From positions 682,001 to 746,000 of the forward strand of contig NZ_JBBHKA010000001.1 in NCBI RefSeq assembly GCF_037572775.1: 64,000 bases of DNA, written 5' to 3'. Position 1 is the stretch's first letter. Every line of letters begins with the position of its first letter. Positions 1 to 64,000 of this stretch are shown piece by piece. The notes beneath the pieces are model-generated. The model made no database searches, was not told where the DNA came from, and saw only the letters and a list, made by a program, of their open reading frames with translations. The stretch comes from Ramlibacter sp. PS4R-6. Its GTDB lineage: Bacteria > Pseudomonadota > Gammaproteobacteria > Burkholderiales > Burkholderiaceae_C. The translations under genes and the position numbers were made by a program.

Positions 1-762
1 TACACCGCCAGCGACGAGAGCGGCGACGCACGCACGTTCACCGAGCAGCTGGCCGAGCGCACCGCCGCGCGCGGCGCGCAATTCCTGTTCGGGCACGACA
101 TCGTCACGCTGGAAAAGCGCGCCGGCGAGATCGCCGCCGTGCACGTGCACGAGCGCGACACCGGCCAGGTGAGCCGCCTGCAGGCCGACGCCTTCGTGGT
201 GGCCTGCGGCTCCTACACCGCGCCGCTGCTGCGCACGGTGGGCGTGGACCTGCCGATCTACCCTGGCAAGGGTTACAGCGCCACCTTCCCGATCCTGAAG
301 CCGGAACTGGCGCCCTTCGTGAGCACGATCGACGACGAGATGAAGATCGCGATGAGCCGCTTCGGCAATGAACTGCGCGTCGCCGGCACCATCGAGCTGG
401 CCGGCTACGACCTGTCGCTCGACACGCCCATCGCCAAGGCGCGCTGCCGCATGCTGAGCGAGCGCATCGAGCGCGTGCTGCCCGGCGTGTGCGACACGCG
501 CAGCGACGAGGAAGGCGGCAACCCGCGCTACTGGACCGGCCTGCGCCCCGCGACGCCGACCAACATCCCCTACATCGGCCGCACGCGCGTCGGCAAGCTG
601 TGGGTCAATGCCGGCCACGGCACGCTGGGCTGGACCCATGGTGCGGGCTCGGGCAAGGCGATGGCGGAACTGATCAGCGGCGAGCGGCCGCAGATGGCGT
701 TCGATTTCGACTTCTACGGCGTGCCCGCCGCCGAACGCCGCCTGACGCCGCAGGCGGCCTGA
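1..762 (+). CDS. dadA: D-amino acid dehydrogenase, C-terminal part (5' end outside window)
   Basis: FAD-dependent oxidation of D-amino acids to 2-oxo acids, with electrons passed to the respiratory chain; acts at the inner face of the cytoplasmic membrane. The frame is open from base 1, so about 253 C-terminal residues are present and the N-terminal FAD Rossmann motif lies upstream of the window. Seen directly: a segment with a GYS-type turn (YPGKGYS), a RYWTGLRP stretch and the closing AGHGTLGWTHGAGSGK motif typical of the DadA/glycine-oxidase FAD site. It stops 3 bp before the end of the convergent ACAD-like gene, so it is probably not part of the module that follows. Related DAO-family oxidases cannot be fully excluded, but the C-terminus is DadA-like. 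Confidence 0.88.
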   Translation, partial: YTASDESGDARTFTEQLAERTAARGAQFLFGHDIVTLEKRAGEIAAVHVHERDTGQVSRLQADAFVVACGSYTAPLLRTVGVDLPIYPGKGYSATFPILKPELAPFVSTIDDEMKIAMSRFGNELRVAGTIELAGYDLSLDTPIAKARCRMLSERIERVLPGVCDTRSDEEGGNPRYWTGLRPATPTNIPYIGRTRVGKLWVNAGHGTLGWTHGAGSGKAMAELISGERPQMAFDFDFYGVPAAERRLTPQAA

Positions 763-765
763 CGC

Positions 766-2022
766 TCAGTCGTCGCGCTCGCCGGGCTCGTAGAGCGTCT
801 CGCGTCCCATCCGGTCCAGCACCAGCTCGGCCGTCCACGGCAGCATCAGCGAGCCGCAGCGGCTGTCGCGGTACAGCCGCTCCAGCGGCAGGTGTTTCAT
901 CATGCTCTGGCCGCCGCAGGTGCGGATGGCCAGCCGGCAGATGTCGTTGGCGCCTTCCATCACCGTGTACTGCGCGGCATACAGGCGCATGCGCACGTCC
1001 TTCGACGGATTGGGCGCGGCTTCCTGGATCGCGCGCACGAAGATCGAGCGCATCGTCTCCAGCTGGATGCGCATCTGCGCCACCGCGACCTGCTTGGTCG
1101 GGTACATGCGGCGCTTCACGGGCGGCTCGCCCGGGACTTCGCCGCGCAGGTAGCTCACGGTGAAGTCGTACGCGGCGTTGGCGATGCCCAGGTAGGTGGG
1201 CGCCAGCGTGAAGAACATCGCCGGCCAGGTCTGCGCACCCTTGAAGTAGACGCCGCGCGGCATGAGCTGTTCGTCGTCGCCGACGAACACGTCCTTGAAC
1301 GTGAGGTTGCGGCTGACGGTGCCGCGCATGCCCAGCGGGTCCCAGTCGCCCGAGATCGCGAAGCCCTCGCTCGTCGCCGGGACCGCGAGGTACAAGGTGT
1401 CGCGCGTGTCGGGGTGGGCGTCGCCCTTGTCCTCGGTGCAGAGCACGCCGTAGTAGTTCGCCGCGCCGGAGAGCGACGCGAAGATCTTGCGCCCGTTCAC
1501 GACCCAGCCGCCGTCGACCTTGCGCGCCGTCGTGCCGAAGGGGGCGCGGCCCGCCGCGGCGGCGCTGCCTTCGGAGAACGGTTGCGCGTAGATCGCGCCG
1601 TCCTTCACGACGCGCGCGAAGTGGATCTCGCGGCGGCGCTGGTGCTCGGCACGCTGCTCGGGCGTCATCGGGATGCCGTCGGCGAGCACACCGGTCCACA
1701 TCGTCGACGACACGTGCATGTTCCACGTGAGCGCGGTGGCGCCGCAGAAGCGCCCGATCTCGGCGCCCGCCATCATGTAGGTGGCGTAGTCGGCGCCCAG
1801 GCCGCCGCTGGCCTTGGGCACGCAGATGCCGAGCAGGCCGCTCGTGCGCAGGTCGTCGTAGTTGGCGAAGGGGAAGCTCGCTTCACGGTCCCATTGCGCC
1901 GCGCGCGGCCCGAACTTCGTGCGCCCGAGTTCGTTGGCCAGCGACAGCAGCGAGCGCTGCTCCGCGGTGAACGGCAGGTCGCCGACGGCGGGCGTGAAAC
2001 CCAGGGTGGGCAAGGCGTCCAT
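766..2022 (-). CDS. acyl-CoA dehydrogenase-fold flavoprotein, possibly a flavin-dependent monooxygenase
   Basis: A 418-residue protein with the full ACAD layout: alpha-helical N-terminus, central beta domain (WDPLGMRGT region) and C-terminal helical bundle ending ERLYRDSR. Classical ACADs have a catalytic glutamate just after this in a YEGT-type motif; here residues 389-397 read CGSLMLPWT, so by my alignment the glutamate position is Leu. It lies 14 bp downstream of the alpha/beta hydrolase and NicX-like genes on the same strand and opposite a flavin reductase. That context fits either an unusual dehydrogenase or an ACAD-fold (group D) monooxygenase using FMNH2/FADH2. The start is the ATG at 2022 (MDALPTL). 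Longer upstream frames are shadows of the hydrolase gene. The fold is secure; the reaction is not. Confidence 0.85.
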   Translation of the reverse strand: MDALPTLGFTPAVGDLPFTAEQRSLLSLANELGRTKFGPRAAQWDREASFPFANYDDLRTSGLLGICVPKASGGLGADYATYMMAGAEIGRFCGATALTWNMHVSSTMWTGVLADGIPMTPEQRAEHQRRREIHFARVVKDGAIYAQPFSEGSAAAAGRAPFGTTARKVDGGWVVNGRKIFASLSGAANYYGVLCTEDKGDAHPDTRDTLYLAVPATSEGFAISGDWDPLGMRGTVSRNLTFKDVFVGDDEQLMPRGVYFKGAQTWPAMFFTLAPTYLGIANAAYDFTVSYLRGEVPGEPPVKRRMYPTKQVAVAQMRIQLETMRSIFVRAIQEAAPNPSKDVRMRLYAAQYTVMEGANDICRLAIRTCGGQSMMKHLPLERLYRDSRCGSLMLPWTAELVLDRMGRETLYEPGERDD

Positions 2023-2036
2023 GGCTCGCGTCTCCT

Positions 2037-2822
2037 TCAGTGCAAGAGCTCGCGCGGCATCGCGAGGAAATTCAGCAGGAAGCCGTCGAACTCGTCCGGC
2101 GCTTCCAGGTTCTGCAGGTGGCCGATGCCGCGCATCTCGATGAAGGTGCTGCGCGGGATCGCGTCGGCCATCTTCTTCATGGTGGCCGGGGGCGCGTTCT
2201 TGTCGTGCTCGCCGGCAACGACCAGCGTGGGCACGGCGATGTTCGGCAGGTTGGCGCGGCGGTCGAAGGTGAGGAGCGCCTCCAGCGCGCGCCGATAAGT
2301 CGCCTGCGGCACCAGCGACATGCAGTGCGTGGCGAGCTTCACGCCCTCGGGCAGGGAACCGGGGCCGACCATCTGCGGCACCAGGATCTCGGCGAGCTCG
2401 GCCATGCTCTTGCCGGCATCCAGCGGCGCGGTGCGCTGCGCGATGAACTCGCGCTGCCAGTCGCCGTCGGGCTTGCCGAAGGACGCCGTGGTGCCACACA
2501 GCACCAGCTTGCTCACCAGGTCCGGGCGGCGCACCACCACCTCCTGCGCCACCATGCCGCCCATGCTGTGGCCGACCAGCGCGACGTTCTCGCACTTCAG
2601 CGCCTCGATCAGGTGGATGCAGCTTTCCGCCAGGCCTTTGAAGGTGTAGGGCTCGATCGGAGCGCTGTGGCCGTAGCCGGGCATGTCCCAGGCAACGGCG
2701 CGATAGCCCTGCGAGGCCAGCGTCTCGACCTGCGGCGCGAAAGCCAGGTGCCCGCCGCCGACGCCATGCAGCATCAGCACCGTGGGGCCGCCGCCGAGGA
2801 CGGTGAAGTTGGGTGTGTTCAT
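2037..2822 (-). CDS. alpha/beta hydrolase, NicD-like candidate (N-formylmaleamate deformylase role possible)
   Basis: A 261-residue alpha/beta hydrolase. Visible elements are the oxyanion HGVGGG loop near residue 20, the nucleophile elbow GHSMGG, the acid in VVAGEHD and the catalytic His in GIGHLQN, so the triad is complete. The start codon at 2822 overlaps the end of the nicX-like gene by 4 bp (translational coupling). In known nicotinate, picolinate and hydroxypyridine pathways the ring-cleavage dioxygenase is followed by N-formylmaleamate deformylase, which is an alpha/beta hydrolase (NicD). The neighbourhood suggests the same role, but NicD itself is not closely similar by eye, so this is inference. 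It could instead be a generic esterase or C-C hydrolase. Confidence 0.85.
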   Translation of the reverse strand: MNTPNFTVLGGGPTVLMLHGVGGGHLAFAPQVETLASQGYRAVAWDMPGYGHSAPIEPYTFKGLAESCIHLIEALKCENVALVGHSMGGMVAQEVVVRRPDLVSKLVLCGTTASFGKPDGDWQREFIAQRTAPLDAGKSMAELAEILVPQMVGPGSLPEGVKLATHCMSLVPQATYRRALEALLTFDRRANLPNIAVPTLVVAGEHDKNAPPATMKKMADAIPRSTFIEMRGIGHLQNLEAPDEFDGFLLNFLAMPRELLH

Positions 2823-3853
2823 GGCAGCACGCGCCCGGCGTCGACGACGACCTGCCCGTCCAGCGCGATGGTGCAGCCGCGCAGCGGCAGGTCGAAGTGG
2901 CCACGCGTGTGGCGGCCCGCGACCTCGTTCGCGCCGGTGCTGTAGAGGAAGTTGCCGGCGAAGGCGCGCAGCTCGGTGCCGTTGAAGTCGCGCTTGTCGT
3001 ACAGCGCCATGCTGTCCCAGCGCGCCGCGGCGTTCAGGCCGTAGCCGACGTGGCTGACCGCGTACGCTTCGCGGTCGCCCCAGGCCGCGATGTAGCTGCG
3101 CATGAGCTCGGCATCGACGCCGTCGCCCTCGATGCGCGTGACGTAGTCGTCCTCGATGCGAAGCGTGACGGGGCGCTCGATGTAGCGCTTGAAGGTGAGG
3201 TTGACGTCGCCGGGCGCGAGCACGAGCGTGCCGCCGACGCTCCCAGCCGCGGGGAAGGCCAGCGCCAGACCGCCCGGCCAGTGGGTCATCGTGCCCGGGC
3301 GCGTCGTATAGCCCCAATTGCCCCCGCAGGTAGCTCCTTCGAGCCGGATGGCGAGATCCGTGCCGGCCGCCGAGGTAACGTGCATCTTCTTGGCAGCACG
3401 CAGACGTTTCACGTGGTCCTTCACCAGCGGCTCCAGCCCATCGGCGGGCACCAGGCGCGCCAGCGCCTCGGGGTGCTCGTTGCTCACGTAGAGCACGCGG
3501 GCGCCGCCTTTCAGGATGGCCGGCAGCTCGGGGGCATGCATCAGGCCTTCGACCGTGCAGTCGAGGACCAGGGTGGAGGCGGCGAGCGCCGAGACGACGG
3601 GTTCGATCCGCTGCAAGGCCGTGCTGGCGCCGGTGGAGCGCACGGGCGGCCCGCTTTCGTGGGGTGTGGGGACTTCGATCGTGAAGGTGCGGCAGCCCAT
3701 CCGGGCGGCGGCCAGGCGGGCGAGGTGCACCAGTTCCGGCCGGCTTTGCGTTTCGCAAAGGACGGCCACCGTATCGCCGGCACGCAGGGCGCAGCGGGCC
3801 AGCACCGCCTCGAAGGCGGCGAGCCAGTCGGCTTCGAGTGTCAGCTGCGCCAT
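2819..3853 (-). CDS. nicX: 2,5-dihydroxypyridine 5,6-dioxygenase-like protein (NicX family)
   Basis: A 344-residue member of the aminopeptidase-T-like/NicX family. NicX is a non-haem Fe(II) dioxygenase that opens 2,5-dihydroxypyridine to N-formylmaleamate. The C-terminal half resembles what I recall of Pseudomonas putida NicX: SHVGYGLN, RWDSMALYD, GNFLYSTG and HFDLPLRG all have near-identical counterparts. The expected 2-His-1-carboxylate iron ligands fall at His268, His319 and Asp321, almost the positions recalled for NicX (265, 318, 320). The ATG at 3853 is chosen because an AGGAC Shine-Dalgarno sits 5 nt upstream; an in-frame ATG at 3892 would start inside the palindrome. It is first in the minus-strand nicX-hydrolase-ACAD set, divergent from the flavin reductase. 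A related ring-cleaving substrate is possible. Confidence 0.82.
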   Translation of the reverse strand: MAQLTLEADWLAAFEAVLARCALRAGDTVAVLCETQSRPELVHLARLAAARMGCRTFTIEVPTPHESGPPVRSTGASTALQRIEPVVSALAASTLVLDCTVEGLMHAPELPAILKGGARVLYVSNEHPEALARLVPADGLEPLVKDHVKRLRAAKKMHVTSAAGTDLAIRLEGATCGGNWGYTTRPGTMTHWPGGLALAFPAAGSVGGTLVLAPGDVNLTFKRYIERPVTLRIEDDYVTRIEGDGVDAELMRSYIAAWGDREAYAVSHVGYGLNAAARWDSMALYDKRDFNGTELRAFAGNFLYSTGANEVAGRHTRGHFDLPLRGCTIALDGQVVVDAGRVLP

Positions 3854-3873
3854 GGATGTCCTGCTTTGGGAGC

Positions 3874-3893
3874 ATAATACATGAATATTCATG
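3874..3893. promoter_or_regulatory. candidate MarR operator and minus-strand -10 element in the nicX / flavin reductase divergent region
   Basis: CATGAATATTCATG at 3880-3893 is a perfect 14-bp palindrome in an AT-rich island within GC-rich DNA. Immediately beside it, 3874-3879 reads TATTAT on the minus strand, a good -10 hexamer that would place the nicX transcript start shortly before its Shine-Dalgarno. The palindrome lies between two divergent genes, and a MarR-family gene follows the flavin reductase. MarR proteins bind such palindromes, so autoregulation and control of both arms are inferred. The palindrome also contains the flavin reductase ATG. Confidence 0.45.
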
Positions 3894-4414
3894 CAATCAG
3901 ACTCGTGAGCCCGCCCCGCAAAGCGCAGCCGCCGGCCTTCTCCGCGCAGGAGTTCCGCAGCGCGCTGGGCATGTTCGCGACCGGCGTGACCATCGTCACG
4001 GCGCGCGCGGCCGACGGATCGGTCATCGGGCTGACGGCCAACTCGTTCAACTCCGTGTCGCTGGACCCGCCGCTGGTGCTGTGGAGCCTGGCGCAGGCCG
4101 CCGGCTCGCTGCCGGTGTTTCGCGCGGGCTCGCACTACGCGATCAACATCCTCGCCAAGGACCAGAAGCTGCTGGCCGAGCGCTTCGCCACCAAGGGCGC
4201 CGACCGCTGGAAGGGCGTGCAGTTCGCCGACGGCCTGGGCGGCGCGCCGCTGATCGAGGGCGCCGCCGCCACCTTCGAGTGCTTCAACCGCAGCCGCTAC
4301 GAGGAAGGCGACCACGTGATCTTCGTCGGCGAGGTCGAGCGTTGCAGCTGGCGCGCCGGCGCCTCGCCGCTGCTGTTCCACGGCGGGCGCTACTACACGG
4401 AACACCCCTTCTGA
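3881..4414 (+). CDS. flavin reductase domain protein (HpaC/DIM6-NTAB type)
   Basis: A 177-residue FMN-binding split-barrel reductase. The signature FRSALGMFATGVTIVTA and the segment LTANSFNSVSLDPPLVL are typical of NAD(P)H:flavin oxidoreductases that feed reduced flavin to two-component monooxygenases. The ATG at 3881 has GGGAG 8 nt upstream but lies inside the 14-bp palindrome; the conserved domain begins only near residue 25, so a downstream start (GTG near 3905) is possible. It is followed after one base by the MarR gene. The likely partner is the ACAD-fold flavoprotein encoded at 766-2022 on the other strand; that pairing is inference. Confidence 0.9.
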   Translation: MNIHAIRLVSPPRKAQPPAFSAQEFRSALGMFATGVTIVTARAADGSVIGLTANSFNSVSLDPPLVLWSLAQAAGSLPVFRAGSHYAINILAKDQKLLAERFATKGADRWKGVQFADGLGGAPLIEGAAATFECFNRSRYEEGDHVIFVGEVERCSWRAGASPLLFHGGRYYTEHPF

Positions 4415-4415
4415 A

Positions 4416-4841
4416 GTGGCCGAGCCGCGCTTCATCGACGACTACCTCGGCTACCTCCTCGGGCAGGCCAACCATGCGCTGTACAAGGAGTTCGACGCGC
4501 ACGTGCGCGCCGCCGGCCTGAGCTCGATCGAATGGCGCGTGCTGGCGACGCTGCACGACGGCGAGCCGCTCACGGTGAGCCAGCTGGCGCACGAGGTGCT
4601 GTCGAAACAGCCGACGGTGACCAAGCTGGTCCAGCGCATGACGGACCAGGGATGGGTGGCGCTGCTCGCGGACCCGTCGGACCAGCGGCGCACGCTGGTG
4701 ACCGTCACGGCCGCCGGGCGGCGCCTCGTCAAGCCGCTCGTCACCCGCGCGCGCGCCCACGAGACGGCGAAACTCAACGCGCTGGGCGCTTCCGAGAAGG
4801 TCGCGCTGAAGAAGCTCCTGACGAAGATCGCCGGCCGGTAG
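4416..4841 (+). CDS. MarR-family transcriptional regulator
   Basis: A 141-residue winged-helix regulator. The recognition helix (LSKQPTVTKLVQRM) and the beta-wing with the family DxR motif (DPSDQRRT) are intact. The start is a GTG at 4416, one base after the flavin reductase stop, so the two are likely translated together. MarR proteins usually repress adjacent degradation or efflux genes and release DNA when a phenolic or heteroaromatic ligand binds; NicR of nicotinate degradation belongs to this family. The 3880-3893 palindrome is the natural operator candidate. The ligand is unknown. Confidence 0.92.
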   Translation: MAEPRFIDDYLGYLLGQANHALYKEFDAHVRAAGLSSIEWRVLATLHDGEPLTVSQLAHEVLSKQPTVTKLVQRMTDQGWVALLADPSDQRRTLVTVTAAGRRLVKPLVTRARAHETAKLNALGASEKVALKKLLTKIAGR

Positions 4842-4859
4842 CAAGCTAACATCGGCCGC

Positions 4860-5756
4860 ATGGTCGAACGCAAAGCCCACCTCGACACGCTCGCGGTGTC
4901 CCTCCTCATCGCCTGCTGCCTGTTCTGGGGCCTGCAGCAGCTCCTGATCAAGACCACCGTGGTCGAGGTGCCGCCACTGTGGCAGGCCTCCATCCGCTTC
5001 TTCGGCGCGACGGTGCTGCTGGGCATCTGGTGCGCGCTGCGCGGCGTGAAGCTGTTCGACCGAGACGGCAGCCTGCCCGGCGGCTTGCTCGCCGGCGTGC
5101 TGTTCGCCGCCGAATTCACCTGCATCTACCTGGGCCTGCGCGACACCACCGCCTCGCGGCTGACGGTGTTCCTCTACACCTCGCCCTTCGTGGTGGCGAT
5201 CCTCATGCCGCGCATCTCGAAGGCCGAGACGCTGTCACGCATCCAGTGGGTCGGCCTGGTCATCGCATTCGCCGCGGTGGCGCTGGCGTTCAGCGAGGGC
5301 TTCCACGGCGAGACCACCGCGCGCCAGCTGCGCGGCGATGCCCTGGCGCTCGCCGCGGGCACGCTGTGGGGCCTGACCACCATCGTCATCCGCGCGACGA
5401 AGATGGCGACGATCTCGGCGGAAAAGACGCTCTTCTACCAGGTGGCGGTGACCGCCGTGGTCGCGCCCTTCCTGTCGCTGGCGCTCGGCGAATCCTGGTC
5501 GCTGTCGTACTCGACCTATGCCTGGGGCTCGATCGCGGCGCAGACCGTCATCGGCGCCTTCGCCAGCTACCTCGCCTGGATGTGGCTGCTGCGGCACTAC
5601 CCTGCGACGCAGATGGCCTCGTTCACCTTCCTCACGCCGGTGTTCGCGCTGGTGTTCGGCGTGGCGCTGCTGCACGAGCCGCTCACGACGCAGCTCGTGC
5701 TGGCGCTCGTCGGCGTCGCCGCCGGCATCGTGCTGGTGAACCGGCGCAAGGCCTAG
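4860..5756 (+). CDS. EamA/DMT-superfamily transporter
   Basis: A 298-residue integral membrane protein with about ten predicted TM helices in two EamA repeats (first half from LAVSLLIACCLFWGL, second from GDALALAAGTLWGLTTIVIR). DMT members of this type export metabolites or amino acids and sometimes import them; the substrate cannot be read from sequence. It starts 18 bp after the MarR gene on the same strand and may belong to that transcription unit. It ends with a 4-bp tail-to-tail overlap with the Rieske oxygenase gene. Confidence 0.9.
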   Translation: MVERKAHLDTLAVSLLIACCLFWGLQQLLIKTTVVEVPPLWQASIRFFGATVLLGIWCALRGVKLFDRDGSLPGGLLAGVLFAAEFTCIYLGLRDTTASRLTVFLYTSPFVVAILMPRISKAETLSRIQWVGLVIAFAAVALAFSEGFHGETTARQLRGDALALAAGTLWGLTTIVIRATKMATISAEKTLFYQVAVTAVVAPFLSLALGESWSLSYSTYAWGSIAAQTVIGAFASYLAWMWLLRHYPATQMASFTFLTPVFALVFGVALLHEPLTTQLVLALVGVAAGIVLVNRRKA

Positions 5757-6856
5757 AAACGCAGCAGCAGCTCGTGCGGGCGCACGGGCTCCTTCTCGGC
5801 GGGAACGCGCTTCGCCTCCTCTTCCTGCTCGGCGGCGATCCGCTTGGACAGGGTCAGGCGGAAGTGCGACAGCGCCGCGTCGGCTGCGATCGCCTGCATG
5901 CGGAAAGCCGCATCGGTGTCCAGCACCTTCTGCTGGTGCTCGATGATGTGCTTGTCCTCCATGAAACCTTCGATCAGGCTGTCGCGCAGCGAGCGCGACA
6001 CGTTGGCGTCGCTGCCCTCGAAGTTGTTCAGGTAGACGAAGAAGAAGTGCGTGGTGCGCCGCGTCTCGGGCGTCATGAACTGGCAGTTGCGGTATTCGCG
6101 CGTGCCTTCGCGGTTGCCGCGCTCGCTGCCGCTGCCGGCCGGCGAGAACATCGACTCCAGGAAGAAGATGCCGGGCACCAGCATGCGGCCAATGTTGCGG
6201 CGGTCGACGTGCCGGTCCTTCTCGTCCGCGGGCAGCACCTTCCTGTGGAAGGGCGGCGGCGCGGCGTCCATGTGCCAGCGCTCGACACGGAAGCCGTCGT
6301 CCAGGCGCTCGACCGCCACCGGCTTCGTCTTGTACGCGTACTCCTCCGAGCCGCCCAGCGTATGCGTGTGCACGAAAGCCAGGTGCGCGAAGTCCGACAG
6401 GTTGTCGACGATCAGCAGCCAGTTGGCGTCGTAGTGCATGTACTCGGGGATGCCCTTCCACTGCGGATCGCGCAGGTAGGGGTAGTCGACGATCAGCGCC
6501 GGGTCGGCCTTGTCGGCATCCCCCATCCAGATCCACACCAGGTGGTCCTTTTCGACGACGGGAAAGCTGCGCACGCCGAGCTTGGCCGGGATGGTCTCCT
6601 GGCCCGGGATCTGGATGCACTTGCCCGACGGGTCGAATTTCAGGCCGTGGTACATGCAGCGCACGCAATCGCCCTCGCGCCGGCCGATGGACAGCGGCGC
6701 GCCGCGGTGGCAGCAGCGGTCGCGCAGCGCGACCACGCGCCCGCTCTCGCCCTTGTAGAGGAGCACCGGCTCCTCCAGAAGCGTGCGCGCCAGCATGCGG
6801 CCGTCGACCAGTTCGTGGTCCCAGCAGGCCACGTACCAGCAATTCTTCAGGAACAT
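5753..6856 (-). CDS. Rieske [2Fe-2S] aromatic ring-hydroxylating oxygenase, large subunit (VanA/phthalate-dioxygenase-like)
   Basis: A 367-residue terminal oxygenase. The Rieske cluster ligands are visible as RCCHRGAP (CxH) and CMYHGLKFD (CxxH). The mononuclear iron site is the NLSDFAHLAFVHTHTLG segment, with the Asp that bridges subunits and two His ligands. Length and single-subunit organisation fit the phthalate dioxygenase/vanillate O-demethylase group, which needs a separate flavin/ferredoxin reductase; none is encoded nearby. Substrates of this group include aryl ethers and aromatic acids. The gene appears monocistronic, 58 bp downstream of aacS. Confidence 0.9.
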   Translation of the reverse strand: MFLKNCWYVACWDHELVDGRMLARTLLEEPVLLYKGESGRVVALRDRCCHRGAPLSIGRREGDCVRCMYHGLKFDPSGKCIQIPGQETIPAKLGVRSFPVVEKDHLVWIWMGDADKADPALIVDYPYLRDPQWKGIPEYMHYDANWLLIVDNLSDFAHLAFVHTHTLGGSEEYAYKTKPVAVERLDDGFRVERWHMDAAPPPFHRKVLPADEKDRHVDRRNIGRMLVPGIFFLESMFSPAGSGSERGNREGTREYRNCQFMTPETRRTTHFFFVYLNNFEGSDANVSRSLRDSLIEGFMEDKHIIEHQQKVLDTDAAFRMQAIAADAALSHFRLTLSKRIAAEQEEEAKRVPAEKEPVRPHELLLRF

Positions 6857-6914
6857 GGAAGCATGCTAATACCCGGGCGGCCCCGATTCAATCCGCTGCA
6901 ACCCCATGGCGGGC

Positions 6915-8915
6915 TCAGCCGGCCGCGTTGCGCTGGCGCGCCAGTTCCACGTACCAGTCCATCGCCGCCGGGTTGGCCATCGCGTCGCGGTTGACCACCT
7001 TCTCGATCGGCTGGCCCAGCAGCAGCTTCTTCACCGGCAGTTCCTGCTTCTTGCCGGTGAGCGTGCGCGGAATCTCCGGCACCTGGTAGAGCTGGTCCGG
7101 CACGAAGCGCGGCGACACGGCATCCCGGATCGCGCCGTTGATGCGCGCGCGCATGGTGTCGTCGAGCGCGTGGCCTTCGCGCAGCACGACGAACAGCGGC
7201 ATCCAGCTGTCGCGGCCGAGGAACTCGAGGTCCACCACCATCGAGTCGAGCACCTCCGGTATCGCCTCGACCGCGCGGTACAGCTCGCTGGTGCCCATGC
7301 GCAGGCCGTGACGGTTGATGGTCGCGTCGCTGCGGCCGTAGATGACGCAGGAGCCGCGCTCCGTCACCTTCAGCCAGTCGCCATGCCGCCAGACGCCGGG
7401 GTACATGTCGAAGTAGGAAGCGATGTAGCGCTTGTTGCCGTCGTCGCCCCAGAAGTACAGCGGCATGGACGGGATCGGCTTCGTGCACACCAGCTCGCCC
7501 ACTTCGCCGACGACGGGCTCGCCCGCCTCGTTCCAGGCTTCGACCGCGCAGCCGAGCAGGCGGCACTGCATCTCGCCGGGCACGAGGGGCAGCTCGCGGT
7601 TGCCGCCGATGAAGGCGCCGGCGAAGTCGGTGCCGCCCGAGATGTTGGACCACCACATGCCCGGCTTGCCGATGCGCGCGAACTGGCCGTTCACCCATTG
7701 CTGCACGTCTTCCGACAGGGGCGAGCCGGTCGTGCCGAGTGCGCGCACCTTCGACAGGTCGCCACAGGCCGCCAGGTCGATGCCCGCCTTCATGCAGTTC
7801 GCGAAGAACGCCGCGCCGGCACCAAAGAAGGTCGCGCCGACTTCCGCGCCGAAACGCCACAGCGTCGTCCAGTCGGGGCGCTCGCGCGAGCCGCCGGGGT
7901 TGCCGTCGTAGATGCAGCAGGTCGTGCCGTTCAACAACCCCGCCATCTGCGCGTTCCACATCACCCAGCCCGTGGAGCTGTACCAGTGGAAGCGTTCGCC
8001 GAAGGTGTTCGGCGCGTAGCTGCAGCCGACGTCGCTGTGCAGGACCAGGTGCGCCAGCATCACCAGCAGGATGCCGCCCTGCCCGTGCACGATGGGCTTG
8101 GGCAGGCCCGTCGTCCCGCTCGAATAGACGATCCACACCGGGTGGTCGAACGGCAGCCACTCGGGTTCGAAGGCACGCACGGTCGCGTCGTCGCGACGCA
8201 GCACTTCACCGAGATCTGCGAAGGGCTGCAACTTCGCGGCATCGATGCCGAGGTTGCGATGCAGGACGACGTGTGTCACCGATGGCAGGGCCGCGCGCAG
8301 TTCCGCGACCACGGCGGTGCGGTCGAAGTCGCGGCCGCCATACGTCACGCCGTCGCACGCGATCAGCACTTTGGGCTCGATCTGACGGAATCGGTCGAGC
8401 ACCGCGTTCGTCCCCATGTCGGGCGCGCAGATGCTCCACACGCCGCCCAGGCTCGTGACGGCGAGGAAGGCGACGATGGCTTCGGGCACGTTGGGCAGGT
8501 ACGCGGCTACGCGGTCCCCGCGCTGCAGGCCCTGCTCCTTCAGGTGGACGGCCAGGGCCGCCGACTGGCGCTTCAACTCCGGCCACGACAGCTCACGCGC
8601 GTCGCCCTTCTCGTTGCGGCTGACGACGGCGGGCAGGCCGGCGGCGTGCGCGGCATCGACATGGCGGAACACCTGTTGCGCGTAATTGACCTGCGCGCCC
8701 TCAAACCAGCGCGTGCCCGGCATGGTCTCGTCGGCCAGCACGGCACGATGCGGCGTGGGTGACTGCAGCTGGAAGTAGTCCCAGACGGCCTGCCAGAACG
8801 CGGTCAGGTCGTCGACCGACCAGCGCCACAGCGCGTCGTAGCCGGGGAAGGCCAGGCCGCGCTGGTGTTTCAGCCAGTCCTGGAACAGCCGGATCTGGGG
8901 AACGGGGGACTTCAT
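6915..8915 (-). CDS. aacS: acetoacetyl-CoA synthetase (acetoacetate-CoA ligase)
   Basis: A 666-residue ANL-superfamily ligase: ATP + acetoacetate + CoA to acetoacetyl-CoA, linked to ketone-body and PHB turnover. Motifs are the P-loop WIVYSSGTTGLPKPIVHG, the A5 region ISGGTDFAGAFIGG, the hinge YGRSDATINRHGLRMGTSELY and the C-terminal catalytic Lys region RTLTGKKQELPVKKLL. The length and the N-terminal domain (QDWLKHQRG, DLTAFWQAVWDYF) match AacS rather than acetyl-CoA synthetase. It is divergent from the TetR gene; a shared 54-bp region carries the predicted operator, so TetR control is likely. Confidence 0.95.
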   Translation of the reverse strand: MKSPVPQIRLFQDWLKHQRGLAFPGYDALWRWSVDDLTAFWQAVWDYFQLQSPTPHRAVLADETMPGTRWFEGAQVNYAQQVFRHVDAAHAAGLPAVVSRNEKGDARELSWPELKRQSAALAVHLKEQGLQRGDRVAAYLPNVPEAIVAFLAVTSLGGVWSICAPDMGTNAVLDRFRQIEPKVLIACDGVTYGGRDFDRTAVVAELRAALPSVTHVVLHRNLGIDAAKLQPFADLGEVLRRDDATVRAFEPEWLPFDHPVWIVYSSGTTGLPKPIVHGQGGILLVMLAHLVLHSDVGCSYAPNTFGERFHWYSSTGWVMWNAQMAGLLNGTTCCIYDGNPGGSRERPDWTTLWRFGAEVGATFFGAGAAFFANCMKAGIDLAACGDLSKVRALGTTGSPLSEDVQQWVNGQFARIGKPGMWWSNISGGTDFAGAFIGGNRELPLVPGEMQCRLLGCAVEAWNEAGEPVVGEVGELVCTKPIPSMPLYFWGDDGNKRYIASYFDMYPGVWRHGDWLKVTERGSCVIYGRSDATINRHGLRMGTSELYRAVEAIPEVLDSMVVDLEFLGRDSWMPLFVVLREGHALDDTMRARINGAIRDAVSPRFVPDQLYQVPEIPRTLTGKKQELPVKKLLLGQPIEKVVNRDAMANPAAMDWYVELARQRNAAG

Positions 8916-8935
8916 GGGCCAAAGCTTAGGGGTGC

Positions 8936-8963
8936 TTGCAATTTCGCACGACTGTGCTAAATT
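8936..8963 (+). promoter_or_regulatory. tetR promoter with embedded inverted-repeat operator (aacS/tetR divergent region)
   Basis: TTGCAA (8936-8941), a 16-bp spacer and TAAATT (8958-8963) form a good sigma70-type promoter. Its -10 ends only 6 bp before the tetR ATG at 8970, which implies a leaderless or nearly leaderless mRNA; no Shine-Dalgarno is visible. Between the hexamers lies TTCGCAC-GACT-GTGCTAA (8943-8960), an inverted repeat matching the site at 9616-9633. A TetR dimer here would block this promoter and could affect aacS. Confidence 0.6.
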
Positions 8964-8969
8964 AGGCGC

Positions 8970-9572
8970 ATGGATGCCCGGACCCAGAAGAGCGAACTGA
9001 CCCGCGCCGCGATCGTCGGCGCGGCGCTGGACCTCGCGTCCTTCGAGGGGCTGGAGGCCATCACGCTGCAGGCAGTGGCCGACCGCATCGGCCTGTCCAA
9101 GAGCGGCGTGTTCTCGCGCGTCGGCTCGCGCGAGGCGCTGCAGAAAGCCGTGGTCGAGGAATTCGGCCGCCGCTTCATCGGCGACGTCTTCGTGCCGGCG
9201 ATGCAGTTGCCCAAGGGCCTGCCGCGCCTGGACGACATCATGCAGCGCTGGATCGTGCGCACGCGCGACGTCGATTCGCACACGGCCTGCATCTTCTCGG
9301 CCGGCGCTTTCGAGTTCGACGACCGCGAAGGGCCGCTGCGCGACCTGCTGCACGCCGAAGTGACGCGCTGGCGCGCCGCGCTGCGCCGCAGCGTGCTGCA
9401 GGCCGTCGAGGAAGGCCACCTGAAGGCCGACACCGATCCCGAGCAGCTGGTCGCCGAGATGTACGGCCTGGTGCTGGGCCTGGTGCACGACGTGCGCTTC
9501 CTGCGCGACGGTCGCGCCCCCGAGCGCACCCGCGCGAGCTGGCAGCGCCTGCTGGCCACCTACCGTTCCTGA
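8970..9572 (+). CDS. TetR/AcrR-family transcriptional regulator
   Basis: A 200-residue regulator with an N-terminal TetR HTH (residues about 15-60: AVADRIGLSKSGVFSRVGSREAL) and a C-terminal ligand domain of the TetR_C type with the MYGLVLGLVHDVRFL helix. It is transcribed divergently from aacS and followed by a microprotein/hydrolase pair whose promoter region carries the same inverted repeat as its own. The inferred regulon is itself, possibly aacS, and the 9648-10660 genes. The ligand is unknown but may be an acyl or lipid-like compound, given aacS and the hydrolase. Confidence 0.92.
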   Translation: MDARTQKSELTRAAIVGAALDLASFEGLEAITLQAVADRIGLSKSGVFSRVGSREALQKAVVEEFGRRFIGDVFVPAMQLPKGLPRLDDIMQRWIVRTRDVDSHTACIFSAGAFEFDDREGPLRDLLHAEVTRWRAALRRSVLQAVEEGHLKADTDPEQLVAEMYGLVLGLVHDVRFLRDGRAPERTRASWQRLLATYRS

Positions 9573-9615
9573 ACCCCGAGACGCGATGACTTCCTTCCAC
9601 CGCGCTCGACCCAAA

Positions 9616-9633
9616 TTCGCACACCCGTGCGAA
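9616..9633. promoter_or_regulatory. second TetR-type operator, perfect inverted repeat
   Basis: TTCGCAC-ACCC-GTGCGAA is a perfect 7-bp inverted repeat with a 4-bp spacer. It shares its left arm and geometry with the site at 8943-8960 (TTCGCAC-N4-GTGCTAA). It lies 14 bp upstream of the 37-codon ORF at 9648 and partly abuts its Shine-Dalgarno (AAAAGGAGA). Two copies flanking the tetR gene strongly suggest a specific operator. Confidence 0.6.
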
Positions 9634-9647
9634 AAAAGGAGATTGTC

Positions 9648-9761
9648 ATGCTGACCGTCCTCATCATCGCCCTGGCCTACGCCGCCGTGCGCGGCGCTTT
9701 CGCCGCCGCGCGTTCCTGGCGCGACCTGCCGCGTTCCAACGACGACATGGTGTACTTCTGA
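9648..9761 (+). CDS. 37-residue membrane microprotein
   Basis: A short ORF with a strong Shine-Dalgarno (AAGGAGA about 7 nt before the ATG). The N-terminal half is a single hydrophobic helix (MLTVLIIALAYAAVRGAF) followed by a charged tail (RSWRDLPRSNDD). Its TGA overlaps the next ATG as TGATG, so it is translationally coupled to the alpha/beta hydrolase. The operator-like repeat directly upstream supports real expression. I do not recognise the family. It may be a membrane tether or regulator, or mainly a leader that sets hydrolase translation. Confidence 0.65.
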   Translation: MLTVLIIALAYAAVRGAFAAARSWRDLPRSNDDMVYF

Positions 9762-10660
9762 TGGGCGCGCAGGTGACCACGCGCAGCGCCGTGCAGGCGA
9801 CGTCGACCTTCTACCAGGCCAGTCCCGGCATCCGTGCGTTCCGCATGGGGCTCGCCGCGGCCGAACGCATGTGGCCGGCGCTCGCCGTGCGCATGGCCAC
9901 GCGCCTGTTCCTCACGCCGCTGCCGCCCAAGTGGCTGCACCGCCGCGGCAGCTGGCAGAAGGACTGGCGCGCCGAGTCGTGGCCCTTCGAGGATGCGAGC
10001 GTCACGGTGTATTCGCCCGTGGTGGCGCCGCATGCGCCCGTCGTGCTGCTGGTGCACGGCTGGGGCGGCCACGCAGCGCAGATGCTGCCGCTGGCCGAGA
10101 GCATCGCGGCGCAGGGACTGCGCCCCGTGCTGCTGGAGATGCCGGCGCATGGCGCGAGCCGGGGCGGCGCCAGCACCTTGCCGCAGTTCGCACGCGCCAT
10201 CGAGTACGTCGTTGCGCGGCTGCAGCAGCAGGGCTTCGTGGTGCGCGCGCTGGTCGCCCACTCGCTCGGCGCCACCGCGAGTGCCTTCGTCACGGCGCGC
10301 GGCCTGCCGGTGCAGCGCGTGGTGCTGATCGCGCCCGCGGCTTCGCCGCCCGAATACACGCGCCTCTTCGCACAGGTCTTCGGCCTGTCCGAAGGCACGC
10401 GCGCCGCGATGCAGCGGCGCATCGAGGCGCGCGAAGGCATCCTGATGCCGCAGTTCGAACCCGCTGCCGTGGGCTCGCGCATCCGCGTGCCGACACTCGT
10501 GGTGCACGACCGCGGCGACAGCATCAACCGCTTTCCCGACGGCCAGGCCTACGCTCAAGCCATCCGCGAGTCGAAGCTGTCCGCGACGGAAGGCCTGGGC
10601 CACCGCAAGATCCTCAAGGACGCCGGGGTCATCGGCGAGGTCGCGATCTTCGTCGCCTGA
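9761..10660 (+). CDS. alpha/beta fold hydrolase
   Basis: A 299-residue hydrolase. Visible are the oxyanion loop LVHGWGGH (about residue 98), the nucleophile elbow AHSLGATA, the acid in VVHDRGDSINRF and the His in GLGHRKIL, so the catalytic triad is present. The N-terminal 80 residues include a conserved-looking helical lead (FRMGLAAAERMWPALAVRMATRLFL) found in YheT/lysophospholipase-like hydrolases. The ATG overlaps the stop of the upstream microprotein. Predicted TetR control links it to aacS; a role in lipid, ester or PHB-related turnover is possible but not shown. Confidence 0.9.
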   Translation: MGAQVTTRSAVQATSTFYQASPGIRAFRMGLAAAERMWPALAVRMATRLFLTPLPPKWLHRRGSWQKDWRAESWPFEDASVTVYSPVVAPHAPVVLLVHGWGGHAAQMLPLAESIAAQGLRPVLLEMPAHGASRGGASTLPQFARAIEYVVARLQQQGFVVRALVAHSLGATASAFVTARGLPVQRVVLIAPAASPPEYTRLFAQVFGLSEGTRAAMQRRIEAREGILMPQFEPAAVGSRIRVPTLVVHDRGDSINRFPDGQAYAQAIRESKLSATEGLGHRKILKDAGVIGEVAIFVA

Positions 10661-10728
10661 GGGCGCGCTTGCGCGCGCGGGGCCCAGCCCCTAGCATCGC
10701 CACACTTTCAAAACCAGGAGTGAGGCGC

Positions 10729-12051
10729 ATGGGATTCTTCGACTGGACACAGCGGCCCGCCGACGTGCTGCAGCAAGGCGGCGTGATCGCGCCCGACGAG
10801 CGGCTGCCGTGGCCGCAGACCGCGGCGATGGGCGTGCAGCACGTGATCGCGATGTTCGGCGCCACCGTGCTCGCGCCCATCCTCATGGGGTTCGACCCCA
10901 ACATCGCCATCCTCATGAGCGGCATCGGCACGCTGGTGTTCTTCCTGATCACCGGCGGCAAGGTGCCCAGCTACCTCGGCTCCAGCTTCGCCTTCATCGG
11001 CGTCGTGATCGCGGCCACCGCGTACGCCGGCAAGGGGGCCAACGCCAACATCGGCGTCGCGCTGGGCGGCATCATCGCGTGCGGCATCGTCTACGCCATC
11101 ATCGGCGCCGTCGTGCATTCGGTCGGCTCGGGCTGGATCGAGCGCCTGATGCCGCCGGTGGTCACGGGCGCGGTCGTCGCGGTGATCGGCCTGAACCTGG
11201 CCGGCATCCCCGTGAAGAACATGGCCGCGAGCAACTTCGACTCGTGGATGCAGGCCGTCACCTTCGTCTGCGTGGGCCTGGTCGCCGTCTTCACGCGCGG
11301 CATGGTGCAGCGCCTGCTGATCCTGGTTGGCCTGGTCATCGCCAGCATCGTCTACGCGGTCCTCGCCAACGGCATGGGACTGGGCAAGCCGATGGACCTG
11401 TCGGGCATCGCCAACGCGGCATGGTTCGGCGCGCCCGCGTTCTCCTCGCCGGTGTTCGATCCCGCCGCCATGCTGCTGATCGCGCCGGTCGCGGTCATCC
11501 TGGTGGCCGAGAACCTCGGCCACATCAAGGCCGTCACCGCGATGACGGGGCGCAACCTCGACCAGTACATGGGCCGCGCCTTCATGGGCGACGGCATCGC
11601 CACCGTGCTGAGCGGCGGCGTCGGCGGCACCGGCGTGACGACCTATGCCGAGAACATCGGCGTGATGGCGGCGACCAAGATCTATTCGACGGCGGCGTTC
11701 GTGTTTGCCGCTGCCTTCGCCATCGTGCTCGGTTTCTCGCCGAAGTTCGGCGCGGTGATCCAGGCCATCCCGCTGCCGGTGATGGGCGGCGTGTCGATCG
11801 TGGTGTTCGGCCTGATCGCCGCCGCGGGCGCGAAGATCTGGGTCGACAACCGCGTCGACTTCTCGCAGAACCGCAACCTGATCGTCGCCGCGATCACGCT
11901 GGTGCTGGGCACGGGCGACTTCACGCTGGCCTTCGGCGGCTTCAAGCTGGGCGGCATCGGCACCGCCACCTTCGGCGCGATCATCCTGTATGCGCTGCTC
12001 AATCGCGGCAACGAGCCGGCGGCGCGGGCGGCGCCGGCCGACGCGACCTGA
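10729..12051 (+). CDS. rutG: NCS2 uracil/xanthine permease (RutG/UraA-like)
   Basis: A 440-residue nucleobase:cation symporter-2 protein with about 14 TM segments; it imports uracil or a related base with protons. Family motifs include VPSYLGSSFAFIG near TM3, the substrate-site helix VAENLGHIKAVTAMTGR with its Glu, and GGTGVTTYAENIGVMAATK. Length and motif wording are closest to RutG/uracil permeases. An AGGAG lies about 9 nt upstream of the ATG. No pyrimidine catabolic genes accompany it, so the symbol indicates family resemblance only. The end is 3 bp from the convergent adenosyltransferase. Confidence 0.9.
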   Translation: MGFFDWTQRPADVLQQGGVIAPDERLPWPQTAAMGVQHVIAMFGATVLAPILMGFDPNIAILMSGIGTLVFFLITGGKVPSYLGSSFAFIGVVIAATAYAGKGANANIGVALGGIIACGIVYAIIGAVVHSVGSGWIERLMPPVVTGAVVAVIGLNLAGIPVKNMAASNFDSWMQAVTFVCVGLVAVFTRGMVQRLLILVGLVIASIVYAVLANGMGLGKPMDLSGIANAAWFGAPAFSSPVFDPAAMLLIAPVAVILVAENLGHIKAVTAMTGRNLDQYMGRAFMGDGIATVLSGGVGGTGVTTYAENIGVMAATKIYSTAAFVFAAAFAIVLGFSPKFGAVIQAIPLPVMGGVSIVVFGLIAAAGAKIWVDNRVDFSQNRNLIVAAITLVLGTGDFTLAFGGFKLGGIGTATFGAIILYALLNRGNEPAARAAPADAT

Positions 12052-12054
12052 GCG

Positions 12055-12612
12055 TCAGGAGCGAGCCAGGCGCTCGCTCTTCCAGTACACGTCGTCGCCG
12101 CCGTCGGCGCGATTGAGCACGCGCGCCAGCACGAACATCAGGTCGCTCAGGCGGTTGAGGTAGTGGCGCGGCGTGTCGCGCACGGCTTCGGCCTTGCCCA
12201 GTGAGACAACGGCGCGCTCGGCGCGGCGGGCGACGGTGCGGCACACATGCGCCTGCGACGCCGCGCGGTTGCCGGCCGGCAAGATGAACTCCTCGAGCTT
12301 GGGCAGGCGCGCGTTGTGCGCGGCGAGCGCGGCATCGAGCGCCGCCACCGCCTCGTGCTTCAGCAATTCAAAACCGGGAATGGACAGCTCGCCGCCCAGG
12401 TTGAAGAGCTGGTGCTGGATCTCGACGAGCAGCTCGCGCACCTCGGCGGGCAATTGCTCGCATAGCAGCAGGCCGATGTGCGAATTGAGCTCGTCCACGT
12501 CGCCCATGGCGTGCACGCGCAGGCTGTCCTTGCCCACGCGCGTGTTGTCGCCCAGGCCGGTGGTGCCGTCGTCCCCGGTGCGCGTGGCGATCTGCGTCAG
12601 CCGTTTTCCCAT
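12055..12612 (-). CDS. cob(I)yrinic acid a,c-diamide / cob(I)alamin adenosyltransferase, PduO type
   Basis: A 185-residue ATR that moves the adenosyl group of ATP to reduced corrinoid, making adenosylcobalamin. Diagnostic segments are the N-terminal ATP site TRTGDDGTTGLGDNTRV, HAMGDVDELNSHIG, and the C-terminal CRTVARRAERAV and LNRLSDLMFVLAR helices. The length matches single-domain PduO-type enzymes. It is convergent with the permease gene and divergent from the EF-hand pair. Confidence 0.95.
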   Translation of the reverse strand: MGKRLTQIATRTGDDGTTGLGDNTRVGKDSLRVHAMGDVDELNSHIGLLLCEQLPAEVRELLVEIQHQLFNLGGELSIPGFELLKHEAVAALDAALAAHNARLPKLEEFILPAGNRAASQAHVCRTVARRAERAVVSLGKAEAVRDTPRHYLNRLSDLMFVLARVLNRADGGDDVYWKSERLARS

Positions 12613-12716
12613 GGCGCCATTGTCCCCGAACCGTCGCGATGGTCCTACACCAACAGGCGGCATTCGCGGCGAGAAGGACCCGCCGCCCAGCCGGACCATG
12701 CGATGAGGAGCAGACC

Positions 12717-13280
12717 ATGCAGACACGTCCTTTCCTCACCTTGGCCGCGGCGGCTCTCGCGCTGCTGGCCACGACCGCCGATGCGCAGATGCGGCGCATC
12801 ACGTCCGTCCCGCAACCCACGCGCCAGGCGCCGGCGGCCGGCGTCGCGACCCTCGGGCTGCCCAACCCGGCCGGGCTGGCATCGCCCGTGCCCGCGGGGT
12901 TGACGCCGCCGACACCGGCGAGCCTGACGCCCCCCGGCACGCCCAATGTGGCTTCGCCGGGCACCGCGCCCGGCAGTCCCGCGATCGACGCCGGCATCGC
13001 CCAGACCTACGTCGGCGGTGGTGGCGGCGGCGCCGTGTACGGCGCGGCGCCGGTGGCCGCCGCAGGCGGCACGAACGCCATGGGCGCCGCAGGCTACGCG
13101 CGCGGGCCGCTGTCGGCGGTCGACATCGCGCGCGGCTTCCTCGAGAGCGACCTGAACCACGACGGCGAGCTGTCGCGCAGCGAAGCCCAGCGGCTGATGC
13201 TGCCCGTTCCGTTCGACGAGCTCGATCGCAACCATGACGGCATGCTGTCGCGCTTCGAATACGACGACGCGTTCCGGTGA
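12717..13280 (+). CDS. secreted EF-hand protein, upstream member
   Basis: A 187-residue protein with a Sec signal peptide (MQTRPFLTLAAAALALLATTADAQ, cleavage after ADA likely), a long Pro/Ala/Gly-rich low-complexity linker (residues 30-130) and two C-terminal EF-hand loops, DLNHDGELSRSE and DRNHDGMLSRFE, with the expected acidic Ca2+ ligands. The ATG at 12717 has AGGAG just upstream; longer frames lack support. Its stop overlaps the next start as GTGA. Probably a periplasmic or extracellular calcium-binding protein; the partner is unknown. Confidence 0.85.
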   Translation: MQTRPFLTLAAAALALLATTADAQMRRITSVPQPTRQAPAAGVATLGLPNPAGLASPVPAGLTPPTPASLTPPGTPNVASPGTAPGSPAIDAGIAQTYVGGGGGGAVYGAAPVAAAGGTNAMGAAGYARGPLSAVDIARGFLESDLNHDGELSRSEAQRLMLPVPFDELDRNHDGMLSRFEYDDAFR

Positions 13281-13597
13281 AACAGCTGCTCGCCCTGCTG
13301 TGCGCAGCGTGGCTGGCCACGCCGGGCCTCGCGCAAACGCCTGCAACCGCCGCGGTGCCGCCGGCGGTGGCGCCGGCGGTTGGGGCGCCGCTGACGCAAC
13401 CCCTGCCGTCGAACCGCTGGACGGCGGCGCAGGCGCGTGAAGCCTTTCAGCTCGCTGACGCCAACGGCGACGGCCGCCTCACGCGCGCCGAAGCCCAGCG
13501 CCTGGCGATCATGCCGCGCAGCTTCGAGGAAGCGGACCTCAACAAGGACGGGATGCTGACGCTGGACGAGTACCAGGCGTCGTTCGCCACCCCGTAG
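13277..13597 (+). CDS. secreted EF-hand protein, downstream member
   Basis: A 106-residue protein with a signal peptide (MKQLLALLCAAWLATPGLAQ), an Ala/Pro/Val linker and two EF-hand loops, DANGDGRLTRAE and DLNKDGMLTLDE. The GTG start at 13277 overlaps the previous TGA by 4 bp. It has the same design as the upstream protein with a shorter linker, so the pair probably arose by duplication and may act together in periplasmic Ca2+ binding. No enzymatic domain is present. Confidence 0.85.
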   Translation: MKQLLALLCAAWLATPGLAQTPATAAVPPAVAPAVGAPLTQPLPSNRWTAAQAREAFQLADANGDGRLTRAEAQRLAIMPRSFEEADLNKDGMLTLDEYQASFATP

Positions 13598-13634
13598 CAG
13601 CCGCATGGCGGCCGGGGGCCGCGAGAACTAAACT

Positions 13635-13657
13635 GGGCAGCCACCCAGGAGCTGCCC
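13635..13657 (+). promoter_or_regulatory. hairpin covering the ribosome binding site of the FAD dehydrogenase
   Basis: GGGCAGC (13635-13641) and GCTGCCC (13651-13657) are perfect 7-bp arms around a 9-nt loop, CACCCAGGA. The Shine-Dalgarno AGGAG straddles the loop and 3' arm, and the ATG follows one base after the stem. In mRNA this GC-rich stem would compete with ribosome binding. It lacks a U-tract, so it is not a clear terminator. Confidence 0.4.
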
Positions 13658-13658
13658 C

Positions 13659-15083
13659 ATGAACGCGCCCACCGCCCTCACCCACCTCGTGCCCGACGTG
13701 CACCAGCGCGAGGTCCCCAAGGCCTTGTTCGACGCGCTCACCCGGCGCTTCGGCGCGAACTGTTCCACGGCGATGGCGGTGCGCGAGCAGCACGGCCGCG
13801 ACGAGTCCTCCTTCGAGTGCCCGCCGCCGGCGGCGGTGGTGTTCGCCGAAAGCACGCAGGACGTCGCCGATGCCGTCAAGCTCGCGGCGCAGCACGACAC
13901 GCCCATCATTCCCTTCGGCGTCGGCTCGTCGCTCGAAGGCCACCTGCTGGCGGTGCAAGGCGGCATCAGCATCGACCTGGGCCGCATGAACAAGGTGCTG
14001 TCGGTGAATGCCGAGGACCTGACGGTCACGGTGCAGCCGGGCGTCACGCGCAAGCAGGTCAACGAGGAGATCAAGAGCATGGGCCTGTTCTTCCCCATCG
14101 ACCCCGGCGCCGACGCGACGATTGGCGGCATGAGCGCAACGCGCGCCAGCGGCACGAACGCCGTGCGCTACGGCACCATGCGCGAGAACGTGCTGGCCCT
14201 GGAAGTGGTGACGGCGTCGGGCGAAGTGATCCGCACCGGCACGCGCGCCAAGAAGTCGAGCGCGGGCTACGACCTGACGCGCCTGTTCGTCGGCAGCGAA
14301 GGCACGCTGGGAGTCATCACGGAGGTGACGCTGCGCCTGTACCCGCTGCCCGAGGCGGTGTCGGCGGCGATCTGCTCCTTCCCGAGCATCGAGGCCGCGG
14401 TGCGCACCGTCATCCAGGTCATCCAGCTGGGCGTGCCGATCGCGCGCGTGGAACTGATCGACCACAACACCGTGCGCATGGTGAACGCGCACAGCAAGCT
14501 GACGCTGCGCGAGCAGCCGATGCTGCTGATGGAGTTCCACGGCTCGCCGGCCGGCGTGAAGGAACAGGCCGAGACGGTGCAGGAGATCGCTACCGACTTC
14601 GGCGGCGAGGCCTTCGAGTGGGCGACGACGCCCGAGGAGCGCACGCGCCTGTGGACGGCGCGGCACAACGCCTACTTCGCCGCGATCCAGTCGCGCCCCG
14701 GCTGCCGCGCGATCTCCACCGACACCTGCGTGCCGATCTCGCGCCTGGCCGATTGCCTGCTCGACTCGGTGCAGGAAGCCGACGACAGCGGGCTGCCCTA
14801 CTTCCTGGTGGGACACGTGGGCGACGGCAATTTCCACTTCGGCTACCTGCTCGACCCGCACGATCCCAAGGAGCGCGAGACGGCGGAAAAGCTCAATCAC
14901 AGCCTGGTGACGCGCGCGCTGAACCTGGGGGGCACGTGCACCGGCGAGCACGGCGTCGGCCTGCACAAGATGGACTTCCTCGTGACCGAGACGGGCGCCG
15001 GCGCGGTCGACGTGATGCGTTCGGTCAAGCGCGCGCTCGACCCGAAGAACATCATGAACCCGGGGAAGATCTTCAGCCTCTGA
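13659..15083 (+). CDS. FAD-linked D-lactate / D-2-hydroxyacid dehydrogenase (GlcD/DLD family)
   Basis: A 474-residue flavoprotein oxidising D-lactate or a related D-2-hydroxyacid to the 2-oxo acid. It has an N-terminal PCMH-type FAD domain (PFGVGSSLEGHLLAVQGG, PGADATIGGMSATRASGTNAVRYGTMREN, VGSEGTLGVITE) and a C-terminal FAD-oxidase domain with the metal/substrate motif GHVGDGNFHFGYL and the ending GTCTGEHGVGLHK. There is no Fe-S or extra C-terminal domain, so it is DLD-like rather than GlcDEF. A hairpin masks its ribosome binding site. Its 3' end overlaps parB by 11 bp. Confidence 0.92.
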   Translation: MNAPTALTHLVPDVHQREVPKALFDALTRRFGANCSTAMAVREQHGRDESSFECPPPAAVVFAESTQDVADAVKLAAQHDTPIIPFGVGSSLEGHLLAVQGGISIDLGRMNKVLSVNAEDLTVTVQPGVTRKQVNEEIKSMGLFFPIDPGADATIGGMSATRASGTNAVRYGTMRENVLALEVVTASGEVIRTGTRAKKSSAGYDLTRLFVGSEGTLGVITEVTLRLYPLPEAVSAAICSFPSIEAAVRTVIQVIQLGVPIARVELIDHNTVRMVNAHSKLTLREQPMLLMEFHGSPAGVKEQAETVQEIATDFGGEAFEWATTPEERTRLWTARHNAYFAAIQSRPGCRAISTDTCVPISRLADCLLDSVQEADDSGLPYFLVGHVGDGNFHFGYLLDPHDPKERETAEKLNHSLVTRALNLGGTCTGEHGVGLHKMDFLVTETGAGAVDVMRSVKRALDPKNIMNPGKIFSL

Positions 15084-15990
15084 GGCGGTCGATCAACCCG
15101 TTCAGTTCTTCCAGCGACGAGAACTGGATCGCGACCTCGCCGGTCTCCTCCACACGCCCGTTGCGCTTGACGCGCTTCTTCACGCGCACGTCCACTTCGG
15201 CCGTGAGCAGGTCCGACAGTTCTTCCTCGACGCGGCGCAGGTCGCGCGACTTCTCGGCCTTGGGCTTGGGCGCGGTGAGCGTGAACTCCGCGCTCAGTTT
15301 CTTCACCAGCGCCTCGGCCTCGCGCACCGACAGTTTTTTCGCGGCGATCTGGTTCGCCGCGGTGACTTGGGCGGCGCGCTCGAGCGCCAGCAGCGCACGC
15401 GCATGACCCATCTCGATGTCGCCCGCCATCAGCATGGTCTGCACGGCGTCGGTGAGATTGAGCAGGCGCAGCAGGTTGCTCGCCGCGCTGCGTGAACGGC
15501 CGACCGCCTGCGCGGCCTGTTCGTGCGTCAGCCCGAACTCCTTGACCAGCCGCTGCAGGCCATGGGCTTCCTCGAGCGGGTTGAGGTCCTCGCGCTGGAT
15601 GTTCTCGATCAGCGCCATCGCCGCGGCCGCCTCGTCGGGCACGTCGCGCACGAGCACCGGCACGCTGTCCAGGCCCGCGAGCTTCGCGGCCCGGAAGCGC
15701 CGCTCGCCGGCGATGATTTCGTAGCGGCCGGCGTTCGCCCCCTGCCCCAGCTTGCGCACGAGGATCGGCTGCATGATCCCCTGCGCCTTGATCGATTCCG
15801 CGAGCTCGTAGAGCGCGCCTTCGTCCATGCGCGTGCGCGGCTGGTACTGCCCCGGCACGATGTCCGTGAGCATCAGCGATGCGGGCAGGCCCGGCGCCGC
15901 GTTGGGCGCGTCGCCGGCGGGGGCGGTGGCAGTCGGGCCCAGCAGCGCCTCGAGTCCGCGGCCCAGCCCCTTGGGTTTCTTGGTGACCAT
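15073..15990 (-). CDS. parB: chromosome partitioning protein ParB
   Basis: A 305-residue CTP-dependent DNA clamp that loads at parS and spreads to form the partition complex. Seen: N-terminal GLGRGLEALLG, the ParB/Srx domain (GQYQPRTRMDEGALYELAESI, IIAGERRFRAAKLAG with the GERR CTP motif), the HTH LTHEQAAQAVGRSRSAASNLLRL and a C-terminal dimerisation tail. It lies 25 bp downstream of parA in the mnmG-rsmG-lysE-parA-parB order. Two matching parS sites lie 1.5-2.4 kb upstream. Confidence 0.98.
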   Translation of the reverse strand: MVTKKPKGLGRGLEALLGPTATAPAGDAPNAAPGLPASLMLTDIVPGQYQPRTRMDEGALYELAESIKAQGIMQPILVRKLGQGANAGRYEIIAGERRFRAAKLAGLDSVPVLVRDVPDEAAAAMALIENIQREDLNPLEEAHGLQRLVKEFGLTHEQAAQAVGRSRSAASNLLRLLNLTDAVQTMLMAGDIEMGHARALLALERAAQVTAANQIAAKKLSVREAEALVKKLSAEFTLTAPKPKAEKSRDLRRVEEELSDLLTAEVDVRVKKRVKRNGRVEETGEVAIQFSSLEELNGLIDRLRG

Positions 15991-16015
15991 TCTTTGCTAT
16001 TCTTTTTGTAGCGAG

Positions 16016-16786
16016 CTACATCTTCTGGATGCGCGCGACCATCTCGCGCGCGAACTCGACATAGGCCTGGCTGCCGCGCGCGGCCGAATCGAACACGACG
16101 CCGGGCAGGCCGTAGCTGGGGGCTTCAGCCAGGCGCACGTTGCGCGGGATCACGGTGTCGAACACCTTCTCGCCGAAGTGCGCCTTGAGCTGGTCGCTCA
16201 CCTGCTGCTGCAGCGTGATGCGCGGGTCGAACATCACGCGCAGCAGGCCGATGATCTGCAGGTCCTTGTTCATGTTGGCGTGCACCTGCTTGATGGTGTT
16301 CACCAGGTCCGTGAGGCCCTCGAGCGCGAAGTACTCGCACTGCATCGGAACGATCACGCCGTGCGCCGAGCACAGGCCGTTGAGCGTGAGCATAGACAGC
16401 GACGGCGGGCAGTCGATGAGGATGAAGTCGTACTCCTGCGACACGGCGCCCAGCGCGGTCTTCAGGCGTTGGTCGCGGCGGTCCACCTCGACGAGTTCCA
16501 CTTCCGCGCCGGCGAGCTCGCGGTTGGCGCCGAGCACGTCGTAGCCGCACTTGTCGCTGTGCACTCGCGCCTCGGCCACGCTCGCCGACTCCAGCAGCAC
16601 GTCGTACACCGACAGTTCGAGCTTGCGCTTGTCGACGCCGGAGCCCATCGTGGCATTGCCTTGGGGATCGAGGTCCACCATCAGCACGCGCTGGCCCACC
16701 TTCGCCAGGCCCGCGGCCAGGTTCACAGTCGTCGTCGTCTTGCCCACGCCCCCCTTCTGGTTGGCGACGCAAAAGATCCGGGCCAT
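16016..16786 (-). CDS. parA: chromosome partitioning ATPase ParA
   Basis: A 256-residue Walker-type ATPase that drives origin segregation with ParB. The deviant Walker A (QKGGVGKTTTTVNLA), VLMVDLDPQGNATMGSG and Walker B (DFILIDCPPSLSML) are intact, with no N-terminal HTH, as expected for chromosomal ParA/Soj. The start ATG overlaps the LysE stop as TGATG, so it is coupled to the upstream genes. Confidence 0.98.
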   Translation of the reverse strand: MARIFCVANQKGGVGKTTTTVNLAAGLAKVGQRVLMVDLDPQGNATMGSGVDKRKLELSVYDVLLESASVAEARVHSDKCGYDVLGANRELAGAEVELVEVDRRDQRLKTALGAVSQEYDFILIDCPPSLSMLTLNGLCSAHGVIVPMQCEYFALEGLTDLVNTIKQVHANMNKDLQIIGLLRVMFDPRITLQQQVSDQLKAHFGEKVFDTVIPRNVRLAEAPSYGLPGVVFDSAARGSQAYVEFAREMVARIQKM

Positions 16787-17400
16787 CACTTGCTCACCGC
16801 AAGCTTGATGCCGAAGCCCAGGAGAAAGATGCCGGCGACCTTTTCCAGCACGCGGCCCACCAGCGGGTTCGCGCGCATGCGCTCGGCCAGGTGGTGCGTG
16901 AGGAGGACCGCGGCCAGCCCGTACAGGAAAGTCAGAACCGCAATCGTGACCGCCATGGCGCCGAAAGTCACCAGGCCCTGGTGGTGCGCCGGGTCGACGA
17001 ACAAGGGGAAGAAGGCCATGTAGAAGACGATCGCTTTGGGGTTGAGCAAGGTGATCAGCCCGGCCTGGCGGAAGTAGTCCCGGGGCTGGATGTTCAGGAT
17101 CGGCCGAGCGCCCGGCTTGGCCAGGATCATCTTGACCCCCAGCCACGCGAGATAGGCGGCACCCGCCCATTGCACCGCAGTGAAGGCCGCGGGATAAGCC
17201 AGGAGGAGCGCGGCCACGCCGGCCACCGCGGCCCACATCAGGACCTGGTCGCCGGCGATGATCCCGAAAGTCGCGGCCAGGCCGCCGCGGATGCCGCCCT
17301 TGCTGGTGGAGGTGATCAGCGCCAGGTTGCCGGGCCCGGGGATGGCGAGAAAAACGATGATCGCGGCGACGAAGGCGCCGTAGTCGGCCACACCAAACAT
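16786..17400 (-). CDS. LysE/RhtB-family exporter
   Basis: A 204-residue membrane protein with about six TM helices and the family motif IPGPGNLALITSTSKGGIRGGL, then GDQVLMWAAVAGVAALL and LLNPKAIVFYMAFFPLFV. The family exports amino acids or small metabolites. It sits between rsmG and parA and overlaps parA by one base, an insertion into the usual rsmG-parA junction. No link to chromosome partitioning is expected beyond co-transcription. Confidence 0.93.
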   Translation of the reverse strand: MFGVADYGAFVAAIIVFLAIPGPGNLALITSTSKGGIRGGLAATFGIIAGDQVLMWAAVAGVAALLLAYPAAFTAVQWAGAAYLAWLGVKMILAKPGARPILNIQPRDYFRQAGLITLLNPKAIVFYMAFFPLFVDPAHHQGLVTFGAMAVTIAVLTFLYGLAAVLLTHHLAERMRANPLVGRVLEKVAGIFLLGFGIKLAVSK

Positions 17401-17433
17401 GAATCCCCCGGGAATGTGTGCGCCGAGTTTACG

Positions 17434-18069
17434 TTAGGCGCCCACCCGCCTCAGCCAGACCAGGCAGCGTTCGGCGTCCAGACCCGGCACTTTCAGCTGT
17501 TCCACGTGAAACACCGCCACGCCGGCGGGCAGTTCGGCGACCTCGTCGGCCGGGAACTTGCCCTTCATGGCCATCCACACGCCCGACTCGCCCACCACCT
17601 GGCCGGTGAGCCGGACGAACTCGGCCAGCGACGAGAATGCCCGCGAAATGACCAGGTCGCAGGGGTCGGCCAGCGCCTCCACCCGGGCATGGACGCCGCG
17701 CAGGTTCGGCAGCTTGAGCGCACCGGCCGCTTGCTGGATGAATGCGGCTTTCTTCGCGACGGCATCCACGCAATCCACGGCCAGGTCGGGGCAAGAGATC
17801 GCCAGCACCACGCCGGGCAGCCCGGCGCCCGAACCCACGTCCAGGAGCCGCCGCGGCCCGGCCCCGACTGTCCGCCGAAGGGGAGTTACGACCGAGAGCG
17901 AATCCAGCAGGTGATGGGTCAGGACTTCGTCGGCGCCGCGCAGGGCCGTGAGGTTGTAGACCTTGCCCCACTTCTGCAGCAGGGCTGCGTATTCGAGCAA
18001 TTGGGCGACTTGGGGGTCCGCCAGCGGCAGGCCCAAAGCCCCCAGCCCGGCCCGCAGCTGGCTTTCCAT
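17434..18069 (-). CDS. rsmG: 16S rRNA (guanine-527-N7)-methyltransferase RsmG
   Basis: A 211-residue SAM methyltransferase that modifies G527 of 16S rRNA. The SAM motif LLDVGSGAGLPGVVLAI, the N-terminal helix YAALLQKWGKVYNLTALR and the DLVISRAFSSLAEF segment are characteristic of GidB/RsmG. The gene starts 4 bp after mnmG in the conserved gid order. A parS-type sequence lies in its 3' coding part. Confidence 0.97.
   Translation of the reverse strand: MESQLRAGLGALGLPLADPQVAQLLEYAALLQKWGKVYNLTALRGADEVLTHHLLDSLSVVTPLRRTVGAGPRRLLDVGSGAGLPGVVLAISCPDLAVDCVDAVAKKAAFIQQAAGALKLPNLRGVHARVEALADPCDLVISRAFSSLAEFVRLTGQVVGESGVWMAMKGKFPADEVAELPAGVAVFHVEQLKVPGLDAERCLVWLRRVGA
17498..17513. other. parS centromere site inside rsmG
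   Basis: TGTTCCACGTGAAACA matches the widely conserved parS consensus TGTTNCACGTGAAACA at all positions. It lies about 1.5 kb upstream of the parB start, within coding DNA of rsmG. parS clusters close to oriC in most bacteria, which implies this window is origin-proximal. Confidence 0.9.
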
Positions 18070-18073
18070 CCGC

Positions 18074-20023
18074 TCAGGCCGCGGCGCGGCTGGGTCCCGC
18101 CGGTTCGGCGAAGCCCTTGAACTTGCCGCGCTTCAGGTGCACGAGCAGCAAGGAAATTGCCGCCGGCGTGACGCCGGAAATGCGCGAGGCCTGGCCCAGC
18201 GTTTCGGGGCGATGCTTGTTCAGCTTCTGCCGGACCTCGATCGACAGCGAAGCCACCTGCATGTAGTCGAGCTCGGCGGGCAGCTTCAGGTGCTCGAACT
18301 GGGCCGCCCGTTGCACCTCATCCTTCTGCCGCTCGATGTAGCCGGCGTACTTGGACGCGATCTCGATCTGCTCGACCACCGGCTCGTACAGCTCGGCCAA
18401 TGTTTCACGTGAAACCGCCGGGCTGGCATGGGCGCCCGCCTGCAAGGTCATCAGGTCCCGGTACCCCACGGCCGGGCGGCGCAACAGGTCGGCCAGGCTG
18501 TGCTCATGCTCCATCTGCTTGCCCAGCACCCGCTCGGCATCCGCCGCCTCGACCGTCCGGGGGTTGACCCAGACGGAGCGCAGGCGCTGCAGCTCGCGCT
18601 CGATTGCCTCCCGCTTGCGGCAGAAGGCGTCCCAGCGGACGTCGTCCACCAAGCCCAATTCCCGGCCCGCCTGCGTCAGGCGCAAGTCGGCGTTGTCCTC
18701 CCGCAGCTGCAGGCGAAACTCGGCCCGGCTGGTGAACATGCGGTACGGCTCCGTCACCCCCTTGGTGACCAGGTCGTCGACCAGCACGCCCAGGTAGGCC
18801 TGGTCGCGCGCCGGAACCCACGGGTCGCGGCCCAGGCACTGCAGCGCGGCGTTCGCCCCCGCAAAAAGGCCTTGCGCCGCCGCTTCCTCGTAGCCGGTCG
18901 TGCCGTTGACCTGGCCGGCGAAGAAGAGCCCGGCGATCGCGCGCGTCTCGAAGTTGGCCTTCAGGCCACGGGGGTCGAAATAGTCGTACTCGATGGCGTA
19001 GCCGGGGCGCAGGATGTGCGCGTTCTCCAGCCCGGGGATGGACCGCACCAAGGCGTACTGGACGTCGAACGGCAGGCTGGTGGAGATCCCGTTGGGGTAG
19101 ATCTCGTTGGTCGTCAGCCCTTCGGGCTCCAGGAAGATCTGGTGGCTGTCCTTGCCGGCGAAGCGATTGATCTTGTCCTCGACGCTCGGGCAATAGCGCG
19201 GACCCACCCCTTCGATCTTGCCCGTGAACATCGGGCTGCGGTCGAAGCCGGACCGGATGATCTCGTGCGTGCGTTCGTTGGTGTGCGTGATCCAGCACGG
19301 CACCTGCCGCGGGTGCATCGCCGCCCGGCCCATGAAGCTGAACACCGGCACCGGATCGAGGTCGCCCGGCTGCTCCTCGCACTGGCTGAAGTCGATCGTC
19401 CGCCCATCCAGGCGCGGCGGGGTCCCGGTCTTCAGCCGCCCCTGCGGCAGCTTGAGCTCCTTCAAGCGCGCAGAGAGGCTCACCGCCGGCGGGTCGCCCG
19501 CGCGTCCGGCTTGGTAGTTGTTGAGCCCGACGTGAATACGGCCATCGAGGAAGGTGCCCGCGGTCAGGACCACCGACCGGCCGCGAAAGCGAATGCCCAC
19601 TTGCGTGACAGCTCCCGCCACGCGGTCACCTTCCAGCATCAAGTCGTCCACCGCCTGCTGGAAGATCGTCAGGTTCGGCTGGTTCTCCAGCATCCGGCGA
19701 ATGGCCGCCTTGTAGAGGATGCGGTCCGCTTGGGCCCGCGTCGCCCGGACGGCGGGACCTTTCGAGCCGTTGAGGATGCGGAACTGGATGCCCGCCTCGT
19801 CGGTGGCGAGTGCCATCGCGCCGCCCAGCGCGTCGACTTCCTTGACCAGGTGCCCCTTGCCGATGCCCCCGATCGACGGGTTGCAGCTCATTTGCCCCAA
19901 GGTTTCGATGTTGTGCGTCAGCAGCAGCGTGCGCGCGCCCATCCGGGCCGCGGCGAGCGCGGCCTCGGTGCCGGCGTGGCCGCCGCCGACCACGATGACG
20001 TCGAATTGCTGGGGGTGGAGCAT
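18074..20023 (-). CDS. mnmG: tRNA uridine-5-carboxymethylaminomethyl modification enzyme MnmG (GidA)
   Basis: A 649-residue FAD enzyme that with MnmE modifies U34 of several tRNAs. The N-terminal dinucleotide fold [56 protein letters not shown] and [10 protein letters not shown]-like C-terminal signatures ([16 protein letters not shown]) are present. It is full length and first in the gid-par set. AT-rich DNA before it (TAAAAT at 20057-20062 on the minus strand) may be its -10 element. Confidence 0.98.
18401..18416. other. second parS-like site inside mnmG
   Basis: TGTTTCACGTGAAACC contains the perfect 14-bp palindrome GTTTCACGTGAAAC and differs from the parS consensus only at the last base. 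It is 0.9 kb from the site in rsmG and in the same gene block as parAB. It is likely a functional ParB nucleation site. Confidence 0.85.
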
Positions 20024-20316
20024 GGATGCGCGCGCCGCGCCTTCTCGAGGAAGCGCATTTTACTTTCGGCCTTGCTGCGCGAAGGCGCGTGGGGGCATGA
20101 CGACACCGAAGATGGCCGAGACACCATCGGCGCATGTCGCCCCAAGAGACCCCAAGCCGCCAGCAGCAGACCCGAGACGTTCCGCGTTGCACGCGCGCCG
20201 GACACCGGCCGCGCAGGGAGAGTCACCCGATGGATTGAGTACTGTGCTTGAGAATGCCCCGGGAGCGGAGGCATCATGATTGTCAAAGTGCACTCGCATT
20301 CGATCGCGCGCCGGCC
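20024..20316. other. 293-bp intergenic boundary between housekeeping block and polysaccharide locus
   Basis: This stretch separates the minus-strand mnmG start from the plus-strand GT17 gene. I see no convincing ORF, tRNA remnant or direct repeat. An AT patch at 20054-20062 may hold the mnmG promoter. Base composition shifts to a lower GC pattern at about its right end. An upstream in-frame ATG at 20248 could extend GT17 but lacks domain support. Confidence 0.5.
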
Positions 20317-21270
20317 ATGATCATCGACACGTTCAGCATCTACAACGAGGTGGAGCTTGCCATCGGCCGGCTGAATCACCTCGACGCGTTCGTGGACAAG
20401 GTCGTAATCGTCGAGTCCGATCGCGCCTATTCCGGAATCGCAAAGAATCGTGTGTTCGACGAGGTGCTCGCGCGCGCCCCGAACCCCGGCAAGATCATCC
20501 ACGTCCCAATCGAGTTTCCCGGGCACGACATTGAGCCTTGGGAGCGCGAGCGCATCCAGCGCGACGCTATCGTGCAGGCCGTTTCGCCGTTCACCGATGC
20601 GCGAATTCTCGTGAGCGATGCCGACGAGATCGTCGACCCCGTCGTGTTCGAGCGTGTCGACGCCGCCGACCTGCGCGCGAACGGGCCCATGCCCATCAGC
20701 ATCCTCAACTGTTACTTCCACCCGAACTACGTCAACGTTGCAGGCCCCGAAACGGAGGTGTGGGGACCGTACATCGGATTGCCGTCGCACTTGCGGGATT
20801 CGGGCGCGACGAAAATCAGGCACGCATTCATAGGCGCGCCCTTCGGCGATCGGCTCCAACGCTCCCTGCGCATGGGCGGCTGGCACTTCAGCTACATGGG
20901 CGACCAGGCGTTCTACGAAGGCAAGTTCGCCAGCATGGCGCACCGCGAACCGGATGTTCAGGCCGCGAAATCCCTGAGCATTCGGGAGATGATCGGGGGC
21001 CGACGCGGCCCGTTCGACCATCGTGCTCCCGGCTACGTCTGGGCGCTCCTGGACCCCGAGCACGTGCGAGTGCCCCCCAGTTTCCGGCGGCATTGCCTGA
21101 CGTCCCTTCCTTACGATTCGCTGTTCCAAGTTGCTGCGCGGATGGAGAATGCGCGAATCGATACTTTGTCCCCGGAGCAGCTGTCCACGCTTCCGAGGGG
21201 CGATCTCTTGAAGGCCTTGCGCCTGCGATTGAAGAGGCTCGCGAAGCGACTGGGAACCTTACCGGCATGA
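20317..21270 (+). CDS. GT17-like glycosyltransferase (N-acetylglucosaminyltransferase type)
   Basis: A 317-residue protein resembling family GT17, known from eukaryotic MGAT3 (beta-1,4-N-acetylglucosaminyltransferase III) and scattered bacteria. The start MIIDTFSIYNEVEL, VIVESDRAYSG, the metal-site-like SDADEIVDP and GWHFSYMG are the family landmarks. The ATG at 20317 fits the family N-terminus; no clear Shine-Dalgarno is seen. It overlaps the next gene by ATGA. It opens the lower-GC segment of the locus and probably adds a sugar to the surface glycan. Confidence 0.75.
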   Translation: MIIDTFSIYNEVELAIGRLNHLDAFVDKVVIVESDRAYSGIAKNRVFDEVLARAPNPGKIIHVPIEFPGHDIEPWERERIQRDAIVQAVSPFTDARILVSDADEIVDPVVFERVDAADLRANGPMPISILNCYFHPNYVNVAGPETEVWGPYIGLPSHLRDSGATKIRHAFIGAPFGDRLQRSLRMGGWHFSYMGDQAFYEGKFASMAHREPDVQAAKSLSIREMIGGRRGPFDHRAPGYVWALLDPEHVRVPPSFRRHCLTSLPYDSLFQVAARMENARIDTLSPEQLSTLPRGDLLKALRLRLKRLAKRLGTLPA

Positions 21271-22382
21271 GCCAAGATCAACAGCCTATCGTTCTGTTTC
21301 ACCCCCATATCCCTGAGGGGGGCATTTCCGCACTTTCTCGCACGTTGCAGACGCGCTGGATCGGCCAGGGCCCGCAGGTGGAGGAGTTCGAGCGCCGCTT
21401 CTCGGAGCGTTTCTGCCGGGGCGCGCCGGCTGTGGCGGTCTCGTCGGGGACGAGCGCCCTGCACTTGGCGTATCTACTTGCCGGAATCGCGGAGGGTGAC
21501 GAGGTGATCACCCCGGTTTTCACCTGCACGGCAACCAACATCCCCTTGCTCTACGAGCGTGCGGTGCCGGTGTTTGCCGACATCCAACCCGACACGCTCA
21601 ACATCGATCCGGCGAGTGTGCGTGCACTCATCACCGAGCGCACGCGGGCAATTGTCTGCGTCCATTACGGCGGGTTTCCCTGCGACATGCAGGAACTGCA
21701 TGCGATCGCTCGCGAGCGCGGTATTCCCGTGATTGAGGATGCCGCGCATGCTCTCGGCGCGACCTATGGAGGTGAACCGGTTGGCAGCCTCTCCGAGTAC
21801 ACGGTGTTTTCGTTCCAGGCGGTCAAGCACCTGACGACTGGAGATGGAGGGATGCTCGCCTGCGGGGCCCGCCAAGCGCAGCTCGCGAAGAGGCTGCGCT
21901 GGTTCGGCATCGACCGCGAGGCGAAACTGGGATCGCGTTGGGAAAACGATATCCGCGAGATCGGCTACAAGTACCAGATGACGGACATCGCGGCATCGCT
22001 CGGCTTGGCCGGCCTGAACGGCTGGGAGGACTGCCTGGCCCTGCGCAAGCGGCTGCTGGTCGAATACCACGAGGGCCTGCGGGGGATTCCGGGGCTGCAG
22101 CTCGTGGGCTCGGTGGCGGACTCACGGCGCGAGCATGCCGCCTGGACGTGCACGGTTCTCGTGGATGGCCGCGCGGACCTTCAGCGCAAGCTTCGCGAGG
22201 CGGGCATCGAATCGGATCCCGTCCACTTCCGCAATGACAAGTACTCGGTATTCGAACGCTATCGTGGGCAGGCGCCGAACATGGACGCGGTGGAAAGCCG
22301 ATACCTGGTCCTGCCGTTGCACACGCGGATGAGCGGGGACGATGTCCGGAGGGTTTGCAATGTGGTGCGAGCTGGGTGGTGA
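21267..22382 (+). CDS. DegT/DnrJ/EryC1-family sugar aminotransferase
   Basis: A 371-residue PLP enzyme that transaminates a keto sugar nucleotide, a standard step to amino-deoxyhexoses. The conserved SSGTSALHLAYL, EVITPVFTCTAT, VIEDAAHALGA and FSFQAVKHLTTGDGG motifs are present; the PLP lysine is Lys187. It starts by ATGA overlap with the GT17 gene and ends by GTGA overlap with the GT2 gene, so these are co-translated. The dehydratase that would make its keto-sugar substrate is not in the window. The closest kind is perosamine/WecE-like; the exact sugar is unknown. Confidence 0.9.
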   Translation: MSQDQQPIVLFHPHIPEGGISALSRTLQTRWIGQGPQVEEFERRFSERFCRGAPAVAVSSGTSALHLAYLLAGIAEGDEVITPVFTCTATNIPLLYERAVPVFADIQPDTLNIDPASVRALITERTRAIVCVHYGGFPCDMQELHAIARERGIPVIEDAAHALGATYGGEPVGSLSEYTVFSFQAVKHLTTGDGGMLACGARQAQLAKRLRWFGIDREAKLGSRWENDIREIGYKYQMTDIAASLGLAGLNGWEDCLALRKRLLVEYHEGLRGIPGLQLVGSVADSRREHAAWTCTVLVDGRADLQRKLREAGIESDPVHFRNDKYSVFERYRGQAPNMDAVESRYLVLPLHTRMSGDDVRRVCNVVRAGW

Positions 22383-23368
22383 AGCCCCGGCGTCCATTGA
22401 TCTCGTTGGGCATCACGACCTACGACCGCCCTGAGATGCTGCGGGAGTGTCTAGGATCGTTGCTGTCGGACTCGTCGGACGACTTCGAGGTGCTCGTGGG
22501 GAATGACAATCCCGAAAAGCCTTTGTCGCCCGAAGCGCTGGGCGTATGCGATTCGCGTGTCAGGTTCTTCAACCGGGCCCGGAACCTTGGGGAGCTCGGC
22601 AACCTGAACGCGCTGCTGTCGGAGGCCTCGGGGTTGTACTTCACATGGCAGTCCGACGACGATTTCTATGCGCCGGGCTACCTTGCCTGGGCGCGTTCCT
22701 GCGTCGAACGCTACGACATTCCTGATGCCATGCAGTGCTCGTTCCGAACGGCGACCTGCTTCGTGTCCGCGCCGTCGTGCGGCGCTATCGAGGACGAACT
22801 ATTTTCGGGCCCCGAACTGCTGGCCAGGCACTGGGGCGGAAGCGCACCCATGATGGCGCTGACAGGCATGTACCGGCGCGAGTGGTTGCTGGGCATCGGC
22901 GGCCTTGCCCGACTTTGTGATGCCCCTGTTGCCGCGATGAGCGAATACCTGCTTCTCGTTCAGTTGGGACAGCTGCGGCGTGTGGTGTACACACCCGAGG
23001 TGCTGGTTTACTTCCGCGTGCACGAGGGGTCATGGTCGATGACTACGCCGGACATCGCCGCGTGGGAGACCGCGGCCGAGGGTTTTGTTGCGCGAGCGCT
23101 CCCGATCATCCAGGGTCCCGCGTATGAGGATCGGTACGTGTTGCACTACCGGCGGGTGCTGCAACACGCGCTCGGGAACGTCTCGACAGTGCTGGCGAGA
23201 CCTGCGGTGCGTCCGTCCTGGCGGCGTGAATCGACATTCGTTTGGAGGTTCGCAAAAACCTGCTTCGCGAACAGCGTGAAGCGTCCCCTCGTGTCGGCGG
23301 CACTCACTACCTCGGCCCTGTTCCAGTTCTTCCGGGGAATGAAGGGCTGGATTCGGTCCGTGGGCTAA
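22379..23368 (+). CDS. family 2 glycosyltransferase
   Basis: A 329-residue GT-A enzyme. N-terminal LISLGITTYDRPEMLRECLGSLL, LVGNDNP and the DxD-type metal motif WQSDDDFYAPGYL are visible; a short hydrophobic C-terminus may associate with the membrane. The start is the GTG at 22379 overlapping the aminotransferase stop (the adjacent GTG at 22376 is equally possible). It lies in the lower-GC segment. Donor and acceptor are unknown. Confidence 0.85.
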   Translation: MKPRRPLISLGITTYDRPEMLRECLGSLLSDSSDDFEVLVGNDNPEKPLSPEALGVCDSRVRFFNRARNLGELGNLNALLSEASGLYFTWQSDDDFYAPGYLAWARSCVERYDIPDAMQCSFRTATCFVSAPSCGAIEDELFSGPELLARHWGGSAPMMALTGMYRREWLLGIGGLARLCDAPVAAMSEYLLLVQLGQLRRVVYTPEVLVYFRVHEGSWSMTTPDIAAWETAAEGFVARALPIIQGPAYEDRYVLHYRRVLQHALGNVSTVLARPAVRPSWRRESTFVWRFAKTCFANSVKRPLVSAALTTSALFQFFRGMKGWIRSVG

Positions 23369-23370
23369 CC

Positions 23371-24102
23371 ATGGGATTCGGTCGATTGAAACGCGCCGCG
23401 GAGATCGCCGAGCTCCGCGCCCGCGAGTTACTGACGGGGAAGAAGGGCTCCCGGTTCGGAATCAAGGCGTCTTATCTCCATCGCGAGCGTGCAGTTTACT
23501 TCGAGGATGACGACGAATCGGTCGTGTACCAGCCGGACGTCTACATGCTTGCCGCGCACCTGGGCCGCTTGGCAGGGGCTCGTTATCTTGTCGATATCGG
23601 TTGCGGCGCCGGGCGCAAGTTGATCGAGACTGCCGAGGCTACGGGGATGGTGCCCATCGGCATCGATTGCGGCTCGAACCTTGAACGATCCCGTGCGGCG
23701 CGGCCGCATTGGCAATGGCTGGAGGTCGACCTCGAGCAGCCGGCCGGGTCCCTTCTTCCCGAAGAGGTCCTGCGGCAAGCGGTCCTGGTGTGTGCCGACG
23801 TGATCGAGCATCTCAACGATCCGACGGGCTTGGTCGGCTTACTGCGTGAATGGATGCGGGCGGCGCGCGTCGGCGTATTGACGACGCCCGAGCGCGATCT
23901 GGAATACGGCATTGGGCACCGGGGGCCGCCCCCCAACCTGCGCCATGTACGAGAGTGGAACGCGGCTGAATTGGCCAGCTACCTGCGGCTCGAGGGACTG
24001 AACGTGCCCTTCATCGGGTTGACGCGATCGAATGACCAATCCCCGCAGATGAAAACGACACTGGCCATCCTGGGACCTACGTCACCCTCGTATGACACAT
24101 GA
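23371..24102 (+). CDS. class I SAM-dependent methyltransferase
   Basis: A 243-residue protein with a Rossmann SAM-binding motif (YLVDIGCGAGRKLIE), a following acidic loop (GIDCGSNLE) and the motif VLVCADVIEHLNDPTGLV. It starts 2 bp after the GT2 gene and overlaps the next GT4 gene by 11 bp. It probably methylates a sugar of the glycan, though a lipid or small-molecule acceptor cannot be excluded. Confidence 0.82.
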   Translation: MGFGRLKRAAEIAELRARELLTGKKGSRFGIKASYLHRERAVYFEDDDESVVYQPDVYMLAAHLGRLAGARYLVDIGCGAGRKLIETAEATGMVPIGIDCGSNLERSRAARPHWQWLEVDLEQPAGSLLPEEVLRQAVLVCADVIEHLNDPTGLVGLLREWMRAARVGVLTTPERDLEYGIGHRGPPPNLRHVREWNAAELASYLRLEGLNVPFIGLTRSNDQSPQMKTTLAILGPTSPSYDT

Positions 24103-25171
24103 CGTGCTGCATGTCCTGGGGACGGCGCGTCCGGAGGGCGCGTCGATCGCGCGCATCGTTGGCTCGCTCGGAGAGTTGATCGACAAGCGTCGATTCCGGC
24201 TGCATGCGTGGTTCCTGGGGGAAGACGGCCCCTTGCGAGGCGAGCTGGAGGCCCGCGGCGTGGCAACGCGTTGTCTGGGGTGGAGTGGGGGCATCCGCGA
24301 CGTGGGTGGCGTGGTGGACTTCGTGCGCGCGCTGCGGGGGCGACGATTCGCGATCGTTCACCAACACCAGGGCGGACGAAGTGTTCGGCTTGCAGCCCGC
24401 CTTGCCGGCGATTCAAAGCTCGTATCGCATGTGCATGGGGTCGTCGACGAATCGCATCCATGGCAGCGCTCGTCGACCTCCGTGCCTTCTTGCGACCGGG
24501 TGATAGCCTGCTCCCGGTTTGTGGCTTCGCAGATCGTAGGCGCCCACGCCGTCGTCATTCACTCGGGTGTGGAGCCGCTGGCTGCGCCAGTGCCCTGCCG
24601 GAAGGAGGGCCAAGTCCTCGTGGGCGCGGCAAGCCGCATGGTGCCGAGCAAGGGCCTGGGTGTCCTCATTGACGCCGCAGGGCTGATTCTTGCAGCCGGA
24701 ATCAATGCGCGAATCGAGATCGCCGGTGACGGACCTGAGCGCGATTCACTCGAGCGCGAAGTTCGACGAAGGAATCTGACCAACGTGCGTTTTCTTGGTT
24801 GGCGAAACACCTTCGCACTCCTGCCGGGGTGGGACATCTTTGTACAGCCCTCGATTCACGAGCCGTTCGGCCTTGCGAACATCGAAGCAATGAATCACGG
24901 ACTTCCGGTCGTTGCATCGGCGACGGGCGGGATTCCTGAAATCGTGCAAAACGGCTCGACAGGATTACTTGTCGAGCCCGGCGACGCGGCTGCGCTCGCC
25001 AAGGCGATTCTTCGACTCGTCCGGGATCCGCTGTTGCGCCATCAGATGGGCGTGGCGGGCAAGCTCCGAGTTGCGGAACATTTTTCATCGGGTGCGATGG
25101 CGCGGGCGGTGTCAGGACTGTATGAAGACCTGCTGGCGCTGCCAGAGTATGTTAATGCTCGCATGAACTGA
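24092..25171 (+). CDS. family 4 glycosyltransferase
   Basis: A 359-residue GT-B retaining glycosyltransferase. The N-terminal acceptor domain begins DVLHVLGTARPEGAS and the C-terminal donor domain carries GAASRMVPSKGLGVLIDA, IAGDGPERDSLE and the EX7E motif EPFGLANIE, followed by ATGGIPEIV. It is the last gene of the first plus-strand group and faces the minus-strand GT2 gene across 59 bp with no evident terminator. Confidence 0.9.
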   Translation: MTHDVLHVLGTARPEGASIARIVGSLGELIDKRRFRLHAWFLGEDGPLRGELEARGVATRCLGWSGGIRDVGGVVDFVRALRGRRFAIVHQHQGGRSVRLAARLAGDSKLVSHVHGVVDESHPWQRSSTSVPSCDRVIACSRFVASQIVGAHAVVIHSGVEPLAAPVPCRKEGQVLVGAASRMVPSKGLGVLIDAAGLILAAGINARIEIAGDGPERDSLEREVRRRNLTNVRFLGWRNTFALLPGWDIFVQPSIHEPFGLANIEAMNHGLPVVASATGGIPEIVQNGSTGLLVEPGDAAALAKAILRLVRDPLLRHQMGVAGKLRVAEHFSSGAMARAVSGLYEDLLALPEYVNARMN

Positions 25172-25230
25172 GAGCGGCACTTCGCGCTCGCCGCGACGGC
25201 AAGTTCAATCGAGCAAGAGTACGGCGAAGT

Positions 25231-26154
25231 TCAGCGATCGCGCTCGCCGCTGGCCGCGCGTGCAGGCTGAGCAACGAGCGCGCTGCGTCGCGGCGGCGGC
25301 TCCGGCGGAACGGGGCCGGCGGCGAGGAACAGGGCGAAATGCCCGAGACCCGCGGCAAACGCGATGGCACGGCGCCACGCGGGCACGATCCGCACGCTCA
25401 CCTCTTCGCCCTGACCCCTCCAGGACCGCCGCACGCCGCAGCAGGCTTCCCAGAGGTATCTCGCGATCGCGCCGCGAAAGCGCGGCTGCTGCATCCACAG
25501 GAATGCCAGGTACGCGGTGGACGCGGAAACGCTGCGGATGTGCCTCGCCTTGAGCGTGCCGAACATCGCAGGGAACGGATGCGACACGATCGCGGCCGGG
25601 GAGTAGATGGCCCTCCACCCGCGTTCGATGAGCTCGAAGAAGGCGTAGTGCTCCTCCGCCCCGGGAATCCTCGTGCCCGCGCCGAGGCACTCGCAGAAAC
25701 CCGGCCAGTCTTCGAACACCGATCGGCGCACCGCAAGATTGGCGCCGTTGCCGATCCCGCCGAAGCAGGCGCGCTCGAACCACTGGGGAGAAGTTGAATC
25801 CACCACCCGGCGGTGCGGGCCGCAATCGTTGCTGCCCAGCGCGACGCAGAGCTTTTCCTCGGGCGTGCTTGCTTCGAAGTCCTTGATCCGGCCGGCCACG
25901 ACGGCCACGTCCAGGTCGTCGAATTCCGGCGCGAGCATGCGCAGCCAGTCCGGCCGCGCCACGGCCTCGTCATCGATCAATGCGACGAGTTCCGTCGCAC
26001 TCGCGCGCACGCCCCGGTTCCGCGCGCGACTGACCCCCGGAACGGGCTCATGCAGGTAGGACGCGCCGAAGCGCCTCGCCAAGCCCTCGGCCGGGTAGTG
26101 GCGCGGGCAGCTGTCGACCACCAAGATGTGGAAATCGGGATAGTCCAGCTCCAC
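25231..26154 (-). CDS. family 2 glycosyltransferase, N-terminus uncertain (no canonical start before strand beta-1)
   Basis: From the GTG at 26154 this is 307 residues, but the reading frame stays open upstream to 26241 and there encodes ISPFTVVICTRDRPAELERC, the normal first strand of a GT2 fold. No ATG, GTG or TTG precedes that strand; a TGA closes the frame at 26244. An ATC at 26226, or one base fewer in the six-C run at 26232-26237 (restoring a TTG start), would explain it. Catalytic segments ARNRGVRASATELVALIDDEA and the EEHYAFFELIERG motif are intact, and a hydrophobic C-terminal segment is present. Either an unusual start, a recent 5' lesion or a sequence error. Confidence 0.75.
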   Translation of the reverse strand: MELDYPDFHILVVDSCPRHYPAEGLARRFGASYLHEPVPGVSRARNRGVRASATELVALIDDEAVARPDWLRMLAPEFDDLDVAVVAGRIKDFEASTPEEKLCVALGSNDCGPHRRVVDSTSPQWFERACFGGIGNGANLAVRRSVFEDWPGFCECLGAGTRIPGAEEHYAFFELIERGWRAIYSPAAIVSHPFPAMFGTLKARHIRSVSASTAYLAFLWMQQPRFRGAIARYLWEACCGVRRSWRGQGEEVSVRIVPAWRRAIAFAAGLGHFALFLAAGPVPPEPPPRRSALVAQPARAASGERDR

Positions 26155-26335
26155 GACGGAAGCCAGGCAGCGTTCGAGCTCGGCCGGCCGGTCCCGCGTG
26201 CAGATGACAACTGTGAACGGACTGATTTGCGCCCCCCGACTTCAAGTCAGTTTAAGCCACCGCTGCCGGGGAGCGCGAGTGCGAAGTCGGTCACGCTTTC
26301 CCCCATTTCCAGCAGCTCGCGATTGAGCAGTCAGC

Positions 26336-26349
26336 CTTATTGTAATAAG
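26336..26349. promoter_or_regulatory. palindrome abutting the start codon of the initiating transferase
   Basis: CTTATT-GT-AATAAG is a perfect 14-bp inverted repeat in an AT-rich patch, ending one base before the ATG at 26350. No Shine-Dalgarno is visible between them. It lies in the divergent region between the minus-strand GT2 and the long plus-strand operon, so it may be an operator or promoter-region element controlling the operon. The regulator is not identified. Confidence 0.35.
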
Positions 26350-27423
26350 ATGTTTCAAGACATTCAAATTGTTATGGACTCAAGCTGGATCGCCCTCCTG
26401 GGCTGCACCCTCGGCTCCTTTGCACTGGCCTTCACCCTGGCGCGCTCGCCCGCCCTGGGAGCGGATTTGCCGGGCACGGGGGTGCAGCAGTGCCACGTCC
26501 GCCCGACCTCGCGTTTGGGCGGACTGGGAATCTTCCTGGCGCTGGGCGTCGCGTGCATTGCGATCGCCAACCGCGAACAGCAGGCGATCCTCGCCACGAT
26601 CCTGGTGGCCGGCGCGCCGGCGCTGGCCATCGGGTTGGTTGAAGACCTGACGCGCCGCGTGGGCGTCGCGGCTCGCCTGGCCAGCACCATTGCCGCCGGC
26701 GCGATCGCGGTGCTGTGGAGCGACACCCAATTGAGCAGTGTGCATGTCGCGCCCCTGGATGCGCTCCTGTCGCACGCCGCCATCGCCGCGCTCTTCACCG
26801 CGTTCGCGGTCGCCGGGATCGCGAATGCCATGAACATCATCGACGGTTGCCACGGCCTGGCCGGGGGAACGGCGACCATCTGCCTGCTTGGCCTGGCAAC
26901 GATTGCAGCGCAGGCCGGTGATTTCCCGCTCGCGTTCGCCGCCGTCGCCATGGCCGCCGCAGTCGGCGGGTTCCTGATCGTCAACTTCCCGTTCGGCCGC
27001 GTGTTCCTTGGCGACGGAGGCGCGTATTTCACGGGGTTCGCCATCGGCTGGATTGCGGTGCTGCTTCCCTCGAGAAATCCTTCCGTTTCGCCCTGGGCCA
27101 GCCTGCTGATTTGCGCGTACCCGGTCATCGAGGTGCTTTACAGCGTCGCGCGCCGCGCCGCACGTCGGGTGCCTGCCGTGGCCGCAGACCGGGACCACCT
27201 CCACAGCATCGTTGCGCGCCGCATCGCGCCCGCCTGGTTGCCGGGGGCGCGGCCTGACCTGCACAACGCCGCGACCTCGGTGGCCATGTGGGTCCTCGCC
27301 GGCGTGCCGGCCGTCACGGCGGTGATCGCATGGCGCCACACGGGCTGGTTGATGATGGGGACGGCAACGGCCTTCATGCTCTACCATTGCCTCTATCAGC
27401 GAGTGGTCCGTCATGAGCAGTAA
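26350..27423 (+). CDS. polyprenyl-phosphate sugar-1-phosphate transferase (WecA/MraY family), likely initiating enzyme
   Basis: A 357-residue polytopic protein of glycosyltransferase family 4 (MraY/WecA/WbpL), which transfers HexNAc-1-phosphate to undecaprenyl phosphate and starts repeat-unit assembly. Seen: [12 protein letters not shown], the acidic [21 protein letters not shown], the catalytic loop [18 protein letters not shown] and the cytoplasmic His-rich loop [12 protein letters not shown], with about ten TM segments. It heads the 26.35-48.97 kb operon and overlaps the GDP-fucose-synthase gene by 11 bp. An in-frame ATG at 26374 is an alternative start. UDP-GlcNAc or a related sugar is the likely donor. 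Confidence 0.9.
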
Positions 27424-28390
27424 CGATCCCAAGACATTCGTCGCCGGCCACCGTGGCCTGGTGGGCTCGGCGCTCGTGCGCGCGCTGCGGGCGCGGGGTA
27501 ACGAGAACCTGGTGCTTCGCGCGCACCGCGAGCTCGACCTCACGGACCAGAAGGCCGTGATGGACTTCTTCGCGGCCGAACGTCCCCAGCACGTCTACCT
27601 GGCCGCCGCACGCGTGGGGGGCATCCTGGCGAACAACCGCTACCCGGCCGAGTTCATCTACAGCAACCTCATGGTGCAGGCGAACGTCATCCACGCGGCC
27701 CATGTGCATGGCGTGGAACGCCTGCTGTTCCTGGGCTCGAGCTGCATCTACCCGAAGCACGCCGAGCAACCGATGGCCGAAGAGGCGCTGCTGACCGGGC
27801 CGCTCGAGCCGACGAACGAACCCTATGCGGTGGCGAAGATCGCGGGCATCAAGCTGTGCGAAAGCTACAACCGCCAGTACGGGTGCGACTTCCGCAGCGT
27901 GATGCCGACCAACCTGTACGGGCCGGGCGACAACTACCACCCGGAGAACAGCCATGTGGTGCCGGCACTGATCCGGCGATTCGACGCGGCAAGGAGCCAG
28001 GACGCAGATACGGTGACGATCTGGGGCACGGGTCGCGCGATGCGGGAATTCCTGTTCGTGGACGACATGGCCGAAGCGTGCCTCCATGTCATGGCGCTGG
28101 ACAAGGCCGAGTACGAAGCGTGCACGGAGCCCATGCAAAGCCACATCAACGTCGGGTTCGGCAGCGACGTGACGATCGAGGAACTTGCCCGCAAGATCGC
28201 GACCGTCGTCGGCTACACGGGGCGCATCGTCTTCGACTCGGCGAAGCCGGACGGATCGCCGCGCAAGCTCCTCGACTCGTCGCGCATCCGGGCCATGGGA
28301 TGGCGGCCGCGCACCTCGCTCGACGAAGGCCTCGCGCAGGCGTACGCGGATTTCGCGAATCGCACCCTGGCCACCGAGCCGTGCCTGTAG
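27413..28390 (+). CDS. fcl: GDP-L-fucose synthase
   Basis: A 325-residue extended SDR: GDP-4-keto-6-deoxy-D-mannose to GDP-L-fucose by epimerisation and NADPH reduction. Landmarks are [57 protein letters not shown] with the catalytic Ser/Cys region, the YAVAKIAG YxxxK pair and [18 protein letters not shown]. Its usual partner GDP-mannose 4,6-dehydratase (gmd) is not in the window and must be elsewhere if L-fucose is made. Confidence 0.95.
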
Positions 28391-28420
28391 GAACGCGCCG
28401 CGACCGCTGCGCGGATTGAA

Positions 28421-29407
28421 ATGCGCCACTACCACCCCAGCCTTCGCGTGCTCGTCACCGGCGGCGCCGGATTCCTCGGCAGCCACCTGTGCGAGCGTCT
28501 CCTCGAACAGGGCCACGACGTGCTCTGCGTCGACAATTTCTTCACCGGCACGCGCAGGAACGTCGAGCCCCTGCTGGATCACCCGCGCTTCGAGCTGATG
28601 CGGCACGACGTGACTTTCCCGCTGTTCGTGGAGGTCGACCGCATCTTCAACCTGGCGTGCCCGGCGTCGCCCGTGCATTACCAGCACGACCCGGTGCAGA
28701 CCACCAAGACCAGCGTGCACGGCGCGATCAACATGCTCGGGCTGGCCAAGCGTCTGCGAGCCCGGATCTTCCAGGCCTCCACGAGCGAGGTCTACGGCAA
28801 CCCGTCGGTGCACCCGCAGCCGGAAGACTATTGGGGCAACGTGAACCCGATCGGCCCCCGCAGCTGCTACGACGAAGGCAAGCGCTGCGCCGAAACGCTG
28901 TTCTTCGATTACCACCGCCAGCACGGCCTGGACATCAAGGTCGCGCGAATCTTCAACACCTACGGTCCACGCATGCACCCCAATGACGGGCGCGTCGTGA
29001 GCAACTTCATCGTGCAGGCGCTGCAGGGGCAGGACATCACCCTCCACGGCGACGGCTCGCAGACGCGCTCGTTCTGCCACGTGTCGGACCTGCTCGAGGG
29101 CGCGTTGCGTCTGATGGAAAGCGGTCCCGACCTGCCCGGCCCGGTGAACCTGGGCAACCCCGAGGAATTCACGATTCGCCAGCTCGCCGACCTCGTGGTC
29201 CAGATGACGGGCTCGCGATCACGCATCCGCACGCTGGCGCTGCCGACCGACGACCCCCTGCAGCGGCGCCCCGACATCTCCCTGGCGCGGAAACGGCTCG
29301 ACTGGGAGCCTCGGGTGGCGCTGCGCGAAGGCCTCGTGGAGACCATCGCCTACTTCGACCGGCTGCTCGCCTCTGGTGGCGCGCGGCCGTCAGCGCCCTT
29401 ACCCTGA
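28421..29407 (+). CDS. uxs: UDP-glucuronate decarboxylase (UDP-xylose synthase)
   Basis: A 328-residue SDR that converts UDP-glucuronic acid to UDP-xylose. The sequence is strongly UXS-like: [31 protein letters not shown], the [18 protein letters not shown] segment, STSEVYGNP, catalytic YDEGKR (YxxxK), [22 protein letters not shown] and [10 protein letters not shown]. It follows fcl after 30 bp. It implies that xylose, or a derived pentose, is part of the polysaccharide. No UDP-glucose dehydrogenase is present here. Confidence 0.93.
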
Positions 29408-29452
29408 AGTCATTCCGGGAGGGTGCGGCCCGCCGCCCCTCCCATTGCCAAC

Positions 29453-32374
29453 ATGTGCGGCATCGCCGGTATCTACGCCTTCCGAGCCTCGGCGCCCAGC
29501 GTCGAACGCGAGGAGCTGCGCGCCGTGCGCGACCACATGGCGCGCCGGGGACCCGACGGCAGCGGTGAGTGGTTCTCGGCCGACGGGCGCGTCGGGCTCG
29601 GACATCGAAGGCTGGCGATCATCGACCTCAGCGAGCGCGGCGCGCAGCCGATGGCGAGCGCCGACGGCAGCGTGGTGGTCAGCTTCAATGGCGAGATCTA
29701 CAACCACCGCGAACTGCGCCGCGAGCTGGAAAGCCGCGGCCGCGCCTTCCGGTCGGACTCGGACACGGAAGTGCTGCTGCACCTGTACGAGCTCGAAGGC
29801 GAGGCCATGCTCACGCGCCTGCGCGGCATGTTCGCCCTCGCGCTGTGGGACGGGCGCAAGCGCTCGATGCTGCTGGCACGGGATGCCTTCGGCATCAAGC
29901 CGCTCTACTACTCCAGCGATGGCGGGACCTTGCGCTTCGCCTCCCTGGTCAAGGCGCTGTTGCGCCCCGGCACGCCGATCGACACCGCGCCAGACCCGGC
30001 GGGCCATGTCGGCTTCTTCCTGTGGGGAAGTGTGCCGTCGCCTTGGACGCTGTACCGGGGCATCCGCGCCGTGCCCGCGGGGCACGCGCTATGGATCGGG
30101 CCGGAACAGGCCGGCCCGCCGCACCCCTTTTGCGAGGTGACCAGCATCCTCGCCGAGGCGGCCGCGAACCCCGCGCGGGGCACGCGCGATGACGCCCTGG
30201 CGGCGATCTCGGCGGCCGTGCGGGACAGCATCGCGGCGCATCACGTCTCCGACGTTCCCGTGGCAGTGTTCCTCTCTGCGGGCCTCGACTCCGCGCTCAT
30301 CGCCGCCTTGTCGGCCAACCTGGGCAGGCCGCCGCGAACCATGACGCTCGGGTTCGCGGAGTACGCGGGCACGGCGCACGACGAAGTCCCCGCCGCGGAA
30401 GCGCTCGCGCGCTCCCTGGGCACGGATCACGCGACGGTCGCGGTGCGCAAGGAAGACTTCCACGCCGAGGAGGCCCGCTTGATGGAAGCGATGGACCAGC
30501 CGTCCATCGACGGCATCAACGCCTGGTTCGTGGCCCGCGCCGCGCGGTCGGTCGGGGTGAAGGTCGCGCTGTCCGGCCTCGGGGGCGACGAGCTCTTCGC
30601 GTCCTACCCGAGCTTTCGGCAGGTCCCGCGCCTGCGAAGCTTCACCCGCCCCTTCGCCGTGGTGCCGGCCCTGGGAAAGGCGCTGCGCCGCGCAGCATCC
30701 CCGTTGCTCAAGCGCCTGACTTCCCCGAAACATGCGAGCCTCCTCGAGTACGGCCCGACACTGGGGGGGGCGTACCTGCTGCGCCGCGGCTTGCACATGC
30801 CTTGGGAGATCGAAAGCCTGCTGGAACCCGCGTTCGTGCGCGAGGGCCTGCAGAGCCTGGAGTGGGAACGGAACCTGCAGCACACGACGCGCGGCATCGC
30901 GAGCGACAGGCTCGCCGTCTCGGCCCTGGAGATGTCCTGGTACACGCGCCATCAGCTGCTCGCCGACACCGACTGGGCCAGCATGGCCCACTCGCTCGAG
31001 GTGCGGGTCCCCTTCCTCGACGTCCCGCTGCTGCGGGCAGCCGCGCCGTGGCTGGCCGCGCATCCCGGCATCACGAAGCCCGAGGTCGCTCGCGCGATCG
31101 CACCGTCCCTGGGGCAGCCCGTGCTGGAGCGGCACAAGAGCGGGTTCTCCGTGCCGGTGCGGGAGTGGGTCGCAGGCTCGGAGTCGGTCCCGGCGCGACG
31201 CGGGCTGCGCGGCTGGGCCGAGTACGTCCACCGCGCCAGCGCGCCGCGGCATGTCGAGCGTGTGCGGCGCAGCGCCGAAGGCTCGCTCGCCCTCTGGTCG
31301 CCCACCATGGCGACACCCGGCGGCGTGCAAAGCTACATGTGGCGGCTTTGGGAAGTCCTCATGGGCGTTTGCGGAAGCGCCTCGGCGCCGCGGGGAGTGT
31401 GCCTGCAGGACGAGCCCGAGCAGTTGGCACGTTGGGACAACCCGTCCCCGGCGCGGCCGGCCGGCGCGGCGGGCCACAAGTGGCGCTTCGTGCGCTACGC
31501 CCTGGGCCGTCAGGGTCGCGCCCGGGTGGTGATCGTCGGGCACGTGAACCAGGCACCTGTCGCGTGGATCGCCTGGCGGCTGTCGCTCATCCGGCAGTAC
31601 ATCGTCATCCTGCACGGCATCGAGGCCTGGCGCCGCTTGACGCCGCTTCGCCGACTGGCCGTGCGCGACGCCCACGCGGTGGTCGCCACGACAAGTTACA
31701 GCGCCGTGGCCTGCGCCCGCGCAAATGCCCTGTCCGGCCACAACTTCCGCATCGTCCCGCTGTGCGCGGAACCGGTCCCCGCCGCGCCCGACCCGAGATT
31801 CGCCCTGGATGGGGCTTTCCGGATCCTGTTCGTGGCGCGCCTGTCGCGCGTGGAAAGGTACAAGGGCCTCGAAACCCTGACGGCGGCGGTGAGCCTACTC
31901 GTGCGCGAGCGCGGCATTCCCGCCAAGCTGCATGTCGTGGGCGACGGTGACGACATGGCCCGGCTCCAGGAAGTGGCGCGGGACCACGGGCTCACTTCCG
32001 ACTCCGTGCACTTCCACGGCCGGCTGTCCGATGCGCAGCTACAGGCCGCGTATGCATCGGCCCACGTGTTCTCCATGCCCAGCGAAAAGGAAGGCTTCGG
32101 CATCGTTTTCCTGGAAGCGATGCGGCGTGGCGTGGCGTGCATCGGCGGCGCGCACGGCGGCACGCCCGAGGTCTTCGAGGACGGCCGCGAGGGAATGCTG
32201 GTGCCCCATGGCGACTGCGAGCTGCTCGCGCAGAGGCTGGAAGCGCTCGCCACGGACGATGCCCTGCGCGAGCGCCTGGCCCGTGCTGGACAGGCCCGGT
32301 TCGAGCGCAGCTACACGTTCCCGATCTTCCAGCAGCGTTGGGCCGAACTCCTGGAACGCCATGCCCAGGCCTGA
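29453..32374 (+). CDS. in-frame fusion: asparagine synthetase-type amidotransferase + GT4 glycosyltransferase
   Basis: One 973-residue frame with two complete enzymes. Residues 1 to about 595 are glutamine-hydrolysing asparagine synthetase: the MCGIAGIY start (Cys2 nucleophile), RRGPDGSG, GHRRLAIIDLS, FNGEIYN, the PPi loop FLSAGLDSA and SGLGGDELFASY. Residues about 605-973 are a GT4 glycosyltransferase: SPTMATPGGVQSYMWRLWE, LFVARLSRVERYKGLET, VVGDGDDMARL and the EX7E-like EKEGFGIVFLEAM. No stop or start signal separates them. The ATG at 29453 is chosen because Cys must be residue 2. In such loci AsnB-like enzymes probably amidate uronic acids. It overlaps the ABC gene by 14 bp. Natural fusion or lost stop codon are both possible. 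Confidence 0.88.
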   Translation: MCGIAGIYAFRASAPSVEREELRAVRDHMARRGPDGSGEWFSADGRVGLGHRRLAIIDLSERGAQPMASADGSVVVSFNGEIYNHRELRRELESRGRAFRSDSDTEVLLHLYELEGEAMLTRLRGMFALALWDGRKRSMLLARDAFGIKPLYYSSDGGTLRFASLVKALLRPGTPIDTAPDPAGHVGFFLWGSVPSPWTLYRGIRAVPAGHALWIGPEQAGPPHPFCEVTSILAEAAANPARGTRDDALAAISAAVRDSIAAHHVSDVPVAVFLSAGLDSALIAALSANLGRPPRTMTLGFAEYAGTAHDEVPAAEALARSLGTDHATVAVRKEDFHAEEARLMEAMDQPSIDGINAWFVARAARSVGVKVALSGLGGDELFASYPSFRQVPRLRSFTRPFAVVPALGKALRRAASPLLKRLTSPKHASLLEYGPTLGGAYLLRRGLHMPWEIESLLEPAFVREGLQSLEWERNLQHTTRGIASDRLAVSALEMSWYTRHQLLADTDWASMAHSLEVRVPFLDVPLLRAAAPWLAAHPGITKPEVARAIAPSLGQPVLERHKSGFSVPVREWVAGSESVPARRGLRGWAEYVHRASAPRHVERVRRSAEGSLALWSPTMATPGGVQSYMWRLWEVLMGVCGSASAPRGVCLQDEPEQLARWDNPSPARPAGAAGHKWRFVRYALGRQGRARVVIVGHVNQAPVAWIAWRLSLIRQYIVILHGIEAWRRLTPLRRLAVRDAHAVVATTSYSAVACARANALSGHNFRIVPLCAEPVPAAPDPRFALDGAFRILFVARLSRVERYKGLETLTAAVSLLVRERGIPAKLHVVGDGDDMARLQEVARDHGLTSDSVHFHGRLSDAQLQAAYASAHVFSMPSEKEGFGIVFLEAMRRGVACIGGAHGGTPEVFEDGREGMLVPHGDCELLAQRLEALATDDALRERLARAGQARFERSYTFPIFQQRWAELLERHAQA

Positions 32375-34136
32375 TCCCCGCGGTCCCGCACTGCCGGCCC
32401 TGATGCTGGCGCTCTGGCGCCGGCTGGCCACGGGGCGCAAGTACGAACTCTTCGCCGTCGGCGCGCTCACCGTCGCCAGCGCCTGTGCCGACGTCGCCAC
32501 CATCGGTGCCGTCATCCCGTTTCTCGCCGTGCTCATGGATGCCCGCCAGGCCCTCGACGTGCCCCTGGTCTCGGCATTCGCCCAGCGCCTGGGGGTCGCC
32601 TCATCGGGTGGGCTCGCCCTCCTGCTCACCCTCGTCTTCTGCGCCGGCTGCCTGGTCGCCGCGGTGCTGCGAATCCTGCTGGTCTGGCTGCAGAATCGCG
32701 CCGGGCTCACCACGGGCTCGGAGATCAGCGTGGCGGTGTATCGACGGACATTGGCGCTGCCCTACAGCGTGCATGTGGAAAGAACGAGCAGCGAGGCGAT
32801 CAGCACCGCCCTGCACAAGGTGGAAGGCGCGGTCCTGGGCGTGCTGATGCCGCTGCTGCAGCTCGCAAGTTCCGCTGCGCTCGTGTTGCTGGTCCTCGCC
32901 GCAGTCGCTGCAGTCGACCTGCGCGTGGCCCTCGTCGCCACCGTGACGCTCGGCGGCGCGTACGCCCTGATCTCGTGGCGCACCCGCAACCACCTCGCGC
33001 GTATGGGCCGCCGGATGGTCGACGAGCAAGGCAAGGCGATCGGCGCGCTGCAGGAGGGGCTGGGCGGAATCCGCGACGTCATCCTCGACGGCACCCAGCA
33101 GCACTACTGCGACCTCTTCTCCCGCGCCGACCGCGCCGTGCGCCAGGCCCAGGCGACCAGCAACTTCATCGCGCAGAGCCCGCGATTCGTCATCGAGGCA
33201 TGCGGCATCGTGGCCATCGCGGTCCTGGCGTATGCATGGAGCACCGAAGCAGGCGCCACGGGCGCCGTCCCGTTTCTCGGCGCACTCGCCCTGGGCGCGC
33301 AAAGGCTGCTGCCGGCCCTGCAGCAGGCCTACAACGCATGGGCCTCCATCATCGGCAATCGCGCTTCCCTGGCCGATGTCGTGGAGATCCTGGAGCGGGC
33401 CTCGCCCGACGACGCCCCCGCGCAAAGGGAGATTCCCTACCGGCGCTCGCTGCGGCTGGAAGGAGTGCGCTTCCGTCATCGGGACGCGGGCGCGTGGATT
33501 CTCGACGGCGTCGACCTGGAGGTGCCGCGCGGCGCGCGAGTGGGCATCGTCGGCAGCTCCGGGAGCGGCAAGACCACGCTCGTGGACATCATGATGGGCC
33601 TGCTGGAGCCGACGCAGGGCGTCGTGCGGGTGGACGACGAAGCGCTCACGCCTGAAACACTGGCTTCCTGGCGGCGCCGGGTCGCGCATGTCCCGCAGTC
33701 CATCTTCCTGGCCGACTCGACCCTTGCGCAGAACATTGCCTTCGGCGTCGCGCCCGGGGCCGTGGACATGCAGCGCGTGCGCGAAGCCGCGCGCCGCGCG
33801 AGGCTGTCCGACTTCGTGGAGCGCTGCCCGCGCGGATACGAGGAATCCGTCGGCGAGCGGGGCATCCGCCTTTCGGGCGGGCAGCAGCAGCGCGTCGCGA
33901 TCGCCCGCGCGCTCTACAAGCGGCCCGACATCCTGTTCTTCGACGAGGCCACCAGCGCGCTCGATGCCCAGACCGAAAGGTCCGTGCTGGAGGCCATCGA
34001 CGCCCTCGGCCGCGACCTCACCGTCGTGATCGTCGCGCACCGGCTGTCGGTCCTGCGCGGTTGCGACTTCATCGTCAGGGTCGAGGACGGTAAGGCCGCG
34101 GCGCTCGCGGGTGCGGCGGCGGGCGCAGATGCCTGA
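32361..34136 (+). CDS. ABC exporter (permease-ATPase half transporter, PglK/MsbA-like)
   Basis: A 591-residue half-transporter. The N-terminal membrane domain has about six TM helices (residues 30-300), and the C-terminal ATPase has Walker A GSSGSGKTT, Q-loop VPQSIFLAD, signature LSGGQQQRVAIARAL, Walker B ILFFDEATSALD and the H-loop VAHRLS. Relatives flip lipid-linked oligosaccharides (PglK) or lipids and export glycans. Its place among glycosyltransferases suggests lipid-linked glycan translocation. A separate Wzx flippase is encoded at 41679-43196. Confidence 0.92.
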   Translation: MPRPDPRGPALPALMLALWRRLATGRKYELFAVGALTVASACADVATIGAVIPFLAVLMDARQALDVPLVSAFAQRLGVASSGGLALLLTLVFCAGCLVAAVLRILLVWLQNRAGLTTGSEISVAVYRRTLALPYSVHVERTSSEAISTALHKVEGAVLGVLMPLLQLASSAALVLLVLAAVAAVDLRVALVATVTLGGAYALISWRTRNHLARMGRRMVDEQGKAIGALQEGLGGIRDVILDGTQQHYCDLFSRADRAVRQAQATSNFIAQSPRFVIEACGIVAIAVLAYAWSTEAGATGAVPFLGALALGAQRLLPALQQAYNAWASIIGNRASLADVVEILERASPDDAPAQREIPYRRSLRLEGVRFRHRDAGAWILDGVDLEVPRGARVGIVGSSGSGKTTLVDIMMGLLEPTQGVVRVDDEALTPETLASWRRRVAHVPQSIFLADSTLAQNIAFGVAPGAVDMQRVREAARRARLSDFVERCPRGYEESVGERGIRLSGGQQQRVAIARALYKRPDILFFDEATSALDAQTERSVLEAIDALGRDLTVVIVAHRLSVLRGCDFIVRVEDGKAAALAGAAAGADA

Positions 34137-35349
34137 GGCAGCCGTGGCGCAGGTTCGCTGGCGGGTGGCGTTCGTCAACACGCACCCCATCCAGTACTTC
34201 GCGCCCCTGTACGCGCACCTGCAGTCGCATGCCGGGCTGGACGTGACCGCCCTGTACCTGTCGGACTTTTCGTTGCGCGGCGGTCACGACAAGGGCTTCG
34301 GCCGGGCGGTGGCGTGGGACATCGACCTGCTGGCGGGCTATAAGCCGGAGTTCATGGGCCAGCGCGCATCGCGCCGCCAGCTGGGCGGCTACTTCTCCAT
34401 GGTTGCTCCCGAGCTCTGGGGCGCGATCCGCCGCGGCAACTTCGACGCGGTCGTCATCCATGGCCACAATTTCGCCGCGCACCAAGTCGCGCTGGCCGCC
34501 TGCCTGGCCAGCGCTACCCCCGTCCTGCACCGCAGCGAGACGCACCTGGGACTGCGCCGGCCGCGATGGAAGGAAGCCATCCGCCGGCCCCTGCTTTCCC
34601 GCTGGTACCGGGCCTTCGACGGTTTCCTCGCGATCGGTTCGGCCAACGCCCGCTACTACCGAAGCATGGGCATCCCCGCCGAGCGCATCCACCGCGTGCC
34701 GTATGCGGTGGACAACGAGCGCTTCATGGCGGCGGCGCGGCAGTCGGGCGAGTCGCGCGCGCGGGTGCGCGAGCGGCTCGGGTTGCAAGGCAGCGCGCCT
34801 GCGATCCTCTCGGCCGCCAAGTTCGAGCCGCGAAAGCGGCCCGACGAACTGCTGGAAGCATTCCGGCGGCTGCAGCAGGAAGGGGTCGAAGCGCAACTCG
34901 TGCTCGCCGGTTCCGGCCAGATGGAGCCGCAACTCAAGGCCATGGTCGCGCGGCACGGCATTCGCAATGTGAGCTTTCCCGGCTTCATCAACCAGGCCGA
35001 ATTACCGCAGGTGTACGCCGCCTGCGACGTTTTCGTGCTGCCCTCGGATAACGAGCCATGGGGGCTGGCCGTGAACGAGGCGATGTGCGCGGGCCTGCCT
35101 GTCATCGTGTCCGGGGAGATCGGCTGCGCGGAAGACCTCGTGGCGGGCGGAGGAAACGGCGCGACCTTTCCCGCTGGCGACATCGCTGCGCTTGCCGGCG
35201 CCCTGCGGCCGCTGCTGGTCGACGAGGGCGCGCGCCGGCAAGCGAGCCGGGCCAGTGCGCTGCGCATCGGGGCGTGGGGCTATGCCCAGTGTGCCGAGGG
35301 CCTGCGCGAGGCCATCGGCGCGGCCCGCGCGCACCGCGGGTTCGCCTGA
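34129..35349 (+). CDS. family 4 glycosyltransferase
   Basis: A 406-residue GT-B enzyme. The N-terminal domain begins RVAFVNTHPIQYFAPLY, and the donor domain contains ILSAAKFEPRKRPDELLEAF, LVLAGSGQMEPQL and the EX7E motif EPWGLAVNEAM followed by GLPVIVSGEIGCAED. The ATG at 34129 overlaps the ABC gene by 8 bp. It most likely adds one sugar to the lipid-linked repeat unit. Confidence 0.92.
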   Translation: MPEAAVAQVRWRVAFVNTHPIQYFAPLYAHLQSHAGLDVTALYLSDFSLRGGHDKGFGRAVAWDIDLLAGYKPEFMGQRASRRQLGGYFSMVAPELWGAIRRGNFDAVVIHGHNFAAHQVALAACLASATPVLHRSETHLGLRRPRWKEAIRRPLLSRWYRAFDGFLAIGSANARYYRSMGIPAERIHRVPYAVDNERFMAAARQSGESRARVRERLGLQGSAPAILSAAKFEPRKRPDELLEAFRRLQQEGVEAQLVLAGSGQMEPQLKAMVARHGIRNVSFPGFINQAELPQVYAACDVFVLPSDNEPWGLAVNEAMCAGLPVIVSGEIGCAEDLVAGGGNGATFPAGDIAALAGALRPLLVDEGARRQASRASALRIGAWGYAQCAEGLREAIGAARAHRGFA

Positions 35350-35361
35350 GGTCCACCGGCC

Positions 35362-36336
35362 ATGGCCATTCCCGAGTCCGACATCTCCGTCCTGATCCCG
35401 ACCTACCGCTACCGCGACAAGGTGGGGCGTGCCGTTGCGTCGGCGCTCGACAGCGGCGCCGGCGAGATCCTGGTCGTGGACGACCGCAGCGACGACGGTA
35501 CACGCGAACTCGTTGCAGCAATCCGCGATTCGCGCCTGTCGTTCATTGAGAACGAAACCAACCTCGGGCTCTGGGAGAACCACCTGCGGGCACTCGGTGC
35601 CGCCACCCGCCCCTGGATCAAGTTCATCCAGGCGGACGACTACCTGCTGCCGGGAGGCCTGGCGAAATACGCGGCTGTCGCGGCCGCGGACGTCTCCGTG
35701 GTCACCGCGGCACCCGTGATGCGCGACGACGCGACCGGGGAAACCTGGCTCACGTACGCGCTCGCACAACCCGCGCGCCTGGACTGGGCGGCATTCGAGC
35801 GCATGTGCCTGTGCTTCGGCAACTTTCTTGGCTCGCCCTCGTACATGATGCTGCGTGCCGACGCGATCGACCGCGACCCGGCCCTGTGGCGCACCCAGAT
35901 GTCAGCCGACATGGTGGCGGGCGCTATTGCCGCCAGCCAAGGCGCGGTCGTGGTCCTTCCCCCCGGCGCCGTTGGCCACGGCGTGCATGCCCGCCAGGAC
36001 GCAAAGACGCAAAGGAGCGTGCAGGGTCTCCAGCGAATGGCCAATTCGCTCGCGTACCTGCGAGCCCGGCCCGAACCCGGGCTACGCCGGCTCGCGAACC
36101 TTTGGACCCTGGCGAACCTGCGGGCCATGGCCAGGACGTTCGTGCGGGGAGTGGTCCGCGACGTCGACTCCCGGGCCGAACTCGTGCGATGCTTGTCGCG
36201 GCTGCTTGTCGATCCATCACTGACGGACTGGCGCGAAATGCTTGCGGCCCGCACCGCCCTCTCGAACGCGTTGCAGGCGCGCAGCCGGGCCGGTCAACCG
36301 TTCGACCTGCAGCGACTCCTTGCCCATGCCCCTTGA
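35362..36336 (+). CDS. family 2 glycosyltransferase
   Basis: A 324-residue GT-A enzyme with ISVLIPTYRYRDKVGRAVASAL, LVVDDRSDDGTRELV, the metal motif FIQADDYLLPGGL and a C-terminal helical region with no clear TM segment. It begins 12 bp after the preceding GT4 gene. Donor and linkage are not predictable. Confidence 0.9.
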   Translation: MAIPESDISVLIPTYRYRDKVGRAVASALDSGAGEILVVDDRSDDGTRELVAAIRDSRLSFIENETNLGLWENHLRALGAATRPWIKFIQADDYLLPGGLAKYAAVAAADVSVVTAAPVMRDDATGETWLTYALAQPARLDWAAFERMCLCFGNFLGSPSYMMLRADAIDRDPALWRTQMSADMVAGAIAASQGAVVVLPPGAVGHGVHARQDAKTQRSVQGLQRMANSLAYLRARPEPGLRRLANLWTLANLRAMARTFVRGVVRDVDSRAELVRCLSRLLVDPSLTDWREMLAARTALSNALQARSRAGQPFDLQRLLAHAP

Positions 36337-36348
36337 CGGATCCGATCG

Positions 36349-37284
36349 ATGAACATTGACCGCGTTGACGGCCTCGCCTGCCCGGTCCACCACGGGACGC
36401 TGCGGCATGCCGGGGGAATCCTGCAATGCGCCGAGTGCGGCCCCGTCGGCCGCATGGAAGGAGCGGTGTTCTCGTTCCTGCCGCAAGCCGATGCTTTCTA
36501 CGAAGGCCGGTACAGCAACCGGACGCGCTTCCTGCCGCGCAATGACGGCCTCGTGGCCACGTTCCCGCTGCGGGTCGTGCTGCAGGGCTATCCCACCACC
36601 GTCGCCGCCGAAGTTCCCGAAGGGTCCACCGTCGTCGAGATCGGCTGCGCCGGCGGGCTTGCCTGGTTCGCCCGGCGCTACCGCATGGCGGGCATCGACC
36701 TGTCGCTGGGTTCCCTGCGCCTCGCGGCGGACTATCGCTATGCGGTCCAAGGCGACGCGCGCCGGCTGCCTTTTCCGGACGGCAGCGTGGACGGCGTGGT
36801 CAGCTCGTGCTTCTTCGAGCACCTGGACGACGAGGGGAAGCTGCAGGTGCTGCGCGAGTGCGCCCGCGTACTTCGGCCAGGTGGCAAGGTGGTCTTCTTC
36901 TACGACGTCTGGACCGACAACCCGGTGATCGCGTTCTTCCGCCGCCGCGACCCGGCGCGATACCGGCGTGAATTCCTCGAGGGCGACGGCCATGTCGGCT
37001 ATGCCAGCCTCGCTCACAACGCCGTGCTGTTCGAAAGAAGCGGGCTCGCCGTTCTTCGCCATGCGTATCACGAGCGCACCCCACTCCTGTCCAATTCCTG
37101 CTGGCAGAAGCTGGCGACCTGGCCCGGCCTCGCCGGCCGGCTCGCGCGCCTGATGGATCGGCTGACCGGGGGCGTTCTTCGCCTTCCGGCCCTGGTGCTG
37201 GTCTTCCTCCTGGACACGACCGTCGGCCGCCTGTTGCCTGCCGATTGGGCCCGTTGCGTGACCACAGTCGCCCGCAAGCCATGA
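36349..37284 (+). CDS. SAM-dependent methyltransferase with N-terminal Cys/His cluster
   Basis: A 311-residue protein. An N-terminal zinc-ribbon-like segment (CPVHHGTLRHAGGILQCAEC) precedes the class I SAM domain (STVVEIGCAGGLAWFARRY, VQGDARRLPFPDGSVDGVVSSCFFEHLDD, CARVLRPGGKVVFFYD). The C-terminus has a hydrophobic stretch (LPALVLVFLLDTTVGRLL) that may bind membrane. Overlaps the next gene as ATGA. Probable role: sugar O- or N-methylation on the glycan. Confidence 0.85.
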   Translation: MNIDRVDGLACPVHHGTLRHAGGILQCAECGPVGRMEGAVFSFLPQADAFYEGRYSNRTRFLPRNDGLVATFPLRVVLQGYPTTVAAEVPEGSTVVEIGCAGGLAWFARRYRMAGIDLSLGSLRLAADYRYAVQGDARRLPFPDGSVDGVVSSCFFEHLDDEGKLQVLRECARVLRPGGKVVFFYDVWTDNPVIAFFRRRDPARYRREFLEGDGHVGYASLAHNAVLFERSGLAVLRHAYHERTPLLSNSCWQKLATWPGLAGRLARLMDRLTGGVLRLPALVLVFLLDTTVGRLLPADWARCVTTVARKP

Positions 37285-38351
37285 AGATCGCGGTGGTGGG
37301 TCGCTTCTACGAAGAGGGTTTCGCGACTTTTGTGGCGCAGGCCCTGGCGGACATGAAGCACGAACCCGTGCGGTTCGACCCCGCGGCACCCCTGGTGCCG
37401 TTCGGCTCTCGGGCGGCGTTCTACATCAACCGCCTGCTGTCGAAGGGCCACGAGACCGTGATGGCTGCCGCGCGGACGCTGGGCCTTTCCGCGGACGGCA
37501 GGGCACTGGTGCGCGCCGTCGAAGCCGCAGGCGGCGTGGACCTCATCATCGCGTGTCACGACTTCCTCACGCCGGCCGACGCCCAGCAGGTCAAGCAGGC
37601 CGCCAGGGCCCCCCTCGCCCTGTGGTACCCGGACCCGATCTGGAGCTTCCAGCGGCACATGTTCCTGAACGCGCCATACGACTTCCTGTTTTTCAAGGAC
37701 CCTTACCTGGTCGACATCCTGCGGCGCAAGATCGGGGCAAACGCGTTCTACCTGCCCGAGTGCTTCAGCCCTCGCTCCCTATGCAGCGAGGACGCGCCGG
37801 AAGCGCAGTACCAGGCCGATATCTGCACCGCTGGAAACCTCTACGCGTACCGTGTTGCGCTGTTCCGCCACCTGGAAGGGCGCGACGTGAAAATCTGGGG
37901 TTTGCCCGCCCCCCTCTGGATGGACACACGCGGCATCGAGCCCATGATTCAGAACCGCTTCGTCGCGCATTCGGAAAAGGCCAAGGCTTTCCGAAGTGCG
38001 AAGATCGTGCTGAACAACCTGAACCCGGCGGAAATCTGGGGGACCAACGTGCGCACGTTCGAGATTTGCGGGGCCGGCGCGTTCCAGCTGGTGGACTGGC
38101 GGCCGGGCCTGCCGCAGCTGTTCGAGCCGGGCAAGGAGCTGGTCGCCTTCGACGGGCTGGAGGACATGAAAGCCAAGATCGACCATTACCTCGGAGCGCC
38201 GCAGGAGCGCGACGCCATCGCCGCAGCCGGGCAGGCGCGGGCGCTGCGCGAGCACACCTATGAACATCGGTTGCGCCTGCTGCTGGACACGGTGGCCGGT
38301 GCCCGCGCGGGCTTCGACATGCCCCGCGCCGGCGGGGGGCCTGCGTGGTGA
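37281..38351 (+). CDS. CgeB-like glycosyltransferase (first of two)
   Basis: A 356-residue protein of the CgeB/glycosyltransferase group 1-like family: MKIAVVGRFYEEGFATFVAQAL start, LALWYPDPIWSF, FFKDPYLVDILRRKIG, YLPECFSPR, ICTAGNLYAYRVALFRHL and the C-terminal RTFEICGAGAFQLVDWRPGLPQLFEPGKELVAF donor-binding region. Family members are predicted GT-B glycosyltransferases. A second, divergent member is at 40624-41682. Coupled to both neighbours by 4-bp overlaps. Confidence 0.85.
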   Translation: MKIAVVGRFYEEGFATFVAQALADMKHEPVRFDPAAPLVPFGSRAAFYINRLLSKGHETVMAAARTLGLSADGRALVRAVEAAGGVDLIIACHDFLTPADAQQVKQAARAPLALWYPDPIWSFQRHMFLNAPYDFLFFKDPYLVDILRRKIGANAFYLPECFSPRSLCSEDAPEAQYQADICTAGNLYAYRVALFRHLEGRDVKIWGLPAPLWMDTRGIEPMIQNRFVAHSEKAKAFRSAKIVLNNLNPAEIWGTNVRTFEICGAGAFQLVDWRPGLPQLFEPGKELVAFDGLEDMKAKIDHYLGAPQERDAIAAAGQARALREHTYEHRLRLLLDTVAGARAGFDMPRAGGGPAW

Positions 38352-39922
38352 TCGACGACCAGGTGGCAGCGGCGGCGGCGCACCGGCACGCCTTGGGGCG
38401 GCTGCGCGCGCGCGTGAATTTCGGGCTTGGCCTCCTCTTGCTGGGCGCCGGGGCCATCAATGCCGGGGCGCATGTGCTCACGAAGGAGGCCGAGCGCGGA
38501 TCCATGCACTTGGCCGCTGCCGCGTTCTGCGTTTACCTGTTCCTCGAATGCCGGCGCCACACTCTGCGCACGGATGCTTTCGGCCTCCTGGCGCCGCCGC
38601 TGCTGGCGTCGGTGCTGTTCGCGTTCCTGTCCTTCGTCTTTCCGGTGACGGCGTCGCTGCATGACCCTTATATCGCCTTCCGTTTCGACGGCGTCATCTT
38701 CGGGACGGCCGACGAGATCAGCGAGGTGCTGGGCATGCTGGCGCTCGCCTGTTTCTGCCTCTGGCGCGGCTACGGCCTGGGTAGCGGGTTCGCGCGGCGC
38801 TTGGGAGCGCGCATCCAGCGCGCCGCCCTGCTGCGGCAGGAGTGGGCTCCGCGCATGCCCGCGCTCCTCGTGCTGCAGGCGATCTTCATCGGGCTGGCCA
38901 TCGCCAGCATCAACCTCGGCGTCTTCGGCATGGCGAGTTCTCCCGAAGCGCGGGAGCGAAACGTCCTTTTCCTCGACATCATCAATGTCGGCATGACGGG
39001 TGGCACGGTATCGCTACTGCTCTTGCTCATCGTGTATTTCCGCCGGGCGGATGCCGGACGCAAGCACCTGGGACTGGGCATCCTCTGCGCACTGCTCATC
39101 ATGATCCACCTGGCCTTCGGCCTGCTTTCTGGGTTCAAGTTCCAGTTGGTCACGCCCTTCATCACCATCGTCATCGCCCAATACCTGGCGAGCCGGAAGG
39201 TGAGCACCACTTTCGTGGCGATGGGCATCGCCGCCCTCGTCCTGGCGTATTCCGTCGTGGAGCCCTACCGGGCCTACCTGACATTCGCGGGCCTGCGGGG
39301 TGAGTCGGAGCTGCACACCCTGGCACGTGCCGTCGGCTCGTCGATCAGCGAACGCACGAGCCTCGCGCGGGACGATCACCCGCTGAGCACCCAGATCGCA
39401 ACCCGTTTCGACTTGACTTTGATGACCGCGGTCGGGCTGCAGGCCGCGCAGGAGAAGATCGTCGACGAGCGCCTGATCGGCGAAATGGCGGAGAGCATCT
39501 ACCTGTCCCCGATCCTGGCATTCGTGCCCCGACTCTTCTGGCAGGACAAGGGCAGTTACGCCACGGGAGCCTGGTTCTACCAGATCGCGATGGGGGGATC
39601 GAGCCTCGACAACACCTCGGTGGGGATGGGGCCCATCGCCTATCTGTATTTCATCGGTGGTGTGCTGGGAATCGTGCTGGGCTTCGTGGCCATCGGCGTC
39701 CTGCAGGCCATCGTGTTCGAAGGCATCGCGCGGGTGGGCGCCGGTGGCGTCCTGATCTACCTGAGCACCATCGCCACGCTGGTCCTGCTGCCCAGCGACA
39801 TCGGGCCGGCCCTGACCGGCATGCTGCGAATGCTGGTCATTGCCTTCGTGGCGCAACTCATCCTGTTGCGGCCGAACAGGCAGGGGGCGGGCGCCTGGAG
39901 CCGGTTCGTGCGAAAGGCGTGA
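38348..39922 (+). CDS. Wzy-like polysaccharide polymerase, polytopic membrane protein
   Basis: A 524-residue protein with about 11-13 hydrophobic helices and a large hydrophilic loop near residues 310-400 (LRGESELHTLARAVGSS onward). This topology and the locus context fit an O-unit/oligosaccharide repeat polymerase. Segments such as FVPRLFWQDKGSYATGAWFY and DNTSVGMGPIAYLYFIGG resemble loops seen in oligosaccharide repeat-unit polymerases. Wzy proteins are too divergent for confident naming. The start is the GTG at 38348 (GTGA overlap); GTG 38345 is equivalent. Confidence 0.75.
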   Translation: MIDDQVAAAAAHRHALGRLRARVNFGLGLLLLGAGAINAGAHVLTKEAERGSMHLAAAAFCVYLFLECRRHTLRTDAFGLLAPPLLASVLFAFLSFVFPVTASLHDPYIAFRFDGVIFGTADEISEVLGMLALACFCLWRGYGLGSGFARRLGARIQRAALLRQEWAPRMPALLVLQAIFIGLAIASINLGVFGMASSPEARERNVLFLDIINVGMTGGTVSLLLLLIVYFRRADAGRKHLGLGILCALLIMIHLAFGLLSGFKFQLVTPFITIVIAQYLASRKVSTTFVAMGIAALVLAYSVVEPYRAYLTFAGLRGESELHTLARAVGSSISERTSLARDDHPLSTQIATRFDLTLMTAVGLQAAQEKIVDERLIGEMAESIYLSPILAFVPRLFWQDKGSYATGAWFYQIAMGGSSLDNTSVGMGPIAYLYFIGGVLGIVLGFVAIGVLQAIVFEGIARVGAGGVLIYLSTIATLVLLPSDIGPALTGMLRMLVIAFVAQLILLRPNRQGAGAWSRFVRKA

Positions 39923-39926
39923 CGGC

Positions 39927-40634
39927 ATGGGCATCGAGACGACGCCCTCGGCGACCGCCATCTACCGGAACGACGGCAACGACACGGCGCTCGCCCTCAT
40001 TCCCGAGGACGCCCGCCGGATCCTGGACATCGGCTGCGGCGCGGGCGACAACGCCCGCCGGCTCGGCGCGCGCGGCGCCGCGACGCAGGTCGTCGGCGTG
40101 ACCTGGAGCCACGCGGAAGCCGAGCAGGCCTCGCGCCACTGCGCAGCGGTACACGTGCTGGACCTGGACCGGGAAACCGTGCGCGACGTAGGGGAGCCGT
40201 TCGACGCCATCCTGCTTTCGCATGTCCTGGAACATCTCGCCGACCCGCCCCACGTGCTGAGGTCGTTGGTTCCCTTGCTGCGCCCCGGCGGCTGCGCGGT
40301 GATCGTCGTTCCCAACGTCCTGGAGTGGCGCACGCGGCTCGCCCTTGCCGGCGGGCGGTTCGAGTACGCGGACCACGGCATCCTCGACCGAACGCACCTT
40401 CGCTTCTACACCTACTACACGGCTCCGCGAGAACTCGTCGCGCCGGTCGAAGGCCTGCGCCTGGAACGCGTGATCGCCAAGGGTGCCGCGCCACTGGGTC
40501 CGCTGCGCCGCCGCATCCTCTCACCGACGCTGCGCGCGCGCGTCGACGAAATCGCGGTGCGCCGCTGGCCCAACCTCTTCGCTTCGGAAGTGGCGATGCT
40601 CGCGCGCCGCGTGGAACCGCCCCATGAAGCGTGA
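39927..40634 (+). CDS. class I SAM-dependent methyltransferase
   Basis: A 235-residue methyltransferase with ARRILDIGCGAGDNARRL, VVGVTWSHAEAEQA, DAILLSHVLEHLADPPHVLRSL and LLRPGGCAVIVVPN. The ATG at 39927 is 4 bp after the polymerase stop. It overlaps the next gene by 11 bp. It resembles methyltransferases fused to or paired with glycosyltransferases in capsule loci; the target is unknown. Confidence 0.87.
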   Translation: MGIETTPSATAIYRNDGNDTALALIPEDARRILDIGCGAGDNARRLGARGAATQVVGVTWSHAEAEQASRHCAAVHVLDLDRETVRDVGEPFDAILLSHVLEHLADPPHVLRSLVPLLRPGGCAVIVVPNVLEWRTRLALAGGRFEYADHGILDRTHLRFYTYYTAPRELVAPVEGLRLERVIAKGAAPLGPLRRRILSPTLRARVDEIAVRRWPNLFASEVAMLARRVEPPHEA

Positions 40635-41682
40635 CACGATCGCCTTTTTCTGCATTCGCGACGGGGTGAACACCGGGCGCTACCTGGAAGCGGCCGCTTC
40701 GCGCGCAGGCTGCGCCGTGGAACGCATCGACACGCTTCGCGGCGCCGGTGACGGGCGGGGATGGCGGGCGCTCATCGTCGTGGACCCCTGCCTGTCATCA
40801 CCCGGGGCGCTGCGCGACATGCAATGCCCCGTGCTGGGGTACGTCATCGATGTCCATCAGCAGCTGGAAGTCCGCCTGCGCTATGCGCGGTACTTCGACT
40901 ACGTGTTCGTCGCCCAGCCGGAATACCTGCGGCAGTTCGAGGCGCTGCCGCACAGGAACGCGCATTGGCTGCCGCTCGCCTGCGATCCCCAGGTCCACTT
41001 CGTCGAAGGACTGCCGCGCGACATCGACGTCGGCTTCGTGGGAAAGCTGGGGCCGCCGGGCTCGGCACGCCACGACACGCTGCGCCACGTTCTCTCGCGG
41101 TTTTCCACGAATGACACGGGGCGCGCCTACACCCCTGCCGAGATGGGCGCCATCTACAGCCGCTCGAAAGTCGTCTTCAACCGCAGCATCAACGGTGATG
41201 TGAACATGCGTTTCTTCGAGGCGCTCGCTTCGGGGGCGCTGCTGGTCACGGACCGGATCGGCAACGGGCTGGCACAACTGGGCATCGACGGCGAGCATTT
41301 CGTATCGTACGAAACCCCGGAGCAAGCGGTTGACCTGGTCCGGCACTACCTGGCGCATGAGACCGAGCGTGCGGCGATCGCGCAGCGAGGGCAAGCGCAC
41401 GCGTTCGCGCACCACACTTACGACCAGCGCTGGCGCGCCATCGAGGGCACGGTGGAAGCACACGGGTCGGCAGGCGCGCCAGCCCGGCAGGCGCCGCCGA
41501 GGCAGGAGGCCCTGTGGCGCAGCCAATGCCTGCGGCTGCAAGGCGCTTCGCTGGGTGAGGTGGGCCGGCTTGTCGGCGCCGGCAACTGGTCGGGCGGCCT
41601 GTTGGCCAACGTCGCCGTCGCGGCCGCCCGCGGAGTGATCCGCCCGCTGCGGCGGCGTCTGCAATCGGCCGCCCGGAAATGA
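40624..41682 (+). CDS. CgeB-like glycosyltransferase (second of two)
   Basis: A 352-residue predicted GT-B enzyme: IAFFCIRDGVNTGRYLEAAASRAG, a DVHQQLEVRLRYARYFDYVFVAQPEYLRQF segment, NAHWLPLACDPQVHF, DVGFVGKLGPPG, then VVFNRSINGDVNMRFFEALASGALLVTDRIGNGL. It shares architecture with the 37281 protein (search of name, then Trp-Leu-Pro-type motif and a C-terminal FEALASG loop), so the two are distant paralogues. The last 80 residues are a poorly conserved helical tail. ATGA overlap with the Wzx gene. Confidence 0.82.
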   Translation: MKRDTIAFFCIRDGVNTGRYLEAAASRAGCAVERIDTLRGAGDGRGWRALIVVDPCLSSPGALRDMQCPVLGYVIDVHQQLEVRLRYARYFDYVFVAQPEYLRQFEALPHRNAHWLPLACDPQVHFVEGLPRDIDVGFVGKLGPPGSARHDTLRHVLSRFSTNDTGRAYTPAEMGAIYSRSKVVFNRSINGDVNMRFFEALASGALLVTDRIGNGLAQLGIDGEHFVSYETPEQAVDLVRHYLAHETERAAIAQRGQAHAFAHHTYDQRWRAIEGTVEAHGSAGAPARQAPPRQEALWRSQCLRLQGASLGEVGRLVGAGNWSGGLLANVAVAAARGVIRPLRRRLQSAARK

Positions 41683-43196
41683 GCACACGCGGCGGCCGCA
41701 TCTGGCTGTTGGGCGCGGCGGCGATGTCGGTGCTCGCCCTCGTTCAGCGCGCCTCCGGCTTTGCGGTCATGTTCGTGCTGTCGCGCGTGCTCGACGCGCG
41801 GGGCCTGGGGGCTTACGCCTTCACCCAGTCCACGAGCCAGGCGGCCTACGGTCTCGCCCGGCTGGGTTTGGATGCCGGCATGCATGTGGGGCTGGCCGGC
41901 GCCGACCCCGGCAAGGACGGCGAGCGCATGGAGCGCCTGCTCGGCGAGGGCTTCACGGTATTCGTGGCGATCGCCGCCGGTGGCGCGGCTGTCCTCTCGA
42001 TCTTCGCGGGGCCGCTGGCGGCGCGGCTCTTCGATGCGCCGCAGCTGGAGCCGTTCGTGCACGCGGCCGCGGCGGTCTTTGCATGCCAGGCCATGGCGCA
42101 ATACGCGTACATCGCGTTCGCGGGTTTGAACCGCTTCGGCGTGCACTCGCGCGTGATGATGGTCTCGGCCGCCCTGATGGTGGCCGCGGTTTCGCTGGCC
42201 GCGTGGCTCGGTGGTCCACTCGCAGCGGCGTGGGCTCTGGCTGCCGCGCAACTCGGATCGCTGGGACTCAGCGCAGCGGCGCTCGCGCGCGTGCTGCGCG
42301 AGTGCGGCTTGGCGTTTCGCCCGCTCTGGCCGCGAGGCGCGGCGGCATCGATGCTGCGAGTCGGCCTGCCCTTCTACGCGGGGGGGCTGTTCCTGGTGCC
42401 GGTCGACTTCGCCAACCTCGGCTATCTCACGCGGACCGGCGGCGTCGAAACCCTGGCCGACTTGCGCGTCGCCCAAGCCCTGTCCGCCGTCGCTGCGGCG
42501 CTGCCCACCGCGATGGCGGGCCCGACGATCACATTCCTGACCGAGCGCAGCGCGCAGGGGGAATGGTCCAGCGGCTTGCGGCTGCAGCTGAAGGCCATCG
42601 CGATGCTAGCCGTGGCGACGGCCATCGTGCTGGCCACCATCTGGCCGGGCGCGATTGGGCTTGCGTTCGGGTGGAGTTTCGAGGCCGGGCGCACGGTCGG
42701 CGTCCTCGCCCTGGCGGCCTTCATTCCGATCGCGCTGCTGGGCGTGCTGCAAGGCGGCTTGCTGGCGCAGGGCGCGTCGCAGGCCCTGTTCTGGACCGGC
42801 GTCTTGCATGCCGGTTGCCTCGCAGCGCTCGGCTGGTTGTGGGTCGGCCCTCTCGGCCTGGCAGGCTTCCTCGCGGCGCAAGCCGCCGCAGCCGTGATCG
42901 CACTACTCGCCACGGTCGCGGTGTTGCTCCATCGCGACCGCTCCGTGCTGGACGCACCCACGGCATGGGCGCTGGCCACCGCCATCGCGGCCGTCGTGCT
43001 CATCGCGGTGACCGCCGCGACCGCCGCCGGACTTGACTGGCGCGTGCGGGCGTTCGCGGGCGTCGCGGCCGCCGGATGCTTTGCCTTCGTGGCGGCAAGG
43101 CGCGTGCTCACCGCGCGGGAGCGACCGCTGGTGCGCAAGGCCGTCCAGACGCTGGCCGGCCGCCTCCAGGCCGCATGGCCGGGAGCGCGAGGGTGA
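41679..43196 (+). CDS. Wzx-type flippase (MOP/polysaccharide exporter family)
   Basis: A 505-residue membrane protein with 12-14 TM helices: the N-terminal GFAVMFVLSRVLDARGLGAYAFTQSTSQ region is typical of polysaccharide biosynthesis (RfbX/Wzx) proteins. The predicted role is to move undecaprenyl-linked repeat units to the periplasm for the Wzy-like polymerase. The locus also encodes an ABC-type candidate flippase. Overlaps both neighbours by 4 bp (ATGA and GTGA). Confidence 0.88.
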   Translation: MSTRGGRIWLLGAAAMSVLALVQRASGFAVMFVLSRVLDARGLGAYAFTQSTSQAAYGLARLGLDAGMHVGLAGADPGKDGERMERLLGEGFTVFVAIAAGGAAVLSIFAGPLAARLFDAPQLEPFVHAAAAVFACQAMAQYAYIAFAGLNRFGVHSRVMMVSAALMVAAVSLAAWLGGPLAAAWALAAAQLGSLGLSAAALARVLRECGLAFRPLWPRGAAASMLRVGLPFYAGGLFLVPVDFANLGYLTRTGGVETLADLRVAQALSAVAAALPTAMAGPTITFLTERSAQGEWSSGLRLQLKAIAMLAVATAIVLATIWPGAIGLAFGWSFEAGRTVGVLALAAFIPIALLGVLQGGLLAQGASQALFWTGVLHAGCLAALGWLWVGPLGLAGFLAAQAAAAVIALLATVAVLLHRDRSVLDAPTAWALATAIAAVVLIAVTAATAAGLDWRVRAFAGVAAAGCFAFVAARRVLTARERPLVRKAVQTLAGRLQAAWPGARG

Positions 43197-44323
43197 AGGT
43201 CGCCATCGCCACGCTCGGGCGGTTCCATGTGCTCGACCTCGCCCGGGAGCTGGACCGCGAGGGGTTCGACGTGGCGTTCCACTCGTATGTACCGCGCCGG
43301 CGCGCGATGCGATTCGGCCTGCCCGCGCGGTGCCATCGTTCCTTGCTGCGGTATGTGGCGCCGCTCGTGGCCGCGCAGCGATTCGCGCCGCGTTTGTTTG
43401 CCGCTGTGCAGGAAAGGGCCATGGCCCGCGCGGTGGATGCCGCCGTGAGCGCGACCCTCGCTCCGTGCGATGTGTTCGTCTGCATGTCCGGCGCCTATTT
43501 GCGCGCGGCGCGGGTAGCAAAGGAACGCTTCGGCGCGCAGGTGTGGATCGAGCGCGGCAGCCGCCACATCCTGTCGCAGAAGGAGATTCTGGAAGAACTC
43601 GGTGCGCAGCCCCCCACGCAATTCGTCATCGAACGCGAGCTGGCTGCCTATGAACTGGCCGACCGCATCGTCGTGCCCTCGCGTCATGTCGTGGAGAGTT
43701 TCACCGAGCGCGCGCCGCACCTGGCGGGCAAGCTCTTCGTGAACCCCTATGGAGTGGACCTCGACGCATTTCCCCAGACCGCCCGCCCGCGGCACGAAGG
43801 CCCCTGCACGGTGTTGTTCGTCGGCGGATGGAGCAAGCGCAAGGGCGTGGACTTGCTCGTGCAAGCCGTCCGGCAGTTGGACGGCGTGCGCTTGTTGCAT
43901 GTGGGCAGCATCGTGGACGTCCCCTTTCCCGCGGGCGACCAACGCTTCGTCCACCGTGACGCGGTGCCCCAGTGGGAACTGGCGAAGCACTATGCGCAAG
44001 CCGACGTCTTCGCGCTCGCCTCGCGTGAAGAGGGGCTGGCCATGGTGCAGGCCCAGGCGCTCGCGAGCGGATTGCCGCTTGTTTGCACGGAACGCGCCGG
44101 CGGGGGCGACCTTGCATTTTCACCGGCGCTCGCCGCTCGCACCTTCGTCGCACGCGCCGGGAATGCAGCCGCCTTTGCTAGGGGGCTGGAAGCCGCCGTG
44201 CGCCTGGTGCGCGACGGCCTCCCGCCCCTGGTTGGCGGGGACCGCGAGCAGCTGTCCTGGGGCGCCTATGGACGGCGCTACGCCGCCGAGTTGCGGCGGA
44301 CGGCGGGAGACTTCCGTGCGTAG
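43193..44323 (+). CDS. family 4 glycosyltransferase, altered EX7E motif
   Basis: A 376-residue GT-B protein: VAIATLGRFHVLDLARELDREG, IERGSRHILSQKEIL, VNPYGVDLDAF, VLFVGGWSKRKGVDLLVQAV. The donor-site motif reads EEGLAMVQAQAL, so the second Glu of EX7E is Gln here; the enzyme may still be active, since this position varies. The GTG at 43193 overlaps the flippase stop. It overlaps the next GT4 gene by 8 bp. Confidence 0.88.
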   Translation: MKVAIATLGRFHVLDLARELDREGFDVAFHSYVPRRRAMRFGLPARCHRSLLRYVAPLVAAQRFAPRLFAAVQERAMARAVDAAVSATLAPCDVFVCMSGAYLRAARVAKERFGAQVWIERGSRHILSQKEILEELGAQPPTQFVIERELAAYELADRIVVPSRHVVESFTERAPHLAGKLFVNPYGVDLDAFPQTARPRHEGPCTVLFVGGWSKRKGVDLLVQAVRQLDGVRLLHVGSIVDVPFPAGDQRFVHRDAVPQWELAKHYAQADVFALASREEGLAMVQAQALASGLPLVCTERAGGGDLAFSPALAARTFVARAGNAAAFARGLEAAVRLVRDGLPPLVGGDREQLSWGAYGRRYAAELRRTAGDFRA

Positions 44324-45419
44324 CGTGCTGTTCGCGGCAGACTCACTGGACGTCAGCAAGGGCGGGCCGTCGCAAAACGTCGCCCTTCTCGCGGCCGCTC
44401 TCTCGCGGCAAGGCACGCGTGTCGCCGTCGTCTCCTTCAGGCCCGGCAATTTCCATGGGGCCCTGGCGCACGCCGGCGTCGCGACCTTTATGGGCAGCGG
44501 CGGCCCTGCGCAAGCCTTCTTCGATTCCGTGCTGGAACGATTTCGACCCGAGGTCGTGCATGACAACGGCATCTGGCTACCCGCCAACCATGCAGTCGCC
44601 GGCGCAACGGCCGTGCGCGGGATTGCGCGCATCGTGAGCCCCCGCGGCATGCTGGAGGCTTGGGCCATGCAGGCGGGCAAATTCAAGAAGCGGCTGGCCT
44701 GGGCGCTGTACCAGCGGCGGGACTTGCGCGGCGCCGCGTGCCTCGTTGCGACGTCGCCGCAGGAAGCAGCCAGCATCGCCGGGTGGCTGCCCGGCGCGCG
44801 CGTGGCCGTCGTGCCCAATGGATGGTCGGCCCCGGAAGCGGCCCCGGCCCACCGGCCGTCCGGTTCGCCGCGCAGAGCTCTGTTCTTCTCGCGCATCCAC
44901 CCCAAGAAGGGCGTCGAACTGTTGCTCCGCGCATGGGCGCAGGTTCGGCCCGCCCACTGGCGGCTCGAGATCGTCGGGCCCGGGGAGGTCGCGTACGTCC
45001 GGTCGCTGGAAGCCGCCGCCGCCAGTCTCGGGATCGACGACTCGGTCGCCTTCGGCGCCCCCGAGTACGACGAGCACGCCAAGAATTTGGCAATTGGTTC
45101 CGCGGACCTCGTCGTCCTCCCGAGCTTTTCGGAAAACTTCGGTTCCATAATCGTGGAGGCGCTGGGCCTCGGCGTGCCCGTCATCACCACGACGGCGACG
45201 CCCTGGGACGAATTGCCGAAGCGCCGCGCGGGCTGGTGGGTGGAGCCGACGCAGGATGCACTCGCCGCGGCGTTGCGCGAAGCGGTGGCGCTTGACGATG
45301 TCGAACGTGCGGCCATGGGGCGGCGCGGCAGCGAATGGGTCCGGTCGGACTTCAGCTGGAAGTCGGTGGCCGAAAGAATGATGCTTGTCTACGAAGAGGT
45401 CCTGGGGCGGTCGCGATGA
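44316..45419 (+). CDS. family 4 glycosyltransferase
   Basis: A 367-residue GT-B enzyme: VLFAADSLDVSKGGPSQNVALLAAALSRQG at the N-terminus with a glycine-rich acceptor loop, IVSPRGMLEAWAM, VVPNGWS, FFSRIHPKKGVELLLRAW, IVGPGEVAYVRSLE and an intact EX7E (ENFGSIIVEAL). The start is the GTG at 44316. Coupled to the Alg14-like gene by ATGA. A typical sugar-adding enzyme of the repeat unit; specificity unknown. Confidence 0.92.
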   Translation: MRSVLFAADSLDVSKGGPSQNVALLAAALSRQGTRVAVVSFRPGNFHGALAHAGVATFMGSGGPAQAFFDSVLERFRPEVVHDNGIWLPANHAVAGATAVRGIARIVSPRGMLEAWAMQAGKFKKRLAWALYQRRDLRGAACLVATSPQEAASIAGWLPGARVAVVPNGWSAPEAAPAHRPSGSPRRALFFSRIHPKKGVELLLRAWAQVRPAHWRLEIVGPGEVAYVRSLEAAAASLGIDDSVAFGAPEYDEHAKNLAIGSADLVVLPSFSENFGSIIVEALGLGVPVITTTATPWDELPKRRAGWWVEPTQDALAAALREAVALDDVERAAMGRRGSEWVRSDFSWKSVAERMMLVYEEVLGRSR

Positions 45420-45862
45420 CGAAGGTCTGCATCGTTTCGTCGTGCGGCGGGCACCTCACCGAAGTGCGTTGCCTCCTGGCGGCCTATGGCGACCTGCCGT
45501 TCTTCTACGTGTTGAACGACAAGGCCCTTCTGCCCGCGGACATGCAGGGCCGGACGTGGTTCATCGCCCACTCGGAGCGCGACTGGAAGTTCTTCCTGAA
45601 CCTGTGGGAGGCCTTCCGCATCCTGTGGCGCGAGCGTCCCACCGCCATCCTCAGCACGGGCGCGGGTCCGGCCGTGCCCTTCGCGCTGGTCGGGCGCCTT
45701 TTCTTCGGCACGCGCGTGGTGTTCATCGAGACCATCACGCGCACCCACGCCCCTTCGGCCACGGGCCGCATCATGTACCGCCTGGCGCACCACTTCTTCT
45801 ACCAGTGGGAGTCGCTGCGCCCCTTCTTCCCGCGCGGCACGTACGCCGGCCCGCTCCTATGA
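45416..45862 (+). CDS. Alg14-like glycosyltransferase subunit (PssD/EpsE type)
   Basis: A 148-residue protein with VCIVSSCGGHLTEVRCLL, the N-terminal half of a split GT-B enzyme, and a hydrophobic segment (AVPFALVGRLFFGTRVVFIET) that anchors the complex to the membrane. Bacterial pairs of this kind (for example PssD with PssE) add glucuronic acid or a related sugar to a lipid-linked acceptor. It overlaps the Alg13-like gene by 4 bp, as expected for obligate partners. Confidence 0.9.
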   Translation: MTKVCIVSSCGGHLTEVRCLLAAYGDLPFFYVLNDKALLPADMQGRTWFIAHSERDWKFFLNLWEAFRILWRERPTAILSTGAGPAVPFALVGRLFFGTRVVFIETITRTHAPSATGRIMYRLAHHFFYQWESLRPFFPRGTYAGPLL

Positions 45863-46356
45863 GCACCTTCGTCGCGGTCGGCAACGCCACGCAGCCCTTT
45901 CTCCGCCTGCTCGACGCGGTGGAAGCCATCCGCACGCAGCTGCCGCAACCAGTCTTCGTGCAGTTCGGCGCGGCCGCGGCAGCCGCCCGCTACGCCGGCC
46001 GCGGCGCCGCCTTCGTCGACATGGAATCTTTCGAGCGGCATGTGCGCGGCTCGCAGGTGTTGATCCTCCATGCGGGGGCCGGCTCGGTGATCCACGCCAT
46101 CCGCGCCGGCAAGGTGCCCGTGGTGGTGCCGCGGCGCGCGGCGCTGGGCGAACACGTCGATGACCACCAGCTGGAATTCGCCGCCGAACTGGAGAAATCC
46201 GGCAAGGCGCTGGTCGCCCACGACGCCGAATCCATCCTCGCGGCCATGCCCCGCGCGCTGCAGTTGCAGGCGGACGCTTCCGCGCAAGCCGCGACGGCGC
46301 CACCTCTGATCGCGCTCGTGCGCGATGCGCTCAGGGCAGGGACGACGACGCGATGA
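45859..46356 (+). CDS. Alg13-like glycosyltransferase subunit (PssE type)
   Basis: A 165-residue C-terminal half of the split GT-B enzyme (GT28 C domain). STFVAVGNATQPFLRLLDAV, the glycine loop VLILHAGAGSVIHAIRAGKVPVVVPRRAALGEHVDDHQLEFAAEL is the donor UDP-sugar site. Works with the preceding Alg14-like subunit. Overlaps the carbamoyltransferase gene by 4 bp. Confidence 0.9.
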   Translation: MSTFVAVGNATQPFLRLLDAVEAIRTQLPQPVFVQFGAAAAAARYAGRGAAFVDMESFERHVRGSQVLILHAGAGSVIHAIRAGKVPVVVPRRAALGEHVDDHQLEFAAELEKSGKALVAHDAESILAAMPRALQLQADASAQAATAPPLIALVRDALRAGTTTR

Positions 46357-48101
46357 CCCTCGTCCTCGGGATCAACGCCTTCCACGGCGATTCGTCGGCC
46401 TGCCTCCTGCGCGACGGCGAGATGGTGGCGGCCGCCGAGGAAGAGCGGTTTCGCCGCATCAAGCACTGGGCCGGGTTCCCTGCGGAAGCGGTGCGCTACT
46501 GCCTGCATGAAGCGGGCGCCACGCTGTCGCAGCTGGACCACGTCGCGATCAACCAGGACCCGCGCGCCAACCTCGGGCGCAAGCTCGCGTACACACTCGC
46601 CCACCGGCCCAGTCCCGCGCTCATCTGGGAGCGCCTGAAGAACCGGCGGCGCCGCGCCGGCGTGCCCGAGCACCTCGCGGCCGCGTTCCCGGGCGAGTCG
46701 TTCAAGGGCCGGGTGCATTCCATCGAGCACCACCGGGCCCACATGGCTTCGGCCTTCCTCGTCTCGCCTTTCGAGGAGGCCGTGGTCGTGTCGGTCGACG
46801 GCTTCGGGGACTTCGCCAGCGCCGCGTGGGGCGTCGGGCGCGGCGCGCAGGTGGTTGTCGCGGGCCGCGTGCTGTTCCCGCATTCCCTGGGCATCTTCTA
46901 CCAGGCGCTCACGCAGTTCATCGGCTTTCCGAACTATGGCGACGAGTACAAGGTGATGGGGCTCGCGCCGTATGGCGAGCCCGCCTACCTCGATGACATG
47001 CGCCGCATCGTGAAGCTGCTGCCCGGCGGCGAGTTCCGGCTCGACCTGGACTGTTTCGTGCACCACCGGCAACGCATCAGTTTCGAGATGGAGGGCGCGA
47101 GCCCCGCCTTCCCGAACCTCTTCTCGCCGCGCCTGGCCGAACTGCTCGGGCCGGCGCGCGCGCCGGGCGAGCCGCTGACCCAACGCCACAAGGACCTCGC
47201 ACGTTCCACGCAGGCGATGTACGAGGAGGCGTTCTTCCACCTCCTCAACCGCCTGCATGAACGCTACCGGCTGGACTCGGTGGCCGTCGCCGGGGGGTGC
47301 GGGATGAACTCAGTGGCCAACGGCAAGATTACATTGCGCACGCCGTTCAAGCGCGTGTACGTCCAGTCCGCCGCCGGCGACGCCGGCGGCGCGATCGGTG
47401 CGGCCTACGCCGCGTGGCACCGCCTCGGGGGCGCGCGCGGTGCGCCGCACGCCCACGCCTACTGGGGCCCGGGCTACACGCGCGAGGAAATCGCGCGTGT
47501 CCTGCAGGAGTCCTCGGCGCAGATTCGCGAGTCGGGATGCACGGTCACCCACATGGCCGATGAGGCGCAGCTGCTCGGCGATACAGCTTCGGCCATCGCG
47601 CGCGGCGAGGTCGTGGGGTGGTTCCAGGGCCGCATGGAGTGGGGTCCGCGCGCGCTGGGCAACCGCTCCATCCTCGGCGACCCCCGGCGCGCCGACATGA
47701 AGGACATCCTGAACCTGAAGATCAAGCGGCGCGAGTCGTTCCGCCCCTTTGCCCCGTCGGTGCTGCGCGAAGCGGTGCCCGAATGGTTCGAGCTCGATGG
47801 CGACGTCCCCTTCATGATGCAGGTCTACCCGATCCGGGCGGACAAGCGCGAACGCATTCCCGCCGTCACGCACGTGGACGGCTCCGGCCGGCTGCAGACC
47901 GTCAGCGCCGACACGAACGCCCGCTACCACCGGCTGATCTCGACGTTTCGCGAACTCACGGGGGTGCCGATGGTGCTCAACACGTCTTTCAACGAGAACG
48001 AGCCCGTGGTCTGCACGCCCGCGCAGGCGCTGGACTGCTTCCTGCGCACGAAGATGGACGTGCTCGTGCTGGGCGACCACGTGGTGCGCAGGGCGGCATG
48101 A
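46353..48101 (+). CDS. O-carbamoyltransferase (NodU/CmcH family)
   Basis: A 582-residue enzyme that transfers a carbamoyl group from carbamoyl phosphate to a hydroxyl, as in NodU. The N-terminal ASKHA domain (LGINAFHGDSSACLL, HHRAHMASAF, VSVDGFGDFASAA, NYGDEYKVMGLAPYG) and C-terminal domain (GWFQGRMEWGPRALGNRSILGDPR, NTSFNENEPVV) are full length. In this context it most likely carbamoylates a sugar of the polysaccharide. Overlaps both neighbours by 4 bp. Confidence 0.93.
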   Translation: MTLVLGINAFHGDSSACLLRDGEMVAAAEEERFRRIKHWAGFPAEAVRYCLHEAGATLSQLDHVAINQDPRANLGRKLAYTLAHRPSPALIWERLKNRRRRAGVPEHLAAAFPGESFKGRVHSIEHHRAHMASAFLVSPFEEAVVVSVDGFGDFASAAWGVGRGAQVVVAGRVLFPHSLGIFYQALTQFIGFPNYGDEYKVMGLAPYGEPAYLDDMRRIVKLLPGGEFRLDLDCFVHHRQRISFEMEGASPAFPNLFSPRLAELLGPARAPGEPLTQRHKDLARSTQAMYEEAFFHLLNRLHERYRLDSVAVAGGCGMNSVANGKITLRTPFKRVYVQSAAGDAGGAIGAAYAAWHRLGGARGAPHAHAYWGPGYTREEIARVLQESSAQIRESGCTVTHMADEAQLLGDTASAIARGEVVGWFQGRMEWGPRALGNRSILGDPRRADMKDILNLKIKRRESFRPFAPSVLREAVPEWFELDGDVPFMMQVYPIRADKRERIPAVTHVDGSGRLQTVSADTNARYHRLISTFRELTGVPMVLNTSFNENEPVVCTPAQALDCFLRTKMDVLVLGDHVVRRAA

Positions 48102-48973
48102 GCATGGAGTCGTTCGCCTCGAAACTCGCCTACCTCCTTACGTCCGCGCGGCGCAGCGTGACGGGGCGGGGATCGGCCTGTCCCAATTGCGGCGCGCCGG
48201 CCGCCTCGGTCGTCGACCGCAAGTACCTTGTTACGCGCCTTGCCCGCTGCTCGGGCTGCAGGCTCCTGTACCGCGCACCCACCACTGCGCGCGAAGACAG
48301 CGAGGCGTTCTACCAGTCCGACTATGCCGAAGGGTTCACCACCGACACCCCTGGGGACGAGACCCTGCGCTGCTACATGGAAGCGGGCTTTCCCGCCGAG
48401 AAGGACTATGGGCGCTACATCGAAGTCGTGGATGCGGCGCAGTCCACGCGAGGGCGCAGGCTGTTCGACTACGGATGTTCGTGGGGCTACGGCAGCTACC
48501 AGTTCCGCCGGCACGGCTTCGATGTCGAAGCCTTCGAGATATCGCGCCCCAGGGCCGCGTATGCACGCGAAAAGCTTGGGGTCGCCGTGCATGAAAGCCT
48601 CGCTTCGGTCCGCGCGGGATTCGACGTCTTCTTCTGCTCTCACGTGCTGGAGCACCTGCCGGCGGTCCAGGAGGCGATCGATTTCGCCTTCAAGATCCTT
48701 GTCCCAGACGGCGTGTTCGTTGCGGTGACACCCAATGGCGCGAGCGCCTTCCGCCAGCGCGAGCCTGCAGCATGGCATCGGGCCTGGGGGTTCGTTCACC
48801 CGAACTTTCTTGACCCGGACTTCTACGCGCTGACCTTCCGCGAGCGGCCTTACCTGATCACCTCTGATCCCTATACGCCGGAGGAGATCGCGGCATGGCG
48901 CGCAAGCGGGCAGCAGGTCATCGGCGACACCGGCCGCGGGTCCGAGTTGCTGGTGCTGGCACAGAATGCCTGA
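48098..48973 (+). CDS. SAM-dependent methyltransferase with N-terminal zinc ribbon
   Basis: A 291-residue protein. The N-terminal CPNCGAPAAS...CSGCRLLY pairs form a likely zinc ribbon, followed by a class I SAM domain (RRLFDYGCSWGYGSYQFRR, VFFCSHVLEHLPAVQEAID). This layout is common in sugar methyltransferases of capsule and antibiotic loci. Last gene of the long coupled operon; the next gene is convergent 12 bp away. Confidence 0.87.
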   Translation: MSMESFASKLAYLLTSARRSVTGRGSACPNCGAPAASVVDRKYLVTRLARCSGCRLLYRAPTTAREDSEAFYQSDYAEGFTTDTPGDETLRCYMEAGFPAEKDYGRYIEVVDAAQSTRGRRLFDYGCSWGYGSYQFRRHGFDVEAFEISRPRAAYAREKLGVAVHESLASVRAGFDVFFCSHVLEHLPAVQEAIDFAFKILVPDGVFVAVTPNGASAFRQREPAAWHRAWGFVHPNFLDPDFYALTFRERPYLITSDPYTPEEIAAWRASGQQVIGDTGRGSELLVLAQNA

Positions 48974-48985
48974 GTGCGCGACAGG

Positions 48986-49633
48986 TCAGGCGACTTCGGC
49001 CGTGATGACCATGCTCTTCCACAAGTAGGGCCAGCGGCCCGCGCCCTGGAAACCGACCGGGCGGAACCCCTCCTCCTGCAGCATTTGTTCCAATGTCCGG
49101 CGTGAAAAGAACTTGATGTGGCCCCCGTCCCAAAGGACGGTGAGATGTTTGTCCATCTTCCCGCACAGGGCGATGGCGAGGTTCTTCAGGTAACCGTGGT
49201 AGGGGGTGGAGACGATCAGCCGGCTTCCAGGCTGGTGATCTAGCAACCGCATGGCCAACCGCAACATGGCACGCGGGTCATAGAGGTGTTCGATGACTTC
49301 CGTCGATATCACCGTGGCGAACCGCTTGCCGGCGATCGCCGCCGGCAGGTCGTCACGGCCCAAGTCCATGACGTGGAAGCGCTCGGGGCTTCCCTGCTTG
49401 CGGGCCAATTCCACGCCCGACGCGGAAGCATCCACGCCATGAACATCGAAGCCAAGCGCAAGCAGGCGGTGCGCGATCGACCCGTTGCCGCAGCCCAGAT
49501 CAAGGATCGGGCCCGGCCCGGCACCTTCGAGCGCCTTCAGCAGCGCCGGCAAGAGATAGGAATGAGCCTGGGCAGACTGCACATCCGAGTAGGCATACTC
49601 GCCATATACGTAGCGGACGTCCTGCGCGCTCAT
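48986..49633 (-). CDS. class I SAM-dependent methyltransferase
   Basis: A 215-residue methyltransferase: ILDLGCGNGSIAHRLL, VHGVDASASGVELARKQG, VISTEVIEHLYDPRAMLRLA, RLIVSTPYHGYLKNLAIAL and KFFSRRTLEQMLQEEGF. It resembles UbiG/sugar methyltransferases. Its ATG (49631-49633) overlaps the ATG of the divergent DUF218 gene (CATG), leaving no promoter space between them. Minus orientation between two plus-strand operons suggests independent acquisition or expression. Confidence 0.85.
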   Translation of the reverse strand: MSAQDVRYVYGEYAYSDVQSAQAHSYLLPALLKALEGAGPGPILDLGCGNGSIAHRLLALGFDVHGVDASASGVELARKQGSPERFHVMDLGRDDLPAAIAGKRFATVISTEVIEHLYDPRAMLRLAMRLLDHQPGSRLIVSTPYHGYLKNLAIALCGKMDKHLTVLWDGGHIKFFSRRTLEQMLQEEGFRPVGFQGAGRWPYLWKSMVITAEVA

Positions 49634-50447
49634 GACTGATCGTAGCAGCGGCCCGCCCCCAAAAATACCTGTGTTCCATCTTGCGAAGCTCACCGCCTGG
49701 CTGATTGCCCCCCTGACGTGGGTCATCGTGCTGTGGGTCGTCTGCTGCGCCTTCTTGTTCGCGCGCAGGGTTCGCGCGGCAGCGACGGCGGGATGCCTCG
49801 GCCTGGCCGTCCTGTGGATCGCATCGCTTCCCGTGGTGGCACACGCGCTCGCCGCACATCTCGAGGGACAGCACCCCGCCCTGACGGCGGCGCAAACCGC
49901 CACAGCCGACGCCATCGTCGTTCTTGGGGGTGCCGTGTCCGGTGCCCACCCACCGGTGCGACCCACGCTGCAACTGGGGTCCTCTTCGACGCGCGTTTGG
50001 CATGCGGCGCAGTTGTACCGGGCTGGCAAGGCACCCTGGGTGATCGTCGCAGGCGGGAACCAGCCCGGGCGCGAACTGGAGCAGATCGAGGCCGAAGCGA
50101 TCGTGGAGGTCCTGGCCGCCCTCGGCGTCCCCCGCCATGCCATCCGGGCCGAAAAAGGCAGCCGCAACACATGGGAAAACGCCGCCAACAGTCTGGGCAT
50201 GGTGCAATCCGTCCCGGCCAGGAGGGTTTTGCTGGTCACCTCGGCCATGCACATGCCCCGCGCCCTGGCGACTTTCCGGAAGGCATGGGCGGGCACCGGA
50301 ATCGAAATCGTCCCGGCGGCCACCGACGTGGTGCGCGAGACTTCGGGCACGGCCCCGAAACTGTGGATTCCTGACGCTTCCGCGCTCGCATTTGTAACAA
50401 GAGCACTAAGAGAGTACGCTGGATCCCTTGTTATCTCTACGATGTGA
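49632..50447 (+). CDS. DUF218 / YdcF-ElyC-SanA family membrane protein
   Basis: A 271-residue protein with two N-terminal TM helices (about residues 18-45 and 50-75) and a DUF218 domain: ADAIVVLGGAVSGAHP, SSTRVWHAAQLYRAGKAPWVIVAGG, EAEAIVEVLAALGVPRHAI, EKGSRNTWENAANS and LLVTSAMHMPRALATF. ElyC-type members affect envelope and lipid-carrier homeostasis; in EPS loci they often occur near Wza/Wzc genes. The ATG at 49632 has no good Shine-Dalgarno and overlaps the divergent ATG; a GTG at 49671 is an alternative. Confidence 0.87.
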   Translation: MTDRSSGPPPKIPVFHLAKLTAWLIAPLTWVIVLWVVCCAFLFARRVRAAATAGCLGLAVLWIASLPVVAHALAAHLEGQHPALTAAQTATADAIVVLGGAVSGAHPPVRPTLQLGSSSTRVWHAAQLYRAGKAPWVIVAGGNQPGRELEQIEAEAIVEVLAALGVPRHAIRAEKGSRNTWENAANSLGMVQSVPARRVLLVTSAMHMPRALATFRKAWAGTGIEIVPAATDVVRETSGTAPKLWIPDASALAFVTRALREYAGSLVISTM

Positions 50448-50461
50448 TGTCACACTTGACA
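50448..50461. promoter_or_regulatory. short inverted repeat before GT2 gene
   Basis: TGTCA-CACT-TGACA is a perfect 5-bp inverted repeat with a 4-bp spacer directly after the DUF218 stop and 4 bp before the GT2 ATG at 50466. The surrounding 60 bp are unusually AT-rich for this chromosome. It could be a protein-binding site or a small mRNA hairpin. No Shine-Dalgarno is visible before this ATG. Confidence 0.3.
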
Positions 50462-50465
50462 CATC

Positions 50466-51251
50466 ATGTTACGAATATCGGTGATCACGGCGGTCTTTAA
50501 TTCGGCGCAAACGCTGGAAGACTCGCTTTGCTCGGTCGCCGGCCAGACTTGGCCGGAGGTCGAGCACATCGTGATCGACGGTGGCTCCACCGACGGCAGC
50601 CTCGAAATCATTTCCCGCCACCAAGGCGCCATTGCCCACACGCGATCCGAGCGCGATGACGGCGTCTACGACGCCTTGAACAAGGGCATCGGCAGCGCCA
50701 CCGGCGACGTGATCGGGTTCATGCACGCGGACGACACCTACGCGTCGCCCACGGCGCTGGAGCGCGTGGCCAAGGCTTTCGAAGACCCGTCCGTGGGCGC
50801 CGTCTATGGCGACTTGGTGTACGTCGACAAGGACGACCTGTCGCGGGTGGTGCGCTACTGGCGGGCTGGCCCTTTCCGGCGGCGCCGCCTGGCCCACGGC
50901 TGGATGCCCCCGCACCCGACGTTCTATGTCCGGCGGGAACATTACCAGCGCCTGGGCGGATTCGACACGCGCTATCGCATCGCCGCGGACTACGAAAACG
51001 TGCTCCGCATCCTCTGGAGCGGCGGGGTCAAGCCCGCGTACATCCCGGAGGTGCTGGTCCGTATGCGGACGGGCGGCATCAGTAACCGTTCCTTGCCGAA
51101 CATCGTGCGTAAATCGTTAGAGGATTTCTCTGCCATGCGCCAAAATGGCATCGGCGCGCTGCAGGGCGTCCTCCTGAAGAACGTCACCAAGCTCCCGCAG
51201 CTCGTTCGCCGCGGCGCCCAGATGTCCGCCGCCACGCGCAGCGCCGCTTGA
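50466..51251 (+). CDS. family 2 glycosyltransferase (WcaE-like)
   Basis: A 261-residue GT-A enzyme: RISVITAVFNSAQTLEDSLCSVAGQTW, HIVIDGGSTDGSLEII, SERDDGVYDALNKGIGSATGDVIGFMHADD with the DxD metal site, and HPTFYVRREHYQRLGGFD. It is closest in pattern to colanic-acid-type WcaE/WcaA enzymes. It precedes wza by 22 bp and likely adds a sugar to the same polysaccharide. Confidence 0.9.
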   Translation: MLRISVITAVFNSAQTLEDSLCSVAGQTWPEVEHIVIDGGSTDGSLEIISRHQGAIAHTRSERDDGVYDALNKGIGSATGDVIGFMHADDTYASPTALERVAKAFEDPSVGAVYGDLVYVDKDDLSRVVRYWRAGPFRRRRLAHGWMPPHPTFYVRREHYQRLGGFDTRYRIAADYENVLRILWSGGVKPAYIPEVLVRMRTGGISNRSLPNIVRKSLEDFSAMRQNGIGALQGVLLKNVTKLPQLVRRGAQMSAATRSAA

Positions 51252-51273
51252 GCATCACCGATTGAGGCATGTC

Positions 51274-52017
51274 GTGAAAAGCGTTCGATTCCTTGCCGTC
51301 GTCGCCCTCGTGGCAAGCTGCGGCATGAGCATGGCGCAGTCCACGGGCGCCACGCGGTCGATGCCGATGGGTGCCGCCCCCGCGCAGCAGGCGCCGGACG
51401 TGCGCGGCGCGCCCGCGGCCTCGCCCCCCCACCACCTGGTGGGCATCGGCCGCGACTACCGCGTCGGCCCCAACGACCTCCTGGACGTCGAGGTCATGGA
51501 CCTCGACAACCTCAAGCGCACCGTCCGCGTGAACGCCGCGGGCGCCATCTCGCTTCCGCTGATCGGCCCGGTGAACGTCGCCGGCCTCACCTCGCAGGAG
51601 CTCGAGGCGCGCATCGCCGACCGCTATCGCGAGAAATACCTGCAGAACCCGCAGGTGTCGGTCTTCATCAAGGAATTCACCACAGAGCGCATCACGGTCG
51701 AAGGCGCCGTGGTCCGGCCCGGCATCTTCCCGCTGACGGGCCAGATCACGCTGCTGCGTGCGCTGGCGCTCGCCGGCGGCTTCGGCCCCATCGCCAATTC
51801 GTCCGAGGTGATGCTGTTCCGCACGAACGAGAAGCGCGAAAGGGAAGTGGCCGTGTACGACGTCGACAAGATCCGCGCCGGCCGAAGCGACGACCCCGTC
51901 ATCAAGGGCGACGACCTGATCGTGGTGCAACGCGACGGCGCCCGCGCCGTGCTCAGGGACTCGATCTTCCGCGACGTGCTGGACTCCATCAATCCGTTCT
52001 CCGTCTTCTCACGCTGA
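51274..52017 (+). CDS. wza: polysaccharide export outer-membrane protein (Wza/OMA family)
   Basis: A 247-residue secreted protein. The signal peptide (MKSVRFLAVVALVASCGMSMAQ) contains VASC, a possible lipobox. A poly_export domain follows (YRVGPNDLLDVEVMDLDNLKRTVRV, LPLIGPVNVAGLTSQELEARIA) and then an SLBB domain (ERITVEGAVVRPGIFPLTGQITLLRALALAGGF). It is shorter than E. coli Wza and lacks extra SLBB repeats, as is common in Burkholderiales EPS loci. The GTG at 51274 has GAGG upstream. It stops within the wzc start (TGATG). Confidence 0.93.
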   Translation: MKSVRFLAVVALVASCGMSMAQSTGATRSMPMGAAPAQQAPDVRGAPAASPPHHLVGIGRDYRVGPNDLLDVEVMDLDNLKRTVRVNAAGAISLPLIGPVNVAGLTSQELEARIADRYREKYLQNPQVSVFIKEFTTERITVEGAVVRPGIFPLTGQITLLRALALAGGFGPIANSSEVMLFRTNEKREREVAVYDVDKIRAGRSDDPVIKGDDLIVVQRDGARAVLRDSIFRDVLDSINPFSVFSR

Positions 52018-54332
52018 TGTCCGACCCCCACCTGCCATCCACTCTGGAGCGCGCCTCGCGCGCCGCACACGCGGTCGCGCTGCACCAGCCCTACGAGCTG
52101 CAGGTCGGCCACGAGGGCCGCGCCGAAGCGCATGCCGAATCGCTCACGCTCTCCGACCTGCTGCGCATCGTCTACAAGCACAAGTGGACGCTTCTCCTCG
52201 TGTTGCTCGTGGCCGGCGGCGCATCGGTCGTCAAGACACTGCTCAGCACGCCGATCTATCGCTCCACCGTGACGATGCAGATCGAGCGCTCGGCGCCGCG
52301 CGTGGTGAACTTCAACACCGATGCCAACGAAGACCAGGGCTGGTACGACGAGACCATCGCCCTCAAGACGCAATACGAGTTGCTGCGCAGCCGCTCGCTC
52401 GCCGAGCGCGTGATCGAGGAGCTGCGCCTGTTCCAGCCCACGGCCCCCACGGGACGCGAGGCCGCGCCGCCCGCCAGCGAAAGCTCTTCCGCGGCGGCCA
52501 GCGAGCCGCGCTATATCGACCGCATCCTGGGCGGATACCGCCAGCTCACCACCCCCGCCATCCGCGACACGGCGGTGCTCGGGCACGAGGCGGCCGTCAA
52601 CGGCTTCCTGCAGTCGCTGACGGTGGAACCGGTACGCAATTCACGCCTCATTCGCGTCCACATCGACAACCACAACCCCGAGCTGGCAGCGCGCATCGCC
52701 AACACCACCGTGCAGTCGTTCATCGCGATGGGACTGGAGCGCCGCATGGAGGCGTCGTCGTACGCCCAGTCCTTCCTCGAGGACCAGATCCGCCAGATCA
52801 AGGCAAAGCTCGAAGACTCGGAACGCAAGCTCAACAGCTTCGCTCAGAACAAGCAAATCCTGTCCCTCGACGAAAAGACGAACGTCATCAACCAGACGTA
52901 CCTCGATTTCTCCACCGCGCTCGGCCGGGCTGAACAGGACCGCATCAAGCACGAGGCGGCGCTGGCCGAAATCCGGCGCAGTCCGGACAGCGCCCAGCAG
53001 GTGATGGAGAGCAAGACCATCCAGGCCTACAAGGAAGCCAAGGCGAAGCTGGAGATCGAATACCAGCAGAACCTGGGCATCTACAAGCCCGACTTCCCGA
53101 AGATGGTGCAACTGAAGGGCCAGATCGAAAAAGCCGATGCGCAGATCAAGGCGGAAATCGCCGCTATCGGCCAAGCCGTGCAGTCGCAGTTCGAAACTGC
53201 GCAAAAGCAGGAGGCGCTGCTGCGCCAGAAGCTCGGCGCCACCCACCGCCAGGTCCTCGTCACGCAAGACAACAGCATCGACCTGAACCTGCTCAAGCGC
53301 GAAGTCGACACCAACCGCCAGCTGTATGACGGCCTGCTGCAGCGCCTCAAGCAAGTGGGCGTCTCGGGCGGCCTCACCACGAACAACGTCTCCATCGTGG
53401 ACAAGGCCGAGGCCCCCCTGCTCCCGTTCAAACCCGACCTCGGCCGCAACCTGATGTTTGGTCTGGGCATCGGCCTCGTCCTTGGCCTTTGCATGGTGTT
53501 CCTGCTCGAATACCTCGACGACTCCTTCAAGTTCCCGGACGAAATCGAGCGCACGCTGGGCGTGCCGTTGATGGGCATCGTTCCGCTGGTGAATCGCCGG
53601 CGCGAGGAGGGGCCTTCGGTTGCCATCGAAGTGCACACGCAGCCGCGTTCGCCAATCGCAGAAGCCTACCGCTCCCTGCGGACGGCCCTGCAGTTCTCCA
53701 CCTCGGAGGGCGCGCCGCGGCGCCTGGTCGTGACCAGCACCACGCGCGACGAAGGCAAGAGCACCACGGCGCTGTCCCTGGCGATCAACTTCGCGCAAAT
53801 GGGCGCCCGCGTGCTGCTGATCGACGCCGACATGCGCAACCCGTCGGTGCACAAGCAGCTGGGTACGCACAACGACGCGGGCCTGTCCAACCTGCTCTCC
53901 GGCGACTACGGGGCTGAGGCGCTGATCCTCCCGACGCAGGTGCCCAACCTGAGCGTGATGACGGCCGGCCCCCTGCCGCCGAACCCCGTGGACCTGCTCA
54001 TGGGACCCAAGCTCGCGGGCCTGCTCGATCATTCCACGGCGAACGGCTTCCAGTACGTGATCGTGGATGCGCCTCCGCTGCTGGGCATCGCGGACTCCAT
54101 CGTGCTGGGTAGCCAGATCCAGAACATCCTGTTCGTCGTGCAGGCCAGCCGCACCCGCAAGGGACACATCAAGGACGCACTGCGCCGGCTGCGCCTGGCC
54201 GGCCTGGTGCCGCGCGGCATCGTGCTGACGCAGGTTCACCGCCACGCCACGCACGCGGACTACGAGTCGTACTACGGCTACGGCGCCGTCGAGAAGAAGG
54301 CGGGCATCGCGGGCGGCCAACCCGCCGCCTGA
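52017..54332 (+). CDS. wzc: Wzc-type polysaccharide co-polymerase and tyrosine autokinase
   Basis: A 771-residue BY-kinase that controls chain length and export together with Wza. N-terminal Wzz domain with TM1 near residues 55-80 (HKWTLLLVLLVAGGASVV), a long coiled coil (about 240-400), TM2 near 475-500 (LMFGLGIGLVLGLCMVFLLEYLDD), then the cytoplasmic kinase with Walker A TSTTRDEGKSTTALS (about 570), Walker A' VLLIDADMRNPS and Walker B YVIVDAPPLLG. The C-terminus has the autophosphorylation cluster YESYYGYG. It is coupled to wza by a one-base overlap. Confidence 0.95.
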   Translation: MSDPHLPSTLERASRAAHAVALHQPYELQVGHEGRAEAHAESLTLSDLLRIVYKHKWTLLLVLLVAGGASVVKTLLSTPIYRSTVTMQIERSAPRVVNFNTDANEDQGWYDETIALKTQYELLRSRSLAERVIEELRLFQPTAPTGREAAPPASESSSAAASEPRYIDRILGGYRQLTTPAIRDTAVLGHEAAVNGFLQSLTVEPVRNSRLIRVHIDNHNPELAARIANTTVQSFIAMGLERRMEASSYAQSFLEDQIRQIKAKLEDSERKLNSFAQNKQILSLDEKTNVINQTYLDFSTALGRAEQDRIKHEAALAEIRRSPDSAQQVMESKTIQAYKEAKAKLEIEYQQNLGIYKPDFPKMVQLKGQIEKADAQIKAEIAAIGQAVQSQFETAQKQEALLRQKLGATHRQVLVTQDNSIDLNLLKREVDTNRQLYDGLLQRLKQVGVSGGLTTNNVSIVDKAEAPLLPFKPDLGRNLMFGLGIGLVLGLCMVFLLEYLDDSFKFPDEIERTLGVPLMGIVPLVNRRREEGPSVAIEVHTQPRSPIAEAYRSLRTALQFSTSEGAPRRLVVTSTTRDEGKSTTALSLAINFAQMGARVLLIDADMRNPSVHKQLGTHNDAGLSNLLSGDYGAEALILPTQVPNLSVMTAGPLPPNPVDLLMGPKLAGLLDHSTANGFQYVIVDAPPLLGIADSIVLGSQIQNILFVVQASRTRKGHIKDALRRLRLAGLVPRGIVLTQVHRHATHADYESYYGYGAVEKKAGIAGGQPAA

Positions 54333-54340
54333 CCCCGCCG

Positions 54341-55660
54341 GTGGCCGCGATGGCGTCCCCGCGCGAAGAGTCCTCGCTCCACGCCGCGCTGCTGGAGTTC
54401 CACCGGCATCCGGGACGCCACTCGCCTGCCTTGCGCGAGCCGCCGGCCCTCTTCGCCGCGATCCCGGCAGTCCTGCAGGTCGCCGCGGGGCGCGCGGGCG
54501 GCGAACACAACGTGCAACTTCGCGAGGCCGCTTGTGCCTTCGTGCGGGCTGCACTCGTGTTTCCCGGGGCCAGCCACTACGCCATCCTCGGGCTGCAGTC
54601 CGGCTGCACCACCGACCAGGTGAAGGAGCACTACCGGCTGCTGATGCGCCTGATGCACCCCGACTTCGCCGCGGCGGGAAGCTGGCCGGCGGACGCGGCG
54701 GCTCGACTGAATTTGGCCTACGAGGTCCTCACGATGCCGGCCCACCGCATAAGGTACGACCGCGAGCTCGCGGCGAAGCCTGTGCCTGTTAGGGTGCCCG
54801 CACCAGAACGTGCACTGCCGCGTGCGCCGATCTCCCGGCGGCGAATGCCCATGGAGGCGCGAAAGCTGTTGATGCTCCTGGCGGGGGGATTCGGCGCGGT
54901 CGGGTCGTTGGGCGTCGCCGCGCTGTGGCTGTCCGGCAGCGAGCGCGACGGGCTTATCCAGCGACCCATCGTGTCGCTGTTGTCCGCGCCGCGCGCTCGC
55001 GATGCCGCGCCGCAGCCGGCACCCACCCCGCAACCTGCAACCACCTTGCGGGAACGTCCGGCCGTGGCTGCCACTGTCGTCGCTGCAACGCTCGAAGGCA
55101 GTGAACCGGCGCGCGGCTTGACTCAGCCCTCTTCAGCCCCGGTGATCGAACCTGCCGTGGTGGCGACTCTGGTTGCGGCCCCCGCGCCGGCCACTCCGCC
55201 TCCGCCGTCCCCGGCTGCACCCGCACCGGCGCCCGTTGCGGTGCTTGCTCCCGCCGCGCCCGTGCCAGTTGCACCCGCGCCGGCCGCGAAGACCCCCGGA
55301 ATCACGCTCGCGGAAGCGCAGCCGCTGCTCGCCGCCGTGTTACAGCAGCTGGAAACCGGACGCGGCGATAGGCTGGTCGCATTGGCCGAGCGCGAAGCTC
55401 GGGTCGCTCCTGGCGCGCAAGCGCTCTCGCGCCAGGTGGACGGCCTCAGCCAAGGGCGCACTCTACGGGTTTCGCAGGCGCATTTCCGCGTCGAACCGGC
55501 GGAAGATCGACTCGTCGTCATCGGGAACCTGCAGGTGACGTCCACCGACGAGGCGGAGGGCAGCCGGCCCAAACCGCTCGTGCTGCGCGTGGAGTTCGCG
55601 GCCCGCCGCGGTGGCGCGGCCATCGCCGGCCTGAGCAGCATGACGCGGCCCGAGCAATGA
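54341..55660 (+). CDS. membrane-anchored J-domain protein of the polysaccharide locus
   Basis: A 439-residue protein of unusual build. Residues 79-143 form a DnaJ-type J-domain (HYAILGLQSGCTTDQVKEHY, then the HPD motif at 106-108 in RLMHPDFAAAG). A basic stretch and one TM helix (about 176-197) follow, then a long Ala/Pro-rich linker (about 210-310) and a C-terminal domain of about 115 residues that would be periplasmic. A J-domain in the cytoplasm implies recruitment of DnaK to the inner-membrane export complex. The start is GTG 54341 (ATG 54350 is possible), 8 bp after wzc. The C-terminal domain is not recognised. Overlaps the next gene by ATGA. Confidence 0.82.
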   Translation: MAAMASPREESSLHAALLEFHRHPGRHSPALREPPALFAAIPAVLQVAAGRAGGEHNVQLREAACAFVRAALVFPGASHYAILGLQSGCTTDQVKEHYRLLMRLMHPDFAAAGSWPADAAARLNLAYEVLTMPAHRIRYDRELAAKPVPVRVPAPERALPRAPISRRRMPMEARKLLMLLAGGFGAVGSLGVAALWLSGSERDGLIQRPIVSLLSAPRARDAAPQPAPTPQPATTLRERPAVAATVVAATLEGSEPARGLTQPSSAPVIEPAVVATLVAAPAPATPPPPSPAAPAPAPVAVLAPAAPVPVAPAPAAKTPGITLAEAQPLLAAVLQQLETGRGDRLVALAEREARVAPGAQALSRQVDGLSQGRTLRVSQAHFRVEPAEDRLVVIGNLQVTSTDEAEGSRPKPLVLRVEFAARRGGAAIAGLSSMTRPEQ

Positions 55661-56820
55661 TGCGGGCTCTTGCGGTCGGCGCCGCGTTTGCCGCACTCGT
55701 GATCGCGGGCGCTGGCCTGCGCACGCACCTTGCGCTTTCCTGCGCCCGGGGAGAAGTCGCCTTCGGTCCGTGCCCGGCCGCGGCGGTGTCCGGCAGCGCC
55801 GAGGAACTCGCCGAAATTCGGTCGAGGATCGCCGCCGGCCCGGGCGACAGTTGGGCGTATGCGGCGTTGGCGCGCCCCGGTGTCCAGGGTGGCGAGGCCT
55901 TGCTGCCGGCAGCCACGCGGCTCGCACCGAATGCGCCGAACGTCGTCATGGCCCGCGCCAACGCAGCGCTCGCGCGCGCGGACTGGGCCGGCGCCGTGCC
56001 GCCGCTGGTCCAACTGGCGACCCACTACAGCGCACAGACGGGCGACCCCGCGGCGCTGCTCGCGCGCATCGCCGCCTCCGGCCACGCCAGCCTGCTGCGG
56101 CCATTCGTCGGCCGTCACAGCGAGTGGTTTCCCGTGCTCGTGGACGAGGCCGTGCGTCTGCAATTGCCCCTGGAAGGCCTGGTGCCGCTCGTCGCCCATG
56201 CGAATGCCACCGGGGCCATGCCGACGCAGCGGTTACGCGCTTTCGTGCGCACCCTCAAGCGCCGCGGGCGCTGGGGTGACGCTTTCGGGCTGTGGCTCGC
56301 GCAACACGATGGCCGAGTGCCGGTGCTCTACAACGCGAACTTCGATCTGGCGTTCGAGCCCGACGGTTTCGATTGGGAAGGCCCCGCGGATGCGCCCCCC
56401 AAGACGGGCGCAGTCGCCCGGACGCGCCCCTTCCCGGGGCGGCGGCAGGTGCTCGAAGTCGACTTCACGGGGCAGGCCTACGTAACGCCGGTGGTGCGCC
56501 AGTACCTCATGCTCGCGCCTGGGAGGTACCGTTTGACGGGCCAGTTCATGGCGACGCGGCTGCGTTCCGAAGCCGGCTTGGCGTGGACGGTTCGCTGCGT
56601 CACGGGCACTCAGGTCGCCGACGCGCCGGCGTTCCGCTCCACCGCGTTCACGGAAACCGGCGGCTCATGGGTTACCTTCGAGTTCTCGTTCGACATCCCG
56701 CCGTCCTGCGGCCCCGTCGCGAGCCTGCAACTGGATCCCGTCGCCCCCTTCGAGGCGACGGCGGGGATACGGGGGACCGCGTATTTCGACGCCTTCTCGC
56801 TGAAAAAATCGCCTTCCTGA
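55657..56820 (+). CDS. anchored periplasmic protein with helical repeat and beta-rich C-terminal domain, unknown function
   Basis: A 387-residue protein I do not recognise. An N-terminal signal anchor (MMRALAVGAAFAALVIAGAGL) is followed by about 190 residues of alpha-helical, TPR-like sequence (AYAALARPGVQGGEALLPAATRL, NVVMARANAALARADWAGAV). After residue 215 comes a beta-rich region with a carbohydrate-binding-like look (NANFDLAFEPDGFDWEGP, GRYRLTGQFMATRLRSEAGLAW, GTAYFDAFSL), similar to jelly-roll CBM modules. Coupled to the J-domain gene, so it is probably part of the export or anchoring machinery. Function not assigned. Confidence 0.75.
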   Translation: MMRALAVGAAFAALVIAGAGLRTHLALSCARGEVAFGPCPAAAVSGSAEELAEIRSRIAAGPGDSWAYAALARPGVQGGEALLPAATRLAPNAPNVVMARANAALARADWAGAVPPLVQLATHYSAQTGDPAALLARIAASGHASLLRPFVGRHSEWFPVLVDEAVRLQLPLEGLVPLVAHANATGAMPTQRLRAFVRTLKRRGRWGDAFGLWLAQHDGRVPVLYNANFDLAFEPDGFDWEGPADAPPKTGAVARTRPFPGRRQVLEVDFTGQAYVTPVVRQYLMLAPGRYRLTGQFMATRLRSEAGLAWTVRCVTGTQVADAPAFRSTAFTETGGSWVTFEFSFDIPPSCGPVASLQLDPVAPFEATAGIRGTAYFDAFSLKKSPS

Positions 56821-56891
56821 CACCCAGCGATACACACATTGTTACCTTTTTCGTTTATAGTGAACGACGATCTTCCTGCCGGAGTGAAGTC

Positions 56892-57323
56892 ATGATGCAC
56901 CGCCTCCTCGTCCTTGGCCTCGCCTTCGCCGCCACGGGTTCGCTCGCACAAAGCCCTGCAGCGCTCGGGAAGGTCGCGGAGGTCGAAGGCGTCGTCACCG
57001 TCAGTGATGGCGCCACCCTCACCACGGCAAAGCCGGGCACGGTCATCCAATCGGGAGACCGTTTCCTGACGGCCTCATCGGGTGCCGCTCGCCTTACGTT
57101 CGAAAACGGGTGCGTGGTTTCGCTGAAGCCGAATGAGACGCTGACCGTGAGTTCGAACATGACCTGCCAGGAGCTGCTTGCGGCCGTGCAACCCGTCGCA
57201 GCGGTCGCAGGGGTGACGAGCAACACCTTGCTTCTCGTGGGTGCCGCAGGCACTGCCGCTGCCGTCGCCGGGCGCCAGGGCAATTCGTCGGGGATTGCTG
57301 CAGCGCCGATCAGCAGCCAATGA
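56892..57323 (+). CDS. small secreted FecR-like domain protein
   Basis: A 143-residue protein with a signal peptide (MMHRLLVLGLAFAATGSLAQ) and a FecR-type fold (GKVAEVEGVVTVSDGATLTTAKPG, GDRFLTASSGAARLTFENGC, VSLKPNETLTV), then a short hydrophobic helix (NTLLLVGAAGTAAAVAG) near the C-terminus. The GGAG about 8 nt before the ATG supports the start. An AT-rich block upstream (56838-56862, including TATAGT) may be its own promoter. Proteins of this shape occur in EPS/PEP-CTERM-like loci; no sigma factor partner is present. Confidence 0.75.
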   Translation: MMHRLLVLGLAFAATGSLAQSPAALGKVAEVEGVVTVSDGATLTTAKPGTVIQSGDRFLTASSGAARLTFENGCVVSLKPNETLTVSSNMTCQELLAAVQPVAAVAGVTSNTLLLVGAAGTAAAVAGRQGNSSGIAAAPISSQ

Positions 57324-58693
57324 AATCGAGCCGGCCGCGGCCGGAATCGACGGGGCCCCTGGGCCCCGTTCCTCTTTGTGCGGCGGCACTGATCATGCTC
57401 GCCGCGCCATTGATGCGAGGAGGGAACCGGCACGCCGCATTGATCGTGCTCGAAGCCCTGGGCCTGGTGGCGCTGGTATCGTTGTTCGCGCAGCCCACGG
57501 CGAGGGCGCGGCTTTCCTGGCCGGGCCGGATGGCTTCCGCCGCTCAATGGCTTCTCGTGGTCAGTCCGGCCGTCTTGGCGATCGTCTACCTCGTGCCCAT
57601 CCCGTTAGCCGCGTGGTCGGCATTGCCCGGGCGCGAATTCTACGTGCGCGCGATGGGCGAGGCCGGTGTGACTGCCCCCCCTTGGCTCGCAATCTCGCTG
57701 GTCCCGCAAGTAACGGCCGCGTCGCTGCTGGCCGGCATTCCGATGGTCGCGGCCTTCCTGGTGGGGCGGGCGTGCAAGCTCGAGCAATTGAAGGTATTGG
57801 CGCGGATTGTCGTGTGCGTCGCCTGGTTCCAGGTGGTGCTCGGCCTGCTACAGGTCGCCAGCGGCCAGGACTCGCCGCTCTACTTCGGCGCCGGAAGCCA
57901 GCGTCCCGTCGGCACGTTCGCCAACAGCAACCACTATGCCAACTACCTGGCAGCCGCGCTGATCCTCTACATCTGGCAGGCCTTCGAACCGCGCTCGATC
58001 ACCCGGCATGAAAACGCGATCGCATGGTTCGCAGGTGGGATGCTACTCGTGCTCGGGATCGTGATTTCGCGCTCTCGGGGCGCCGCCGCCACGGGGCTGA
58101 GCGCAGCAGTCGTCGCATTTGCATGGGCGGCTGCCGCCCGCAGCGAAGACCCCGGCCGCAAGCGCAGGATGATGCTCCTGCTGCCCGCAGCGGCAGCGAC
58201 GATCACCGCCCTGGTGGGGCTCGACTTTTTGCTATCCCGCCTAAGCTCCGCGGACCTTGCAGGCTCCGCATCCTTTCGCGCATCGCTGACGCGCACAACG
58301 CTGGCTGGCGCGGCCGAACTGTGGCCGCTGGGGGCCGGGTGGGGCGCATACCCGTCCGCCTATCCGCGCTTCCAGTCTGCCGACATCCCCGGGTTCGCCA
58401 ACCATGCGCACCAAGACTATGCGGAAATGCTGTTTGACGGCGGCGTGTTCGCGCTCATTCTCGTGGCCGCTTTCGTTTTCTTGGCGGCGCCGCGCGCCGC
58501 CTCGCTGGTGCGGACCTCTGCCGGCGAGCAACGCGAGACGCGCGCCTCCGCACTGTGCGGCCTAGGCCTGCTCGGCTTCCTGCTGCACTCGCTGGTCGAG
58601 TTCAACATGCACATTCCGGCCAACGCAATCCTCGCGTCGCTGCTGGCGGGCGTGTACCTGCGCCCCCTGGATGAAGAGGTGAGCCGCCCATGA
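57320..58693 (+). CDS. O-antigen ligase-like polytopic protein (WaaL/Wzy_C family)
   Basis: A 457-residue membrane protein with about 12 TM helices and the Wzy_C-type core: QRPVGTFANSNHYANYL, ISRSRGAAATGLSA, then the long periplasmic loop and HAHQDYAEMLFDGGVFALIL with the conserved His. The C-terminus is LVEFNMHIPANAILASLLAG. WaaL-family proteins attach glycans to lipid A or proteins, or polymerise repeat units. It overlaps the FecR-like gene by 4 bp and the next gene by 4 bp. The locus already has a Wzy-like protein at 38348. Confidence 0.87.
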   Translation: MKSSRPRPESTGPLGPVPLCAAALIMLAAPLMRGGNRHAALIVLEALGLVALVSLFAQPTARARLSWPGRMASAAQWLLVVSPAVLAIVYLVPIPLAAWSALPGREFYVRAMGEAGVTAPPWLAISLVPQVTAASLLAGIPMVAAFLVGRACKLEQLKVLARIVVCVAWFQVVLGLLQVASGQDSPLYFGAGSQRPVGTFANSNHYANYLAAALILYIWQAFEPRSITRHENAIAWFAGGMLLVLGIVISRSRGAAATGLSAAVVAFAWAAAARSEDPGRKRRMMLLLPAAAATITALVGLDFLLSRLSSADLAGSASFRASLTRTTLAGAAELWPLGAGWGAYPSAYPRFQSADIPGFANHAHQDYAEMLFDGGVFALILVAAFVFLAAPRAASLVRTSAGEQRETRASALCGLGLLGFLLHSLVEFNMHIPANAILASLLAGVYLRPLDEEVSRP

Positions 58694-59268
58694 AACTGCT
58701 CGTCTTCGCCGGCAGCACGCGCACCGGCTCCTACAACCGCAAGCTCGCGCACGTCGTCGCGCGCATGGCGGCGGCAGCGGGCGCCGAAGTCACGCACATC
58801 GAGCTCGCCGACTTCGACATCCCCATGTACAACGCCGACCTCGAGGCGCGCGGCACGCCGGCCGACGTGATGCGGCTGAAGCAACTCATGTACGAGCACC
58901 CGGCGTGGATCATCTGCACGCCCGAGTACAACGCCAGCTACCCGGCGCTGGTGAAGAACACGCTCGACTGGGTGTCCAGCCCCGTCAAGGGCGACCCGGT
59001 GTGGGGCGACGACTTCCGCTCCTCGCGCGGCAAGGTGGTGGGCGTGCTCAGCGCCTCGCCCGGCGCGCTGGGCGGGCTGCGCTCGCAAAGCCACCTCATC
59101 CCGCTGCTGATGAACCTCAAGTGCTGGGTCTGCCCCACGGTATTCGCGCTGTCCCGCGCGGGTGACGCGTTCGATGCGCAAGGCGAGCTCGTCGCCGACG
59201 CCTCGAAGAAGCGCGTGCAGGCCGTGATCGACGAGGTGCTGGACGCGGCGCGGCGCCTCGCGCCCTAG
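58690..59268 (+). CDS. NADPH-dependent FMN reductase (flavodoxin-like)
   Basis: A 192-residue NAD(P)H:flavin/quinone reductase of the ArsH/ChrR-like type. FMN-binding motifs are FAGSTRTGSYNRKLAH and TPEYNASYPALVKNTLDWVSSP, with SPGALGGLRSQ. It overlaps the ligase gene stop by 4 bp but does not obviously belong to glycan synthesis; it may detoxify quinones or metals. Tail-to-tail 4-bp overlap with the Crp/Fnr gene. Confidence 0.9.
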   Translation: MKLLVFAGSTRTGSYNRKLAHVVARMAAAAGAEVTHIELADFDIPMYNADLEARGTPADVMRLKQLMYEHPAWIICTPEYNASYPALVKNTLDWVSSPVKGDPVWGDDFRSSRGKVVGVLSASPGALGGLRSQSHLIPLLMNLKCWVCPTVFALSRAGDAFDAQGELVADASKKRVQAVIDEVLDAARRLAP

Positions 59269-59969
59269 GTGGCGCCGGCCAGGCGCTCCAGCGCGATCAG
59301 CGACTCGATCCCGATGCGCCCGTAGCCGAGCGTCACCGCGCCGGCTTCCACCAGCCCCTTCAACTCCTTCGACAGCGTCTGGCGCGTGATGCCCAGCATC
59401 ATCGCCAGCGCTTCCTGCGACACCGGCACGTCGCGGCGCGAGTGCAGCGACTGCGTGGCGTCGCCGCGCGCCAGCAGCAGCAGGCGCCGCGCGATGCGCG
59501 CGCGCGTCGAGCGCAGCGTCGCGTCTTCCACCATGCCGTACAGCGAGCGCGTGCGCGCCGCGAGCAGGCGGCACACCGCCTGCGCGAACGGCGCACGCTG
59601 CATCAGCGCATCGAAGGCTTCGTTCGGCATGGCCAGCACGCTCGCCGCGCCGAGCGCCGTCGCGTCGTGCGTGCGCGGCAGGCGATCGATCAGCGAGATC
59701 TCGCCGAACCAGTTGCCCGCCTCCAGCACGACGAGGATCGCCTCCTTGCCGTCCTCGCGCAGGCTCGACACCTTCAGGTGCCCTTCGACCAGCCCGTAGA
59801 ACGCGCCGCGCCCGGCGCCGACGGCGTCGCCCTGGCGAAACAGCATCTCGCCGGCGCGCAGCCGCACGGGCTCCGACGCCGCCAGCATCGCGCGGCGCTC
59901 GCGCAGCGGCAGCGAGGCGAACCAGGGGTTGGCCGACAGGCGCGGCAGCAGCTCGTCCGTGCTCTTCAT
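59265..59969 (-). CDS. Crp/Fnr-family transcriptional regulator
   Basis: A 234-residue regulator with an N-terminal cyclic-nucleotide-binding-like domain (LRAGEMLFRQGDAVGAGRGAFYGLVEGHLKV, GNWFGEISLIDRLPRTHDATAL) and a C-terminal winged helix (VSQEALAMMLGITRQTLSKELKGLVEAGAV). No FNR-type N-terminal cysteine cluster is seen, so an O2-sensing Fe-S cluster is unlikely. The effector may be cAMP or another signal. A TGTCA-N6-TGACA palindrome lies 11 bp upstream of its start. Confidence 0.92.
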   Translation of the reverse strand: MKSTDELLPRLSANPWFASLPLRERRAMLAASEPVRLRAGEMLFRQGDAVGAGRGAFYGLVEGHLKVSSLREDGKEAILVVLEAGNWFGEISLIDRLPRTHDATALGAASVLAMPNEAFDALMQRAPFAQAVCRLLAARTRSLYGMVEDATLRSTRARIARRLLLLARGDATQSLHSRRDVPVSQEALAMMLGITRQTLSKELKGLVEAGAVTLGYGRIGIESLIALERLAGAT

Positions 59970-59979
59970 CGCGGGCCAT

Positions 59980-59995
59980 TGTCAAATTCTTGACA
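59980..59995. promoter_or_regulatory. palindromic Crp/Fnr-type site in the divergent regulator/aldolase region
   Basis: TGTCAAATTCTTGACA is an inverted repeat: TGTCAA-ATTC-TTGACA, or TGTCA-N6-TGACA when read with CRP spacing. It is the layout of CRP-family sites (TGTGA-N6-TCACA) with two changed positions per arm. It sits between the regulator gene (start 59969) and the class II aldolase gene (start 60045), so it probably serves autoregulation and/or aldolase control. Confidence 0.5.
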
Positions 59996-60044
59996 GTGGC
60001 CGGTCAAGCGCGCGCCACAATGACGCATCACGCAGGAGACACGC

Positions 60045-60803
60045 ATGGAGATCGCATCGCTGCAGAAAGTCGTGAGCGCGCAGGAGTGGGAATTGCGCGT
60101 GCAGCTGGCCGCCTGTTACCGCCTGGTCGCGATGTACGGCTGGAGCGACCTGGTGTTCACGCACATCAGCGCGCGCATCCCCGGCCCCGAGCACCACTTC
60201 CTGATCAATCCCTACGGCCTGATGTTCGACGAGATCACGGCCTCGTCGCTGGTGAAGGTCGACCACCGGTGCAACAAGGTGATCGACTCGCCGTTTCCGG
60301 TGAACCCCGCCGGCTTCACCATCCACAGCTGCATCCACGAGGTGCGCGAGGACGCCGCGTGCGTGCTGCACACGCACACCCGCGCCGGCGTGGCCGTCAG
60401 CGCGCAGAAGCACGGCCTCCTGCCCATCTCGCAGCAGAGCACCTTCGTGCTGCCGTACCTCGCGTACCACAACTACGAAGGCGTGGCGCTGCGCGACGAC
60501 GAGCGCCCGCGCCTGCAGCAGAACCTGGGCACCAAGCGCTTCCTCATGCTGCGCAACCACGGCCTGCTGGTCGTGGGGCGCGACATCGCGGAGGCGTTCC
60601 TCAACATGTACACCTTCGAGAACGCCTGCCGCATCCAGATCGACGCGCTCGCCGGCGGCAGCCAGCTGATCCCGATCGATCCGCGCATCATGGAGAACAT
60701 GGAGCAGGTGATGAAGGTGGTGTCCAGCGGCGCCGGCCCGATGATCGCGTGGCCCGCCCTGCTGCGGCGCCTGGAGCGCACCGACCCCAGCTACAGGACC
60801 TGA
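60045..60803 (+). CDS. class II aldolase/adducin-family protein
   Basis: A 252-residue zinc-dependent aldolase-fold protein (FucA/AraD-like). Zinc ligands are seen in VLHTHTRAGVAVSA and RNHGLLVVGRDIAEAF, with the phosphate-site region FTHISARIPG and NPYGLMFDEITASSL. The family includes L-fuculose-phosphate aldolase, ribulose-phosphate 4-epimerase and adducin-like proteins with unknown substrates; specificity cannot be fixed. Its end overlaps the transglutaminase gene by 13 bp. Confidence 0.9.
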   Translation: MEIASLQKVVSAQEWELRVQLAACYRLVAMYGWSDLVFTHISARIPGPEHHFLINPYGLMFDEITASSLVKVDHRCNKVIDSPFPVNPAGFTIHSCIHEVREDAACVLHTHTRAGVAVSAQKHGLLPISQQSTFVLPYLAYHNYEGVALRDDERPRLQQNLGTKRFLMLRNHGLLVVGRDIAEAFLNMYTFENACRIQIDALAGGSQLIPIDPRIMENMEQVMKVVSSGAGPMIAWPALLRRLERTDPSYRT

Positions 60804-61627
60804 GCGGCGGCGTGCTCGGGGCGCTGCGGCTGCGGCCGCGCCTGGTGCTCCAGCACGATCACTTCCTTGCGCAGCAGCTCGGCCTCGCCGAAGTAGGTGG
60901 CGAAAGCCACGTCGGTGGCGTCCATGCCCGAACCGATGCGCACCAGCCGTTGCGGCGGCGCCATCCCCGTCGGGTCGAACATCACCCAGCGGTCGCCCAG
61001 CCAGGCCTCGAAGACGGCGTGGAAGTCCTGCGGCGGGTCGTCGAACCACACGTAGCCCGCGACGAAGCGCGCCGGGATGTTCAGCGCGCGGCAGAACGCG
61101 ATGGCCAGGTGCGCGAAATCGCGGCACACGCCTTCGCGGCTTTCCAGCACGTCCAGCGCGCTGGTGGTGATGGTGCTGCTGCCGGGGCGGTAGCGGATGT
61201 TGCGGTGGATCCAGCGCACGATGGCCTGCACGCGCGCGAGCCCCGGCCGGTCGTCGCAGAACAGGCGCTGCGCGACCTCGCCGATCGCGTCGGCCTCGCA
61301 GTAGCGCGAAGGCAGCAGGAAGCGGAAGACCTCATCGGGCAGGTCGGCCAGCGGCGCTTCCTCGGGCATCTCAGCCACCGGCTCCGTATCGAGCCGCACG
61401 TCGGCGCTGTAGGTCACCACGAAACGGCCGGGCGGCACGTCCACGCGCACGTAGCGGTTCGCGCTGGCGTGGTCCTCGAACTCGCGCCACCGCGCCTCGG
61501 GCGTGATGCGGAATTCCTCCGCCAGCACCGTCTGCGCACCGCATCGCGCCGCATGCAGGTGCAGGCAGAAGTGCGCCGGCGTCTTCGCCTCGTACTCCAG
61601 CAGGGCCTGGATGGTGGATGTGGCCAT
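60791..61627 (-). CDS. transglutaminase-like protein
   Basis: A 278-residue protein with the transglutaminase/protease core: Cys in REGVCRDFAHLAIAFCRAL, His in DFHAVFEAWLGDRWVMFDPTG and Asp in FDPTG, so the C-H-D triad is intact. The N-terminal 130 residues are a bacterial transglutaminase-like beta domain. No signal peptide is visible, so it is likely cytoplasmic. Such proteins often occur with circularly permuted ATP-grasp or alpha-E proteins; none is here. Convergent with the aldolase gene. Confidence 0.9.
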   Translation of the reverse strand: MATSTIQALLEYEAKTPAHFCLHLHAARCGAQTVLAEEFRITPEARWREFEDHASANRYVRVDVPPGRFVVTYSADVRLDTEPVAEMPEEAPLADLPDEVFRFLLPSRYCEADAIGEVAQRLFCDDRPGLARVQAIVRWIHRNIRYRPGSSTITTSALDVLESREGVCRDFAHLAIAFCRALNIPARFVAGYVWFDDPPQDFHAVFEAWLGDRWVMFDPTGMAPPQRLVRIGSGMDATDVAFATYFGEAELLRKEVIVLEHQARPQPQRPEHAAAQVL

Positions 61628-61701
61628 GCGGCCATCGTAGGCCGGCGCGCCGGCGTGGCCCATCGGCGCACAGCACGAGGGCCTGTAGGAGGCGCCGCCT
61701 A

Positions 61702-62961
61702 CTACTTGCCGAACAGGCCCTTGAGCTTGTCGCCCAGGTTGGCGCCGGCGGCCGTGCCGGGGCCCGGCGCGATCAAGGTGCCGATCGCCGCGCCCGCCAG
61801 TGCGGCGCGGCTCAGGGTGACCGAGGGCGAATCCAGCGTGCCACCCACCACCAGCGGCACGCCCAGCGCCTGGCCCGCCACCTTCTCGGCCAGGTTCACG
61901 TTGACGTTGCCGCCCAGGTTCTTCTCGGCCGACATGGTGACGTGACCGGTGGCCGACAGCGCGCCCGACGACGCGACGAGGTTGTTCAACTCCGCCGCGC
62001 GCCCGCGCGTGACGAGCTGGCCGGCCAGCGTGTCCAGCCGCGTCTCGCCGCCGCGGTTCATGCCCACCGTCTTCACCGCCTGCTGCAGGTCGATGCCGTG
62101 CACCACCGCGTTGCGGATGGTGAACTTGGTCTGCGACTGCAGCACGTCGGGCAGCGCGCCCAGGTCCTTCAGGTTGGCCTGCACGTTGGTGTGCGCCTCC
62201 AGCCGGCCCGTCAGCGTCTTGGACGGCGCGGTGAAAGTGGAGACCTCCACGTTCGCGGTGTCGAACTCGCCTTGCAGCTGCGGCTCGCTGCGCGCGTTCT
62301 TGCTGGTCTCGAAGCGGCCGGTGATGGTGCCGCCGCCGACCTGGCCCTTGAGCGCCCACTTGTTGCCCGTGCGCTGCAGCTTGGCCTGCACGCCCTCCCA
62401 GCGGCCTTGCGAGACCTCGATGTCCACCTGCGCCGGCAGGCCGTCGTCGTCGATGCGCGCCGTGGCGTCGATCACGCTGCGCTGGTTCTTCGTGTCCACC
62501 CAGGTCACCTTGTCCAGCACGATGCGCTGCGGCAGTTGCACCGTCGCCTCGCCCGCGGGCTTCTTCTCCTTCGCCTTGTCCGGATGCGCCTTCTTGTAGG
62601 CCGCGGCCACGGCCGCGATCGCATCCTGCGAGATCACCGCGTTGCGCACGTACAGCGTGGAGATCTCCAGCTTCTTCTGCAGCAGCCCCGACCACACCGG
62701 CCGCGCCTCGATGCGCTCGAACGACAGCGGCGGGTTGCTCTTGACCACGGCGCGCTCCACCGCCACCGCGGGCAGCGGCCACACGTCCACCGTGAGGCCA
62801 CCGAGCTCCACGGGCACGCCGGCGGCGGCGGAAACCTCCTTGGCCACGCGCAGGCGGAAGTCGTCGCTGCCCACCCAGGACTTCAGCGCGAGCGCCACGC
62901 CGGCCAACGCCAGCACGATGACGGCGGCAATGCCGAGCAGCCACTTGAGCACACGGTTCAT
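61702..62961 (-). CDS. AsmA-like family protein
   Basis: A 419-residue inner-membrane-anchored protein. The N-terminal TM helix (WLLGIAAVIVLALAGVALAL) precedes an AsmA-type beta-rich region (GVPVELGGLTVDVWPLPAVAVERAVV, LSFERIEARPVWSGLLQKKLEISTLYV), ending in the typical AsmA C-terminal repeat (DTLAGQLVTRGRAAELNNLVASSGALSATGHVTMS, GGTLDSPSVTLS). The family takes part in lipid transport to the outer membrane. It is 75 bp from the transglutaminase gene on the same strand. Confidence 0.9.
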   Translation of the reverse strand: MNRVLKWLLGIAAVIVLALAGVALALKSWVGSDDFRLRVAKEVSAAAGVPVELGGLTVDVWPLPAVAVERAVVKSNPPLSFERIEARPVWSGLLQKKLEISTLYVRNAVISQDAIAAVAAAYKKAHPDKAKEKKPAGEATVQLPQRIVLDKVTWVDTKNQRSVIDATARIDDDGLPAQVDIEVSQGRWEGVQAKLQRTGNKWALKGQVGGGTITGRFETSKNARSEPQLQGEFDTANVEVSTFTAPSKTLTGRLEAHTNVQANLKDLGALPDVLQSQTKFTIRNAVVHGIDLQQAVKTVGMNRGGETRLDTLAGQLVTRGRAAELNNLVASSGALSATGHVTMSAEKNLGGNVNVNLAEKVAGQALGVPLVVGGTLDSPSVTLSRAALAGAAIGTLIAPGPGTAAGANLGDKLKGLFGK

Positions 62962-63050
62962 GCCTGCATTGTGGCGAAATCCCGCGCCCTGCACGAAAGT
63001 GCGCGCGTGGCTAGCATGGCTGTTTCGCCCCCGACCCCAGGAACTCTTCC

Positions 63051-63659
63051 ATGAAGCTCTACTACTCGCCCGGCGCCTGCTCGCTGTCGCCGCACATCGT
63101 GCTGCACGAAGCCGGCCTCGCGCACCAGGCCATCAAGGCGCCGACCAAGACGCACCAGCTCGAAGACGGGACGGACTACTACACGATCAACCCGCTGGGC
63201 TACGTGCCGCTGCTGGAACTGGACGACGGCGCGCGCCTGCGCGAAGGGCCGGCGATCGTGCAGTACCTGGCCGACCTGGTGCCGACGAAGAACCTCGCGC
63301 CGGCCAACGGCACGCTGCAGCGCTACCGCCTGCAGGAGTGGCTCACGTTCATCGGCACCGAGATCCACCAGAAATACTCGCCGCTGTTCAACCCCAACCT
63401 GCCCGAGGAAGCCAAGCAGGTTTTCCGCGACAAGCTGGCATCACGCTACAAGTGGGTCGACGGCGAGCTTCAGGGCAAGCAGTACCTGATGGGCGACAAC
63501 TTCACCGTGGCCGACGCCTACTTCTTCACCGTCACGCGCTGGGCGGACCCGCTGAAGATCGACCTGTCGCCCTTCCCCAACGTGAAGGCGCACCACGAGC
63601 GCGTAAAGCAGCGCCCCGCGGTGCAGGAAGCGTTGAAGACGGAAGGTTTGCTGAAGTAG
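63051..63659 (+). CDS. gst: glutathione S-transferase, beta class (GstA-like)
   Basis: A 202-residue GST. The N-terminal MKLYYSPGACSLSPHI carries the beta-class Cys10-Ser11 pair, and NPLGYVPLLELDDGARLREGPAIVQYLADL matches the thioredoxin-like domain closely. The C-terminal all-helical domain follows (EWLTFIGTEIHQKYSPLFNP). It conjugates or carries glutathione adducts in detoxification. Monocistronic by spacing. Confidence 0.94.
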   Translation: MKLYYSPGACSLSPHIVLHEAGLAHQAIKAPTKTHQLEDGTDYYTINPLGYVPLLELDDGARLREGPAIVQYLADLVPTKNLAPANGTLQRYRLQEWLTFIGTEIHQKYSPLFNPNLPEEAKQVFRDKLASRYKWVDGELQGKQYLMGDNFTVADAYFFTVTRWADPLKIDLSPFPNVKAHHERVKQRPAVQEALKTEGLLK

Positions 63660-63668
63660 CGCGCGCCC

Positions 63669-64000
63669 TCAGGGCTGCGGCTTCTTCTTCGGCTTGGACT
63701 TGGCCTTGGGCTGCGGCTCGGGCGGGCCGCCCAGGGCGCGCGTGTCCGGGCCCTGGTCGTCCTGCATCTGCGCCAGCGTCGCGCGCATCACGTTCTGCCC
63801 GATCGATGCGACCTCGGCACGCGTGTCGCGCACGCCGAAGGCCTGCTGGTGGGCGCGCGGCATCGCATCCTCGAACACGATGGCGCCCGCGCTGCTGCGC
63901 TCCTCGGCCGGCGACGCACCGATGTCGGTGACGACGGGGCTCTTGGTCTGGGCCGACGCGGCGCCCGCCGCGAACAGGGCGGCAGCTAGTGCGGCGCGAA
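63669..64000 (-). CDS. secreted protein of unknown function (5' end outside window)
   Basis: The minus-strand frame is open to the window end and ends at 63669. About 110 C-terminal residues are visible: a signal-peptide-like AALAAALFAAGAASAQ, then TKSPVVTDIGASPAEERSS, an FGVRDTRAEVASIGQNVM region and a basic Lys/Pro-rich tail (PKAKSKPKKKPQP). The start lies outside the window. I do not recognise the family. It may be a small periplasmic protein of roughly 110-120 residues. Confidence 0.7.
   Translation of the reverse strand, partial: RAALAAALFAAGAASAQTKSPVVTDIGASPAEERSSAGAIVFEDAMPRAHQQAFGVRDTRAEVASIGQNVMRATLAQMQDDQGPDTRALGGPPEPQPKAKSKPKKKPQP

Follow-up and report, generated by a model that had tools for sequence, protein, structure and literature searches.

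An AsnB-type amidotransferase fused in frame to a GT4 glycosyltransferase in a Ramlibacter polysaccharide cluster, and the recurrence of such fusions in one clade

Within the window (the whole stretch of DNA analysed, 64,000 nucleotides of Ramlibacter sp. PS4R-6), one gene of a polysaccharide cluster encodes an AsnB-type glutamine-dependent amidotransferase and a GT4 glycosyltransferase in a single reading frame. The fused protein is genuine, and comparison with its relatives indicates that the AsnB-glycosyltransferase fusion is a real, uncommon and repeatedly evolved joining of known enzyme kinds. The reading that we favour, with some reserve, is that of a bifunctional enzyme of polysaccharide assembly, derived from coupled neighbouring genes, in which the amidation of a uronate would be combined with sugar transfer by the GT4 half. 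The features on which the argument draws are the following (window coordinates):

20317..54332, plus strand (two genes on the minus strand): surrounding polysaccharide cluster, with many glycosyltransferases plus assembly and export genes
27413..28390, plus strand: GDP-L-fucose synthase (Fcl; NCBIfam NF047922, 507.4 bits, cutoff 500)
28421..29407, plus strand: UDP-glucuronate decarboxylase-like gene (UXS; phmmer E 2.4e-124 to UDP-glucuronic acid decarboxylase 1)
29453..32374, plus strand: fused AsnB-GT4 gene, 973 amino acids, single frame
29453..31222, plus strand: AsnB-type glutamine-dependent amidotransferase part, residues 1–590, with Ntn glutaminase and synthetase domains (Pfam, NCBIfam, motifs)
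31223..31285, plus strand: linker between the AsnB and GT4 halves
31286..32371, plus strand: GT4 glycosyltransferase part (Pfam Glycos_transf_1 and Glyco_trans_1_4; Foldseek)
32361..34136, plus strand: ABC transporter of the MsbA/PglK flippase type (Pfam ABC_tran; NCBIfam MsbA and PglK both below cutoff)

The fused protein: frame, domains and predicted structure

The frame runs from the ATG at 29453 to the stop at 32374 without interruption. A GTG at 29423 is an alternative start that would add 10 residues; the ATG is preferred because it places a cysteine at position 2, which is a requirement of this enzyme class. In the AsnB half, Pfam recognises GATase_7 (residues 51–170, E 1.1e-46), with GATase_6 also matched, and Asn_synthase (residues 253–618, E 7.6e-53), and the half scores 378.9 bits against NCBIfam TIGR01536 (cutoff 267.1); with both domains above their curated cutoffs and an N-terminal Cys nucleophile, it belongs to the asparagine synthase superfamily (PF00733 + PF13537; TIGR01536). 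A motif scan found MC (1–2), SAGLDS (275–280) and GGDELF (377–382) intact, with RGPDG, NGEIYN and SDTE between the first two, and the sequence RGLRGWA (31199–31219) closes the half. The GT4 half forms the C-terminal third of the protein, from about residue 612, and its family membership follows from a Glycos_transf_1 match above cutoff (residues 791–948, E 9.7e-34) together with the EX7E motif (EGFGIVFLE, residues 880–888, DNA 32090–32116). The first-pass annotation had proposed an in-frame fusion of about 973 residues read through without a stop, which the ORF and the Pfam domains confirm, and the coordinates and catalytic motifs that it gave (Cys2, SxGLDS, GGDELF and EX7E) agree with the motif scan. 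An antisense ORF of 550 amino acids overlaps the fused gene, and the DNA of the window is 68% GC. Long ORFs are weak proof at such a composition, so the case for the fusion is carried by the fact that both halves have homologues and share one frame.

The AlphaFold model of the fused protein (mean pLDDT 86.8, pTM 0.67) was built on an alignment of 30 rows, comprising 6 fused proteins, 16 separate AsnB and 8 separate GT4 proteins. Foldseek relates the AsnB half to TsnB9 and to AsnB of E. coli (1ct9), and the GT4 half to PimB' and BshA. The pLDDT falls below 50 at residues 603–621 (the linker), 642–678 and 686–688; the GT4-only rows of the alignment are partly misplaced towards the N-terminus, which may explain the poor modelling of residues 642–678. 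Given the poorly defined linker and the pTM of 0.67, no fixed alignment of the active sites is seen, and the structural case for channelling was dropped, even with confidently predicted domains; the model confirms the folds at the level of prediction and is neutral on channelling.

Integrity of the junction

The GC3 over the codons of 31223–31290 is 0.87, similar to that of the remaining gene. The two alternative frames are open across the junction and first reach stops at 31530 and 31948. Correcting a simple indel of one base would thus not restore two normal genes, as AsnB would then run on for about 80 or about 220 residues beyond its usual length. The fusion could still be the product of an assembly error that substituted a base, made one specific insertion or lost a longer segment at the junction. 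The only in-frame internal starts for the GT half are a GTG at 31262 and, downstream, an ATG at 31307, and no Shine-Dalgarno-like sequence was seen by eye before either of them. In G000, the genome assembly of the window (one strain, 3.84 Mb, 5 contigs, 100% complete), the gene occurs once at full length, and its sole other DNA match is 45 bases long. An error of assembly that merged two genes would agree with the fact that AsnB and GT4 are two genes in the nearest AsnB relative, and the fusion is read from the assembly alone; this explanation is made extremely improbable by the alternative frames, which remain open far beyond the junction, and by the finding of seven further fused proteins in different assemblies, among them several metagenome-assembled genomes (MAGs).

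Fused and unfused relatives

Relatives of AsnB were gathered from overlapping samples of genomes (61 own or related, 399 of the order, 398 of the phylum, 60 of the genus, 399 of the family and 369 of the class), with a threshold of 1e-110 or, for the family and class samples, of 1e-120 with the AsnB half alone as query. Matches at the strict threshold are uncommon (8/399 in the order, 13/398 in the phylum, 6/60 in the genus, 4/399 in the family and 7/369 in the class), and these counts include the window genome each time and some matches outside the clade described below. Extra relatives came from a scan of named genomes, of at least 80 loci, which used peptide patterns taken partly from the GT half, a choice that may have biased the scan towards relatives whose GT resembles that of the window. 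Among the members of the clade, 4 of the 14 reached through the genome surveys centred on G000 are fused, the window excluded, as are 3 of the 11 reached only by the scan of named genomes, among the matches listed.

The AsnB tree has 48 rows, and its starred group (99/99) consists of 26 rows including the window; the trees exclude the truncated frames L116 (482 aa) and L181 (543 aa) and any repeat copy of a locus already included. Most rows of this clade carry an RGLRxWA tail, which L185 lacks. Eight of the 26 rows are fused, counting the window, versus none of the other 22. According to Pfam the partner is a GT4 in six of them (the window, L156, L157, L159, L160 and L033) and a GT9 in two (L035 and L036). 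The sense of a one-of-a-kind fusion that the window had given at first was therefore too strong, there being seven other fused proteins.

Outside these rows, no fusion was found among 81 distinct lower-scoring AsnB rows, the longest of 681 aa, some of which are incomplete (e.g., L050, at a contig end, and L052, with a broken frame). Several AsnB matches outside the clade have long frames when read from stop to stop. A control for these took the length from the N-terminal Cys to the stop in 31 loci (L008–L031 and L192–L198) among the matches listed, part of which also belong to the 81 rows: 31 frames in 30 loci, of 585–674 aa, showed no C-terminal extension and had their surplus length upstream, and one frame cut by the end of its locus lies outside this range. 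L193 is an AsnB with an internal DUF559 domain and no GT fusion. The genus of the window also carries second AsnB genes (L146–L150 and L153).

The starred branches force at least five changes of the fused label, which may be gains or losses, versus a mean of 7.6 when labels are shuffled; the fused rows are thus somewhat clustered, yet a single ancestral fusion without losses is ruled out, and it is also contradicted by the Verrucomicrobia sister rows L033 and L035, with a GT4 and a GT9, respectively. The nearest AsnB is that of L179 (genome G936), which is 66% identical and sister to the window at 99/97, and there AsnB and GT4 are separate genes overlapping by ATGA. A glycosyltransferase is the next gene in 12 unfused members of the clade, with the ATGA overlap in six (L034, L041, L179, L161, L162 and L180), a one-base overlap (TGATG) in L118 and an overlap of 8 bases in L182; the remaining separate pairs are L032, L037, L039 and L040. 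The next gene encodes something else in L154 (TctC receptor), L164 (hexapeptide protein), L042 (methyltransferase) and L047 (GFO_IDH_MocA oxidoreductase), while L185 is followed by no listed ORF and L038 by the contig end; a glycosyltransferase is accordingly fused or next in 20 of the 26 rows. Judging by this recurrence, by the separate genes of L179 and by the ATGA overlaps, the fusion is probably recent and convergent, and built on translational coupling. Protein databases very likely hold AsnB-glycosyltransferase architectures. No description of such a fusion was found among the open-licence papers searched: the gene-fusion passage of PMC7468200 deals with a cloning construct, and the passages of PMC3899966 that came into consideration concern other matters.

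The GT4 partners that were compared form two supported groups, and a third kind of GT4, present in L037, L039 and L040, resembles the separate GT4 that the window itself has at 34165. The GT4 half of the fused protein falls outside these supported groups; a long branch attaches it to the first of them (99/98) with support of 83/70, and it is at most 34% identical to any partner GT4 compared, so it is not supported as an ordinary member of a partner group and its unchanged inheritance is not claimed. It may be a replaced or a fast-evolving partner, in which case the window fusion would not simply be the L179 pair made one, and a partner that has been swapped need not act on the same sugar as the AsnB half.

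Gene neighbourhood and sugar supply

The UXS gene ends 45 bases before the ATG of AsnB, and the ATG of the ABC transporter is placed 14 nt inside the end of GT4, with a later ATG possible at 32403. The surrounding cluster includes GT2, GT4 and other glycosyltransferases, a DegT aminotransferase, a WecA-like transferase, a Wzx-like protein and a carbamoyltransferase, as well as an Alg14-like protein paired with a GT28 C-terminal protein, and Wza-like and Wzc-like proteins.

A scan of 28 loci, some with short upstream sequence, found a same-strand UXS relative upstream of AsnB in 15, the window included, and within 150 nt in 8 of these 15. A same-strand UDP-sugar dehydrogenase lies upstream of unfused relatives in 4 of the 28 (L158, L188, L189 and L047). 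L158, which is from the same genus and whose AsnB falls outside the 26-row clade, has the unfused order Fcl-UGD-UXS-AsnB-GT4-ABC, that is, the order of the window plus a UDP-glucose dehydrogenase (UGD). Fcl, UGD and UXS are likewise upstream in L188 (region of L179) and L189 (region of L180); in L047, 5 nt separate AsnB from an upstream match to another kind of UDP-sugar dehydrogenase, and in L164 a UDP-sugar dehydrogenase is on the other strand. A candidate local source of UDP-uronate is present in three loci of the clade (L188, L189 and L047) and one outside it (L158), and absent in the window: the only PF00984 gene of G000, in a search that also took in genome G113 from outside the clade, is at C1:1383897, about 0.67 Mb away, which leaves no uronate-forming dehydrogenase in the cluster. 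The neighbouring UXS, for its part, would consume UDP-GlcA, the carboxylate of which this enzyme destroys.

Proposed function and alternative readings

The amidation of uronic acids is the best-precedented job known for AsnB paralogues in polysaccharide clusters. Deletion of wbpS in P. gingivalis leaves a uronic acid un-amidated, and WbqG is stated to have been shown to be required for uronamide formation, in the sections of PMC7468200 that treat them. A wbpS mutant of H. pullorum makes a truncated glycan, the explanation proposed being that a sugar lacking the amide is not extended by the following transferase; in the corresponding parts of that paper the second residue of the glycan is given as HexNAcAN in the results and as HexNAcA in the discussion (PMC6025236). 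In Rubrivivax, wbpS-like genes are described near glycosyltransferase genes, and one that sits between such genes affects colony form and aggregation, according to the passages on these genes (PMC3684757). On these precedents, a link between uronate amidation and transfer can be proposed for the fused protein.

From the families to which the two halves belong, glutamine would be hydrolysed at Cys2, a carboxylate would be adenylated with ATP, and the AMP would then be replaced by ammonia. The target would most likely be a uronic acid, either UDP-GlcA or an intermediate that bears a uronate, yielding a uronamide, and the GT4 half would add a sugar to the lipid-linked oligosaccharide under construction. 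The ancestors would have been neighbouring, translationally coupled genes, often with the ATGA overlap, which became one when the stop between them was lost and the reading frame changed, and the benefit would be an equal supply of the two enzymes, kept close to each other. A GT4 half that acts on the amidated sugar, or elongates it, is a conjecture to which the recurrent fusions lend plausibility, and channelling between the halves would be a further supposition. The domains, the motifs, the recurrence of fusion and the adjacency of glycosyltransferases in the clade speak for this bifunctional enzyme; the existence of close unfused relatives, the distant dehydrogenase, the adjacent UXS, the divergent GT4 and the poorly defined linker of the model speak against it. 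The amidation of a uronic acid, already suggested in the first-pass annotation, thus gains from the WbpS/WbqG precedent and from the dehydrogenases upstream in 4 of the 28 loci, and loses from the lack of one in the cluster and from the expected consumption of UDP-GlcA by UXS. A bolder proposal, which we put forward only tentatively, is that one clade repeatedly fuses its C-terminus to the glycosyltransferase that follows (GT4 kinds or GT9), with amidation and transfer acting as a coupled module; that transferase would accept only the amidated sugar, and the fusions would mark the enzyme that handles it.

The same chemistry could also be carried out by halves that gain nothing from their union: the fusion may be near-neutral, coupled operon genes having lost the stop between them while their activities stayed independent, with no channelling. 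The ATGA overlap in 6 of the 12 separate pairs points in this direction, as do the variety of the partners (two supported GT4 groups, the divergent GT4 of the window and GT9) and the similar gene order of the unfused L158, L188 and L189. The concentration of fusions in one AsnB clade (8/26 vs 0/22) argues against it, and so does the fact that the partner is a glycosyltransferase every time, even if frequent adjacency explains part of this; we regard the near-neutral origin as a possibility to be taken seriously that stops short of being probable. A different matter is the identity of the acid. The AsnB half might amidate a lipid-linked uronic residue after its transfer, or a non-sugar acid, with an unrelated donor such as UDP-xylose for the GT4, as would suit the greater frequency of UXS beside the group (15/28 loci vs 4/28 for a same-strand dehydrogenase) and a stretch, DQPSIDG, that differs from the one aligned in E. 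coli AsnB. This option appears unlikely in view of the dehydrogenases found beside relatives and of the WbpS-type enzymes, for which the pertinent passages propose as substrates UDP-uronates (PMC6025236) or the Wbp-pathway uronic acid (PMC7468200).

An ordinary asparagine synthetase, incidentally fused, would explain the TIGR01536 score above cutoff and the fact that the fused gene is the one strong Asn_synthase match of G000, where a second match, at C1:604384, reaches 22.6 bits (Pfam cutoff 21) over 70 of 354 positions. GatB is above cutoff in G000, in which a profile search found no asparaginyl-tRNA synthetase over cutoff, and GatB without this synthetase points to asparagine being formed on its tRNA; the cell would accordingly not depend on the fused protein for asparagine, the supply of which is an unlikely role. 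Moreover, PSID stands opposite the E. coli AsnB stretch TTIR, which we take to belong to the aspartate site. The clade has DQPSIDG or a close variant, as do AsnB rows that are not part of it, and DEPF takes this place in some others. With the location in a polysaccharide cluster added to these points, an ordinary asparagine synthetase is very improbable.

Significance

In polysaccharide clusters, genes of the AsnB type usually receive the name asparagine synthase, whatever their true substrate may be. Where such genes are repeatedly fused to a glycosyltransferase, the fusion would indicate the partner enzyme, and through it the sugar, so that the substrate could be tested in one protein; if the tentative coupled-module proposal is true, each fusion identifies the transferase that handles the amidated sugar in its cluster. 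The clade also offers a clear set of cases, with separate genes that overlap by ATGA beside fused ones, for how coupled genes merge.

Comparison with known systems

Several known proteins resemble parts of the fused protein. WbpS and WbqG are, as described in the portions of the sources cited above, AsnB-type glutamine-dependent amidotransferases of surface-polysaccharide (O-antigen) clusters, a likeness of description; they are treated there as separate proteins, whereas the window protein is fused to a GT4 and its cluster has no local uronate-forming dehydrogenase. AsnB of E. coli (1ct9, TIGR01536) shares the fold and the catalytic motifs of the AsnB half and differs in the DQPSIDG stretch, in the polysaccharide context of the window gene and in the C-terminal GT4. 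The XrtA/PEP-CTERM amidotransferase TIGR03108, which is also linked to exopolysaccharide in the part of PMC7468200 that mentions it, matches residues 1–576 with 344.3 bits, far below its cutoff of 816.9, so that the window protein falls outside this family. Finally, PimB' and BshA have the GT4 fold and the EX7E motif in common with the GT4 half, which in the window sits behind an amidotransferase in one protein.

Gene content of the polysaccharide cluster

The cluster that contains the fused AsnB-GT4 gene also encodes the following proteins (window coordinates):

32361-34136, ABC flippase-like protein
41679-43196, Wzx-like flippase
45416-46356, Alg14-like gene paired with a GT28 C-terminal (Alg13-like) gene

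Having the Wzx-like flippase alongside the ABC flippase-like protein gives the cluster the look of a combination of two routes of translocation, or of two glycans. The Alg14-like/Alg13-like pair is directly followed by a carbamoyltransferase gene. Between the genes for Fcl (GDP-L-fucose synthase) and UXS (UDP-glucuronate decarboxylase-like), at 27413-29407, the window has no UDP-glucose dehydrogenase gene, whereas one sits between these two genes in the loci of three unfused relatives (L158, L188 and L189).

Copies and variants of AsnB

Five members of the genus (G012, G801, G024, G032 and G020) carry a second AsnB of approximately 600 aa, a counterpart of which was not found in the whole genome of the window strain; in this genome, as in G418, the sole high-scoring AsnB is the fused copy itself. 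The AsnB frames of two relatives are shortened (482 aa in L116 and 543 aa in L181), and these are possibly decaying genes.

Additional domains were also observed. The 1030-aa AsnB frame of L193 (1611-4700, minus strand), which is outside the glycosyltransferase-fusion set, carries an endonuclease-like DUF559 domain at aa 262-368, flanked on either side by pieces of the glutaminase domain, and this stretch may be an inserted element, for instance an intein. The AsnB-GT9 fusion of L035 (8001-11294), with an extra nucleotidyltransferase-like domain (NTP_transf_2) at aa 1012-1072, is a three-part protein.
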